Position numbers and translations under genes: made by a program. Shown here piece by piece: positions 1-64,000 of a stretch of 64,000 nt of DNA. A model generated the notes under the pieces. The model saw nothing but the letters and a program-made list of their open reading frames with translations. It was not told the origin of the DNA and did not search any database. The DNA is from Phorcus lineatus (lineage: Eukaryota > Mollusca > Gastropoda > Trochida > Trochidae), in NCBI GenBank assembly GCA_921293015.1, contig OV121089.1, positions 48,741,220 through 48,805,219 of the forward strand, given 5' to 3'. Every line of letters starts with the position of its first letter. Within the stretch, counting starts at the first letter, position 1.

Positions 1-43
1 TCAAATGCCGCAACATGCAGCGTTCCAATACCCCGCATGTGCG

Positions 44-64
44 GCACTTTTGCGGCAAAAGTGC
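44..64. repeat. short GC-rich inverted repeat
   Basis: GCACTTTTGC is followed at once by its near-complement GGCAAAAGTGC, inside a patch (1-95) with many copies of TGCGG/CCGCA in otherwise AT-rich intronic sequence. It could form a small hairpin. It may be the edge of a dispersed repeat cut by the window start. No gene is seen in 1-412 apart from the splice acceptor at its end. Confidence 0.45.
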
Positions 65-146
65 GGATTTCCGCAACAGTTGCGGCATTCTCATGTACGG
101 GAAACAAGAAGATTGTACTTACATATAAGCATTATTTAATTTAATG

Positions 147-254
147 AAACGAGAGAAATCAGTGTGAAAATGTAACACATGAATGGATATTAATCTAATC
201 AAACGAGAGAAATCAGTGTGAAAATGTTACACATGAATGGATATTGATCCAATC
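147..254. repeat. 54-bp direct duplication, two copies
   Basis: The segment starting AAACGAGAGAAATCAGTGTG occurs at 147 and again at 201, a period of 54 bp, with only a few mismatches. It lies in the intron upstream of the first recognised exon. It looks like a local tandem duplication with no evident coding role. Confidence 0.8.
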
Positions 255-412
255 AAACACTCACAAAATTTCCTTTTCATTAATTCATTTCTTATTCATT
301 TTGTCTAAATGGACTTATTTTACGATCTCCTTCTAGTAGAATTCTTGTTCAAAATGGGTTTTCATCCTTCCATCAGGACTAATTCCTGATTAATATTTGT
401 ACTTTCTTGCAG

Positions 413-537
413 ACAGATCATATGGAGTGAACGTGGAAGAGCTAGGAGGATAAGTTCAGCTAACTACGACGGCTCTAACATCAGGAGGGTTGTCAATACC
501 TCATCAAACAGTTATGGATTGGCCGTTGACAATACGG
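413..537 (+). CDS. LDL-receptor class B (YWTD) repeat exon
   Basis: This internal exon encodes about 41 residues of a six-bladed YWTD beta-propeller, the extracellular ligand-handling fold of LDL-receptor-related proteins. The reading begins QIIWSERGRARRISSANYDG and continues SNIRRVV...YGLAVDNT. IIWSE is the YWTD-type strand, DGSNIR is the usual turn, and GLAVD is the conserved G-(L/I)-A-(V/L)-D strand. The acceptor is a pyrimidine tract ending CTTGCAG (412). The donor is GG followed by GTGAGT (538). The exon ends in phase 1, so the leftover G joins the CT of the exon at 46443 to give an alanine codon and the next blade, ANILYWSEG. Signal peptide, EGF and class A modules are not in the window, so the family member cannot be named. 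Confidence 0.85.
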
Positions 538-716
538 GTGAGTGAACATCTTCAGTGTGAGGTCTATTTCTGATTTGTTTTTATGCTTTCACTTTATTGA
601 TTTACATGATTATATTCATTGTTGTTAGATAGAGACTTTGAAAACTTTTACACATGAAGTTCTTTCAATTCGTCAAAGTGGATTTACAATACAATAAGTC
701 ATAACAACCATGCTAG

Positions 717-941
717 TGTATGTATAATATTGGTTGTACTATTTTAGTACACAGTGTAACATTTGACTGTACAATTGTGTGGTGCGTGTACATTTGACTG
801 TACAGCTGTGTTGTATCTATAATATTTATTGTACCATTTGTTATAAACAGTGTAACACTTGACTGTACAACTGTGTTGTATCTATTATATTGATTGTACC
901 ATTTGTAATACACAATGTAAAATTTGACTATAAAACTGTGT
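717..941. repeat. 65-bp tandem repeat, about 3.5 degenerate copies
   Basis: Units carrying TGTATCTATAATATT, GTACCATTTG and GTGTAACATTTGACTGTACA recur, with clear starts at 812 and 877 (65 bp apart) and a more diverged unit near 717. A partial extra copy of the TTTGACTGTACA part lies near 790. Short reading frames on the minus strand here are by-products of the repeat. Confidence 0.75.
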
Positions 942-1129
942 TTTGTTTTGACACCGAAAAGAGTAACAGGGAAATCCAGATAAGTTTAAAAATAGATGAG
1001 AAAACTTATCTTTGAAGATTTTGTAAATTGTTAACAACAATATTGTCAAAAGTGCTAAAATAGGTGAATTAAGTGGAGATGGGTTTTTTTCATTCAACAA
1101 TATGCAGGATTATCTCCCTTGGAAACAGA

Positions 1130-1350
1130 ACTTTACTTTTCACAGAGTAATACAACCTGATTCCCGTTCCTCGTTCCGCTTGCGCTAAAGAGAGGCCCAG
1201 GCAGCAATGACTGCATAGCTGCCGCCACTGGAGCAAAACAAAATGGCGGACGAGATAGGTTTATCACTGAAATTTCTTCGTTTTGGTATTTCCAGGTGAC
1301 GTCATGAAACGTCATTGTTGTCCCGTACTTTATGTCAATCGCCCGTCTCT
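1130..1350. other. GC-richer intronic patch with a CRE-like site
   Basis: Within AT-rich intron, this stretch is clearly richer in G+C and CpG. It holds a full palindromic TGACGTCA at 1297-1304, another ACGTCA nearby, and AAAATGGCGGAC (YY1-like) at about 1240. It could be an intronic regulatory island or a dispersed element. No coding frame is convincing. Confidence 0.3.
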
Positions 1351-3124
1351 ATGAATTTTTAGAACAAAGGGATAATTTGATTTTGACTTGTGTACTTGAC
1401 GAGGTGAGATGCAAAATGTAAACAAACACAGGCACGGTCACTGCGGTACTTAGAGGGGTGCTAACATCGAAGACAGTCACATTCCTCCCGATAATTGGTA
1501 TTTTTCTTCTCATGGAACCTCAATTTTACATTCCCAAATAAATATATGGTCAATGGCCGATGACCCTATTATCGAGGCAAAATTGCTGACCAAGAATAGT
1601 TGTATTTGCAAATTGCATAATAAATGAGTAAACCTAATCCAGAGGTGTCTAAAAAAATTTCAAACTTGTTACATCAAGTTGAGAGTTCTTCCATGTGCAT
1701 TGGTGTCTTCAGTGTTATTTTCATTTTGAAATTAATACTAATTCTCTTCATAAAATATTTCCCGTTGGGCTTGTACCTTGTTTTTTGAAGAGTTGTATAG
1801 TCAGTGATAATACATGTCCAAATTGAAAATGCATTAAAGGTTTCACATGTGTTTCACATTACATCTTTCTACAAAAATAAAAACCGAATAAAAATTAACC
1901 TTTCTGCCAAATTTAAAGAGGATATTAAAAGATTGAGAATAATTTTTAAAATCTTGTTTTATGTCATAAATAGGGCATAGTTGATTACAATGTTCACATT
2001 ATTCCGAAATAACATAACTTTAATTTTATCAAAACGTTAATTGTAAAAAATATACTAGTTTATTGACATAGTGTCCCAGCTTACTTACTAAAATGACTTC
2101 CCGGTAACCCAAGGCAAGGCACAATTGTACCAGTTCTAGTTACCGGTAAGCCTTAATATTCACCAAAACTACATTTTATTTCTTTATGATAATGTTAATT
2201 TGTTAATCTTTTTAAAAGATTTCAAATTATCAATTACATAAGAATCGATAACAGAGACACCTCTGTAAAAGACAATAAATGTTCATTTTATTTCTAATTT
2301 CATATTCTCGCCAGAAAGAAATATTTTTTACATATCTCTTTAGTTTATGTGTGCAGTTATTCGAAAAATATTTTTTTTAGATCGTACTAATGTTGATGAA
2401 AATATACATGAATATAATGTTAAGACCCTAACAAACGAGACATCCACTGAAAAAGACATTGGTCGGGACACAAATTAATAAATTAAATACACTACCGTCA
2501 CAGTGATTGGACAATTGAGACCGGTTAACCTCAGCTATCATAGCCATATAGCTCACACCAATATAGCCTTATGTACAACTAATGCAAAGATAACGTTTAT
2601 ATCTTGAAATAATTAACGACCCGCACTCAGGTAATCTACCAAAATAATTATTTTTCAGATTCGTACTTAATCAAAATTGTAAATGATCGGAAGAAATTAA
2701 TGAAATGTTGGAATAAATCTGCATGAACTTCGACATTAGCATTGTTCAAGTCACAAGCTCACTTTTACAAGGCAATTTTTAATTCACACCAGGCAAATGG
2801 TTCATCGCTCACACTATATATTTTATTGCATCAATAGATAGCGAATTTCAACAGAAAAGGCGTCCTACAGCTCTTTTTAGTGACAAATGTTGAATTAAAA
2901 AAAAAATTTAAAAAAAAGATATGTCACCAACATACAGATCTTATTTTTTTGATATCTTAATCATAAATCAAAACAAAACAAGAAGGGATGACGACATATA
3001 TATATTCATACTCTCAAGTTTGTTCTTGGTAGTACACCTGGCAATTTTATATCAGATATTACAGCGTCCACTGTTATAGTTTTAAATTGACCATGTAAAG
3101 AATGATTGAGCGTGAGCCTGCTTC
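1351..3124. other. AT-rich intron, nothing recognised
   Basis: Long A/T runs and scattered simple sequence. No reading frame, RNA gene or terminal-repeat structure was recognised on either strand. The 77-bp array begins at its right edge with GTGTATATATAACCGG. Confidence 0.6.
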
Positions 3125-5499
3125 ATGTGTGTATATATAACCGGTGTGTCATTCTCTCTGCAGCTAACATCCTGTATTGGAGTGAAGGTTATTTTTTGTC
3201 TCCACGTGTATATATAACCGGTGTGTCATTCTCTCTGCAGCTAACATCCAGTATTGGAGTGAAGGTTATTTTTTATCTCCACGTGTATATATAACCGGTG
3301 TGTCATTCTCTCTGCAGCTAACATCCAGTATTGGAGTGAAGGTTATTTTTTATCTCCACGTGTATATATAACCGGTGGGTCATTCTCTCTGCAGCTAACA
3401 TCCAGTATTGGAGTGAAGGTTATTTTTTATCTCCACGTGTATATATAACCGGTGTGTCATTCTCTCTGCAGCTAACATACTGTATTGGAGTGAAGGTTAT
3501 TTTTTATCTCCACGTGTATATATTACCGGTGAGTCGTTCTCTCTGCAGCTAACATACTGTATTGGAGTGAAGGTTATTTTTTATCTCCACGTGTATATAT
3601 AACCGGTGTGTCGTTCTCTCTGCAGCTAACATCCTGTATTGGAGTGAAGGTTATTTTTTATCTCCACGTGTATATATAACCGGTGGGTCATTCTCTCTGC
3701 AGCTAACATACTGTATTGGAGTGAAGGTTATTTTTTATCTCCACGTGTATATATAACCGGTGTGTCGTTCTCTCTGCAGCTAACATCCTGTATTGGAGTG
3801 AAGGTTATTTTTTATCTCCACGTGTATATATAACCGGTGTGTCGTTCTCTCTGCAGCTAACATCCTGTATTGGAGTGAAGGTTATTTTTCATCTCCACGT
3901 GTGTATATATAACCGGTGTGTCGTTCTCTCTGCAGCTAACATCCTGTATTGGAGTGAAGGTTATTTTTCATCTCCACGTGTGTATATATAACCGGTGTGT
4001 CGTTCTCTCTGCAGCTAACATCCTGTATTGGAGTGAAGGTTATTTTTTATCTCCACGTGTATATATAACCGGTGTGTCGTTCTCTCTGCAGCTAACATAC
4101 TGTATTGGAGTGAAGGTTATTTTTTATCTCCACGTGTATATATAACCGGTGAGTCGTTCTCTCTGCAGCTAACATACTGTATTGGAGTGAAGGTTATTTT
4201 TTATCTCCACGTGTATATATAACCGGTGAGTCGTTCTCTCTGCAGCTAACATCCTGTATTGGAGTGAAGGTTATTTTTTATCTCCACGTGTATATATAAC
4301 CGGTGTGTCGTTCTCTCTGCAGCTAACATACTGTATTGGAGTGAAGGTTATTTTTTATCTCCACGTGTATATATAACCGGTGTGTCGTTCTCTCTGCAGC
4401 TAACATACTGTATTGGAGTGAAGGTTATTTTTTATCTCCACGTGTATATATAACCGGTGTGTCGTTCTCTCTGCAGCTAACATACTGTATTGGAGTGAAG
4501 GTTATTTTTTATCTCCACGTGTATATATAACCGGTGAGTCGTTCTCTCTGCAGCTAACATACTGTATTGGAGTGAAGGTTATTTTTTATCTCAACGTGTA
4601 TATATAACCGGTGTGTCGTTCTCTCTGCAGCTAACATACTGTATTGGAGTGAAAGTTATTTTTTATTTTCAAGTGTATATATAACCGGTGTGTCGTTCTC
4701 TCTGCAGCTAACATCCTGTATTGGAGTGAAGGTTATTTTTTATCTCCACGTGTATATATAACCGGTGTGTCGTTCTCTCTGCAGCTAACATCCTGTATTG
4801 GAGTGAAAGTTATTTTTTATTTTCAAGTGTATATATAACCGGTGTGTCGTTCTCTCTGCAGCTAACATCCTGTATTGGAGTGAAGGTTATTTTTTATCTC
4901 CACGTGTATATATAACCGGTGTGTCGTTCTCTCTGCAGCTAACATCCTGTATTGGAGTGAAGGTTATTTTTTATCTCCACGTGTATATATAACTGATGTG
5001 TTGTTCACTCTGCAGCTAACATACTGTATTGGAGTGAAGGTTATTTTTTATCTCCACGTGTATATATAACTGATGTGTTGTTCACTCTGCAGCTAACATC
5101 CAGTATTGGAGTGAAGGTTATTTTTCATCTCCACGTGTATATATAACTGATGTGTTGCTCTCTCTGCAGCTAACATCCAGTATTGGAGTGAAGGTTATTT
5201 TTTATCTCCACGTGTATATATAACTGATGTGTTGTTCACTCTGCAGCTAACATACTGTATTGGAGTGAAGGTTATTTTTTATCTCCACGTGTATATATAA
5301 CTGATGTATTGTTCACTCTGCAGCTAACATACTGTATTGGAGTGAAGGTTATTTTTTATCTCCACGTGTATATATAACTGATGTGTTGTTCACTCTGCAG
5401 CTAACATCCAGTATTGGAGTGAAGGTTATTTTTTATCTCCACGTGTATATATAACTGATGTGTTGTTCACTCTGCAGCTAACATACTGTATTGGAGTGA

Positions 5500-8400
5500 A
5501 GGTTATTTTTTATCTCCACGTGTATATATAACCGGTGTGTCGTTCTCTCTGCAGCTAACATCCTGTATTGGAGTGAAGGTTATTTTTCATCTCCACGTGT
5601 ATATATAACTGATGTGTTGTTCACTCTGCAGCTAACATACTGTATTGGAGTGAAGGTTATTTTTCATCTCCACGTGTATATATAACTGATGTGTTGTTCA
5701 CTCTGCAGCTAACATACTGTATTGGAGTGAAGGTTATTTTTTATCTCCACGTGTATATATAACTGATGTGTTGCTCTCTCTGCAGCTAACATCCAGTATT
5801 GGAGTGAAGGTTATTTTTTATCTCCACGTGTATATATAACTGATGTGTTGTTCACTCTGCAGCTAACATACTGTATTGGAGTGAAGGTTATTTTTTATCT
5901 CCACGTGTATATATAACTGATGTATTGTTCACTCTGCAGCTAACATACTGTATTGGAGTGAAGGTTATTTTTTATCTCCACGTGTATATATAACTGATGT
6001 GTTGTTCACTCTGCAGCTAACATACTGTATTGGAGTGAAGGTTATTTTTTATCTCCACGTGTATATATAACTGATGTGTTGCTCTCTCTGCAGCTAACAT
6101 CCAGTATTGGAGTGAAGGTTATTTTTTATCTCCACGTGTATATATAACTGATGTGTTGTTCACTCTGCAGCTAACATACTGTATTGGAGTGAAGGTTATT
6201 TTTTATCTCCACGTGTATATATAACCGGTGTGTCGTTCTCTCTGCAGCTAACATCCTGTATTGGAGTGAAGGTTATTTTTCATCTCCACGTGTATATCTA
6301 ACTGATGTGTTGTTCACTCTGCAGCTAACATACTGTATTGGAGTGAAGGTTATTTTTCATCTCCACGTGTATATATAACTGATGTGTTGTTCACTCTGCA
6401 GCTAACATACTGTATTGGAGTGAAGGTTATTTTTTATCTCCACGTGTATATATAACTGATGTGTTGCTCTCTCTGCAGCTAACATCCAGTATTGGAGTGA
6501 AGGTTATTTTTTATCTCCACGTGTATATATAACTGATGTGTTGTTTACTCTGCAGCTAACATACTGTATTGGAGTGAAGGTTATTTTTCATCTCCACGTG
6601 TATATATAACTGATGTGTTGTTCACTCTGCAGCTAACATACTGTATTGGAGTGAAGGTTATTTTTTATCTCCACGTGTATATATAACTGATGTGTTGCTC
6701 TCTCTGCAGCTAACATCCAGTATTGGAGTGAAGGTTATTTTTTATCTCCACGTGTATATATAACTGATGTGTTGTTTACTCTGCAGCTAACATACTGTAT
6801 TGGAGTGAAGGTTATTTTTTATCTCCACGTGTATATATAACTGATGTATTGTTCACTCTGCAGCTAACATACTGTATTGGAGTGAAGGTTATTTTTTATC
6901 TCCACGTGTATATATAACTGATGTGTTGTTCACTCTGCAGCTAACATCCAGTATTGGAGTGAAGGTTATTTTTTATCTCCACGTGTATATATAACTGATG
7001 TGTTGCTCTCTCTGCAGCTAACATACTGTATTGGAGTGAAGGTTATTTTTCATCTCCACGTGTATATATAACTGATGTGTTGTTCACTCTGCAGCTAACA
7101 TACTGTATTGGAGTGAAGGTTATTTTTTATCTCCACGTGTATATATAACTGATGTGTTGCTCTCTCTGCAGCTAACATCCAGTATTGGAGTGAAGGTTAT
7201 TTTTTATCTCCACGTGTATATATAACTGATGTGTTGTTCACTCTGCAGCTAACATACTGTATTGGAGTGAAGGTTATTTTTTATCTCCACGTGTATATAT
7301 AACTGATGTGTTGCTCTCTCTGCAGCTAACATCCAGTATTGGAGTGAAGGTTATTTTTTATCTCCACGTGTATATATAACTGATGTCTTGCTCTCTCTGC
7401 AGCTAACATACTGTATTGGAGTGAAGGTTATTTTTTATCTCCACGTGTATATATAACCGGTGTGTTGTTCACTCTGCAGCTAACATACTGTATTGGAGTG
7501 AAGGTTATTTTTCATCTCCACGTGTATATATAACCGGTGTGTCGTTCTCTCTGCAGCTAACATACTGTATTGGAGTGAAGGTTATTTTTCATCTCCACGT
7601 GTATATATAACCGGTGTGTCGTTCTCTCTGCAGCTAACATACTGTATTGGAGTGAAGGTTATTTTTTATCTCCACGTGTATATATAACTGATGTGTTGTT
7701 CACTCTGCAGCTAACATACTGTATTGGAGTGAAGGTTATTTTTTATCTCCACGTGTATATATAACTGATGTGTTGTTCACTCTGCAGCTAACATACTGTA
7801 TTGGAGTGAAGGTTATTTTTTATCTCCACGTGTATATATAACTGATGAGTCATTCTCTCTGCAGCTAACATCCTGTATTGGAGTGAAGGTTATTTTTTAT
7901 CTCCACGTGTATATATAACTGATGTATTTTTCACTCTGCAGCTAACATACTGTATTGGAGTGAAGGTTATTTTTTATCTCCACGTGTATATATAACTGAT
8001 GTGTTGTTCACTCTGCAGCTAACATACTGTATTGGAGTGAAGGTTATTTTTTATCTCCACGTGTATATATAACTGATGTGTTGCTCTCTCTGCAGCTAAC
8101 ATACTGTATTGGAGTGAAGGTTATTTTTTATCTCCACGTGTATATATAACTGATGTGTTGTTCACTCTGCAGCTAACATACTGTATTGGAGTGAAGGTTA
8201 TTTTTTATCTCCACGTGTATATATAACTGATGTGTTGTTCACTCTGCAGCTAACATCCAGTATTGGAGTGAAGGTTATTTTTTATCTCCACGTGTATATA
8301 TAACTGATGTGTTGTTCACTCTGCAGCTAACATACTGTATTGGAGTGAAGGTTATTTTTTATCTCCACGTGTATATATAACTGATGTGTTGCTCTCTCTG

Positions 8401-11400
8401 CAGCTAACATCCAGTATTGGAGTGAAGGTTATTTTTTATCTCCACGTGTATATATAACTGATGTGTTGCTCTCTCTGCAGCTAACATCCAGTATTGGAGT
8501 GAAGGTTATTTTTTATCTCCACGTGTGTATATAACTGATGTGTTGTTCTCTCTGCAGCTAACATCCTGTATTGGAGTGAAGGTTATTTTTCATCTCCACG
8601 TGTATATATAACTGATGTGTTGCTCTCTCTGCAGCTAACATCCTGTATTGGAGTGAAGGTTATTTTTTATCTCCACGTGTATATATAACTGATGTGTTGC
8701 TCTCTCTGCAGCTAACATACTGTATTGGAGTGAAGGTTATTTTTTATCTCCACGTGTATATATAACTGATGTGTTGTTCACTCTGCAGCTAACATACTGT
8801 ATTGGAGTGACGGTTATTTTTTATCTCCACGTGTATATATAACTGATGTGTTGCTCTCTCTGCAGCTAACATACTGTATTGGAGTGAAGGTTATTTTTTA
8901 TCTCCACGTGTATATATAACTGATGTGTTGTTCACTCTGCAGCTAACATACTGTATTGGAGTGAAGGTTATTTTTTATCTCCACGTGTATATATAACTGA
9001 TGTGTTGCTCTCTCTGCAGCTAACATCCAGTATTGGAGTGAAGGTTATTTTTTATCTCCACGTGTATATATAACTGATGTGTTGTTTACTCTGCAGCTAA
9101 CATACTGTATTGGAGTGAAGGTTATTTTTCATCTCCACGTGTATATATAACTGATGTGTTGTTCACTCTGCAGCTAACATACTGTATTGGAGTGAAGGTT
9201 ATTTTTTATCTCCACGTGTATATATAACTGATGTGTTGCTCTCTCTGCAGCTAACATCCAGTATTGGAGTGAAGGTTATTTTTTATCTCCACGTGTATAT
9301 ATAACTGATGTGTTGTTTACTCTGCAGCTAACATACTGTATTGGAGTGAAGGTTATTTTTTATCTCCACGTGTATATATAACTGATGTATTGTTCACTCT
9401 GCAGCTAACATACTGTATTGGAGTGAAGGTTATTTTTTATCTCCACGTGTATATATAACTGATGTGTTGTTCACTCTGCAGCTAACATACTGTATTGGAG
9501 TGAAGGTTATTTTTTATCTCCACGTGTATATATAACTGATGTGTTGTTCACTCTGCAGCTAACATCCAGTATTGGAGTGAAGGTTATTTTTTATCTCCAC
9601 GTGTATATATAACTGATGTGTTGTTCACTCTGCAGCTAACATACTGTATTGGAGTGAAGGTTATTTTTTATCTCCACGTGTATATATAACTGATGTGTTG
9701 CTCTCTCTGCAGCTAACATCCAGTATTGGAGTGAAGGTTATTTTTTATCTCCACGTGTATATATAACTGATGTGTTGCTCTCTCTGCAGCTAACATCCAG
9801 TATTGGAGTGAAGGTTATTTTTTATCTCCACGTGTGTATATAACTGATGTGTTGTTCTCTCTGCAGCTAACATCCTGTATTGGAGTGAAGGTTATTTTTC
9901 ATCTCCACGTGTATATATAACTGATGTGTTGCTCTCTCTGCAGCTAACATACTGTATTGGAGTGAAGGTTATTTTTTATCTCCACGTGTATATATAACTG
10001 ATGTGTTGCTCTCTCTGCAGCTAACATACTGTATTGGAGTGAAGGTTATTTTTTATCTCCACGTGTATATATAACTGATGTGTTGTTCACTCTGCAGCTA
10101 ACATACTGTATTGGAGTGACGGTTATTTTTTATCTCCACGTGTATATATAACTGATGTGTTGCTCTCTCTGCAGCTAACATACTGTATTGGAGTGAAGGT
10201 TATTTTTTATCTCCACGTGTATATATAACTGATGTGTTGTTCTCTCTGCAGCTAACATACTGTATTGGAGTGAAGGTTATTTTTTATCTCCACGTGTATA
10301 TATAACTGATGTGTTGCTCTCTCTGCAGCTAACATCCAGTATTGGAGTGAAGGTTATTTTTTATCTCCACGTGTATATATAACTGATGTGTTGTTTACTC
10401 TGCAGCTAACATACTGTATTGGAGTGAAGGTTATTTTTCATCTCCACGTGTATATATAACTGATGTGTTGTTCACTCTGCAGCTAACATACTGTATTGGA
10501 GTGAAGGTTATTTTTTATCTCCACGTGTATATATAACTGATGTGTTGCTCTCTCTGCAGCTAACATCCAGTATTGGAGTGAAGGTTATTTTTTATCTCCA
10601 CGTGTATATATAACTGATGTGTTGTTTACTCTGCAGCTAACATACTGTATTGGAGTGAAGGTTATTTTTTATCTCCACGTGTATATATAACTGATGTATT
10701 GTTCACTCTGCAGCTAACATACTGTATTGGAGTGAAGGTTATTTTTTATCTCCACGTGTATATATAACTGATGTGTTGTTCACTCTGCAGCTAACATCCA
10801 GTATTGGAGTGAAGGTTATTTTTTATCTCCACGTGTATATATAACTGATGTGTTGCTCTCTCTGCAGCTAACATACTGTATTGGAGTGAAGGTTATTTTT
10901 TATCTCCACGTGTGTATATAACTGATGTGTTGTTCTCTCTGCAGCTAACATCCTGTATTGGAGTGAAGGTTATTTTTCATCTCCACGTGTATATATAACT
11001 GATGTGTTGCTCTCTCTGCAGCTAACATACTGTATTGGAGTGAAGGTTATTTTTTATCTCCACGTGTATATATAACTGATGTGTTGCTCTCTCTGCAGCT
11101 AACATACTGTATTGGAGTGAAGGTTATTTTTTATCTCCACGTGTATATATAACCGGTGTGTCGTTCTCTCTGCAGCTAACATCCTGTATTGGAGTGAAGG
11201 TTATTTTTCATCTCCACGTGTATATATAACTGATGTGTTGTTCACTCTGCAGCTAACATACTGTATTGGAGTGAAGGTTATTTTTCATCTCCACGTGTAT
11301 ATATAACTGATGTGTTGTTCACTCTGCAGCTAACATACTGTATTGGAGTGAAGGTTATTTTTTATCTCCACGTGTATATATAACTGATGTGTTGCTCTCT

Positions 11401-14400
11401 CTGCAGCTAACATCCAGTATTGGAGTGAAGGTTATTTTTTATCTCCACGTGTATATATAACTGATGTGTTGTTCACTCTGCAGCTAACATACTGTATTGG
11501 AGTGAAGGTTATTTTTTATCTCCACGTGTATATATAACTGATGTATTGTTCACTCTGCAGCTAACATACTGTATTGGAGTGAAGGTTATTTTTTATCTCC
11601 ACGTGTATATATAACTGATGTGTTGTTCACTCTGCAGCTAACATACTGTATTGGAGTGAAGGTTATTTTTTATCTCCACGTGTATATATAACTGATGTGT
11701 TGCTCTCTCTGCAGCTAACATCCAGTATTGGAGTGAAGGTTATTTTTTATCTCCACGTGTATATATAACTGATGTGTTGTTCACTCTGCAGCTAACATAC
11801 TGTATTGGAGTGAAGGTTATTTTTTATCTCCACGTGTATATATAACCGGTGTGTCGTTCTCTCTGCAGCTAACATCCTGTATTGGAGTGAAGGTTATTTT
11901 TCATCTCCACGTGTATATCTAACTGATGTGTTGTTCACTCTGCAGCTAACATACTGTATTGGAGTGAAGGTTATTTTTCATCTCCACGTGTATATATAAC
12001 TGATGTGTTGTTCACTCTGCAGCTAACATACTGTATTGGAGTGAAGGTTATTTTTTATCTCCACGTGTATATATAACTGATGTGTTGCTCTCTCTGCAGC
12101 TAACATCCAGTATTGGAGTGAAGGTTATTTTTTATCTCCACGTGTATATATAACTGATGTGTTGTTTACTCTGCAGCTAACATACTGTATTGGAGTGAAG
12201 GTTATTTTTCATCTCCACGTGTATATATAACTGATGTGTTGTTCACTCTGCAGCTAACATACTGTATTGGAGTGAAGGTTATTTTTTATCTCCACGTGTA
12301 TATATAACTGATGTGTTGCTCTCTCTGCAGCTAACATCCAGTATTGGAGTGAAGGTTATTTTTTATCTCCACGTGTATATATAACTGATGTGTTGTTTAC
12401 TCTGCAGCTAACATACTGTATTGGAGTGAAGGTTATTTTTTATCTCCACGTGTATATATAACTGATGTATTGTTCACTCTGCAGCTAACATACTGTATTG
12501 GAGTGAAGGTTATTTTTTATCTCCACGTGTATATATAACTGATGTGTTGTTCACTCTGCAGCTAACATCCAGTATTGGAGTGAAGGTTATTTTTTATCTC
12601 CACGTGTATATATAACTGATGTGTTGCTCTCTCTGCAGCTAACATACTGTATTGGAGTGAAGGTTATTTTTCATCTCCACGTGTATATATAACTGATGTG
12701 TTGTTCACTCTGCAGCTAACATACTGTATTGGAGTGAAGGTTATTTTTTATCTCCACGTGTATATATAACTGATGTGTTGCTCTCTCTGCAGCTAACATC
12801 CAGTATTGGAGTGAAGGTTATTTTTTATCTCCACGTGTATATATAACTGATGTGTTGTTCACTCTGCAGCTAACATACTGTATTGGAGTGAAGGTTATTT
12901 TTTATCTCCACGTGTATATATAAATGATGTGTTGCTCTCTCTGCAGCTAACATCCAGTATTGGAGTGAAGGTTATTTTTTATCTCCACGTGTATATATAA
13001 CTGATGTCTTGCTCTCTCTGCAGCTAACATACTGTATTGGAGTGAAGGTTATTTTTTATCTCCACGTGTATATATAACCGGTGTGTTGTTCACTCTGCAG
13101 CTAACATACTGTATTGGAGTGAAGGTTATTTTTCATCTCCACGTGTATATATAACCGGTGTGTCGTTCTCTCTGCAGCTAACATACTGTATTGGAGTGAA
13201 GGTTATTTTTCATCTCCACGTGTATATATAACCGGTGTGTCGTTCTCTCTGCAGCTAACATACTGTATTGGAGTGAAGGTTATTTTTTATCTCCACGTGT
13301 ATATATAACTGATGTGTTGTTCACTCTGCAGCTAACATACTGTATTGGAGTGAAGGTTATTTTTTATCTCCACGTGTATATATAACTGATGTGTTGTTCA
13401 CTCTGCAGCTAACATACTGTATTGGAGTGAAGGTTATTTTTTATCTCCACGTGTATATATAACTGATGAGTCATTCTCTCTGCAGCTAACATCCTGTATT
13501 GGAGTGAAGGTTATTTTTTATCTCCACGTGTATATATAACTGATGTATTTTTCACTCTGCAGCTAACATACTGTATTGGAGTGAAGGTTATTTTTTATCT
13601 CCACGTGTATATATAACTGATGTGTTGTTCACTCTGCAGCTAACATACTGTATTGGAGTGAAGGTTATTTTTTATCTCCACGTGTATATATAACTGATGT
13701 GTTGCTCTCTCTGCAGCTAACATACTGTATTGGAGTGAAGGTTATTTTTTATCTCCACGTGTATATATAACTGATGTGTTGTTCACTCTGCAGCTAACAT
13801 ACTGTATTGGAGTGAAGGTTATTTTTTATCTCCACGTGTATATATAACTGATGTGTTGTTCACTCTGCAGCTAACATCCAGTATTGGAGTGAAGGTTATT
13901 TTTTATCTCCACGTGTATATATAACTGATGTGTTGTTCACTCTGCAGCTAACATACTGTATTGGAGTGAAGGTTATTTTTTATCTCCACGTGTATATATA
14001 ACTGATGTGTTGCTCTCTCTGCAGCTAACATCCAGTATTGGAGTGAAGGTTATTTTTTATCTCCACGTGTATATATAACTGATGTGTTGCTCTCTCTGCA
14101 GCTAACATCCAGTATTGGAGTGAAGGTTATTTTTTATCTCCACGTGTGTATATAACTGATGTGTTGTTCTCTCTGCAGCTAACATCCTGTATTGGAGTGA
14201 AGGTTATTTTTCATCTCCACGTGTATATATAACTGATGTGTTGCTCTCTCTGCAGCTAACATACTGTATTGGAGTGAAGGTTATTTTTTATCTCCACGTG
14301 TATATATAACTGATGTGTTGCTCTCTCTGCAGCTAACATACTGTATTGGAGTGAAGGTTATTTTTTATCTCCACGTGTATATATAACTGATGTGTTGTTC

Positions 14401-16741
14401 ACTCTGCAGCTAACATACTGTATTGGAGTGACGGTTATTTTTTATCTCCACGTGTATATATAACTGATGTGTTGCTCTCTCTGCAGCTAACATACTGTAT
14501 TGGAGTGAAGGTTATTTTTTATCTCCACGTGTATATATAACTGATGTGTTGTTCACTCTGCAGCTAACATACTGTATTGGAGTGAAGGTTATTTTTTATC
14601 TCCACGTGTATATATAACTGATGTGTTGCTCTCTCTGCAGCTAACATCCAGTATTGGAGTGAAGGTTATTTTTTATCTCCACGTGTATATATAACTGATG
14701 TGTTGTTTACTCTGCAGCTAACATACTGTATTGGAGTGAAGGTTATTTTTCATCTCCACGTGTATATATAACTGATGTGTTGTTCACTCTGCAGCTAACA
14801 TACTGTATTGGAGTGAAGGTTATTTTTTATCTCCACGTGTATATATAACTGATGTGTTGCTCTCTCTGCAGCTAACATCCTGTATTGGAGTGAAGGTTAT
14901 TTTTTATCTCCACGTGTATATATAACTGATGTGTTGTTTACTCTGCAGCTAACATACTGTATTGGAGTGAAGGTTATTTTTTATCTCCACGTGTATATAT
15001 AACTGATGTGTTGTTCACTCTGCAGCTAACATACTGTATTGGAGTGAAGGTTATTTTTTATCTCCACGTGTATATATAACTGATGTGTTGTTCACTCTGC
15101 AGCTAACATCCAGTATTGGAGTGAAGGTTATTTTTTATCTCCACGTGTATATATAACTGATGTGTTGCTCTCTCTGCAGCTAACATACTGTATTGGAGTG
15201 AAGGTTATTTTTCATCTCCACGTGTATATATAACTGATGTGTTGTTCACTCTGCAGCTAACATACTGTATTGGAGTGAAGGTTATTTTTTATCTCCACGT
15301 GTATATATAACTGATGTGTTGCTCTCTCTGCAGCTAACATCCAGTATTGGAGTGAAGGTTATTTTTTATCTCCACGTGTATATATAACTGATGTGTTGTT
15401 CACTCTGCAGCTAACATACTGTATTGGAGTGAAGGTTATTTTTTATCTCCACGTGTATATATAACTGATGTGTTGCTCTCTCTGCAGCTAACATCCAGTA
15501 TTGGAGTGAAGGTTATTTTTTATCTCCACGTGTATATATAACTGATGTCTTGCTCTCTCTGCAGCTAACATACTGTATTGGAGTGAAGGTTATTTTTTAT
15601 CTCCACGTGTATATATAACCGGTGTGTTGTTCACTCTGCAGCTAACATACTGTATTGGAGTGAAGGTTATTTTTCATCTCCACGTGTATATATAACCGGT
15701 GTGTCGTTCTCTCTGCAGCTAACATACTGTATTGGAGTGAAGGTTATTTTTCATCTCCACGTGTATATATAACCGGTGTGTCGTTCTCTCTGCAGCTAAC
15801 ATACTGTATTGGAGTGAAGGTTATTTTTTATCTCCACGTGTATATATAACTGATGTGTTGTTCACTCTGCAGCTAACATACTGTATTGGAGTGAAGGTTA
15901 TTTTTTATCTCCACGTGTATATATAACTGATGTGTTGTTCACTCTGCAGCTAACATACTGTATTGGAGTGAAGGTTATTTTTTATCTCCACGTGTATATA
16001 TAACTGATGAGTCATTCTCTCTGCAGCTAACATCCTGTATTGGAGTGAAGGTTATTTTTTATCTCCACGTGTATATATAACTGATGTATTTTTCACTCTG
16101 CAGCTAACATACTGTATTGGAGTGAAGGTTATTTTTTATCTCCACGTGTATATATAACTGATGTGTTGTTCACTCTGCAGCTAACATACTGTATTGGAGT
16201 GAAGGTTATTTTTTATCTCCACGTGTATATATAACTGATGTGTTGCTCTCTCTGCAGCTAACATACTGTATTGGAGTGAAGGTTATTTTTTATCTCCACG
16301 TGTATATATAACTGATGTGTTGTTCACTCTGCAGCTAACATACTGTATTGGAGTGAAGGTTATTTTTTATCTCCACGTGTATATATAACTGATGTGTTGT
16401 TCACTCTGCAGCTAACATCCAGTATTGGAGTGAAGGTTATTTTTTATCTCCACGTGTATATATAACTGATGTGTTGCTCTCTCTGCAGCTAACATACTGT
16501 ATTGGAGTGAAGGTTATTTTTTATCTCCACGTGTATATATAACTGATGTGTTGCTCTCTCTGCAGCTAACATCCAGTATTGGAGTGAAGGTTATTTTTTA
16601 TCTCCACGTGTATATATAACTGATGTGTTGCTCTCTCTGCAGCTAACATCCAGTATTGGAGTGAAGGTTATTTTTTATCTCCACGTGTGTATATAACTGA
16701 TGTGTTGTTCTCTCTGCAGCTAACATCCTGTATTGGAGTGA
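5500..16741 (+). repeat. higher-order duplication, 73-unit (5,621-bp) blocks
   Basis: Rare unit variants recur at a fixed distance. TATATCTAAC is at 6291 and 11912. GAGTGACGG (C position) is at 8811 and 14432. TGATGTCTTG is at 7381 and 13002. TGATGAGTCATT is at 7843 and 13464. CGTGTGTATATAAC is at 8522 and 14143. All are 5,621 bp apart, which is 73 x 77. The same markers recur 2,541 bp (33 units) further on, at 15543, 16005, 16684 and 16973. Inside a block, 1,309 bp (17 units) separates 8522/9831 and 8811/10120. The match begins near 5500/11121, where the preceding units differ. This indicates large unequal exchanges. Confidence 0.92.
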
Positions 16742-18048
16742 AGGTTATTTTTCATCTCCACGTGTATATATAACTGATGTGTTGCTCTCTCTGCAGCTAA
16801 CATACTGTATTGGAGTGAAGGTTATTTTTTATCTCCACGTGTATATATAACTGATGTGTTGCTCTCTCTGCAGCTAACATCCTGTATTGGAGTGAAGGTT
16901 ATTTTTTATCTCCACGTGTATATATAACTGATGTGTTGTTCACTCTGCAGCTAACATACTGTATTGGAGTGACGGTTATTTTTTATCTCCACGTGTATAT
17001 ATAACTGATGTGTTGCTCTCTCTGCAGCTAACATACTGTATTGGAGTGAAGGTTATTTTTTATCTCCACGTGTATATATAACTGATGTGTTGTTCACTCT
17101 GCAGCTAACATACTGTATTGGAGTGAAGGTTATTTTTTATCTCCACGTGTATATATAACTGATGTGTTGCTCTCTCTGCAGCTAACATCCAGTATTGGAG
17201 TGAAGGTTATTTTTTATCTCCACGTGTATATATAACTGATGTGTTGCTCTCTCTGCAGCTAACATCCAGTATTGGAGTGAAGGTTATTTTTTATCTCCAC
17301 GTGTGTATATAACTGATGTGTTGTTCTCTCTGCAGCTAACATCCTGTATTGGAGTGAAGGTTATTTTTCATCTCCACGTGTATATATAACTGATGTGTTG
17401 CTCTCTCTGCAGCTAACATACTGTATTGGAGTGAAGGTTATTTTTTATCTCCACGTGTATATATAACTGATGTGTTGCTCTCTCTGCAGCTAACATACTG
17501 TATTGGAGTGAAGGTTATTTTTTATCTCCACGTGTATATATAACTGATGTGTTGTTCACTCTGCAGCTAACATACTGTATTGGAGTGACGGTTATTTTTT
17601 ATCTCCACGTGTATATATAACTGATGTGTTGCTCTCTCTGCAGCTAACATACTGTATTGGAGTGAAGGTTATTTTTTATCTCCACGTGTATATATAACTG
17701 ATGTGTTGCTCTCTCTGCAGCTAACATACTGTATTGGAGTGAAGGTTATTTTTTATCTCCACGTGTATATATAACTGATGTCTTGCTCTCTCTGCAGCTA
17801 ACATACTGTATTGGAGTGAAGGTTATTTTTTATCTCCACGTGTATATATAACCGGTGTGTCGTTCTCTCTGCAGCTAACATACTGTATTGGAGTGAAGGT
17901 TATTTTTTATCTCCACGTGTATATATAACTGATGTGTCGTTCTCTCTGCAGCTAACATCCTGTATTGGAGTGAAGGTTATTTTTTGTCTCCACGTGTGTA
18001 TATATAACTGATGTGTTGCTCTCTCTGCAGCTAACATCCTGTATTGGA

Positions 18049-18161
18049 ATTGAAAACGTGTCTTTTTGTGCAACAATGTTCTCGCTGTTAAAATGGAAGA
18101 GAACAGTAATAGCTTCACTTAGTTTATTACCAATTGCCTTCCATACACTACGAGCCTTTAC
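18049..18161. repeat. foreign cassette inside the array
   Basis: The array unit breaks after CTGTATTGGA, and about 113 bp begins with ATTGAAAACGTGTCTTTTTG. The same cassette with the same left junction is at 36817-36960. Part of it resembles the leader of the Gypsy element near 44173-44204 and 45848-45866. The array resumes with ACATCCAGTATTGG. It is probably a deleted copy of the 36817 insertion, moved by exchange between array segments, although an independent short element is possible. Confidence 0.7.
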
Positions 18162-19063
18162 ACAACATCCAGTATTGGAGTGAAGGTTATTTTTTATCTC
18201 CACGTGTATATATAACTGATGTGTTGCTCTCTCTGCAGCTAACATCCAGTATTGGAGTGAAGGTTATTTTTTATCTCCACGTGTATATATAACTGATGTG
18301 TTGCTCTCTCTGCAGCTAACATCCAGTATTGGAGTGAAGGTTATTTTTTATCTCCACGTGTATATATAACTGATGTGTTGCTCTCTCTGCAGCTAACATC
18401 CAGTATTGGAGTGAAGGTTATTTTTTATCTCCACGTGTATATATAACTGATGTGTTGCTCTCTCTGCAGCTAACATCCAGTATTGGAGTGAAGGTTATTT
18501 TTTATCTCCACGTGTATATATAACTGATGTGTTGCTCTCTCTGCAGCTAACATACTGTATTGGAGTGAAGGTTATTTTTTATCTCCACGTGTATATATAA
18601 CTGATGTCTTGCTCTCTCTGCAGCTAACATACTGTATTGGAGTGAAGGTTATTTTTTAACTCCACGTGTATATATAACTGATGTGTTGTTCACTCTGCAG
18701 CTAACATACTGTATTGGAGTGAAGGTTATTTTTTATCTCCACGTGTATATATAACTGATGTCTTGCTCTCTCTGCAGCTAACATACTGTATTGGAGTGAA
18801 GGTTATTTTTTATCTCCACGTGTATATATAACTGATGTGTTGGTCTCTCTGCAGCTAACATACTGTATTGGAGTGAAGGTTATTTTTTATCTCCACGTGT
18901 ATATATAACTGATGTCTTGCTCTCTCTGCAGCTAACATACTGTATTGGAGTGAAGGTTATTTTTTATCTCCACGTGTATATATAACTGATGTATTGTTCA
19001 CTCTGCAGCTAACATCTTGTATTGGAGTGAAGGTTATTTTTTATCTCCAAGTGTATATACAAC

Positions 19064-19386
19064 CGATAGACAGGTGCCATCGGTTGGAAAGGAAAGTTCA
19101 AGGAAGGAAACGACAAATCATTGTGAAGTTCGTGAGTCACTTGGACAAGGATGGCATTTACACCAACAGACGAAAGCTCCGGAACAAGATGGAGAACGTG
19201 TACATCAACGAGGACTTGACCCAGTACAGCAGTATTATCTTCAAGATGGCCAGAGACCTGAACAAATCTCTTTGGATAGAGAACACCTGGACTAAGGATG
19301 GACACATATTAGTTCTGGAGCAACCTGAAGGAGCAATGAAACACGTTCAGTGTAAGGATGATCTGAACAGATATGTGCATGCGTGA
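19064..19386 (+). pseudogene. LINE ORF1 C-terminal fragment
   Basis: The open frame reads IDRCHRLERK, then RQIIVKFVSHLDKDGIY, then a basic stretch, INEDLTQYSS, and WTKDGHILV before a stop at 19384-19386. This order (D-R-x-H-R-L, I-I-V-K-F-V, E-D-L-T, W-T-x-D-G) is typical of the RRM and C-terminal domain of LINE ORF1 RNA-binding proteins. The N-terminal half is absent and the frame runs back into array sequence, so the copy is 5' truncated. About 540 bp of AT-rich sequence (19387-19925), with nothing recognised in it, separates it from ORF2. Confidence 0.75.
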
Positions 19387-19925
19387 ACTGTTATTTGTGT
19401 TCATAGGAATTCGAACAAAAAGTATGTTATAACTTTCGTCATGTATGTGTATATATGTTATTATTAGCAAGATTGTTAACGTCATTCAAGCTGTGTGTCC
19501 CCAGTTATATATAACTACCAAATGCCTCTTGTATATACATATGTCAGTATCCACACGAGCCTTCCATTCTACTATGTTGTGTTTTTTCCAATATTGTTAC
19601 TATCTTCTTATCGGTTTCATTCTTTTCTGATGTTCAATAGCTCTATATTTTACAAATACCAAATTTAGTGAACAGTGTCTAACTATGTCTGCACTTCCTT
19701 GCCAAAATATGTTGAACAATGTTTGTGCTGTTTTATGACGAACTAACCCGATGTTTAGATCACACGCTGCTTTTCCAGTTTCCAAAATACTAGATAATGG
19801 GTAATGATATTGTATAACATCGTGAGACAATCGGGGTATTTCATTGTAAAACATGTAATTATAATCGCTTTACCAAAAACCTTAAAAATATCAATTCATA
19901 TAAGAGTACTATTCTATGGATAATT

Positions 19926-20403
19926 TTGTCTGAATTGTACCAAATGAGTATTCTTTTATCACTATCATGTAACACAAGCCTTGTGGTCGCTTTCCTTTGT
20001 GTTTTACAAAGTCAGTTTCCTAACACTAACGTAACAATAATGCTTCTATTGTTACTCCAGCTTGCTGGTGATATTGAGTCAAATCCAGGCCCACAAAAGA
20101 ATGAATTACATGACAAGACTCTAACTTTATTTCATTTAAATACAAGAAGCGTAAGAACTAAATTCTATTATCTCAGCGAATATTTGTCGGATAACCACAT
20201 TGTTGGATTTACAGAAACACATCTAGATAACAATATCGATAATGAATCACTTAAATTGACAGGTTACCATGACCCCGTTCGTAAAGACAGGAACTCATTT
20301 TGGGGAGGAATTATGATCTATGTCAAGAATAATTTTGCATTCAAGAGACTGCTTAACTTGGAAATACCTACGATGAAACAATGTGGATAAAGATATACGT
20401 ACC
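19926..20403 (+). pseudogene. LINE ORF2 N-terminus: 2A-like peptide and AP endonuclease start
   Basis: The frame begins with a hydrophobic leader, then LLLLLQLAGDIESNPGP (2A-like), then an apurinic/apyrimidinic endonuclease start. Recognisable endonuclease pieces are LTLFHLNTRSVRTKF (N-terminal strand with the catalytic Asn), GFTETHLDNNI (catalytic Glu in the E-T-x-L motif), and GGIMIYVKNN (G-G-x-x-x-Y-x-K). The frame shifts near 20385 and is then cut by the L1-like insertion at 20418/20419. Sequence after 30574 (VCLAYRPEYNSF) continues this endonuclease. Endonucleases of this kind nick target DNA for target-primed reverse transcription. Confidence 0.85.
20040..20093 (+). other. 2A-like (ribosome-skipping) peptide coding motif
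   Basis: The codons read LLLLLQLAGDIESNPGP. DIESNPGP (20070-20093) fits the D-x-E-x-N-P-G-P core at which ribosomes fail to form the final Gly-Pro bond. Such motifs are known at the N-terminus of ORF2 in some APE-type LINEs of invertebrates. Here it follows a hydrophobic, signal-like leader and precedes the endonuclease, the arrangement expected if skipping releases the leader. Confidence 0.85.
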
Positions 20404-20418
20404 AAGAACACCATTAAT
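20404..20418. repeat. 15-bp target-site duplication of the L1-like element
   Basis: AAGAACACCATTAAT occurs at 20404-20418 and again at 30560-30574, immediately after the A-rich tail. It lies in the endonuclease coding region of the outer LINE, and removing the interval between the copies restores continuity of that domain. Confidence 0.9.
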
Positions 20419-20508
20419 AGATAACACCATTGATAGACAAGCTCCACCTACCGCCGCATGACGCCGTGTTAACTACTCGCTCTCCGAAAATCCAGGTTTA
20501 AGACCAAC

Positions 20509-21054
20509 ATGTCCAACAATAAAAGAAACAACAGAGGAAAACAAGATACAGACACCCCTGTTAAGACGTCCAGCACAGCTATAGACGATGGAGTTCAGAC
20601 TAGAACCTGCACGAATGCCGAGAAACTGTTTAGCACAGCTAACATACCAGATGAGAAAGATTCAGAAACGGCAGCTACAGAAATATTCCGCCAATTAGGA
20701 TTTGGGACTGACGAATTGTTATTTGACAATGTTCACCGGCTACCCAGAAAAAGTACTGACCCTAAAAATTTCAGAGCTTCGATGCCGAAGCCAATAGTGC
20801 TTAAGTTCGTCAGGGCCACAGACAGACAGAAGGCCTACAATGCTGCTAATAAGAACTGGGGAATTCTAAAAGATAAGAAAGTCACGATCCGTACAGATCT
20901 ACCTGTCCTCTTGAAGAAACACCACGGCCGCCTTGCCAATAAGGCCTATGAGTTGAGAAAAAACACAGGGTTCAGACACGGATTCTCTAAAAAAGGAATA
21001 GACATTTCTCTTCAAATCAGGAAAACCTCACAGGACAGCTGGCGGACAATTTGA
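20509..21054 (+). CDS. L1-like ORF1 RNA-binding protein
   Basis: An intact 181-residue frame starting MSNNKRNNRGK. The N-terminal 45 residues are polar and low in hydrophobics. Residues about 60-95 contain ETAATEIFRQLGF and LLFDNVHRLPRK (the D/N-x-H-R-L motif). Then come KPIVLKFVRATDRQKAY (RRM-like strand), KVTIRTDLPVLLKKHH and the C-terminal domain. In L1 elements this protein coats element RNA as a trimer and acts as a chaperone. No long coiled coil is evident and the protein is short, so either a compact ORF1 or a partly lost N-terminus is possible. It lies 90 bp after the element start, as expected for a 5' UTR. Confidence 0.75.
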   Translation: MSNNKRNNRGKQDTDTPVKTSSTAIDDGVQTRTCTNAEKLFSTANIPDEKDSETAATEIFRQLGFGTDELLFDNVHRLPRKSTDPKNFRASMPKPIVLKFVRATDRQKAYNAANKNWGILKDKKVTIRTDLPVLLKKHHGRLANKAYELRKNTGFRHGFSKKGIDISLQIRKTSQDSWRTI

Positions 21055-21816
21055 CTTGAGGACTCTCTTTAGAATGAGTGCACAACCACTCATGGATATA
21101 CAATCACTGACTCAACTTGTTTATCACAAATTTCATCAAATAATTATTAACATTTTGAAATTTAACATATATCTATGTTGGACTGGATCATTATGCACCC
21201 AAATGTGCTCATATGTGGACGATCGGACAGTAAGAACCAATCTATAAACACGTTTGATATTAGTTCCTCCATATTTCATGCCATCCAAGTTTGTAAACAA
21301 ACGCACGTGGTTATGTATTTATAGCGTTTGACCAATTTCGTGTTTCACCGGATGTTGTTTTTGTGCTCTGTTGGATGTACGTGCACTGAATGTGTTCGTA
21401 TGGAGTTATTCACTGTCTACTAGCAAAAGTCAACTCAAACTTTATTGTATGACTATGTTGCATCTTTAACGTTCATATGGTGCACGATGTCTTAGGCTTT
21501 TTGGCTCTCTAAATAGCAACTGTGTAATGACCAAGTTTTCAACACTACTGGTCAATGTTGGCAGCACATTTGAGTTTGTTATTTTCGACTGGATTTCGAT
21601 AATATAGGGCATGGTTTGCTCGTTGTTAAGTTTTAGTTAGTTCTTTTCTTTTATTTTCTCATTTAGTTTACCTCTTAAAAATGGTTCCCAAAGATTATAT
21701 ACTTTTCCTCAGTCATTTTATGAGAGCTTCTATTTCATTCAAACTTTCAGTCATTACAAAATTTATCCATTGCCCATGTATTTACTGATATCATCTCTGT
21801 TAAATATTTTGCTATA

Positions 21817-22504
21817 ATGGAAAACATCAAGAAACTCAAAATCATCTCGGCTAATTGTAGAGGACTGGCAAATAAATCTAAGAGAAAAAATCATATTCAA
21901 TTATATGTTTACAAGATACTCATATTGATAAATCTACTTGCAATGTTATGAGGAATGAATGGGGATTACAATCAATTATAGCACCTTATAAATCTTACTC
22001 CAGAGGAGTTGCCATACTCTTCAATAATGACACAGTTCTGAAGATACATAGGACCATTATAGATGAAAATGGGAATTATTATTGCTGATATCTCAATAGA
22101 GGATAAGAGGATGACACTTACAAATCTCTATGGTCCGAATAATGATGATCCCAAATTTTACATTAATCTGTTTGAAAACATATTAAAATTCATTAGTTAT
22201 AGTTGGAGAGTGGAACCTAGTTCTTGACCCAACAATTGATCTTGAAAATTATAAGCATATAAACAACCCTAATTCAAGACAGACTGTATTAGAATTCATT
22301 GAAACTTACAATCTTATTGACATATTGAGAAAACTTGATGATAAATCAAGAAAATGTACATGGTGGAAAAAGAGTCCAAGACAACAAGGTACACTTGATT
22401 TCTTTATTGTCTCTGATGACATATTTGATATAACTTTGGATTCCGATATGCTTCCAGGCTATAAAAGTGATCACTCAGCAATATCATTAACTTTTTCGAA
22501 CACC
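21817..22504 (+). pseudogene. L1-like ORF2 endonuclease, first part
   Basis: The start at 21817 reads MENIKKLKIISANCRGLANK, a classic endonuclease N-terminus with the catalytic Asn in S-A-N-C-R-G-L. It shifts frame soon after 21900. Later pieces in other frames include RGVAILFN and LTNLYGPN. From 22325 the frame reads TWWKKSPRQQGTLDFFIVSD and GYKSDHSAISLTF, the C-terminal D-F-F-x-V-S-D and S-D-H-S motifs holding catalytic Asp and His. Several frameshifts make it non-functional. It is interrupted at 22504 by a DNA transposon and resumes at 27194 with RGRGYWKFN. Confidence 0.8.
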
Positions 22505-22874
22505 TTAAAGGAGCAGCCCAGCATATTTTGAGCTTTTTAACTAGGCGTCTGTTGTCCAAATGAAAATCATGGGTTTAATCATTTATGTGTTTTGGCCAAT
22601 TACATCAAATAAGAAACAAAACCGTTCAATAATTTTCGAGAAAATCACCTCCAAAAATCGTCGTCTTAATTATGGAAACGTTTCCATAAATATGGCGGCT
22701 AACCGGAAATGCGTGACTCGCGTGTACACGACTTTCAGTAAATAAACGTGTTACAACTGAGCGGCAATGGATATATTTCACAAAATATACATCTGAAAGA
22801 TCTAGAATTAGAGATCGTCGATGATGACAGAGGTATATTCACCAGTAACACACTAGAAATCTAGTTCACTTGAG

Positions 22875-23045
22875 ATGGAGCGCACGGTTCCTACAAACAA
22901 AACAGCAGACAACCCGGCCGCTTCCTTGATGACAGTCGATCCGAGGGTAGGTCGAGAGGCTCTACCTGCAACCCCATTGGATAGTATGCGGCTCGCTTGT
23001 GAGAATAGAGCATTCGGCGACAGAAATTTTGGTCTAATCCGAGGG
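22875..23045 (+). CDS. possible first exon of an unknown gene in the DNA element
   Basis: The frame starts MERTVPTNKTADNPAASLMT and runs 57 codons to a GGG/GTGAGT donor-like site at 23046. It is much richer in G+C than its surroundings and lies 370 bp inside the left end of the DNA element, where a transposase first exon could sit. The sequence matches no family I recognise. The frame stays open for 44 more codons after the donor, so splicing is not required. Confidence 0.3.
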
Positions 23046-24064
23046 GTGAGTCAGAAGTTTTCACGGTTCTTTCAAACCCAAAGCATCATAAGCAAAAATA
23101 ATGTTTTAACCTTTCATTGTTTCAAGTCAAACCTGGTTGGATATGCTCAGGATTTTATTTGTTCAAACTTAAAAAAATAGACAAGCCTCACTCTATCGTC
23201 ATGTTTCCTATTTTCGACTGATCTTGGGCCTTTATAAATCACTAATTTGACTTTGTGATGTTGGTCTCAAGGAATTTTCAGCTTCAGAAGTTAATGATCT
23301 TATTATGAAATTATATAGATATTTTATAAATATTAGCCTATTCACTGCTTGTTTGTTTTAATTTATGAATTAAAATAATAATGCGAGGTTATGTAGATTC
23401 TTTATACAGTACAGTTTGTAAACAGTTTTAATTTTTTGTGTCCTATTATTTGTAGTGGAAGACGTTAATTAGCAGTTATTAATACATTTTCAATGTCAAA
23501 ATTTTTTTCAAATATAAATCAAGTAATATTTGTTGAAGTCACAAGTATTTTCATACAGATATTATTATCATCATTACTTTTTCTGTATTGGACTATCTTT
23601 CAGCTATCAAAAGAAATTAGGATACTGCACATTTTATGTGAAAAAAAAGAACTGTTTACATACTGATTTTTCAAAAATATGTAAATTTTCGATCTTTGCA
23701 AGGATTTAACCATCTTTGATTTGAAAATTTTAACAGTTCTTCCAAAGCTCAGCCTAAAAAATACTTTAGAATAATATTTTAAATTATTCTGATAACAAAA
23801 TAATGATTCCAAATTAATCCCTGTGTGTAACATTCAGTTTTTCTGTTTTCTGATGACAATTATTAAGTTTTTTAACTGCATGACAAGAGAACGATATAAA
23901 TTGCTTTTTCATTTGGTCAGTGAATTAGGAAAATGTAAGAGGATTAGAAATACTTTTTTTCAGTTTTAACATTTCATCTACTGATTTTTTAATCAAATAT
24001 TTTAGCAGCCAAAGTAAACAAGGGTTTGGGTTTTGCAAAAAGAAAATCTTAAATATTTTTTTAG

Positions 24065-24173
24065 AATACTTGTAATGGCTTTGAAAGGTCAAAACATGAC
24101 ATTGTATAAGGCAATTGTGAATTTGTTGCAGAACATGAATGGTGAAGGAGAAAATTGGCCACAAATTCAAAAT
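24065..24173 (+). CDS. possible internal exon, unknown product
   Basis: A T-rich tract ending TTAG precedes it and AAT/GTAAGC follows it. One frame is open throughout and includes MALKGQNMTLYKAIVNLLQ and a stretch rich in Asn and Glu. Similar exon-like pieces are a segment after TTCATAG near 24523 running to a stop at 24716, and a short one at 24961-25003 between TTTTCAG and GTAAGT. I could not establish one consistent joined frame, so this is weak evidence for a degenerate spliced gene carried by the DNA element. Confidence 0.22.
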
Positions 24174-25340
24174 GTAAGCTTTACCTTCTCATGACAAACA
24201 TCCTCTCAAATTTCATATCTCTCGGCCAATGAGAGGACAATTAAATGTGTGTGATTGTGTTTTCTAGGTATTTTTCTAATAAACTATTAGTAATTTTAGA
24301 TACCATCAAAAACGCTTGGCTATTGAATAATCAAGATATTCAAAATTCCAAATTTTTATCTAGAATCTTGATCAATAACATATTCCTATATTTGTGCATA
24401 TATGTTATTAGCTTTATCAGGCTGTAAAATTTGTTATCAAAGTTGGACTGGGTCAGTAGTATTATAATCCCACTTTTCTGTGTGGTTATATTTACTAATT
24501 TTAGCTTTCTTTTCATTCATAGACAGGGGTCACAGGTTGACCAAATCTATAAATCATTATCAACATGCCTTAGCTAAGGAGACTATAAAGACAATTCAGC
24601 GGTCTAGATCCCATGCTTTTGAGAAAATAATGAAAAATATATTGATTGTCATGGCCTTTAAAAAACAAAACACAAACTATAAGATTCTTAGAATTATTGG
24701 TAAACAAAGTAAATAAAGTCGGGTAGAATATCATGTTAAAAGCCCTCTAGAATGTTTAGGTCTGATGAGGTAATATACTCTTGCTATAAAATTTGATAAT
24801 TTGATTTTCTTTGATTATTATTAAATTTTATTCGACCAATTGTCACCTTTCTAAAAGATGATTCAAAATTTCTGTTTTAATCTTTATTCTGTTTATTTGT
24901 TTTAACTGATACTTATTCATGTTAAGCGGTCAATATAATTATTCAAAACTTTCTTTTCAGGAAACCATAAGAGTTGAATCAAATCCAGGGTTGTCAATTT
25001 GTGGTAAGTGTTTGACTTTTGACAACCTACTATCTTACATGCAGCTAGGTGTTTGATGAACCATCTCTGAAGAATTTTTAACTTGAGCCAACACAAGTAT
25101 CAACCCAATAAAGACTGAACATATCTGTTTGAAAGCAGTACAGTATGATTGCTTAAATTAAAATTTTTTAAATTATAGCCATGTGCTCTGTAGTTCAACA
25201 GACTATTTCTAAACATTTTTATATAGGTCAAATTAATGCGATATATAATAAAAAGCTGAAGAAAATTGCTCTACATTTTATTTTGGGTATCTGCAGAGTG
25301 CATAGCATACATAGTTCAATAGTCTAGCTTTACACCCGAG

Positions 25341-26118
25341 GGAGCACAGGCCCTCGGATCATTAAAAAAAATATAAAAAATTTGAAAAAATATTTTGAGA
25401 ACACCCCCTGAATATAATTGTTCCTCTGTTAATAGTATATGGAAAGGCAAGACACTCCATTCGCCCCCACCCGCTTTCTTGACCGAACGCTACTTTAAAT
25501 ACGCACGCAATCAATATAAAATCTATGCAGACATGATGTCAAATGATTTGCCTTTCTACTTCAACTCACTTAAACAAATAAATCTTTGGGGTTATTTAAT
25601 GAGGACGGCCGAAAGACGATTTCCACGCCCATCTTAATGCTGATGGGACAAATGGCCGCCCGTCACCTTGACCTTACGGGGTGTGTGGCCGCAGCGACGG
25701 ATCTCATTGGTTGCAAGAACGGAGACTTAGAGTTATCTGTTCCTAACTTTTCATCAAACCAATGAGCCACACACCCCGTAAGGTCAAGGTGACGGGAGGC
25801 CATTTGTCCAATCAGCATTAAGTTGGGTATGGAAATAATCGTCTTTCGGCCGTCCTCATAAAATAACCCCAAAGATTTATTTGTTTAAGTGAGTTGGAGT
25901 AGAAAGGCAAATCATTTGACATCATGTCTGCTTAGAGTTTATATTGATTGCGTGCGTATTTATTGTAACATTCGGTCAAGAAAGCGGGTGGGGGCGAATG
26001 GAGTGTCTTGCCTTTCAATATACTATTAACAGAGGTACAATTTTATTCAGGGGGTATTCTCAAAAAAAAAATTCAATTTATTTTTTAATTGTTTTTAATG
26101 ATCCGAGGGCCTGTGCCA
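25341..26118. mobile_element. foldback MITE with about 350-bp inverted arms
   Basis: The left arm (25341-25689) runs from GGAGCACAGGCCCTCGG to ACGGGGTGTGTGGC. The right arm (25766-26118) is its near-perfect inverted copy, from GCCACACACCCCGT to CCGAGGGCCTGTGCC. About 76 bp of unique loop separates them. Differences between arms are mostly single bases and poly-A length. Single-stranded DNA or RNA could form a very long hairpin. Short reading frames in the two arms are mirror images and not genes. No transposase is inside, so it is non-autonomous. Confidence 0.93.
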
Positions 26119-27188
26119 AGGGAGGTAATTTGAAAAGGTGTTGAATTTACTTAAAATTCACTGTCAGTAACATATTTGGGCAAATCACAGATTTATTTTG
26201 TATATTTTCAAATGATTTTAAAGAGAATGTTTCTTTATGTCACAAGTACTCAGTAGTAAGGTTTATTTATTCTCATGATGAAGTTATTTTGAGGTGAGGA
26301 TCAACATTTGTAGGGATTTAAAATAGATTCATCTCCCTACTTTATCAGATGAATTTTTTTATTTTATACAACTATGTGATTATATTATTTCATGAAAATA
26401 AAAGATAATATACAGCAATACAGTCCCGTTTGTTATCTCTTTTATGTATCATAGTTCTTTATACCCATGCTGCGTAGTAGTTTGGGATATAATGCAGCCT
26501 GAGTGTTTGTCCGTGCGTCTGTCCAAAAGCATTAACTGATCATTACTCAAAACCTAAATTACCAAATAACATTGTTCACATATTGAGAATTTTTATTAAC
26601 TTGTTGTTTCTTTCCACGGCATAATTCCATTTCATATGTATTTATAATATTCCTCCAAAACAGACTTGGCTTTATCTTTTTTTCTAAATTTAAAGGATAA
26701 TAAAAAAACGTGTATGCCTAGATATGGCTTTGGTTCTAAACAAAATGCCAAGCACTGAATTAGTGAATATATTGCGAGATAATAATTATTTCTATATGCT
26801 ACCGACATGAATATTCCAAGCATAAATAGATATCTAAAAATATTTATTATTCTAATATTATTTATTTCACTAACTAAACTAAGCACGAAACAAATCATCT
26901 ACTTACCAGATCAACCTCACCAGATAAAATACCCGTGACATGACGGCATCTTGTTACAAGAAATTACGCTGTCGTGTTACACGCGGGTAGCGGAAGTCGT
27001 GTGATGTAACGTTCTAGAATTATTCGTATGCGGACCACTAAACGACGAGAAAAAAACATTTTTAAAAAATAACTTAAAACTTCGTAATTTCGGTTCTTAA
27101 GATTTGAAACCATTTAGTAAGATATATTTTTAAGGATTTAAAACAGTCATTAGTGAAAAATGTCAAAAATATGCCGCACTGCTCCTTT
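26119..27188. other. AT-rich right part of the DNA element
   Basis: No gene recognised. Around 26490-26530 there is a TTTGTCCGTGCGTCTGTCC segment of the kind seen in dispersed invertebrate repeats. The last 30 bp form the right terminal inverted repeat of the host DNA element. Confidence 0.4.
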
Positions 27189-27193
27189 ACACC

Positions 27194-27740
27194 AAGAAAG
27201 AGGGCGTGGTTACTGGAAATTTAACACTTCCTTACTGCTTAACCCTGAATATGGTGACTTAGTGAGAACAGTCTTAATGGATACTATTGAGGAATATTTA
27301 ACACTTCCTTACTGCTTAACCCTGAATATGGTGACTTAGTGAGAACTGTCTTAATTGATACTATTGAGGAATATTTAACACTTCCTTACTGCTTAACCCT
27401 GAATATGGTGACTGAGTGAGAACAGTCTTAATGGATACTATTGAGGAATATTTAACACTTCCTTACGGCTTAACCCTGAATATGGTGACTTAGTGAGAAC
27501 TGTCTTAATGTATACTATTAAGGAATATTCAACAGAAATTATTGAGGACTCTACAAAATATTGAAAATATTGATTTTACAATTTCTGATTCATTATTCTT
27601 AGAAGTGTTATTAATGAAAGACTATATCATATTCATCCTACATTAAAAAGCAAAAAGCCAAAAATACCGAAGAACTTGAACAAAAAATAAACCAGGTTGA
27701 AGATAATATTAGAAGAAACTTTCAAAACATAGATGAAGAA
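27194..27740 (+). pseudogene. L1-like ORF2 linker, with 77-bp tandem duplication
   Basis: The interrupted L1-like ORF2 resumes with GRGYWKFNTSLL, the motif that normally follows the endonuclease. A 77-bp unit beginning TTAACACTTCCTTACTGCTT is then repeated four times (27221, 27298, 27375, 27452) up to about 27528. Because 77 is not a multiple of three, the duplications destroy the frame. The linker continues into the RT frame at 27741. Confidence 0.75.
27221..27528 (+). repeat. four copies of a 77-bp unit within LINE ORF2
   Basis: Starts at 27221, 27298, 27375 and 27452 are exactly 77 bp apart, with few mismatches (for example AACAGTC or AACTGTC). The sequence is unrelated to the large 77-bp array, so the shared length is probably coincidence. 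Confidence 0.92.
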
Positions 27741-28931
27741 TTGCTCAGTGAACTATCAAGTTATAAGAAAGAAATGGAAGAAATTAAAAGTAATGAAATG
27801 AAAGGGATTCAAATCCGACACCGTATTATTTGGTATGAAGAAGGGGAAAAGCCCACAAAATATTTTTGTCATTTAGAAAATAGAAATTTCTCAAATAAAT
27901 CAATCGATAAGCTGAAAAATAACGAGAACAAAGAAATTACAGACAGTAAATCAATACTTAATGAAGTGAAGCTTTTTTATAAAAATCTTTATGCTTCTCA
28001 TGAACACTGTAGGGAAGAAGATTGCTTGAAAGATATTAAAACTCCAACGTTAAATAAAGCATTAAGAGAAAATCTTGAAAAAGAAATCAGTATGGAGGAA
28101 GTGAGCACTTCTGTCTATAAGATGAAGAATAACAAAAGCCCAGGGATTGATGGTTTCCCTATTGATTTCTTCAAGTTTTTTTGGAAAGAATTAAAGCTAT
28201 ACATTTATAGATTTATTAAAGATGTGTCAAAGAAGAATGAAATGTCTTTTAGTATGAAGAGAGGTGTTATCACCTGTATTCCAAAATCTAACAAAGACAG
28301 AACATTACTCAAAAACTGGAGGCCTATCACTTTACTAAATGCTGTCTATAAGATTATCAGCTCCTGTATTTCACATAGATTAAAAACCACTTTAGATGAA
28401 CTCATTCACTCTAATCAAACTGGTTTTATACCAGGTAGGACTATAAGTGAAAACACAAGATTACTGTATGACATATTATTTGAAACAAAAAAACAAAACA
28501 TTCCTGGACTACTGATTTTAATTGATTTTGAAAAAGCATTTGACACAGTCTCTAAAGATTTTATTAACCTAGTGTTACACAAATTTGGTTTTGGTCCTGA
28601 AATCATAAGATGGATAAATATATTAACTTATGATACAACTTCTTGTGTCATCCAACATAGTAATTTTTCATACCTCTTCGCTAATGAAGGAGGATGTAGA
28701 CAGGGAGACCAACTGTCACCATATCTGTTTCTTTTGGTAGCTGAGATTCTTGGTTGTATGATAAGAAATAATGAAGACATTAAAAGTATTGTCATTGATG
28801 ATATTAAATATAAATTGGATCAATATGCTGATGATACTGAATTATTTCTTGATGTAACTGAGGAGACTTTATATGCTGCTATTGATACAATTAATAAATT
28901 CTATAAAATGTCAGGTTTAAAAATAAATTAA
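27741..28931 (+). CDS. L1-like reverse transcriptase (ORF2 central part)
   Basis: A 396-residue open stretch. In order: a charged linker (IWYEEGEKPTKYFCHLEN), NNKSPGIDGFPIDFFKFFW (RT motif 0/1), WRPITLLNAVYKI (motif 2), GFIPGRTISENTRL, LILIDFEKAFDTV (motif A, first catalytic Asp), GGCRQGDQLSPYLF (motif B), and QYADDTELF (motif C, two catalytic Asp). It ends at a stop just after the C motif (MSGLKIN). All three catalytic Asp are present, but the frame lacks its endonuclease upstream and tail downstream, so it is a decayed L1/Tx1-type ORF2. A-rich codon use follows the element. Confidence 0.9.
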   Translation: MLSELSSYKKEMEEIKSNEMKGIQIRHRIIWYEEGEKPTKYFCHLENRNFSNKSIDKLKNNENKEITDSKSILNEVKLFYKNLYASHEHCREEDCLKDIKTPTLNKALRENLEKEISMEEVSTSVYKMKNNKSPGIDGFPIDFFKFFWKELKLYIYRFIKDVSKKNEMSFSMKRGVITCIPKSNKDRTLLKNWRPITLLNAVYKIISSCISHRLKTTLDELIHSNQTGFIPGRTISENTRLLYDILFETKKQNIPGLLILIDFEKAFDTVSKDFINLVLHKFGFGPEIIRWINILTYDTTSCVIQHSNFSYLFANEGGCRQGDQLSPYLFLLVAEILGCMIRNNEDIKSIVIDDIKYKLDQYADDTELFLDVTEETLYAAIDTINKFYKMSGLKIN

Positions 28932-30331
28932 GATAAATCAAAAGCAATCTGGATTGGAACAAAGGCTTAATCTTCTGATAAAATTTGTCATGACCTGAAC
29001 ATTGAATGGGTAATTGGTGAATTTGATGTACTTGGTATAAAGTTTACACCAGATCTTGAAGACTTATGGGTAATCAACACCAGAAAGAGACTGGAAGAAA
29101 TTAATAGATTCTTGGCATCATGCATGGAGAAAAGGACACTTAACTCTTCTTGGTAAAATAACTGTAATTAAGACATTAGCAATCTCAAAATTAGTACATT
29201 TTTTTAATTCTTTGCCCAACCCACCAACAGAATTCATTGTTTCACTAGACAAAATATTTTTCCAATTCATATGGAATGATAAAAATGATAAAATAAAGAG
29301 AAGTGTAATTTTTTAAAAATACGAAGAAGGAGGATTAAGAATGATTGACACAATTTTTTTTATTGATGGCCTGAACTTGTCTACATTCAGACTTTATTTT
29401 TAAAAAGTTGATAAGAACAACCCATGCAAAATACCTCTTAAAGACTTATTTAATTTTGGAGCAAATTCTCAAATTTTTATTAAAATTGAAAATCCTTTTT
29501 GGCATGATGTATTAAGGGCATGGACATTATTTCACAAAAAACATGATGTGGACCCAGAAAACATTGACGAAATTTTATCACAACCGTTATGGTTCAACCA
29601 CAATTTCAAAAACTCTAAACACTTCATAAAAGACTGGCCAGAGAAAGGAATTATAAATATCAGAGATATTTGTGTTGAAACTGGTTTTCTATCAATAGAA
29701 ATTTTAAAAGAAAAATATTGTATCAAAGGTACCATCTTAGATCTGAAATACTTATTGAATCTAATTCCTGAATCTTGGAAACATACTATTAAATGCTGCC
29801 ATTCTATTCCAGTCATGAATTTGAATATAGATAATGTTGCCAGATAAACCTCTGAAAAAGATCAAAAGGCTGCAGTAGTTTTTATGTTAACTTATTTCAA
29901 GTGGTTAACAACCAAACATTTGTACTAAATGGCAGAATTCATTTCCTGAAATTGACTTTGTTTGGGAAGACATATTCACAGTATACAAAAAGGGATTACA
30001 AGATATAAAGCTTATAGATTTTCAATAAAAAATTTTGCATGGTACAATCTATACAAAGAATGAATTGCTCAAAATGAAAAAGGTTGATAATAGTCTATGC
30101 TGTTTTTGTAATGATGAAATTGAGAACCTTTGTCATGTGTACTGGGAATGTCAGGTGACCCAAACCTTTTGGAATAACTTACAAATTTGGCTTAACAACT
30201 TTTTATATCCTCACCCAATATTATCCAAATTTCTGGTCTGGTTTGGTGTTGAAAAATATATAGCAAAAAGGAATAATAGAAATGAAAGTTTTATTCATAA
30301 ATGGAACCCTCTCATACCAGTACTTGCATGA
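28932..30331 (+). pseudogene. L1-like ORF2 C-terminal region
   Basis: This continues ORF2 after the stop in several frames. Recognisable pieces are LGIKFTPDL, HAWRKGHLTLLGKITVIKTL and FFQFIWND (the thumb and post-RT region of L1-type RTs). A 99-codon segment (29548-29847) follows. At 30035-30331 there is CCFCNDEIENLCHVYWEC, a C-x2-C...H-x4-C zinc-type motif typical of L1 ORF2 C-termini. Multiple frameshifts and stops. 30332-30536 is the 3' UTR and 30537-30559 the A-rich tail. Confidence 0.78.
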
Positions 30332-30574
30332 CCACAGCATGTACTTTACCATATTTACTTAATCTAACTGTACTTCTATATGCATTACTATATCATATTT
30401 ACATGTACTTGCATGTTTTGTTATGATTGACATCACTCCTGTACATATTTTATCTGTTTAATGGAAAACTACACCAACCATGTATCTGACTCATAATTTG
30501 GACATATTAAAACCTATACTTGTAATCTTTGGAGCCAAAAAAAAAAAAAAAAGAGAAAAAAGAACACCATTAAT

Positions 30575-33130
30575 TGTTTGTTTAGCGTACAGACCCGAGT
30601 ACAATTCCTTTGAATTCTGGGAAAGATTAGATTCAAGTATAGAAAATGCTCTAGACATTACTAGTAAAATAATCATAATTGGTGATTTGAATGCTGATCT
30701 GCTGTCTTGTAGAGGTAAACACATAAGAGATATTATGGTTACAAAAACTTTACATAACATTATAAATGAACCTACCAGGATAACGCAACATTCCAGTACT
30801 CATCTAGATCCAATCATAATCAGTGAAGATGTCGTTACAATTGATTGTGGAGTTATTGAATTTGAAAGATCAATTAGCGACCACAAAGGCACTTATGTAA
30901 CATTGACTACTGAAGTAAACACACAAATGGCATACTCAAGAGAAATAATGTGCCTTAAGCAAGGTGATTATCCATCCTTATATACACTTATTAATGAAAC
31001 AAACTGGACTGAATTGTTCATAAATTGAAACAATGTAAATGAAGCTTGTGAAATATTTTACAAGAAGCTAAATATATTTTTAAAAGATTGCATTCCCACA
31101 AAGACAGTAACTATAAGACCAAACGACAGACCATGGTTCGACTCAAGTTTAAGTCTGATTATGAAAAAGCCGAACGATTGAATGAGTATTTCCAGTCGAT
31201 TTCAACATTAAATGATAATAATAACTATCTGCCATGTTTTATTAAACGGACGGACGCAATGTTTGACACTCTCTATTTAACTAAATTAGAAAATGAAGAT
31301 GTCATTAAATGTTTAAATGTGAAAAAAGCGTCGAATAAAATAAGTCATCAGCTCCTAAAAAATGTTGAACATTCAATAAGTAATGTTTTGTGTTTGTTAT
31401 ACAATATGTCTTTACAAACAAGTGTGTATCCATTGGAATGGAAATTTGCAAATGTCATGCCTCTTTTCAAGAAGGGAGATCCAACTTTAGCTTCGAACTA
31501 TAGACCAATATCACTTATAAGTTGTGTTGGGAAAGTATTTGAAAGAGTTGTTTTTAAGCATTTGTTTAATTATTTTCAAACAAATAAACTTTTGTATAAA
31601 TAACACCTGGTTTCCAACCAGGACATTCCACTGTCCATCAATTAATTGAAATATATCACAAAGTTTGTGAATCTTTGGATAAGAAAGAAAACTTATGTTT
31701 GATTTTTTGCGATGTGTCTAAGGCATTTGATCGTGTTTGGCACAGGGGTTTACTGCTTAAGCTTGAAAGTTATGGAATAAGCGGACAGTTGTTGGGCTGG
31801 CTAAGAAGTTACATAACTGATCGGAGTCAAAGCGTATTTGTTAATGAATCATTCTCAAAGCTGAGGAATCTAAGTGCTGGTGTACCACAGGGATCCGTGC
31901 TTGGCCCTTTTTTTATTTATTGTATACATAAATGACATAGCAGACGAATTAGATAGTTTAGCGCGCTTGCTCGCTTATGATTCTTCTCTTGGTTACTCTT
32001 CACCAGATACTAGACTGATTGAAATGAATCTTAATGCCAACCTCAGTATATGGGGTAAAAAGTGGTTAATAAAGTATAACCCTGATAAGACAGAAGCTAT
32101 CGTATTCTCGACTTAAGGTGAAATCATTACGCCGAAACTTTATTTTGATGGTGTTGAAGTTAAAATTGTTGACAAACATAAGCATCTTGGAATAACCCTA
32201 GCAATTAATGGAAAATGGGCGGTTCAAATTCAAAAATGATACAGAAAGTTTAAAAAATGGTTACCTCAATGCAACTTTTGAAATATGCGTTGTGTAGAGA
32301 TACCCTAAGTAAGATTTATATCACGTTTATTCGTCCACATCTTGCATACGCCAGTGAAGTTTGGGACGGTTGTACTCTTGAACAGTCTAATAAGCTTGAA
32401 CAGTGTTAGTTACAAGCGGCAAGAATAGTTACTGGTTTACCAAAATATACACCGATTAGATTTCGTTACTATGAAACAGGTTGATAAACATTACAAGAAC
32501 GAAGGAGAAAGCGAAAATTGTGTTTAGTGTATAAAATTCAAAATACTATAACGCCTGAATATCTGAACGTATTGCTCCCAACAAATGTTTGTTCAAAATC
32601 AAGTTATAATCTACGAAATTCACAAAATACATCAATTCCTAACACAAGACTTAAACATTCAAAAGAATCTTTTTTTCCGTTGACAATAAGTTCTTGGAAT
32701 AACTTACCAACCACCGTTCGTAACCAAGAAAGTATTTCACGATTTAAATCACACATTACAATAACAATGCATGTGCGCCCGCACACTTTTCATTTGGTAA
32801 AAGAATTATTAATATTATCCATACCAAGATGCATTATGCAGTCAGTTTCTTAAACTTTGATTTATATAAAGTTGTAATAAAATGTAACCCCAACTGTTCA
32901 TGTGGACATCCTGTTGAGAATTCTTATCACTTTTTTTTGATTGCCCAATGTACAGACAACAAAGATTAAACTTAACGTTATCAGTAGAGCGCATATGTAC
33001 ATTAACAGATATACCAATTAACCTTAAACTTTTGTTGGAAGGAAGTGCTGACTTATCACCTTGTCAAAATATAAATTTATTTAAGTCAGTACAATCATTT
33101 ATTAGTGAGACAAAAAGATTCCTGTAACAT
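30575..33130 (+). pseudogene. CR1/L2-type ORF2: endonuclease end, RT and C-terminal domain
   Basis: This is the right half of the outer LINE. Pieces in order: VCLAYRPEYNSFEFW, IIIIGDLNADLL (catalytic G-D-x-N), NEPTRITQHSSTHLD, ISDHKGTYVTL (S-D-H), FANVMPLFKKGDP, NYRPISLISCVGKVFER, CDVSKAFDRVWHRGLLLKL (motif A), LSAGVPQGSVLGP (motif B), then the motif C position reading LLAYDSSLGYSS. The usual A-D-D is thus altered to A-Y-D. Then IKYNPDKTEAIVFS and a C-terminal part with SYNLRNSQN, SFFPLTISSWNNLP and CSCGHPVENSYHFF. Frameshifts occur near 31080, 31605, 31900 and 32116. Non-functional. Confidence 0.87.
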
Positions 33131-33297
33131 ATCAATTGTATTCTTTGTTGTTCTATAATTTTTTATCTGTCTTCTTGTTCATGCTCTGTCATCTCTGTAA
33201 AAAATGTAAATCATCCATGTACATTCCAAGGAGAAGGTATTCTAAGTTTGAGAACTTGTTCCTCATCCTTTTCGTCATGAATAAAATATGTTTAAAC

Positions 33298-33779
33298 TAA
33301 TATATAACTGATGTGTTGTTCTCTCTGCAGCTAACATCCTGTTTTGGAGTGAAGGTTATTTTTCATCTCCACGTGTGTATATATAACCAGTGTGTTGTTC
33401 TCTCTGCAGCTAACATCATGTATTGGAGTGAAGGTTATTTTTCATCTCCACGTGTTTATATATAACCGGTGAGTCGTTCTCTCTGCAGCTAACATCCTGT
33501 ATTTGAGTGAAGGTTAATTTTCATCTCCACGTGTGTATATATAACCGGTGAGTCGTTCTCTCTGCAGCTAACATCCTGTATTGGAGTGAAGGTTATTTTT
33601 CATCTCCACGTGTGTATATATAACCAGTGTGTTGTTTTCTCTGCAGCTTACATCCTGTATTGGAGTGAAGGTTATTTTTCATCTCCACGTGTGTATACAT
33701 TGTATAACCGGTGTGTTGTTCTTTGCAGCTTACATCCTGTATTGGAATGAAGGTTATTTTTCATCTCCACGTGTATATA
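33298..33779 (+). repeat. 77-bp array continuation, older units
   Basis: About six units resume after the LINE in near-phase with the array. They are more diverged than the central array: TGTTTTGGAG, AACCAGTGTG, CAGCTTACATCC, a shortened tract (GTTCTTTGCAG) and extra TGTA. Diverged edges and a homogeneous centre are expected of arrays maintained by unequal exchange. Confidence 0.93.
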
Positions 33780-33781
33780 TA

Positions 33782-36453
33782 TGTATCATCCCAACTGCGG
33801 ATCGGCCCCATCTTAAGATGGGACGGGGGATATTAAAACATGTGAATAATATTCATATTTTATAATGATTTGTGTCAGTAAAACATGTTTTACATAGTTT
33901 TGTTATATTCTTTTCACACCTACGAAGAAAATTTGATTTGATGTTCATTTACTTCACTTTTTCACTCGGTTTCATATGGTATCTAGTACGAACGATTTAA
34001 CACTACTCAAACATTTATTTAAAGTCACATTTGATTACTGATTGAATCTCATTTGTTAAGCGACATAACAAAATCAGATCAATGTATAGATTTATATTTA
34101 AATAATAGTTTTCAGCATGTTTCAAACGACCATGCGTAGATCGAAAAGCTGACATCACAGAGACATCTTTGTATATTAGTTTCTTTACAAAAAGGTGGTA
34201 TAAACTATTAACAATCAAATTATGAAGTTATTCTAATATAGATCTAAGTTTTACAATACTAGTGATAAATTGCTTTTTCAAAAATATAAAATTAAAAAAC
34301 GTACCTGATACAGAGAAATGAATAATCCATGCAAAAACCTCCTATAAACAGAAATTAAGGTACTCTTCATCGTTACAATGCAGCACTGAATGGACGGAAT
34401 ATGTTTAAGTGTCAGCTTGGCGTGACAGAGAACGGATGATTGGACACCAATTTGCCCACCGTAGGAACTGTTAGGCTAAAACAACATATGGAGACACCAA
34501 AACCCCATGTTGTTTTAACAAAGTATTATCTTGTTTATCTACTTGGCGACTTGGTTGATTGTATCAAATGTAAAAGAAATTAAAAGTTCCTATTATCGAA
34601 GTCTGGTTCTCCAACTTTTTAGATATTTTCAAATTGTGCCAACCTTAGGGTTTGAATATTCCCTCGTAACTCATATCAATATACTAAAATCTATCTTAAT
34701 GGCGACAAATCTTTGTCACAAAGTGTTAACGAATTCCTAATAATATCTACTTATCATTTCATGAACGATACCAATCGATTTTTAAAGCTCTTTCCTAAAC
34801 GTTGTGAAAAAATGTAAGGTAGACAAAGCTTAATATAAATTTGAGTTTAGTAAGAATAATTGTAAATGTATATTTCCACCAATGTACTTGATATCTAAAT
34901 CGTTTTATGTTTGTTTCAGGAAAAGAATTTATCTAAGCATTTGCTGCCTGTTTGCTAATCCTTTTTTCTTTTTGTATATATCTTCTGAATTTTGTGTAAC
35001 ACGTGTTTTATTGAAATAAAATCCCGTTTAAATCATAGAAATATACTTACTAACCATAATACGATTACACATATTTCAGATTTTCATACAATGAAATATC
35101 GAATATTTTGCAATAAGCAATGATAGTTTCAATATCAAATCTGTATATAAATGACAGCTTCTATATCAAATTTGTATAAGCAATAACAATATGAATCATT
35201 TAGTCCTCTGAGGATATTATATTAGTACATATATGTCAGCACAAAATAACTCGATAAGTCTTAGTATATCAATAAAACTTCATTGATGTGTATTTACAAA
35301 CCTAATGCCTTTTTTCGGGGGACATGTTAAGAAGCATATTTAAAGATAACAAAACGATTAGTTAAGTACACAATATAATAACAATATTACACTGAAATGT
35401 AATTCTTCCCTCTCACCTACTCATCTCATTTGACTTATGTACGGATCAGTTGATTAACGTATTAGCAGTAAAACAACTTTCATCGAATAACAATACAATA
35501 ACAATAAACATAAACATTTGTTGTTGTTTTTGGTCTGCTTCCACCCATCAGAGATATTGCCGATAGGGGCAAATGCCTAGATACATATGAATGATGATCA
35601 TTGACTAAAACAACAAACGCTCGGCGTGTACCTTTGTAGCGTTACAAGCATGCTCATGTACAATTGGTACCCATTTTTGTCACTAATTGGAAGGTGACAC
35701 ACAGGTATTGCTGTCATAACCGAACCGGATGTTTACCAAAATCCCTTCTTTCGGACATCCCCCCCCCCCCCCCCCCCCCCCCCCCAACACACCCATCTCT
35801 GAACTACCAAGCAGGTATGTTTGCCATTTGCATCACGACACTGATCAGATCAGGTTCGATCGGAAATATGAGGAGGCATAACTGGAATTATTTACTGGAC
35901 ATCTTATAAGCATTGACGGAACGCCACTTATAGGTTAGTGTTTGTGAATTATGCTTAAAAAACATACACTTTTAGATTCGACTATCAAATACAATAAGTA
36001 CATTGGAATCTTGCTTAACGGAACGGTTTATGTGTAAGAAATTGAACTGATTACAAGGCATTAGATTAGCATTCTTGGTATTCACTAAGAGTAGGCTTTC
36101 AGTGTATAATTGAATATAATTTCTATTTTTATTTGCTTAACATGCTGTCATAATTAAATATATTTAAGAATATAATGAAATATTTCATAAGATTTTGTAT
36201 AAGAATTACTTTTGAAATCGTATTGGGCTATGATGAAAGAATCGTATGCGATGATAGATATATATAGCCAAAAAAGTCATAAAAATCAACGTAAAATCAA
36301 AATATCTTTCGATGTCCTTAAAGCGCTTATCTAAATAATATATGTTATCATGTTATTACTAAATTCAACATTAGAATAAGGATATTATGAACATGTTAAA
36401 GTATCTGCCGTCCCATCTTAAGATGGGACGTGATCCCAAGTTGGGATGATACA
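33782..36453. mobile_element. TA-flanked inverted-repeat element, 2.7 kb
   Basis: The left end begins TGTATCATCCCAACT and the right end is its inverse, AGTTGGGATGATACA. Both ends carry the internal palindrome CCCATCTTAAGATGGG. TA dinucleotides flank it at 33780-33781 and 36454-36455, and array units abut on both sides, so the insertion is clean. The TA target suggests the Tc1/mariner superfamily, but no transposase was found. The interior is AT-rich with scattered short frames that resemble nothing known. Likely non-autonomous. Confidence 0.88.
35759..35785 (+). repeat. poly-C run of 27
   Basis: An uninterrupted run of 27 C within AT-rich transposon interior. The true length may differ because such runs are error-prone in sequencing. 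Confidence 0.85.
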
Positions 36454-36455
36454 TA

Positions 36456-36816
36456 AATAACCGGTGTGTCGTTCTCTCTGCAGCTAACATCCTGTTTTGG
36501 AGTGAAGGTTATTTTTCATCTCCACGTGTATATATAACCGGTGTGTTGTTCTCTCTGCAGCTAACATCCAGTATTGGAGTGAAGGGTATTTTTCATCTCC
36601 ACATGTGTATATACAATGTATAACTGATGTGTCGTTCTCTCTGCAGCTAACATCCTGTATTGGATTGAAGGTTATTTTTCATCTCCTCGTGTGTATATAA
36701 CCGGTGTGTTGTTCTCTCTGCAGCTAACATCCTGTTTAGAGTGAAGGTTATTTTTCATCTCCACGTGTGTATATATTACCAGTGTGTCGTTCTCTCTGCA
36801 GCTAACATCCTGTATT
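36456..36816 (+). repeat. 77-bp array continuation, diverged units
   Basis: About five units with more substitutions and small indels than the main array (for example CCTGTTTAGAGTG, GAAGGGTATT and an extra ATACAATG). They end after CTGTATTGGA, where the cassette at 36817 begins, the same breakpoint as at 18049. Confidence 0.92.
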
Positions 36817-37077
36817 GGAATTGAAAACGTGTCTTTTTGTGCGTGATTTAAAAACAATGTTCTCGCTGTTAAAATGGAAGAGAACAGTAATAGCTTCACT
36901 TAGTTTATTACCAATTGCCTTCCATACATCACTACACTAACCACTAGGCTTTACACAAGCCCGAACAATCTGCACGCTTTTTATCCCACACCGAAGACTT
37001 CCTTTTCCGTCATGCGCATTACGAACTTCATTTACAATGTTACATTACTTCCGTTCCAGTGAAATGTACATCAACAG
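36817..37077. other. leader-like cassette outside the Gypsy LTR
   Basis: The segment starts ATTGAAAACGTGTCTTTTTG and reaches the LTR at 37078. On the minus strand, its distal part (GAGAACATTGTTTTTAAATC, then ACGCACAAAAAGACACG) matches the internal leader of the LTR element just past its other LTR. That leader lacks a further roughly 215 bp present here between two GCGA tetramers. It may be the remains of a tandem element copy or of a small separate insertion. A deleted copy lies at 18049-18161. Confidence 0.55.
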
Positions 37078-37537
37078 TCGCCTAGAATTTGTCATGTTGG
37101 GGAATTGGTACCGGATGGTCACACCTGGGATCAACACAAACAATCAGGAGTCAATCAGAAAGTGGAACTGATTTGCTTCAGTCGCAACCCATATTTATAT
37201 TGACTGCCTGGTTTAATCTGCATTCCCAAGCGCATTGCTAAGCGATAGATTACAATATTAATGGTTTCTATTATGCATTGAAGTTATAGAAATTACATAA
37301 GATGCGTCCACCGCTAGTAACAGAGCATAGGGGTCGGGCAGTTTACATATTATGGTGACCCAATACTTGCGGTGATAAGGGCCTGATACCTAATATTAAG
37401 GTAATGAGCCCAGCGGGGATAGCATTAGATATACAACGTGGGGTTACTGACCTATGGACGGTGTATTTAGATCTAGTGAATAAAGATATTTGTATGTAAA
37501 ATACGGGGGGACATACACGGGGTTTTGCCCGGTTATA
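37078..37537 (-). repeat. 3' LTR of the Gypsy element
   Basis: Matches 45860-46298 over its length, from TCGCCTAGAA to GCCCGGTTATA, with scattered substitutions and an extra segment (TGGGGAATTGGTACC) near its left edge. On the minus strand the purine-rich GCGTGGGGATA lies just before it, a plausible polypurine tract. Ends are not canonical TG/CA, so boundaries are approximate. Confidence 0.85.
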
Positions 37538-37716
37538 ATATCCCCACGCTTCGTGAAGCTTTTGACCGCAAAAGCCAAATTATTGATCTACAAGTTTATA
37601 AGAATAATAAAAATCTAAGCATAAACATCGACAAAAAACATGATATCTAAAATACAAAGTCAAACGTCACACAAAGAATACATGAATACATGTGGCTCTA
37701 GTAATAATGCCCGTCT

Positions 37717-40233
37717 TTACATATTATTGTAAATTGTTGTTTGATTTGGCATGAGGAATAATCCATGATAGATTTGAATAACATAGGCTGCGAAAGGTTG
37801 ATGAAATATGTTTCTCAATTTCCTAGCAGTAAAAATTGAAATGCGTACTTGGTTCAGTATGGATAAAGATTTCTTACTGAGGAGGTTGTTTACTGTGAAT
37901 GCAGGCCAATCAACGCTAAGGGTTGGGAAGAAATAACCAGAGATGCGGAAATGATCAACAGAATCTGGAGAGAGAACGTGCCAGTAGGTAGGACAAAGTG
38001 TCAGAGATAGTAAAGGTACCATAACACAATCAGGGCCATTGGTGAGTTCTAGTGCAAGGCCATTGTGTTGATTTGATTGGCGCTGAAAGATTATGAGGAA
38101 AGGATAGAAGTAACAGCAAGCGTGATAATGCCAAGCAGGATGGAAACATGGTAGTCAGCAAGATCAGAGATGACAAAGTCAGGTGAAGTAGTCGTAGCTG
38201 TCTGATAGTGCAAGGAAGGTGCTTGGATAGCTTTTGCTGGAGTAACTCGGGTGACTAGAAGAAGTGCTGCCGAGAGTGTGCGAACTTTGAAAAACATCCA
38301 GACAAACAAAATGAGGGACAGAAGCTGTAATGGCTATTATTGAGATTTTGTCTGGCCAAGAAGCTGGTAAAGTAATTTCACCATCAAGGAGAGGTTCCGA
38401 AATTGATTGAAAAATTGTTTTGGATTTGCGGGCAGCTTCCGCAACACATTTAAGGCTGAGATGAGCTTTGTGATCAGAAGCCAAAACGTCAGATATTTTG
38501 TGAGAGTATACCGGTAAGTTAAATTTTGGAATGGTGAAATTGATTGGTTTCCAAAAGGTGTTTTTTCAGTGATACTTGAGAGAACATTGTCATGAAAAAA
38601 AATGTGGTAGTAAAGCGAGATTTACAGGGTGAAGGTGAGAGATCTGAGTCTGCGAATGGCGACATGAGCCAAATGGAGCAGGATAGAACAGCTCTTCTGT
38701 GGAGAGAGAACAGTAACAAGGAGTAGATATGAGACAACAGTTACACACTGAAATAACACAGTGTGAGCTAGGACAAGTAAGGTTTAGAAAAGGAACTCGG
38801 TAAACAAGAACATTAGAATCGTCAATAGGATAAAGATTCGGTGGTTGCTGTTCTGTGATGTAGCGGATGTCACACAATGACTTTATAAGATTTTTGCTAT
38901 TTTGAAAGAGCGCAAGACTACAAGAAAGTTTAGGAGTAGAGTCGAGTGGTACACGGAATACACAGAAGATAGCATTATCGTCTCCAGTGCACTTTTTCAG
39001 AAGGTCAGTATCAAAGTTTATGTGATACTTTGAGTCAGAAGAGATAGCAAATGAGGATGGTAGAAATAGTTTTGTCGAGTGGGATGACGAGTGGGATGAC
39101 GTGGAGTTAACAGGAACAGGAAGGGATAGTACGCCGGACAGATGGAAGGGTGTACTTAAAGATGATAATGGAAATTTAACAGAGACGTAGATATGTCACC
39201 TTGTGCGAGCAAAGATGAATTTAGCATGTGAATAATAATAACTTGGACTGGTTTGGAGGAGCTTGACATTTTTATACTTATCTGCTAAAATTCCCGAAAT
39301 ATGATGAACTGTTTGCTCGAAAATTGTAGGAGCAATGAGAAGGGGGGGGGTGTCCAAAATGCCTAATTTTAATTCCTCCAGTTGATCTGATCAATAAGGA
39401 GAGAGGTAAGATAGACAAGAGTAGTGCGCATGTTTTTGGCATTATTCTCGATAGCTGAAGCGGTAGAAGTGATGGCATCATGATTTGCCTTAACACCTTT
39501 TAGAGCATTTTTAAAATCTTGTATCAACTAGCTTAATGAAAGAAGAAAGGTGGGCAGAATGTTGCTGCATAACATTAGCTAGGTTGATGTCATGTTTTGT
39601 TAGGGCATTGATGTGTTGAGCCAAAATGTTGATGCATTTGTCGTGGCTGTTCCAATTAATGTCTTGGAGAGGGATCCCACAAAACTTAAAACAGTCCGTT
39701 TTGTTCTTGTAAATGTGGGAATCTTTGATTCTAGAATTAGTTTGATCATGTTTTGCCTTGTCTCATTCAAATGCGAGATGCACTGTGTCTTAATGACATT
39801 CAAATGCATCTGTATCTGATGAAGCAGTGCACAGGTACTATTGTCTTGATGACATCCAGCCATTGTTGGGATGTTGGCTACCTTGGGCATCTTAATTTCA
39901 AAGGTATGCACCCAGTAGTCAGTGGCAAAATGTACCTGTGCAGCTGGCTTGAAGACTATGCCGAATTTGAGGCGTTGAACCGGACAACTGCACAGGACAG
40001 GTTTCACGAAAAGGAGGACAAGAGCAAGGTCCATGAGACTCCAAGTTGAACCCTTGGAGAAAGAAAAAATAAGAGCACCATTTGAGGACATGACCTGACT
40101 GATAAGAATGATGTGACCACCAACATCTTAACAATCTAGCACTATAAGACACAGCAGGATAACTGTACAGATTGTGATCAATTACTTCCAGGTATCTATT
40201 ACAATCTCTCCTAGGAAAACATTGATAGCTCAT
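37717..40233 (-). pseudogene. envelope-like gene, baculovirus F / errantivirus type
   Basis: A broken frame series downstream of the integrase end. The first intact stretch (39600-40091) has a hydrophobic signal-like segment (DLALVLLFVKPVLC), then a GIVFKP...YW segment characteristic of F-type retroelement envelopes. Its end shows a furin-type R-T-K-R site followed by a glycine- and hydrophobic-rich stretch (VLSFVGSLSKTL) resembling an F-protein fusion peptide. Further fragments continue in shifting frames to about 37717. At least six frame breaks are present. Such proteins mediate membrane fusion in related elements; this copy cannot be expressed intact. The assignment is from motif order only. 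Confidence 0.72.
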
Positions 40234-40319
40234 GTTTCCTATTTCAGTGAAGCACTGGAGTACTTATGTACTTTACGACGTGATTTACCATTCATAGTTT
40301 TTATCTTGTGAAAATGGTT

Positions 40320-40745
40320 GACTAGGAAGGGATCAATATTGGAAGCTGGTTCCCAAGTTCTTTCTGAATTATCCTTCCACTTGATATGGTACCACTTGGT
40401 ACCATTTTGAATTTTGCATTTCAGTATGCGCTCAACTGGATAGATTGTATCATCGTTTGATGCATTGTCCTGTTGTGTTGACTGAGGTGGCGTATCATGT
40501 GGGTCAGATGGTTGTCAAAATCTGCGTCGTCATCAGAAGTGCTTTGAGGTGGCAGTTGATTTCCAATATTTTGCACGGGATCTGGAAGACGATCATTGTG
40601 CTGTGGACGTGCAATGTGGAGTTCGAGGCAATAAGAATGTATGTGTGCTTTGTGTGTTTTCCCCGTGTCTACGTATTGAAGCTTGTACGTATGATTGGGA
40701 GCTACCTCAAGGATAGTGAGAGGACCTACCCACTTAACTGTGAGT
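40320..40745 (-). pseudogene. integrase C-terminus (GPY/F) with chromodomain
   Basis: On the minus strand, about 40740 to 40590 reads WVGPLTILEVAPNHTYKLQY and TGKTHKAH, the SH3-like GPY/F module of Gypsy integrases. About 40440 to 40330 reads YPVERILKCKIQNGTKWY and IKWKDNSERTWEPASNI. That is a chromodomain: V-E-x-I-L, then the Y-x-I-K-W aromatic strand, then T-W-E-P-x-x-N-I. In chromoviruses this domain tethers the integrase to modified histone H3 and biases insertion. In-frame stops occur between the two modules. The preceding catalytic core (H-H-C-C and D-D-E) is absent. Confidence 0.82.
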
Positions 40746-40769
40746 TAAGTTGAATGTCCCGGTTGCATT

Positions 40770-42668
40770 GGTATTAGCTTTACCTGGTCTGTGAACAATT
40801 TCAAAGTCATACTCTTGTAGCATGATCGACCATCTTCCAAGGCGTCCTGTTTCATCTTTGATCCTTTTCAGCCATTGGAGAGCTCTGTGGTCTGTTTAAA
40901 TTTTGAATTTGTTCCCAGCCAAATATACTCTAAAGTTCTGTGTACCTTCTACAAACATTCTACTTGAGTAACACCAAAGTTTTTCTCTGTTGCATGAAGA
41001 GCCCTACCACCGTAACAAATGACATGTTCTCTACCATCAGGTCCTAGTTGTCCTAAGATGTAGCCTATGGATGTTGTTGATGCGTCTGTTGTGAGATTAA
41101 TGGTTTAGTTTGATCTGGATAGGCAAGGATAGGAGAAGTGGTTAGTTTTTCTTTAAGAGTTGTGAAAGCTTTTTGACATTGTTCAGTCCAATTGAACTTA
41201 ACATCTTTTTTCAGAGTGTCAAAGAGAGGAGATGCTATACCTGAATAATTTGGAACACATTTTCTGTAATATCCACAAGGGCCTAAAAAGTGACGGACGT
41301 CATGAACATTTTTGGGTTGTGGAATTTGCATTACTGCCTGAAGATGTGTCCAAGGTATTGGACTTGTTTTGCTGCAAATTTACATTTGGAAGGTTTGAGT
41401 GCCAAGCCGGCTTGTTTGATTTTCTGAAATACGCATTTAAGATGCTTCAAATGTTCTAAAAATGATTTTGAATAGACAATGATGTCATCAACATAAATGA
41501 GAATATACTTCCAATTCATCTCTTTTAGAGCTTCTGAAATAGTGCTTTGAAATGCCATGGGAGCATTTTTAAGTCCAAAAAGGAGGCAATACCATTCAAA
41601 AATGCCATCCAGAGTGATGAAAGCAGATTTATGTTTTGTTTCAGGGTGAAGTGGAATTTGCCAAAAGCCGCTTGCACAGTCTAGAACACTGAACATTTTG
41701 GCATAGCTTTCGTCAACTGCATCAATTACATCTTCAAAACGAATTAACGGAAAGAAACTAGGTTTGGTAACAGCATTGAGGCGTCTGTAGTCTACGGCAA
41801 AGCGATAAGTGTTGTGCTTTTTCTTAACAATTACAACCGGTAAATGCCATTCAGAAGAACTTGGTTCAATGATATTAGCTTTGAGCATTTCACTTACTTG
41901 ATTTGAGCACTCTTTCCTTACATCAGCACTTTGACGATAAAAGGGGCGCCGAATTGGTCTAGCATCACCTGTCTCTATTCTATGATGATGAAGGTTAGTT
42001 TTACCTAATTCCGACCAATTTGAGGCAAAGACAGAAGGTTGGGATTTAAGAAAAGAGAGAAGTTCTTGTTTTTGAGGTTCTGTGAGATCAGAATCAGAGA
42101 GATCAAATGTTACATCAGAAGGAGGAGCAGCTATGGAAGAAGAGGTGTTAGTTCTTTGTCTATGTTTGTGGGTAATGTGACTGGAAGTAGTGGTAGCACT
42201 GTTGACAGATGAGACATTAGAGTAAGAGGATGAGGGGTGGTTGTGTGTAACCTGTGACGTCCCTAGCTGTTGATTAGGCGTGTCTGATAATACTGTGAAG
42301 CTTGATGCCACTACTTCTGAAGCTACACCTACCACTCGTTTCCTATCAAGATGTACAGGAGAATCTGTTGGATTAAGAAAACGCATGCAAGTAGGTTTTC
42401 TAGTTTTCTTAATCACACATCTAGCACCTTGAAGTCTACCTCCTGAAAGTTTGGGCATTGGTTCTAAGAGCAGAGTGGAACTAAGAGGATAGCGTGAGAC
42501 TTGAACAGGAAGATCAACCTGACAATTTGCAGGGATTGTGACAGGTCGGACAGCTCTCACATAGCCAGCACTTGACTCAAACAAGCGAACTGAAAGAAAT
42601 CTGTCATGGATGGTTATGCACTTGTCTGCTAAGGAGATAACGACCTTATTGTCAGTAAGAAAGTCCAT
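40770..42668 (-). pseudogene. Gypsy reverse transcriptase and RNase H
   Basis: The intact 445-residue frame (41331-42668) starts at MDFLTDNKVVISL, the last strand of the protease. It has a long Ser/Thr-rich linker, then the RT: FYRQSADVRKECSNQVSEML, WHLPVVIVKKK, RFAVDYRRLNAVT, FSVLDCASGFWQIPLHPET (motif A), FGLKNAPMAFQ (motif B), IYVDDIIVYSKSFLEHL (motif C, Y-V-D-D intact) and QYLGHIF. A frameshift at 41331 (overlapping stop and start, TAATG) leads to the connection domain (VHDVRHFLGPCGYYRKCVPN, 41065-41331). RNase H fragments follow, including TDHRALQWLK and EIVHRPGKANT near 40780-40890, with a stop just before TDHRALQW. Confidence 0.9.
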
Positions 42669-42930
42669 GCCTAAGATGAGAGAATGATGAAGATCATGAA
42701 ATGCATAGAATTTTTTAAGAAATGAGAATGTTGCCCATATTGAGGCCTAAAGAAATTTGTCCTATCACTCTGTGAATTTCTCCACCTACACTTCTGGTAT
42801 GTCTGATTGGTGTAGGAGATGTGAATTATATCCTTATTTTCTAAGAAAGGTTGTGCTGACACACTATACCGAAGCACCTGTATCAGCCAAAGCGGTGGTC
42901 TTCTGGCCATTGACTTTGACCAACAATGTA
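42669..42930 (-). pseudogene. retropepsin (aspartic protease) of the Gypsy element
   Basis: On the minus strand around 42925-42865 one frame reads LLVKVNGQKTTALADTGASV. The D-T-G-A-S active-site triad motif lies at 42873-42884. It is out of frame with gag upstream and with the RT frame that begins at MDFL downstream, so the protease is frameshifted. In the family it cleaves the Gag-Pol precursor. Confidence 0.8.
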
Positions 42931-44200
42931 TTTTTAACCAATGGGGCAACGCAAGAGACAACAGGAATGTCATGCCTGACGTCATTTTTGTGAGCGTCAG
43001 GCACGCGTCCCTATTGGCGGGAGCGTTATTCTTTGTATAATGGGCATCTATGCATGCATATTCACAGTGACCAAACCTCTGACAAAAATTACATTGAGTA
43101 TTTCGTTCTGGGCAATATTGTCTATCAGAACAGAACTTACCACGTCCTCTGCAGCGGCCTCTCAAGAAGTCCGGTAGTGGGTGTCTGTAAACTGGCTTTT
43201 GGCCACTGTTGGTCTGGTGTTGCGGCGAGGGTTGGTGATGTTGCTGATGCTGTTGGTACTGCTGATGCTGTTGGTACAGCTGTTGCTGTTGAGGTGGTTG
43301 TGGCAGAGGCTGTTGATAAGAGGGTCCTGATATTTGAGGCTGAACCAGCACTGGCTGCTGATGACGTTGCTGCTGCCGATGTCTTCTCTGTTGGCGCTGT
43401 TGCTCTGGAGGAGCAACTGCAACTTGGACAGCAGGTTGTTCTGTTTTCGTGAGCAGTGTTGCCACCAGCTCAGTCAACCTATCAAACTGTTGTGATATGT
43501 CTGTTGCTTTCGCCTGTCCTGTAGATCGCTCTGCTAGCTCTGCATGCATCCTCCAATGTAGCAGGCTCCTTCATCCTTACCAACTGCCTCAGAGTTCAGT
43601 GCAACAGGCACAATGACTGTGACAGGTAGCTGTCTGTTGTGGGATGCCTGTTGCAATCTGGATATTAAAGCTGACGCATTTTCTGAGGGCAGCTGGGTCA
43701 TTAGGAGAACTTAACATCAAAAGCCTTGCTTGCTGAGAAGCGTTCTTGAAAGGCTGCTTTCAGTGCGTTGATGTCAGCCTTGACCTCATTTCTAGGCCCT
43801 AAAACCACATCTTTGCAATGCCATTCAGGTGAAAGCGGATGAGGAGGCATCGTTTGGCGTTGTCCATGCCGAGGAGCTCTGTGTACGACTCGACATCGGA
43901 CCACCAAGCTTCCACATCCTCTTGTCCTGTGAACGGCCTCAACTTGATGCTTGAAGCTGCCATGGTGTGTTGTTGCTGTTCTGGTTGTTGATGTAGTTGT
44001 TCTTGTTGGAGTTGAGGTTCCTTTGGGAGTTGTTCCTGTTGTTGGTCCTGATGGAGTTGTTGTTCCAGGGGTGGTTGTTCATGTTTGAGCGTATTGACAG
44101 TGCTTGGCCTACTGACGTAGCTTGTGCTCGTAAGGGTTGATAGGTGTGTACCCAGTCATCTAGGATCACTTCACCAATTGGAAACGTGTCTTTTTGTGCG
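42931..44200 (-). pseudogene. gag of the Gypsy element
   Basis: Frames on the minus strand from about 44200: KDTFPIGEVILDDWV, an Asn-rich stretch (43939-44110), a capsid-like part (43701-43907, WHCKDVVLGPRNEVKADI), and 42671-43549 with a leading QQFDRLTELVATLL segment. A long Gln-rich low-complexity region (CAG/CTG-type repeats) follows. Then comes CNFCQRFGHCEYAC, a C-x2-C-x4-H-x4-C nucleocapsid zinc knuckle. At least three frameshifts. The Gln-rich tract makes an opposite-strand frame (43033-43452) appear open; that one is a shadow. Confidence 0.82.
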
Positions 44201-44208
44201 TAGTTTAA

Positions 44209-45844
44209 CTCATTAACGCCGCGTATATGCGTCAAAATAATGAGATCCTCACAGCGAGAGCCGCATATAAGCGCCCGTTGATTAGCAGTTTCTCACAGCG
44301 AGAGATGCTTATGTGCGTTAATTGAAAGCACCTCTTATTCAGCGAGAGCCGCGTATGTGCGTTTGTGGTATAGTATAACAATGAACTTATTTTCGTTGCT
44401 CTTTGTGCAAAAATATAATACGTTTTGTAAATGAAAACATTTTGCATACGTTGGTCTTGGAAGAGAAAAATAAATACTTTAAAAAGAAGGTTTATTAAAT
44501 CAAATGAAACGATTGGAGTCTTTGTGAAGTTACCAATTTTGAAACATTTTTAGATACATTTTATTTCTAAAAAGCATTGAATTCATATATCTAAGACGAA
44601 ACGAGAGGAAGCGTTATTACAAACATTTATGTACATGTATTCATAAATCATTTGTTAAGAATTTGAGGCTATCGAAAGTGACACTTTGATTTTACCTTTA
44701 CTTCTTGAATGCATCACTTTTGGGATGTCATATCATGAACTATCAATTTGATAATTGCATGTAATTAATATTTTGAACGCCAGTGTTGTTCTACTTTGAA
44801 TACTATAATTAATATAACAGTTTGTTCGAATATTACTTTACTGAACTAGCTGAGCGCAGCCTATATCAAGCACAATCAGTAGCGGTCCTGTTACAATAAT
44901 AGGTTTAGCATGTTTATGATTTTTTTAATTAGACACTATCCTTCATAGATCCACGACCCTGTCTCCCACTGAATGGATAGATACACATATTAAATTATAA
45001 CTAGAGTTGACAAAGTCCCAACAGAATAAATCACTTGTTTAATATTAATAATCATTACATTGGTTGATGTTACGTGCTATCTCTTAAATCGGGATATCAT
45101 TTCCATAAATTCTTAATCATTATTCAGATAGTTGAGATACCAACACACTGTATCTACTCAACATGGTGTGTAGATATGCAGTATTTGTATTTTTATCAAC
45201 AAATGTGAAAATATGATGTACGTTACGTGTTTATGTGTTAGTACTATCAAAGGAGTGAACAATATGCCGCCATCAAATCACTGTAGTGGTAGATTGAGAA
45301 AGACAATCTAACATGAAGATTGACAAATGCTTATTAGTGGTATTTGGTATATATTATAATATGTAAGTGCGTGTCTGTGTTTACTATTTGCTGTTCTTTA
45401 AGTACTGTTGTTTAGGTATAAGTAAGAGAAATTGTCTCTCAAAACATTTTGACCAATATAAAATGTGCAATATCTAATGCAGTTTACTTGTCAATTTTAT
45501 TTGGTGAGACAATGAAAACAATTTCACTCTCTCTCCCTCCCTCTCTCTTTGAGTATTTTAATGAATTGAAATCAGACAAACCACAAAATATAAACTCAAT
45601 GGTGAAATATCACATGTTATATTCCTGTAAAGTATCAATATTCAGCACCTGCATCTATCTTCATGAAACTATAAAACAATCAAGACTTCATGGCACAAGG
45701 CTAGACAGTTTCCGTTCAACAGACGCTCACAAAAGCTGTTGCTAAAAGACCGGTGCTTTGTACTAATTGGTCTCGCTACAGCGAGCAGCGTCTGTGGTCA
45801 GTGGCCCAGGCGTTGAGCCCTGAAGCTGTCTCGGCGTTAATGAG
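44209..45844. mobile_element. TTAA-type MITE in the Gypsy leader, 1.6 kb
   Basis: The left end CTCATTAACGCCG and right end CGGCGTTAATGAG are exact inverted repeats. TTAA flanks the left (44205-44208) and CTAA the right (45845-45848), consistent with a TTAA target, as in piggyBac-type elements, with one change. Comparison with the related uninterrupted cassette at 36817 confirms an insertion here. Subterminal repeats containing CAGCGAGAGCCGC and TATGTGCGTT occur three times near the left end, with a related CAGCGAGCAGCG on the right. No transposase is present, and the interior (44460-45740) shows no gene. Confidence 0.87.
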
Positions 45845-45859
45845 CTAAAGACAACGTTC

Positions 45860-46298
45860 TCGCCTAGAAATTGTCATGTGGATGGTCACACCTGGGATCA
45901 ACACAAACAATCAGGAGTCGGTCAGATAATGGAACTGATTTGCTTCAGTCGCAACCCATATTTATATTGACTGCCTGGTTTAATCTGCATTCCCAAGCGC
46001 ATTGCTAAGCGATAGATTACAATATTAATGGTTTCTTTTATGCATTAAAATTATAGAAAATACATAAGATGCGTCCACCGCTAGTAACAATGCATAGGAG
46101 TCGGGCAGTTTACATATTATGGTGACCCAATACTCGCGGTGATAAGGGCCTGTTACCTAATATTAAGGTAATGAGCCCAGTGGGGATAGAGTTAGATATA
46201 CAACGTGGGGTTACTGACCTATGGACGGTGTATTTAGATCTAGTGAATATAGATATGTAAAATACGGGGGGAAATACACGGAATTTTGCCCGGTTATA
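45860..46298 (-). repeat. 5' LTR of the Gypsy element
   Basis: Direct repeat of 37078-37537. On the minus strand it begins TATAACCGGGC, right after array sequence, and ends near TTCTAGGCGA, followed by the leader. A TATTTATA stretch inside could serve as a core promoter element. No canonical TGG primer-binding site is evident at the junction. Confidence 0.85.
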
Positions 46299-46442
46299 GA
46301 GTGAAGGTTATTTTTCATCTCCACGTGTATATATATATAGCAGGTGTGTTGTTCTCTCTGCAGCTAACATCCTGTATTGGAATGAAGGTTATTTTTCATC
46401 TCCACGTGTATATATAATACCACTATGTATTTCTCTCTGCAG
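46299..46442 (+). repeat. last array units, leading into the true splice acceptor
   Basis: A partial unit (GAGTGAAGG...), one nearly complete unit with CAGCTAACATCCTGTATTGG at about 46360, and a final unit whose TTTCTCTCTGCAG is the acceptor of the exon at 46443. The genuine splice site is therefore the terminal member of the 77-bp family. Confidence 0.93.
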
Positions 46443-46596
46443 CTAACATCCTGTATTGGAGTGAAGGTTTAGGAAACATCCAGTCAGTCTCTTTAGATGG
46501 GTCCAACAGGAGAGAAATCTACAATCATTCAAAAACGGGGCTCTTTGAGTTGTTCCTGCTTGACGCAACTCTTTACTTCACAGTACATGGTGACAG
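46443..46596 (+). CDS. LDL-receptor class B (YWTD) repeat exon, parent of the array unit
   Basis: With the G carried over from the exon at 413-537 it reads ANILYWSEGLGNIQSVSLDG, then SNRREIYN, LFELFLLDATLYF and TVHGD. LYWSEG is the YWTD strand, LDGSNRR the conserved turn, and the following hydrophobic strand with LYF starts the next blade. The acceptor is CTCTCTGCAG (46442) and the donor CAG/GTGAGT (46597). Length is 154 nt, and it exits in phase 2. It has no stop, unlike any readthrough of array units. No further exon of this gene was recognised with confidence to the right. The protein would be a membrane or secreted LRP-like receptor. Confidence 0.88.
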
Positions 46597-47972
46597 GTGA
46601 GTAATCTCTTACTTATCATTACCTTTACAGTTAACTGATCGTAGCACAGTGATTGAAAACATGACATGGTTGATGTTTCTGTATGACATTAAATACTTCC
46701 ACCTAATAACTCTCACCTTCATCAAGCACAGTTGGTAAGGTTGCAACAAGTGCAAACCTGAAATAACTGTCACATTACGGGGTTAATAATTTATAAGTTA
46801 TCAGAGTTTTTGCAATTACAAACTGCCGCTTTTAACCACTGGGAACAATTCCATTTTATTTGTGATAAAATTCATAATTTTAACAAGAATTAGATGGAAT
46901 TGCTGTTAAGCTCAAAAGCGTCTTTGAAAATAATTGGATTTAAAAAAACACACTAAAACGAAAGGTAAGTAAAATGATAAAAATATGAATTTTGCTTATT
47001 GTTCAGTTCACCGGTACTTCGTAAACATAAACTGGAAACAAAGATGTCATGTGTGTTTATAAAAAAAATATGAATTTATGATCAACAAATTAATACAATA
47101 TATACAATACAATCACAAAGCAGTCATGGATTGAAAAAGAAAAACCCATGTACGAAATTAATTTTATGGAATAATCTATTCATGGTTTTATATTAAATCA
47201 TTCGACTTTCTCAAAGAATTGATACCTTTATACCCTGAATTTACCTTTGAGTACTTTCTATTCCTCCTGGGTTTAGATTTATACAATTCTGTTAAGCAAC
47301 TTATATTGACTATTTCATTATCCTAACAGGGAAAATTAAATTTTCACTGCTTCCTATAAGCAGAGACGTACTGATGTATTTTTGTTGAAACAAAATAAGA
47401 AAAAGTTAACTAAAGATAATGTCAGTCCGAAAGTTAAAGAGCCGATCGGTAAAACTCACTACAGCAATGGCATGTGGGTGTGTTGCCTGTCGAAATCTTT
47501 ACCGAAACAATCACATGTCTTGGAACTTGTATCAATACTTTACTGTTGTGATGCTTTTCCAGATAAACTCGCGACTGTCTGAAGATACTCTTTATTGTGA
47601 CGAAAAGTACGATAGAATATGGACAGATATGAAACATGATGTGCTGAAACGCTTAATCGTTTAAATGGAAAAAGAAAACAAATAAAAATACTCTTTCGAA
47701 ATTTATATGTTGTATAAGTGGTGAAAATGAATAAATAGATAGAATGCTTTCACAATTATCTTTACCTTGCCGTAACTGGCCACTGATTGTAAGTAGATAG
47801 AACTCAGCCAAGTGTATTAGGAACTGCTTTTAAATTTTATATTTCCAATTTTAAGTGATGGTTCCTTGCAAATCTCGTGAACGGTGCTCATTTAGACAGC
47901 CATCATTACAATGTCCCTTTAAGAATTGAAAGTTCTTTGGGTGTTGCAACAAAATATGAATGATCATAAAGC
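46597..47972 (+). other. intron sequence, nothing recognised
   Basis: AT-rich sequence after the GTGAGT donor. Two overlapping short frames at 47382-47664 have no recognisable motif, repeat or splice context, and I treat them as chance. Confidence 0.5.
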
Positions 47973-47974
47973 TA

Positions 47975-49305
47975 CAGTGCCATGCCAAAAGTTTGCGGTC
48001 CAGTTCATTAAAGTAACGAATGAAAACGAAACACTCGCATTTGAAAACCGCGTTACATTGCCAAGAGAAATTTGGCAGGATAATATTTTATAGTATGCTT
48101 TTTCATATAACGCCGTTTATGACGTCATCGGTTATGTTTACGTCAGTCGCGTGCCTAGCAGACGACATGGCTCGTAGCGCCAAAGAACTGTCAGCAGAGC
48201 AAAAAGAATTAATTATTGAGTTGCATCAAGGTTTGAAGAATAGTAAAATTGCAGAATTGTTAGCAATTCATAGATATACTGTTTTGAAGAAATATACTCA
48301 CGTCGAAAGCACAGAAAACAGACATCAAAGTGGTCGGCCTCGTTTGATCGGGTTGAGGGGAGATAGGAAACTTTTCCGCGATGTTCATAAGAATAGGCGA
48401 CATTCCCTTTCTGATTTAACTGACAATTTCAATTCTCAACATCATGTTCGAGTTTCCAGCAGGACAATTCAGAGACATTTACATCGTGTTGGTATAAAAA
48501 AACGGAGGATAAGAAAGGGTATCACTGTTTCGGAAGTCAATCGTCAGAAGCGTGTCAGGTGGAGTCGAGGAAAAGTTACTTGGAGGCTTGATAGGTGGAA
48601 GAAAGTGTTATTCACAGATGAAACTCAAGTTGTATTGGGAAAAAAACAAAAACATTTCAGTTTGGAGAAAGGCCGACGAAAAGTGGCGAGCAGAATGTTT
48701 GAACGTACTGAAACGTCCCATCAGTGTAAGTGTCATGTTTTGGGGGTGTGTCAGCTACAATGGTGTATGTGTATTGGTTCCAGTCGAGGGAAATATAAAC
48801 TCGGCAAAATATATTGATGTTCTTGAAACAAATTTGTGGCCTGTTGTAGCAAAAGAATTTGGGAATGAACCCTGGATATTTCAAGATGACAATGCGCCCG
48901 TACACCGTTCTCGGGAAAGTAATACCTGGAAAACGGATAATAATATTCCCGGAATGGACTGGCCTGCACAATCCCCAGACATCAATATAATAGAAAATGT
49001 GTGGAGGTATATGAAAATTAAACTTCAGAAAGACTGTGAAAACTTAAACTTTCGCGAAGATTTGATAGCCGCAGTTCAGCGGATCTGGTCCAACCTCCCA
49101 CAAGTCTATATTCGAAGTTTATACCAATCAATTCCGAAAAAAATACGAATTGTCATTATCCAGAAAGGTTACTTTACAGAATACTGACTAGTTTAGGTAA
49201 GTCAATTCAATTATTCCGCTTTTAGAACGACATTGTATGGAGCGCATTTGACTCCACACCGGTGACGTCAGACATGTTTGTTGCAATACATTTGGCACGT
49301 CACTG
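47975..49305 (+). mobile_element. Tc1-like DNA transposon, 1.33 kb
   Basis: Left end CAGTGCCATGCCAAAAG and right end TTTGGCACGTCACTG are imperfect inverted repeats, flanked by TA at 47973-47974 and 49306-49307. The size, CAGTG ends and TA target match Tc1. One broken transposase gene fills it. The 5' leader (48120-48127) and the 3' UTR (49263-49270) each contain TGACGTCA. Confidence 0.87.
48167..49187 (+). pseudogene. Tc1-type transposase, frameshifted
   Basis: I chose the start MARSAKELSAEQKELII because it begins the paired helix-turn-helix DNA-binding region; an upstream in-frame Met at 48020 is less likely. Next come KNSKIAELLAIHRYTVLKKY, the GRPR-type hook (SGRPRLIGLRGDRKL), SSRTIQRHLHRVGIKKR, and VLFTDET with the first catalytic Asp. 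A one-base shift in the A-rich run near 48640-48655 moves the sequence to the next frame: ISVWRKADEKWRAECL, VMFWGCVSYNGV, WIFQDDNAPVHRS (second Asp) and WPAQSPDINIIENVWRYMK (Glu of the D-D-34-E triad). All three catalytic residues survive, so only the shift visibly breaks it. Confidence 0.92.
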
Positions 49306-49307
49306 TA

Positions 49308-50210
49308 CATTCAAACTTTTGTCAACCAAGCGAGCACAACTGACAATAAATTCTTATACTTTCACACCATATAAGGAATAAGACAGCGCAGAAATAGCAC
49401 AGTTCTGCATTAACCTCTTAACGAGTAACACTGTGACGAGAAATATTCCTGTTTAAAAATTAAAGAATTAAATCGTATGTTTGTTTCATTATAATACGTG
49501 AGCTTAATATAACTTTAATTATGAATGAAGTGTACAGAGCATTAACATTTCTCCACACTAGGACAGGAGTTATCTGCCTCTTCAATAATTCATGTTTCAA
49601 GTCATGACAGCCGCATATTTCTGAAGTCTCTTCTTTTAAATATGTAATAGTTGTTATTAAGGTTTAGATAACAATTACTGTCCGTTTGCCCAACACGTGT
49701 GTAGTATTTATGCAATGCGAGTGTCAAATGATATGAATATAACATCCGTCTCATCCACTGTAAATGCACCTCGTTTCGTTAGCTTAAGTAAAACAGCCAT
49801 TAAACTTGTAACGATGCTTCTTTAAGAATCTTGGAAATCTTAATCTAAATTCTGATAAGAGTGTCCACATTTTCTTTTATCATAAAAAGTAAATACCAAT
49901 TGTTGTAATATAAGATTTGATAAAACTGGGTAAGTCCATGGCTTTAAATTCATGAAAGAGTGATTCAATTCGATGTCTTAGTGAGTAAATAGTTCTGATG
50001 AAAGTTCATAAGGCTTTAATCAGCTAGAAGTTCTCACGAGTATGAAGCATCATACAACACATGACTGTCTTCTCAACCAATTGATGTTCAGCATGACATT
50101 GTGGAAACTTTAAATTGTGAAATAATTAAGGGTTAAACTATGTCTCAAAGCTCAAATGAAGTTTCTCCATGATTTTGTATGAAGTCTTCAAATGTTTAAG
50201 CATTGTATCT
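49308..50210. other. AT-rich spacer, nothing recognised
   Basis: No gene, repeat family or terminal repeat seen between the Tc1-like and DIRS elements. Confidence 0.5.
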
Positions 50211-50231
50211 AATTATTGGCGTAAACATTCC

Positions 50232-50410
50232 CTCTGGGGTGAGCTGTGCCCCTCTCTCCGTCCCATTGACGTGACTGCAGAAGTCTTACTAGATATTTTT
50301 TTAAATATGTAAAAAAAACTACTACACATAATTACCTTTGGTGGTATGCAGCTCTCCTCTTCCCACTGGAGTTATCTCCCCTTTGACACCAGGTGTCAGT
50401 CTCATATTCC
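50232..50410. repeat. left inverted terminal repeat of the DIRS element
   Basis: Runs from CTCTGGGGTGAGCTGTGCCC to GTCTCATATTCC and is the near-perfect inverse of 56654-56832, with a few substitutions and one poly-T/A length difference. Confidence 0.93.
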
Positions 50411-50640
50411 TTTCTGCACCCAATGTGAGAAGATGGCTGCAGGAGTCTGAAGTTTGTTCTTCTCCCATGTGCTGTGTGTTTCTTCCTAAGGATATATCTG
50501 GTATGTGAAGACCGACATTAGGTCTTAGACAATCGCATTCCTTGTTTTGTGTGTGTTTGTGAACATTTTTGTGATTTTTTTTTTATGACTGAACTTGTGA
50601 ACTATCGGTGATTCCGCGAAGTATATTGTGTTTTTTCAAC

Positions 50641-52562
50641 ATGTCTCAACGTAAGTGTGTGAACTGTCAGAGATTCATGTCGGATAAGGATCCTCATTCT
50701 CTTTGTTTAGCTTGTAATAAAGACCCTATTTGTTCTATCGCTCATCGATGTCTTCTGTGTAAGGACTTAGACGATGATAGTTGGATAAGGATGTTTGAGA
50801 TCAGAACCAAGAAATCTCGTAATTCGGCCGGTATTTCGCCGTCAACATCGATTATTTCGGAGGATTCAGCTATTTTATCTCAGATTCCTGCCTCTGTAAC
50901 GGCTAGTGACGGTAAAGCAGCTCCTTCCACGGACTTAGGCGCGGTGTTAGCTGCCTTTAAGCAGGAGTTATTGTCATACTTTTCTCAGTCAGTCAAAGAG
51001 CTTGAAAAACGTAATGATGAAAAATTCACGGAATTAAAGACTACTATTACCAAGTCAAAGTCGCGATCTTCCTCTTCTAGTAGAAGTTCTTCATCCCGTG
51101 AAAATGTCTCAAATTCTGTGGCTAAAGAGAGTTCTGAGTCTAAGTCTAAGCCTAGTAAGCGGTCTGCCGATCCCAACGGTGGGGCTTCGGGTAGTACGGC
51201 GGATGATGTGCGTACCAAACGGCAGTGTTTACCCTCCACGGGCCTGCCGGGTTTGGGTGGTCAGGATGACCCGTTGAATAAGAGAGGTCCGTCTCACTCT
51301 GGCTCCCATATCGGTACAGAGTTGAGCGGGCCGCACGCTGTTGACGCCGATAACCTGATCCCTCCCACCCATGGGTTGGTGACGGCCGGGTCTCACGTGC
51401 AGGGCGGCTTGCCCGTTGTTCATAGCCGTGTCCAGGTCACTGGGTCAGACTCCAAGTCTACCAGCACGGCGGGCACGTGCGGCTTGCGGCCTAGCCCGCT
51501 TACGGCCGAGCAGCTCACGGACGGCACGGATCTTGGGCGGGAGCTGGGTCACGTTGATCTGCCTAATGTTGACAAACAAAAGAAAGGACCAGCTACGGAG
51601 TTTGTGGATGTTTTCAATCCTCCGATTTTGCCAATCATTACAGATGATAATGCCGAGTTAACCTTTCCCTTGGATGCCAAGCTGGCTTGATAACTATTCC
51701 TCCCGCCGATCTGTCGGGGCCGGACTTAGTACCTGAATGGTCCTTTGTTGACAAGATTGACATTTTGCATAGGCTTAAACCTTGTACACAACCATCCTCA
51801 TGGGAGCTAGAAATGGGTCAAGTATTGCCGGAATAGCTGGGCACTTTACCTCATTCGTCGGTAGTTAAGCCTGCACTTGACTTAATCAATAACAACCTGG
51901 CCAAGGCAAAGGATGTCTCAGCCCTTCCTCGACTTCCACTTAAGCAATCTTATGTCATTCATGACCGTGTAATTCCGTCTTCATCCCCCGATGTGGATAG
52001 GGATTTTGCCCGGTTGGATACGAGGGGTCTTCAGAGAAAACAATTGGACAAGATTTCGTTTTCACGGAAAGACATTAAGGATATTGATATGGCGGCTAGA
52101 AGTGCTGTGGACATTCTCTCCTATATTAACTGGTTTGCGGCAGGTGTTAGACAATTATTACCTCCCACCTTTCAGGATAATACGGGGATTAAACCACAGT
52201 CACTAGTAGTAATGAGCGCAGAGGAGGTTGCTATGGCTCATTCCTTCCTGGATGTTATATATCATGCGGTGAATGATGCGACTCAAACTCAGCTGGGTAC
52301 TTTGGGCCGGATTACGGCGCTCGAACGGTCTCATCTGCTTGGGAGTGTGAGAAATCTCCCTCAGGATTCAAAGGAGGAACTATTTCAACAACCCTTAGGA
52401 TCGGAATCGATGTTCAACGGGCAGTGTGGCCAGGCTATTGCTCAACAGGATGCACAGAATTCTAGGACCTTAAATCAGAGACTAGTGTCAGCCCTCATTG
52501 GTCAGTCGCGTCAGCGCGGCGCTCCCAGGGGCAACAGAGGCTCCTCCTCAGCTCCTCCCTGA
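50641..52562 (+). pseudogene. DIRS gag-like ORF
   Basis: The start MSQRKCVNCQRFMSDKDPHS is followed by a cysteine-rich cluster (CLACNKDPICS, CLLCKDL) typical of DIRS gag N-termini. A Ser-rich region and a Gly/Pro-rich middle follow. The first frame stops at 51688-51690. The neighbouring frame continues the protein (ITIPPADLSGPDLVPEWS), has a TAG near 51833, and runs on as DFARLDTRGLQRKQLDK and INWFAAGVRQLLPPTFQDNT up to 52562. One frameshift and one stop therefore break it. The frame opens also at 50608, but the Met at 50641 fits the cysteine-rich start better. Confidence 0.8.
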
Positions 52563-52585
52563 CCCCCCCCTCCATCGTTCAGCTT

Positions 52586-54348
52586 TTGACAGGGCTAACT
52601 ACACGTCAAGACAGTGCCAACCTGTGTCTTCTCAGGGACAGCAGACGAAGGACAATCCACCTCCCCCTCCAAAATATCACTTTCGGGGCAGAGGAAGCCG
52701 TGAAAGTAGGGGCTCAGCAGGTCCCACGGGACGGCGTTGACTGTCAGCCAGCCGTTTCAACACCTTTAAACCCTTACGACTTGTCCACGGACTCGATTTT
52801 GGACTTCGATTTTCAGTTACAGGTAACACCCTCCCCAGTGGGAGGACGGCTCCAACGTTACGCTCTAAACTGGACCCAAATCACATCAGACACCTGGATC
52901 AATTCCGTGATTGCCGGCGGGTACCAGTTGCAATTTCAGACACAACCCCCCTTAGTCGCTTATCCCTCGGGAAGGAGATTTTGTCTTCAAGGTCATCGTC
53001 TGAAGGCGGCGCTTCTAGCCATAGAGCAATTACTGCTGAAGGAGGCAGTGGTAGAGCTGTCCCCTCAGGACACGTCGCGGGGGTTTTATTCTCCAGTCTT
53101 CCTGGTTCCCAAACGCGATTCAACAGAGATGAGAATGATCATAGATTTAAAGATTCTAAACAAGGACTTTCTCAGCAAACCCCCAAAGTTCACTATGGAA
53201 TCGTTGCGAAATGTCAGGAAGTTGATGATGCCAAACTCAAAGTTCATCAGCATGGATTGGACGCTTATCTGCACATTCCAATCCACAAGTATTCTCACAC
53301 ACAGAGATATCTTCGTTTCGCAGTAAACGGCAGGAGATTTCAGTTTCAAGTCCTACCCTTCGGGGTGTCAATAGCGCCTTGGCTCTTCACCATGATAATC
53401 AAACCGATCCTTCACTTTCTTCATCTCAGAGGCATTGCCGTACACGGATACCTGTACGATTTTCAGGGGAGACACGTCTCGGCCAGGACTTTGAGCAACC
53501 AGACGAAATATATGATTCATGTGTTTACGCATCTGGGATGGATTGTACATCCGGAAAAGTCAGAACTCATGCCGACATCTCGGATCAAGTTTCTAGGAGC
53601 GATTCTAGATGCGGAGAAAGGTTTCATCTTTCCCATCACGGAGCGTTGGTTGGTCACCAGGACTTTGATAGAATCTCTATTGGATCTGAGATCGGCAACA
53701 GTAAGGAAGTGGATGTCACTACTAGGCTGCCTTACTTCAATTCAGGATTACATATACAGGGGGCGACTGAACCTTCGCCACACTCAGGTTTGGCTCAATG
53801 CCAACAGAGCTCTTCCCCTGGATTGTTCAATTATATGTCCTCACCACGTGCGGAGCGAGTTGTTATTGTGGACAGAGGAACGCAATGTACTGTCGGGAAC
53901 ACGGTTCATGCATCCGCCTCCTCGATTCACAATCTTCACAGACGCGTCTCGCAAGGGTTGGGGAGCGCACGTAGATCATCTTCAAGCCCAGGGCTTGTGG
54001 ACAGGTTGGGAATCTATGTGGCATATAAATGCGCTAGAGATGCTTGCAGTGATCAGGGCCCTCAAGGAATGGTGGCATCGGCTGTAAGGGACCAGTGTAA
54101 TGATAGCCACAGACAATGCGACAATTGTTGCATATATAAACAAACAGGGCGGTACTCGTTCAAGGGATCTCATGGATCTAACCCGCAGATTATTTTGTCT
54201 AGTGGATCAGTGCAAGATAACGCTAAAAGCCAGGCATATTCCAGGGAAGCTAAATGTGCTAGCGGACTCGTTATCCAGGAAGAACCAGGTACTTCCAACA
54301 GAATGGACTCTGCACAAGGAAGCCTTCCAGATCATAGCAGACAGGTAG
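52586..54348 (+). pseudogene. DIRS reverse transcriptase and RNase H
   Basis: The first frame (to about 53245) gives PSPVGGRLQRYALNWTQIT, GFYSPVFLVPKRDSTEMRM, IIDLKILNKDFL and KFISMDWT. After a frameshift the RT continues as DAYLHIPIHKYSHTQRYLRF and FQVLPFGVSIAPWLFTMI. The motif C position reads VHGYLYDFQG where Y-L-D-D is expected, so one catalytic Asp is Tyr. The thumb follows (LGWIVHPEKSELMPTSRIKF). RNase H has FTIFTDASRKGWGAHV (first Asp) and INALEMLAVIRALKEW (Glu). An in-frame stop at 54085 interrupts it before MIATDNATIVAYINKQGG and RHIPGKLNVLADSLSR. It is non-functional. A long +2-frame reading overlaps it. Confidence 0.88.
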
Positions 54349-55769
54349 GAGACTCCTACAATAGATCTCTTTGCGACCAGCAGGAATTGTCAGCTTCCAA
54401 TATTTGTCAGCCCAATTCCAGATCCGACAGCTTGGGCGGTAGACGCGCTATCCATATCATGGGAAGGAATGATTGCCTACGCCTTTCCACCAGTAAAGAT
54501 TCTACCGGATGTAATCGCCAAGATAGCTCTTCACAACTGTGTGGTTTATCTAGTGGCTCCCTCATGGCCCACACGCGCCTGGTTTCCAAATCTTCTGGAT
54601 CTGTTGACCGATGTTCCACTACGGCTGCCTCTGTGGGAAGGGCCGTTACATCAACCTCAATCAGGAGTGTTTCTCAGGAACTTAGCATTATTAAATCTAC
54701 ACGTATGGAGATTATCCAGGAATCCCTTGCAAGTAAGGGTTTTAGCGAGGGATCTTCAACAGCTATATCCCAGTTTGTTAGACCTTCAACAGCAAGACTC
54801 TACGATTCGAAGTGGAAAGTCTTCTGCGAGTGGAGAAAGCAGCGACAGTGCCTAGACCAAAACATTTCAATTCCAATGATAGCAGAATTTTTGCTTTATT
54901 TGAGAACTGTTAGGAAACTCAAACATGGAACTATTGAAGGGTACCGATCAGCCATTGCTTCCTTATGCGACCTTCAGGGATTATCAGTGGGGGCAGATTG
55001 CTCCTTACATAAAATGATCAAGTCTTTTCAGATCAAGGATATAGCTTCACCCTCTATTTTTCCAAAGTGGGATTTATGTTTGGTGCTACAATCTCTTATC
55101 AAAGCTCCTTATGAGCCTTTGCAAACGGCCACATTAAAGTTTTTATCATTCAAGACGGCGTTTCTTATAGCATTCGCCTCGGCAGCTAGGGTTTCAGAGT
55201 TACATGCTATTGACAATTCTTCAATAAGATTTGCGAGTGAGTATAAGGAAGTGACTTTTCGAGCACTCCCGGAGTTTGTGGCTAAGAATCAATCCTCGTC
55301 AGCGGGCCCTCTTGGAGCGAGGGTTTATAAAATTCCAGCACTACCGCATTCCACTTCTCGTTCAGATAAGAATCGGTTGCTTTGTCCAATAAGAGCTCTC
55401 AGATACTTACAGAGGACATCATCCTTTAGATGAGCTAGAAGGAGACTCTTTCTATCCTGCAAGACTTCGCTGGATAATGAAATTTCAAAGAATACGATAG
55501 CATCTTGGTTGAGGAAAACGATCGCGTACGCTTATCAAGCGATAGATCAGGATACAGTAAACTTGAAGTTTTCCCCTCATGAGATTAGAGCCCTAGCATC
55601 CTCCCTGTCAGCATGGAAATCAGTGTCTATTGAACAGTTAGTAAAAGCATGTCAATGGAAAGGTGTCAATACTTTCATTTCATCTTACCTGCACGACATC
55701 ACGCCAACGTTGGAAGGAATCAGTGAACTGGGTCTGTTGGTAGCGGCTCAGCATATCTCAACTGCCTAG
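53379..55769 (+). pseudogene. DIRS tyrosine recombinase ORF, overlapping RT/RNase H
   Basis: A 684-codon frame opens at 53379 and stops at 55431-55433; the same frame continues at 55509-55769. The first part (to about 54710), rich in Ser, Gln and Arg, overlaps RT/RNase H in another frame. The recombinase starts near STAISQFVRPSTARLYDSKW (core-binding domain), then FLLYLRTVRKLKHGTIEGYR and SAIASLCDLQGL. Catalytic motifs: AARVSELHAI (Arg I), then after the single TGA, FSPHEIRALASS (H-x-x-R), CQWKGVNTFISSYLHD (Trp and Tyr nucleophile). All catalytic residues are present; the only visible lesion is the TGA. Recombinase activity inserts the circular DNA copy. Confidence 0.88.
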
Positions 55770-56025
55770 AGATTCAAGAAGGAAAAAGGGGGAAGGGGGG
55801 GGTTGTCGGGGTCGTCGGGATGAGATCGACGACTGACCTGTCCTCCAGATCCAGCTCCATGTTAGAAGGTGAGGCTATGCCTGAGTTGAGTTGGGGTATG
55901 GGACTGAGTGTTGGATCTAATCTAAGGTTTAGAAGCACTTGTTGTGGACTGGTATATCCACTCATTCCTTGGCACTTTATTGGAGGTCAGATTATGACGT
56001 CCTAGGCCTGTTTGGGTAAGAATAA

Positions 56026-56103
56026 CCGGAAGTGACGTCATCCAAACCGGAAGTGACGTCATCTAAACCGGAAGTGACGTCACCCAGACCGGAAGTGACG
56101 TCA
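56026..56103. promoter_or_regulatory. four tandem ETS-CRE composite sites
   Basis: CCGGAAGTGACGTCA occurs four times at 56026, 56047, 56068 and 56089, exactly 21 bp apart. Each merges an ETS core (CCGGAAGT) with a full CRE/ATF palindrome (TGACGTCA). The array lies between the recombinase ORF and the internal complementary region of the DIRS element. It has the form of an enhancer or antisense promoter; function is inferred, while the repeat is directly visible. Confidence 0.75.
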
Positions 56104-56481
56104 TCTAAACGGTAGAAGAGGTCGTTGGAACCAGGGGTGACGCCCATGAAACCGAATTGAAGTAATTATTGAAAGGACGTCATAGTCGGACAGGTTTCTA
56201 ACACATAGTACTAGATGGTGGTGGCTCTCCTGTTGTCAAATTCACTCACTGAGGAGATGGGTTTTTGTGCATGCAGTTCAGAGTTTTAGAGAGGGTGTAC
56301 AATTAGTCTATCTCGTTCAGTAGAACTAAAAGAGTAAAAGAGAATTCCATAAGGTGTTTCGTTAATCTGATCAATTATAAATCAAATGGAATAAGAAAAG
56401 TGGATAAATTACGGCTAAAAGTTGTTAAAAGTTCCATAGACATTCCCCTGGATCCCGCCACCTTTTATGTGTGATTCGGGA

Positions 56482-56575
56482 CACAGCTCATCCCAGAGGG
56501 AATGTTTACGCCAATAATTAGGAACAATTACAGTTATTGTTAGTAATTATTAGTAAACTTACCTCTGGGATGAGC
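56482..56575. repeat. DIRS internal complementary region
   Basis: The first half (CACAGCTCATCCCAGAGGGA to CGCCAATAATT) is the inverse of the element's left tip. The second half (AGGAACAATTACAGTTATTG to CTCTGGGATGAGC) is the inverse of its right tip. The two meet at about 56519/56520, as a template for joining the ends into a circle would. Confidence 0.92.
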
Positions 56576-56653
56576 AAATTTACTCCCTCCCATGTAAGTT
56601 TTACTAATTCCTCCCCTCATGTGTTCCAGGTGATGTCTGTGTGGGTACAAGAC

Positions 56654-56832
56654 GGAATATGAGGCTGACACCTGGTGTCAAAGGGGAGATAACTCCAGTT
56701 GGAAGAGGAGAGCTGCATACCACCAAAGGTAATTATGTGTAGTAGTTTTTTTTACATATTTTAAAAAATATCTAGTAAGACTTCTGCAGTCACGTCAATG
56801 GGACGGAAAGAGGGGCACAGCTCATCCCAGAG
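56654..56832. repeat. right inverted terminal repeat of the DIRS element
   Basis: Runs from GGAATATGAG to CTCATCCCAGAG, the inverse of 50232-50410. Confidence 0.93.
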
Positions 56833-56875
56833 TTAAGTTTACTAATAATTACTAACAATAACTGTAATTGTTCCT

Positions 56876-58410
56876 ATTTCCAGGCTGTAGAAATCGATCA
56901 ATACATTCCGTGTATGCATTGTGACTAATACGAGACATGAGACAATGTATACCTGTTTAAATACATTTTTGTTTTATTGAAATGCGCAACCATATTTACT
57001 CCAGCTCATTTTAATAGAAATGCACAATTCTAGCTTAAAATCAGTACATCATGTGAATGTACTTATGCTTAAGGGAGTGATGAGATATCATAAGAATAAT
57101 CAACAAGATGCGAGGAATTACAGTTGATCTGTCCTGAGTGGATTATTGTTATAAATTCCAAGCTCAAGCGAGGAATTTAAAACAGTAATTCACGAGGGAA
57201 AGATAAACCGTAATTCCAAGGTTCGAGTTGGTCATTCTTTTTCTTACCCAAGTCAAATCTAAGAATATGTACGGTACTTTTGTAAAATACCACCGTAAAG
57301 ACAATTGCAAGTAAACTCACTCATTGTATTCATGCGCGACGGACAACGATTGTCATGGCGCAGTTAAATGTAGTCTCAGCAATTCAAGACATGGTCTTGG
57401 ATCATAATTTAAGCAAGACAAAAACAGAACGAAATATTATAACAAACCACATATAAAACATAATACATTTCATGATATTCCGTACCAAACTAAAAACAAT
57501 GTTTGTTCTGAAGTCTCTTTGACACGTGTAGGCCTACGCTAGACTCACGAAACGAATGAATAGAAATAGTTATGTCAGCAAATCAGATCTCGAGTTATTT
57601 TTAGTAAAACTGTAATTCCCATGACCATATGAAAACTTTAATACCCGGCATATTTGTGCCGCTTTGGTATGAATTTCTTTTACGTGCATGCATCTACATA
57701 TTATAAATAAGCAACAGTGAGTTATGAAGTGCAAGAAGGGGATAGTAGTCCCAAAACTTTGCAATGGTCAATCGATTTTAGGGATGCGCCTTGCCCTGCG
57801 TATACCACGGGGTCCATAGTGTTGACTGAAAGACTTTTTAACTGTGAGTCTGAATAAAAAATGGGGTATTCAGGATCTTTTACGGTATTTGATGTATGTT
57901 CAGTTGTTTGTGCACATATTGGAATTATAGGCCTACAAGGGATTGAAGAAATGTTATTACATAAATAGATTCTGGCCAATAAAGATTATAGAAATACGCA
58001 ACACCCAAGAAAGCTATCAACTATAGAAGAGGGTTCAGAGTTCTATCAGGTACATTGCTAATAGTTACTACCTGTCTAAACTGATTTCTAGGAGTTTATG
58101 TGAGAAATTTATTTCGAACATCACCAAATAATCGTATGAGGTGTCGTTTTCTGTGTCTAATTCTTAAAATACCCTGTAAACTCGCAATGCCGTTAAAAAT
58201 GATAGGTAACCGTTGTAGGATTCGCATTGACCTAAATCGTATATCGATCAGATTGCTACAACCCCCTACGTACCCCTTTTTTCAAAAATGCTTTCAAAGA
58301 ATATGAATCAAGGATTTCTTTAGTGACATTTTATGATAGGTAATAATTAGAATCATGTTGTCAAAAGATAATTTAAGCTGGCTACTATCACCTCCATCAT
58401 TCATAATCAT
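56876..58410. other. AT-rich sequence, nothing recognised
   Basis: Short frames on both strands lack motifs or splice context. No inverted or direct repeat of note was seen. Confidence 0.5.
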
Positions 58411-59445
58411 TTTGGTTTCATCCCTTAGGTAACTGTATCTATCAATTGAAGGCATTTTGGTTTCGTCCCTTAGGTAACTGTATCTATCAGTTGATGGCAT
58501 TTTGGTTTTGTCCCTTAGGTAACTGTATCCATCAGTTTAAGACATTTTGGTTTCGTACCTTAGGTAACTGTTTCTATTAGTTGAAGACATTTTGGTTTTG
58601 TACCTTATGTAACTTTATCTATTAGTTGAAGAAATTTTGGTTTCGTACCTTAGGTAACTGTATCTATCAGTTGAAGGCATTTTGGTTTCGTACCTTAGGT
58701 AACTGTATCTATTAGTTGAAGACATTTTGGTTTCGCCTCTTAGGTAACTGTATATATTATTTGAAGACATTTGGTTTTCGTACCTTTGGTAACTGTTTCT
58801 ATTAGTTGAAGACATTTTGGTTTCGCCTCTTAGGTAACTGTATATATTATTTGAAGACATTTTGGTTTCCTACCTTAGGTAACTGTATCTATTAGTTGAG
58901 GGCATTTTGGTTTCGTCCCTGAGGTAACTGTGTCTATTAGTTGAAGACATTTTGGTTTCGTACCTTTGGTAACTGTTTCTATTAGTTGAAGACATTTTGG
59001 TTTCGCCTCTTAGGTAACTGTATATATTATTTGAAGACATTTTGGTTTCGTACCTTAGGTAACTGTGTCTATTAGTTGAGGGCATTTTGGTTTCGTCCCT
59101 TAGGTAACTGTGTCTATTCGATGAAGGCATTTTGGTTTTGAACCTTAGGTAACTGTTTCTATTAGTTGAAGGCATTTTGGTTTCGTACCTTAGGTAACTG
59201 TTTCTATTAGTTGAAGACATTTTGGTTTCGTACCTTAGGTAACTGTATCTATTAGTTGAAGACATTTTGGTTTCGCCTCTTAGGTAACTGTATATATTAT
59301 TTGAAGACATTTGGTTTTCGTACCTTTGGTAACTGTTTCTATTAGTTGAAGACATTTTGGTTTCGCCTCTTAGGTAACTGTATATATTATTTGAAGACAT
59401 TTTGGTTTCGTACCTTGGGTAACTATATCTATCAGTTGAAGACAT
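58411..59445 (-). repeat. 23 x 45-bp tandem repeat, open on the minus strand
   Basis: Units begin TTTTGGTTTCGTACCTTAGG and end TTGAAGACA on the + strand. The array is exactly 1,035 bp, 23 units with no net indel. Read on the minus strand each unit is 15 residues, consensus MSSTNRYSYLRYETK with substitutions at a few positions (S/P, T/N, N/D, Y/N/H, Y/D/G). One stretch (58870-59445) stays open for 191 codons. Stops occur in only three units (near 58545, 58600 and 58868). No start context, signal peptide, or flanking coding sequence supports a real gene, so I list it as a repeat with coding potential. Confidence 0.92.
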
Positions 59446-61770
59446 GTTTGTCCCTATCTATAGCCATGTTTTAAACTAAGGGCAATTGGCAAATATTGCG
59501 CATAAGAGTTAAGCGATTGGTTTTAGTTGACTCAAACGTGTTTTGGTAACTATGTAAAATTTCATTTTGATTACGAACTTACAAAGTACGTTGTTGTATC
59601 GCCTTAATGATTCACTTTCGCAAATGCACTTTAAATGATTTTTATCATCAAATAGAAAAACTAAATATAAGAAAATATTCGTGTTCGCCTCAGGTTTATT
59701 TAGAAAAATGCATTTATAGATTATATATAAGGGTAGGTAACAATTTGTTAAAATTTATATTTTGAAAACGAATGCCAAAATACCGAAACATTGTGTCACA
59801 CGAAGTCAATGAAGACTGTTACAGTCCAAGCGATCTATGGACAGCCATCTACACTCATTAGGTTTCTTTCCCTCATAGGTCAGGGGGAAATGTTGTGACC
59901 GGAACGTCTCCTACCATGTCGTTGCGGTCGATGTACCCCCATTATAGACGCTTCCCAGCAGAGCCAACTAGCTGTAGGAGATGAAATGACAGAAATGTCT
60001 ATTATATTTACTTGTCAGAGTCATGGAGTAGACACTTTTATAAATTCAAAAGAAGATAACTTTTACTAAAGAAACTTTGAATTTTAGTGTTGTTGGTATA
60101 TATCAGGAAACGTCGAATTCCATTACTTTGTGATGATAGCGTTGTGTTCTAGGTTGGTGTGTCGCATATATGTATGTCATCTTTTTGTTTCTTTCTCTCG
60201 TTTGCTTTAGAAATAGAAAAATGTTGATTTTTCCAAATTTCAAACAAAAGGGCTTGGTGTCCGGCGTCCGTTCATTCGGCCATCTGTCAAATTTTTCTCG
60301 TTTTGGACTTCTTCCTCTGAACCACTGACTCTAGAACATTGTGTGCAGACTTCTTGAGTAAAAAGGGCAACATAGACCACGTCCTTAGAACATATTTTCG
60401 TTTTCTTCACAAGAAGCTTAAGTTCTAGAAATCTTTGTGCAGAGTACTTGACCACATGGGAAAAACCCTAAAATATAATTGTATCTTTCAGAAGCAAACG
60501 ACCTAAGTAGCTGAAATATTGTGAAATATTGTGAAAAGACCCAATGCTTGATGAGGTTTATAGTCCATGGATCCTATGACCCCTCGGAAGGGTCACATGG
60601 GACAAACCCTAAAGCAGAGTTCAGTCTTCTTCTCCAGATAAGCCTAATAAGATTAATTCTTGGGAACAGACTCTTTGTTTAAAAGGAATTTAATGTTTTT
60701 AGATTTAGTAACCAGTGACCCAGCAAATGCTCACCTTGTTCTTCTAATGTAATATATTGTAGGACCTCGTATAGGCAACAGAGCCAGCAGTTTTATTCTT
60801 GCAGTTTATGGATCGATCTAAAGTCATTATGCAAGTCAGGGTTTGGTAATTGTAGCTACTTTGCCTTTTGTTTTCTATAAGTACATGGATACATTACAGT
60901 CTTTCTTGTATCATCCCAAACACATCCAAAAATAAATACTTTTAGGATATTTTCCGATTCATAAAAAAATCCATCGTGATCTATGTACTCAAGTTGGCGT
61001 AATTTGACCATTTTCATTTGCTTGCATATAACACAGATCCTCCAAGAAGTGGAAGGAGCACGCAATCTTTACAGCGCCACCCCTTATGTCTCGTGTCTAA
61101 CAAAGCTACTTTCCGAGTCTACGGGCTGTCTAATACTGACGACAACTTCCGTTATAAATAATGAACAAACAACAAACATGCATTACATCGGTATCCTCCC
61201 AATACTTCTTGGTTTTGTGTTATCCCCTGCTACTACCCCTTTACCCCTTAAAGGGGTATTAGCACATACCCAATAACTATATGCTAAATGTATTTTCTCC
61301 CGAGGGTCAAAAAATCTCATTACTCAACCCGACCAACTGTAGTCGTTGAGGAAATATGCAAGGATAAAACAAAAACTACTGGCACAATGATTAACAAACA
61401 ATGTCTTGCACTTGGATACTTTCGGTTTCGTCAGATTTTCGTTTCGTTAACATTTTATTGATCATCAAAACGTGCTTCAGTCCCTATATCATAGTCGCGT
61501 ATTCTTCATGCAGTCATTTGCCATGCTGTCTTGCTTATCCAATATCTAATATTCAGTCACTGAGTCACTGACGGCAGCTCTTTTTTACCCAGTGTTTGAT
61601 AAGCGCTGGTTATGTGACGTCAATATTTGTTAACATTTGTTGATATTATTTGTTTCTTATGAAAGATCAATAATTCTTATGCAACAAATGGTGAGATTTT
61701 CAAATTATTACGTCTATTCTGTTGACCACAAGTTGTACCTAAGGCAAACATCACAGGGTGGTTATACCCT
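59446..61770. other. non-coding sequence with a probable dispersed repeat
   Basis: At about 60250-60620 there is a segment with GGTGTCCGGCGTCCGTTC, repeated GGGCAAC/GGGAAAAACC-type phrases and CCCTCGGAAGGGTCACATGG. Such segments resemble a dispersed repeat common in invertebrate genomes, but I cannot name it. Around 61040-61165 a stretch after ATATAACACAG is somewhat richer in G+C and open in more than one frame. It has no YWTD or EGF motif good enough to call it an exon of the receptor gene. Confidence 0.35.
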
Positions 61771-61774
61771 GAAT

Positions 61775-61945
61775 CCGTTAGCCGGATCTCTTGCCGGATC
61801 CTCCAGATCCTCGCATAAATGGTATACTGGGATCCGGAGCCGGATCCCTCAACGGCGGTGTCCACCGGATTCTCTTCCGGATCCTAAGTAGATAAGAATA
61901 CTAGGATCCGGAGACGGATACCATACCGGATCGTCTCTTGGTGGC
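61775..61945. repeat. cluster of CCGGATC / GATCCGG motifs
   Basis: CCGGATC or its inverse occurs about seven times in 170 bp, with related AGATCC and CCGGATT forms. They include facing pairs such as GGATCCGGAGCCGGATCC. Spacing is irregular, so it is not a simple tandem repeat. It could fold into hairpins or be a clustered binding site. Confidence 0.7.
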
Positions 61946-64000
61946 AAGAGTAGGCAAGAATGGAAGAATGCAAGGATAATCATCTTATGGTGAATCTTCT
62001 CAGAACCTTCAAGAATAGACAAGTATGAAGATTTTCCTAAAAAAAAGTAATACATCATACTAGTATCTTTGATACCTTCTCCTATCATATTCTTGAAATG
62101 ACATTGTCACTTTACTATTAACATTATTATATTTTATTGATATCAAGTGTTTGTTTTATCCTGTAGCTTTTAAAATATTTGTTTTAATTAGAATCAGAAG
62201 GGTATTTTCTAAACAGGCTGTTTTATTTTTATCCAAGTAAGGTTCAATATTATACACTGATACGCTTGAACGCACACACTTAATCATTACACCTGTCAGC
62301 GTATTCACATTTCACCTAGACTCATTTGTGTCTTATTGCTGCAACAGATGAAATAAGAATATATATGTATTCGAAGCATGTGTTCAATTACCGTTCAGTA
62401 ACTTTCTTTTATTGATTTATCAAAACAAAATAGAAAAACTTAAATAAAATGGCAAGCGGCAATAGAAGGATTTAGAACTGTAACTTAACATGCACATTAG
62501 AAAAAACATGCATCTTATATCTCTAAATGTAAGGGCAGTAAGTATAAAGTTAAAGCTGGTTAATACTTCTATTTTTTTCTTATAATACAGTTTCAGAATG
62601 GTTACAAGTGTTTGAATATAAAATAATAGGACAATAATAATGAATAACATGAAACTTTAAATATGTTATGTTACCAAACAGTTTCTGAATTATTAAAGTT
62701 AGCCTTATTATAAGGCAGGAAATTGAAAATTTTAATTCAATTGTTAACGATGAAGTAGGATAATATGCATTTATGTTTTAATTCAGGCTAGGGAAATTAT
62801 AAAAAAAAACCTGTCAATCCACGCCTGGGCTGCATGCAGCCGTTTAAACTGATATTATGAACTTATTCAACATTTACCAAAGCAGTAAAAACATTATCCT
62901 GTGTAGGAGAAATTACGTTCGGATATAATATTTTAAGGGGATATAATTACTAGAAGGCTTATTTCAGTATGACATTGCGAATTGTGACCTTTCATTTCAA
63001 CGTAGCCCATCAGGACACGTTTTCATTGTTGCTTTCATCTAAAAAGTACTGGATGTTGTAACATTAATGAGGACATTTTTGCTTATTTTTATTGAATCAT
63101 GTTTGCAACAGTACAGCCGCATGAATTCGGTATTTCAATTGAAGGGAACAACAAATTAAACTCGTTCTATTTAATAAAGCAATCTATAAAAACTGAAAAA
63201 GATCAGATTAATAATAAACATTTAGCCAGTGTACTTCAAATTGAGATTGTCACATGAAATCTGTAGTAAATTTGTTCAGCGATCAAAAAGTAGTGATTGC
63301 AGGAATGAATATAAATAATATATTTATAATATGTGTTCAACTTGTTTTAGTTACAATTACGATATAGAAAGATTTTCCAATAATAAAGTTCTTAAATTAA
63401 TCTAATGTTCTACAGTGTAAGATAAATCTAATTCTTCGCCCAAATCATTATGGTGTATTTTTCCGGATGTGTATTCCAACCCCACCAAAGGGTTAGATAC
63501 CTCCGGCGGTTAGTCAATACAGAGTGCCATGCATATAAGGAATACCTATACAAGTAAATATTTTACATGTGTATGTGTCGTTGATTTAGTCCGATGACTT
63601 CAAGTAGTCCCGCGCAATTATACTGCCTTTGTTAGTTCCCCGCCTATATAATAGGCATTTTGGGGTCATAAAACACCTGCATACAATCACAAGCAATAAG
63701 ACAGGAGACAGGTAGATGCCTTAAGGCCTCTTCTTCAAATACAGCGGAGCTTAACCATCCGTGACAAGAGAGACCGGGTGGGGGAGGGGGATAACTAATT
63801 TCGTTTACCATCCAAATGAATGTAACATTTCCATTCATCAGTTAATATTATATAAGTTATATATAATAAAGCTTTGTAGACCTACCAATTTCAAAATGAT
63901 GTTGTGGATATGCATACTAACTACCTTTTAAAAAACCTGTCATCCAGAAATCAAAGGAAAAAATCAAAGAAGCCTTCTTTAATCTAGAAAATGTTGTCAA
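61946..64000. other. AT-rich sequence to window end, nothing recognised
   Basis: No convincing exon, RNA gene or transposon terminus seen. Short frames (for example 62420-62650 and 63644-63838, minus strand) lack motifs and are taken as chance. Confidence 0.5.

What the first reader, a model, noticed from the sequence alone, without database searches (positions are those of the whole stretch)
3125..19063. A gene's own splice acceptor amplified about 206 times upstream of the real exon
Every 77-bp unit contains the intron end (pyrimidine tract, CTGCAG) and the first about 25 coding bases (ANILYWSEG) of the YWTD exon at 46443. The true acceptor is the last unit. The array therefore arose by tandem duplication across an intron-exon boundary and is now a field of decoy 3' splice sites inside the same intron. 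Most units also have CTGAT, a fair branch-point match, about 20 bases before the AG. Spliceosome choice among about 200 near-identical acceptors is unusual and could give skipping, delay or many minor isoforms.
Basis: partly seen in the sequence, partly recalled or inferred. Interest (0 to 1): 0.9.

Follow-up and report, generated by a model that had tools for sequence, protein, structure and literature searches.

The report
Gene's own splice acceptor repeated 200-fold
In an LDL-receptor-like animal gene, a short piece spanning the end of an intron and the start of the next coding exon has been copied over 200 times inside that intron, leaving a long row of look-alike splice sites in front of the real one.

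Summary
The array is real: 206 units of 77 bp at 3125-19063 and at least 12 more copies nearer the exon; 217 of 218 keep the acceptor AG. The unit joins ~50 nt of intron end to the first ~27 bases of the YWTD exon at 46443. A paralog in the same genome has this boundary once, without an array, which settles the origin. The flanking exons are one gene: 13 paralog pairs match, with A-B gaps of 0.19-3.9 kb (here 45.9 kb), and two further exons of this copy, 50 kb upstream and 78 kb downstream, join into one open frame. By local sequence the copies rival the real acceptor: 115 of 216 score at least as high. Most lack a nearby donor, but 36 of 41 donor-bearing intervals form 57-nt in-frame, stop-free cassettes. 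Best explanation: a young, unstable intronic VNTR, mostly bypassed in splicing; decoy use is untested, since no RNA could be examined. The nearest precedent found is the ABCA7 VNTR, which repeats a donor. New variant of a known kind.

The parts
413..537 (+). Exon A, YWTD/LDLR-B coding exon upstream of the array; donor GTGAGT from 538
   Evidence: With exon B aligns to LRP4/LRP2/LRP6 propellers; paralog exons A
3125..18050 (+). Main 77-bp array, 194 units in 39 haplotypes, each ~50 nt of intron end + first ~27 nt of exon B
18051..18160 (+). ~110-bp break in the array, homologous to sequence at 36.82-36.93 kb
   Evidence: 18030-18147 against 36801-36928, 92% over 128 bp
18161..19067 (+). Second part of the array, 12 units (the first truncated, without AG)
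33300..33782 (+). Array fragment, 6 units (79-82 bp spacing), more diverged
33783..36456 (.). TIR element (ATGTATCATCCCAAC...GTTGGGATGATACAT) between two array fragments; strand not determined
   Evidence: (I3)
36457..36820 (+). Array fragment; 4 units by the core scan, TRF 4.6 copies
37113..46298 (-). LTR retrotransposon (repeats 37113-37537 and 45880-46298, 94%; RT on the minus strand); its right end abuts the last array fragment
46299..46442 (+). Last array units and the true acceptor (CTCTCTGCAG|CTAAC)
46443..46596 (+). Exon B, source of the exonic part of the unit; donor CAG|GTGAGT
3472..3528 (+). Example of a donor-bearing unit: 57-nt stop-free, phase 1-1 potential cassette ending CCG|GTGAGT

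Best explanation
A 77-79 bp segment straddling the 3' splice site of exon B in an LDLR-class-B (YWTD) gene was tandemly duplicated and amplified to more than 200 copies; mobile elements now stand between its parts. The derivation from a single-copy boundary is shown by sequence and by the paralog; amplification by unequal exchange is inferred. In splicing, most copies are expected to be bypassed: the last copy leads into exon B with its strong donor 154 nt away and keeps the reading frame. The array is then a mostly tolerated, probably copy-number-variable intronic repeat that imposes some mis-splicing load (inferred; no RNA data).
For: 218 copies, one strand, none in shuffles. In the closest paralog (L027) the boundary occurs once, about 80% identical over 56-60 bp spanning intron and exon, with exons A and B about 1.5 kb apart. 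A 77-mer search of the own genome (957.8 Mb) matches only this window, 13 matches. P1, A, B and C join in one open frame with GT-AG ends. Recent block exchange: 48 units repeated at a lag of 73 units with 2 differences in 3,696 bp. Donor of exon B 9.4 bits on a recalled matrix; 144 of 205 main-array decoys have no donor of 3.3 or more within 18-300 nt. Using the neighbouring copy 46364 with exon B's donor gives a stop 27 codons on.
Against: 61 of 205 main-array decoys do have a donor of 5 or more within 300 nt, a larger share than 827 control AGs of the same intron (30% against 16.6%), so lack of donors cannot explain tolerance everywhere. 115 of 216 decoy acceptors score at least as high as the true one. 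The decoy at 46364 shares exon B's donor. If splicing is co-transcriptional, main-array decoys are available tens of kb before the true site. Tolerance itself is not demonstrated. The splice matrices are recalled approximations.
Confidence: 0.65

Rival explanations
1. The decoys are used often. Exon A is joined to array units, reading runs into a stop about 43 codons on, and transcripts are truncated or decayed, so this copy is a weak or dying gene.
For: Acceptor scores equal the true site and exceed the family mean (units mean 5.9, n=216; family mean 3.2 in 26 of 27 sites, one site could not be placed). Joining exon A in silico to the 217 other copies gives a stop 43 codons later in 196. dN/dS against L027 is 0.43; other computable pairs are 0.13-0.30, several with near-saturated dS and five not computable.
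Against: Four exons are intact with GT-AG ends and one open frame over about 174 kb. dN/dS is below 1. In ABCA7, the passages I saw report transcripts that keep a single repeat unit, not many.
Confidence: 0.2
2. The donor-bearing units act as decoy exons that hold the spliceosome and detain the intron, as proposed for OGT, so copy number tunes expression.
For: 36 of 41 CCGGTG-bearing intervals form 57-nt stop-free phase 1-1 cassettes, 4 of them with GTGAGT. For OGT, U2AF binds the decoy 3' splice sites and blocking the decoy 5' splice site promotes splicing (PMC12017769 passages).
Against: 168 of 218 units have CTGAT in place of the CCGGTG donor. No sign of selection for donors. No RNA.
Confidence: 0.08
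3. Copy number or large block repeats are inflated by assembly; the true array is shorter.
For: Near-identical 3.7-kb block at a lag of 5.6 kb.
Against: The other repeated blocks differ by 1-6 bases and have different lags; the outlying fragments and the boundary do not depend on copy number.
Confidence: 0.05
4. Satellite first: a genomic satellite was captured and became the exon boundary.
For: None found.
Against: Exon B has homologues in 14 of 14 paralog loci and in LRP proteins; single-copy boundary in L027; 77-mer matches only in this window.
Confidence: 0.01

Closest known systems
ABCA7 intron 18 VNTR (PMC5954066; passages seen)
   Same: Tandem intronic array touching an exon, whose unit includes that exon's own splice site; up to hundreds of copies (about 12-427)
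   Different: ABCA7 repeats the donor in a 25-bp unit; here the acceptor plus ~27 coding bases in a 77-bp unit. ABCA7 has population and cDNA data; none here.
EBV IR1/BamW repeats (PMC12451641; passages seen)
   Same: Tandemly repeated splice sites in one transcript
   Different: 3-kb units with whole exons (W1, W2) that are largely all included; here mostly only the acceptor half, use unknown
Decoy exons in detained introns, e.g. OGT (PMC12017769; passages seen)
   Same: Extra splice sites inside an intron; donor-bearing units resemble minimal decoy exons
   Different: Decoys studied by experiment; here over 200 copies made by tandem duplication, function untested
Paralog L027, same genome
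   Same: Homologous exons A and B and homologous intron end
   Different: Boundary present once; A-B about 1.5 kb apart

Membership tests
LDLR class B (YWTD) propeller genes | Sequence homology of the exon A+B product to YWTD propellers | tested here: met
   phmmer against PDB: LRP4 7.4e-48, LRP2 5e-40, LRP6 about 5e-20
LDLR class B (YWTD) propeller genes | Pfam Ldl_recept_b above curated cut-off | tested here: not met
   19 bits against cut-off 21 on the 93-aa piece; a paralog's exon B also scores below it, 16.9. The piece is short, so I use 'YWTD-like' by homology.
Intronic VNTR that includes its own exon's splice site (ABCA7 type) | Tandem unit contains the adjacent exon's splice site | tested here: met
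   217 of 218 copies carry the acceptor of exon B; acceptor, not donor
Intronic VNTR that includes its own exon's splice site (ABCA7 type) | Copy number varies between individuals | not testable with these tools
   Only one assembly; block duplications suggest instability
Intronic VNTR that includes its own exon's splice site (ABCA7 type) | Array changes splicing | not testable with these tools
   No RNA data
Decoy exon in a detained intron | Both acceptor and donor present in the decoy | tested here: inconclusive
   36 of 41 CCGGTG-bearing intervals are 57-nt stop-free cassettes; most units lack a donor of their own
Decoy exon in a detained intron | Intron is retained or detained | not testable with these tools
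   No RNA data
Dispersed satellite DNA | Copies at several genomic places | tested here: not met
   13 matches, all in this window (the tool skips very common words and did not list the main array itself, so a high-copy array elsewhere could be missed); none in 130 kb of flanks nor, beyond the single boundary in L027, in 14 paralog loci

The most novel reading that the evidence does not exclude
The array is a functional splicing field: acceptor copies seed spliceosomes that delay or detain this intron, and donor-bearing units are sometimes spliced in as in-frame 19-residue cassettes (ANILYWSEGYFLSPRVYIT), so array length sets output and makes a length-variable receptor propeller.
Probability: 0.08. 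Interest if true: 0.92.

Novelty: new variant of a known kind. Interest (0 to 1): 0.62.

Why it matters
One intron offers more than 200 nearly identical 3' splice sites in series before the true one, with natural variation in branch-point-like, pyrimidine and donor motifs. Reads from this gene would show directly whether an acceptor is chosen by first availability, by local strength or by pairing with a donor across the exon. It also shows that an exon boundary can be amplified on the acceptor side, the mirror of the disease-linked ABCA7 donor array.

Tried and rejected
Two-gene explanation: rejected. Two-exon dead fragment: I held this open when no neighbour exon was found in 30 kb upstream and 40 kb downstream, nor after 10 kb more on each side; P1 and C were then found further out. 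P0 and D were not found in the stretches fetched. Satellite-first: disfavoured. RNA structure or known RNA: 0 Rfam matches in the window; one 308-nt piece of the array folds at z -1.2. A first fuzzy-pattern scan found only 29 copies and suggested a 9-unit period; its matching was faulty and one search replaced it. Lag statistics and block comparison show repeated blocks rather than one regular higher-order period. Invariance of positions -8 to +6 in 194 units as evidence of selection: not claimed, too few independent variants. A simple 'no donors, so harmless' model: only partly holds. An apparent exon at L016 was set aside as probable mobile-element coding sequence. Protein search: nothing. 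DNA pattern in viral and prokaryote collections: 0. Paper searches answered; none listed an acceptor-side array, a statement about these searches only. An exact genome-wide count of the unit by pattern was sought but did not complete.
Full report
WHAT IS THERE. The window holds a 77-bp tandem array at 3129-18048 and 18164-19067. A core scan found 218 copies (194, 12, 6, 4 and 2 in five places), all on the + strand, none in 20 shuffles, and 217 of 218 with AG at the acceptor; it missed at least one copy with a deletion near 36.72 kb. The copy at 46443 is the real intron end and exon start. The unit consensus is GTGTATATATAACTGATGTGTTGTTCTCTCTGCAG|CTAACATACTGTATTGGAGTGAAGGTTATTTTTTATCTCCAC: about 50 nt of intron end (read cyclically, from ATTTTT on) and about 27 nt that match exon B up to GAAGGTT, after which exon B continues TAGGAAAC and the unit ATTTTT.

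ONE GENE. Exon A (413-537) and exon B (46443-46596) give a product that aligns across their junction to the YWTD propellers of LRP4, LRP2 and LRP6. Pfam Ldl_recept_b scores 19 bits, below its cut-off of 21. The window lies at C15:48741220-48805219 of a 957.8-Mb assembly. A protein search of that genome gave 32 matches, 26 of them on C15, two of these the window's own exons. I fetched 14 paralog loci: 13 have both exons in the same order and strand, 189-3863 bp apart, and by eye in the same phase; in one only B was found. Here the A-B intron is 45.9 kb. Stepwise fetching of the flanks found exon P1 at C15:48691380-48691551 (61% identical over 57 residues to L027's P1, E 3e-18) and exon C at C15:48865793-48865875 (65% over 26 residues, E 2e-6). 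A weaker hit for C in L013 (42% over 24 residues, E 0.002, minus strand) looks like reverse transcriptase and was set aside. P1, A, B and C join in silico at GT-AG ends into one open frame, so this copy has introns of about 50, 46 and 78 kb. P0 and D were not found in the fetched stretches.

ORIGIN. In the closest paralog, L027 (C15 42.05 Mb), the intron end and exon start occur once and match the unit at about 80% over 56-60 bp, spanning the boundary; its A-B distance is about 1.5 kb. Further upstream the intronic part of the unit is only weakly recognisable there. NG86 on exons A+B against L027 gives dS 0.64 and dN 0.27. Since L027 lacks the array, the array most simply arose after that duplication. 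The 77-mer search of the own genome returned 13 matches, all inside this window; the tool skips very common words, and indeed did not list the main array itself, so a pure high-copy array elsewhere could be missed. No copy lies in 130 kb of flanks or in the other 13 paralog loci.

HISTORY. The 194 main units fall into 39 haplotypes. A block of 48 units recurs at a lag of 73 units with 2 differences in 3,696 bp, and four further, partly overlapping, block pairs of 14-35 units recur. The main array is more uniform (mean distance 0.057) than the fragments at 33.3 kb (0.119) and 36.5 kb (0.071). Mobile-element sequence now lies between the fragments: retroelement ORFs between 19 and 33 kb, a TIR element, and an LTR retrotransposon with 94% identical repeats; 36821-37112 is unassigned. 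A 110-bp segment at 18051-18160 repeats sequence at 36.82-36.93 kb, which links the main array and the 36-kb fragment.

TWO UNIT CLASSES. 168 copies read CTGAT about 20 nt before the AG (branch-point-like, by recalled consensus); 43 read CCGGTG, 6 of them CCGGTGAGT; 7 are other. In the paralog the position reads GGCGTGTTC, closer to the CCGGTG class, so CTGAT is probably derived (inference). The true acceptor has neither. Of 41 intervals of at most 90 nt that contain CCGGTG, 36 give a 57-nt, phase 1-1, stop-free stretch from acceptor to donor, encoding ANILYWSEGYFLSPRVYIT or a near variant; 4 are 59 nt with a stop and 1 is 64 nt. Joining exon A to a copy and reading on gives a stop 43 codons later in 196 of 217 copies.

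SPLICE STRENGTH. With matrices recalled from memory (approximate, vertebrate-like), copies score 3.8-7.7 (n=216), the true acceptor 6.4, and 26 of 27 family acceptors that could be scored average 3.2 (L027's exon B acceptor 10.4); 115 of 216 copies reach the true score. Exon B's donor scores 9.4, family donors 0.4-7.6. Of 205 main-array copies, 61 have a donor of 5 or more within 18-300 nt and 144 have none of 3.3 or more; of 827 control AGs in the same intron 16.6% have a donor of 5 or more. So the array is not short of donors overall, and the copy at 46364 shares exon B's donor (its use gives a stop 27 codons on). Both speak against a complete exon-definition shield.

HOW IT MOST LIKELY WORKS. 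Shown: a tandem array of the gene's own acceptor, derived from a single-copy boundary, in a gene copy whose four exons found look intact. Inferred: amplification by unequal exchange, copy-number variation, and splicing that mostly reaches the last copy. The alternative, heavy use of the decoys, remains open because no RNA could be examined.

KNOWN RELATIVES. The ABCA7 intron 18 VNTR has a 25-bp unit that includes the exon 18 donor, about 12-427 copies, and an observed transcript that keeps one unit (PMC5954066, passages). The present case is its acceptor-side mirror, with coding bases in the unit. Decoy exons (PMC12017769, passages) and EBV IR1 (PMC12451641, passages) are more distant. Nine answered paper searches listed no acceptor-side array.

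Noticed in passing
58408-59450: 45-bp tandem array (23 copies); on the minus strand 195 aa are open with a 15-residue unit (about RYETKMSSTNRYSYL). Could be a repeat-coding exon or chance.
   Followed up: no
27215-27534: A second, unrelated tandem repeat that also has a 77-bp period (4.2 copies), just before a reverse-transcriptase ORF.
   Followed up: no
25344-26116: Large imperfect palindrome (about 790 nt, 86% self-match on the opposite strand).
   Followed up: no
about 20050-20100: ORF with GDIESNPGP, which resembles a 2A peptide (motif recalled); no Pfam match for this ORF.
   Followed up: no
48017-49187: Tc1/mariner-like transposase in two overlapping frames (HTH_Tnp_Tc3_2, DDE_3).
   Followed up: partly
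50593-55433: Retroelement with RVT and weak RNase H-like matches in one ORF and further long ORFs without Pfam match.
   Followed up: partly
18051-18160 and about 36820-36928: Shared segment at the same point of the unit in both places; either copied with the array or part of an inserted element.
   Followed up: partly
G000 C15, 36.05-36.53 Mb and other places: Clustered family of YWTD-exon paralogs; 26 of 32 listed matches lie on the window's contig.
   Followed up: partly
Gene of the window, C15:48691380-48865875: This copy has three introns of about 50, 46 and 78 kb, whereas the A-B introns of 13 paralogs are 0.19-3.9 kb.
   Followed up: partly
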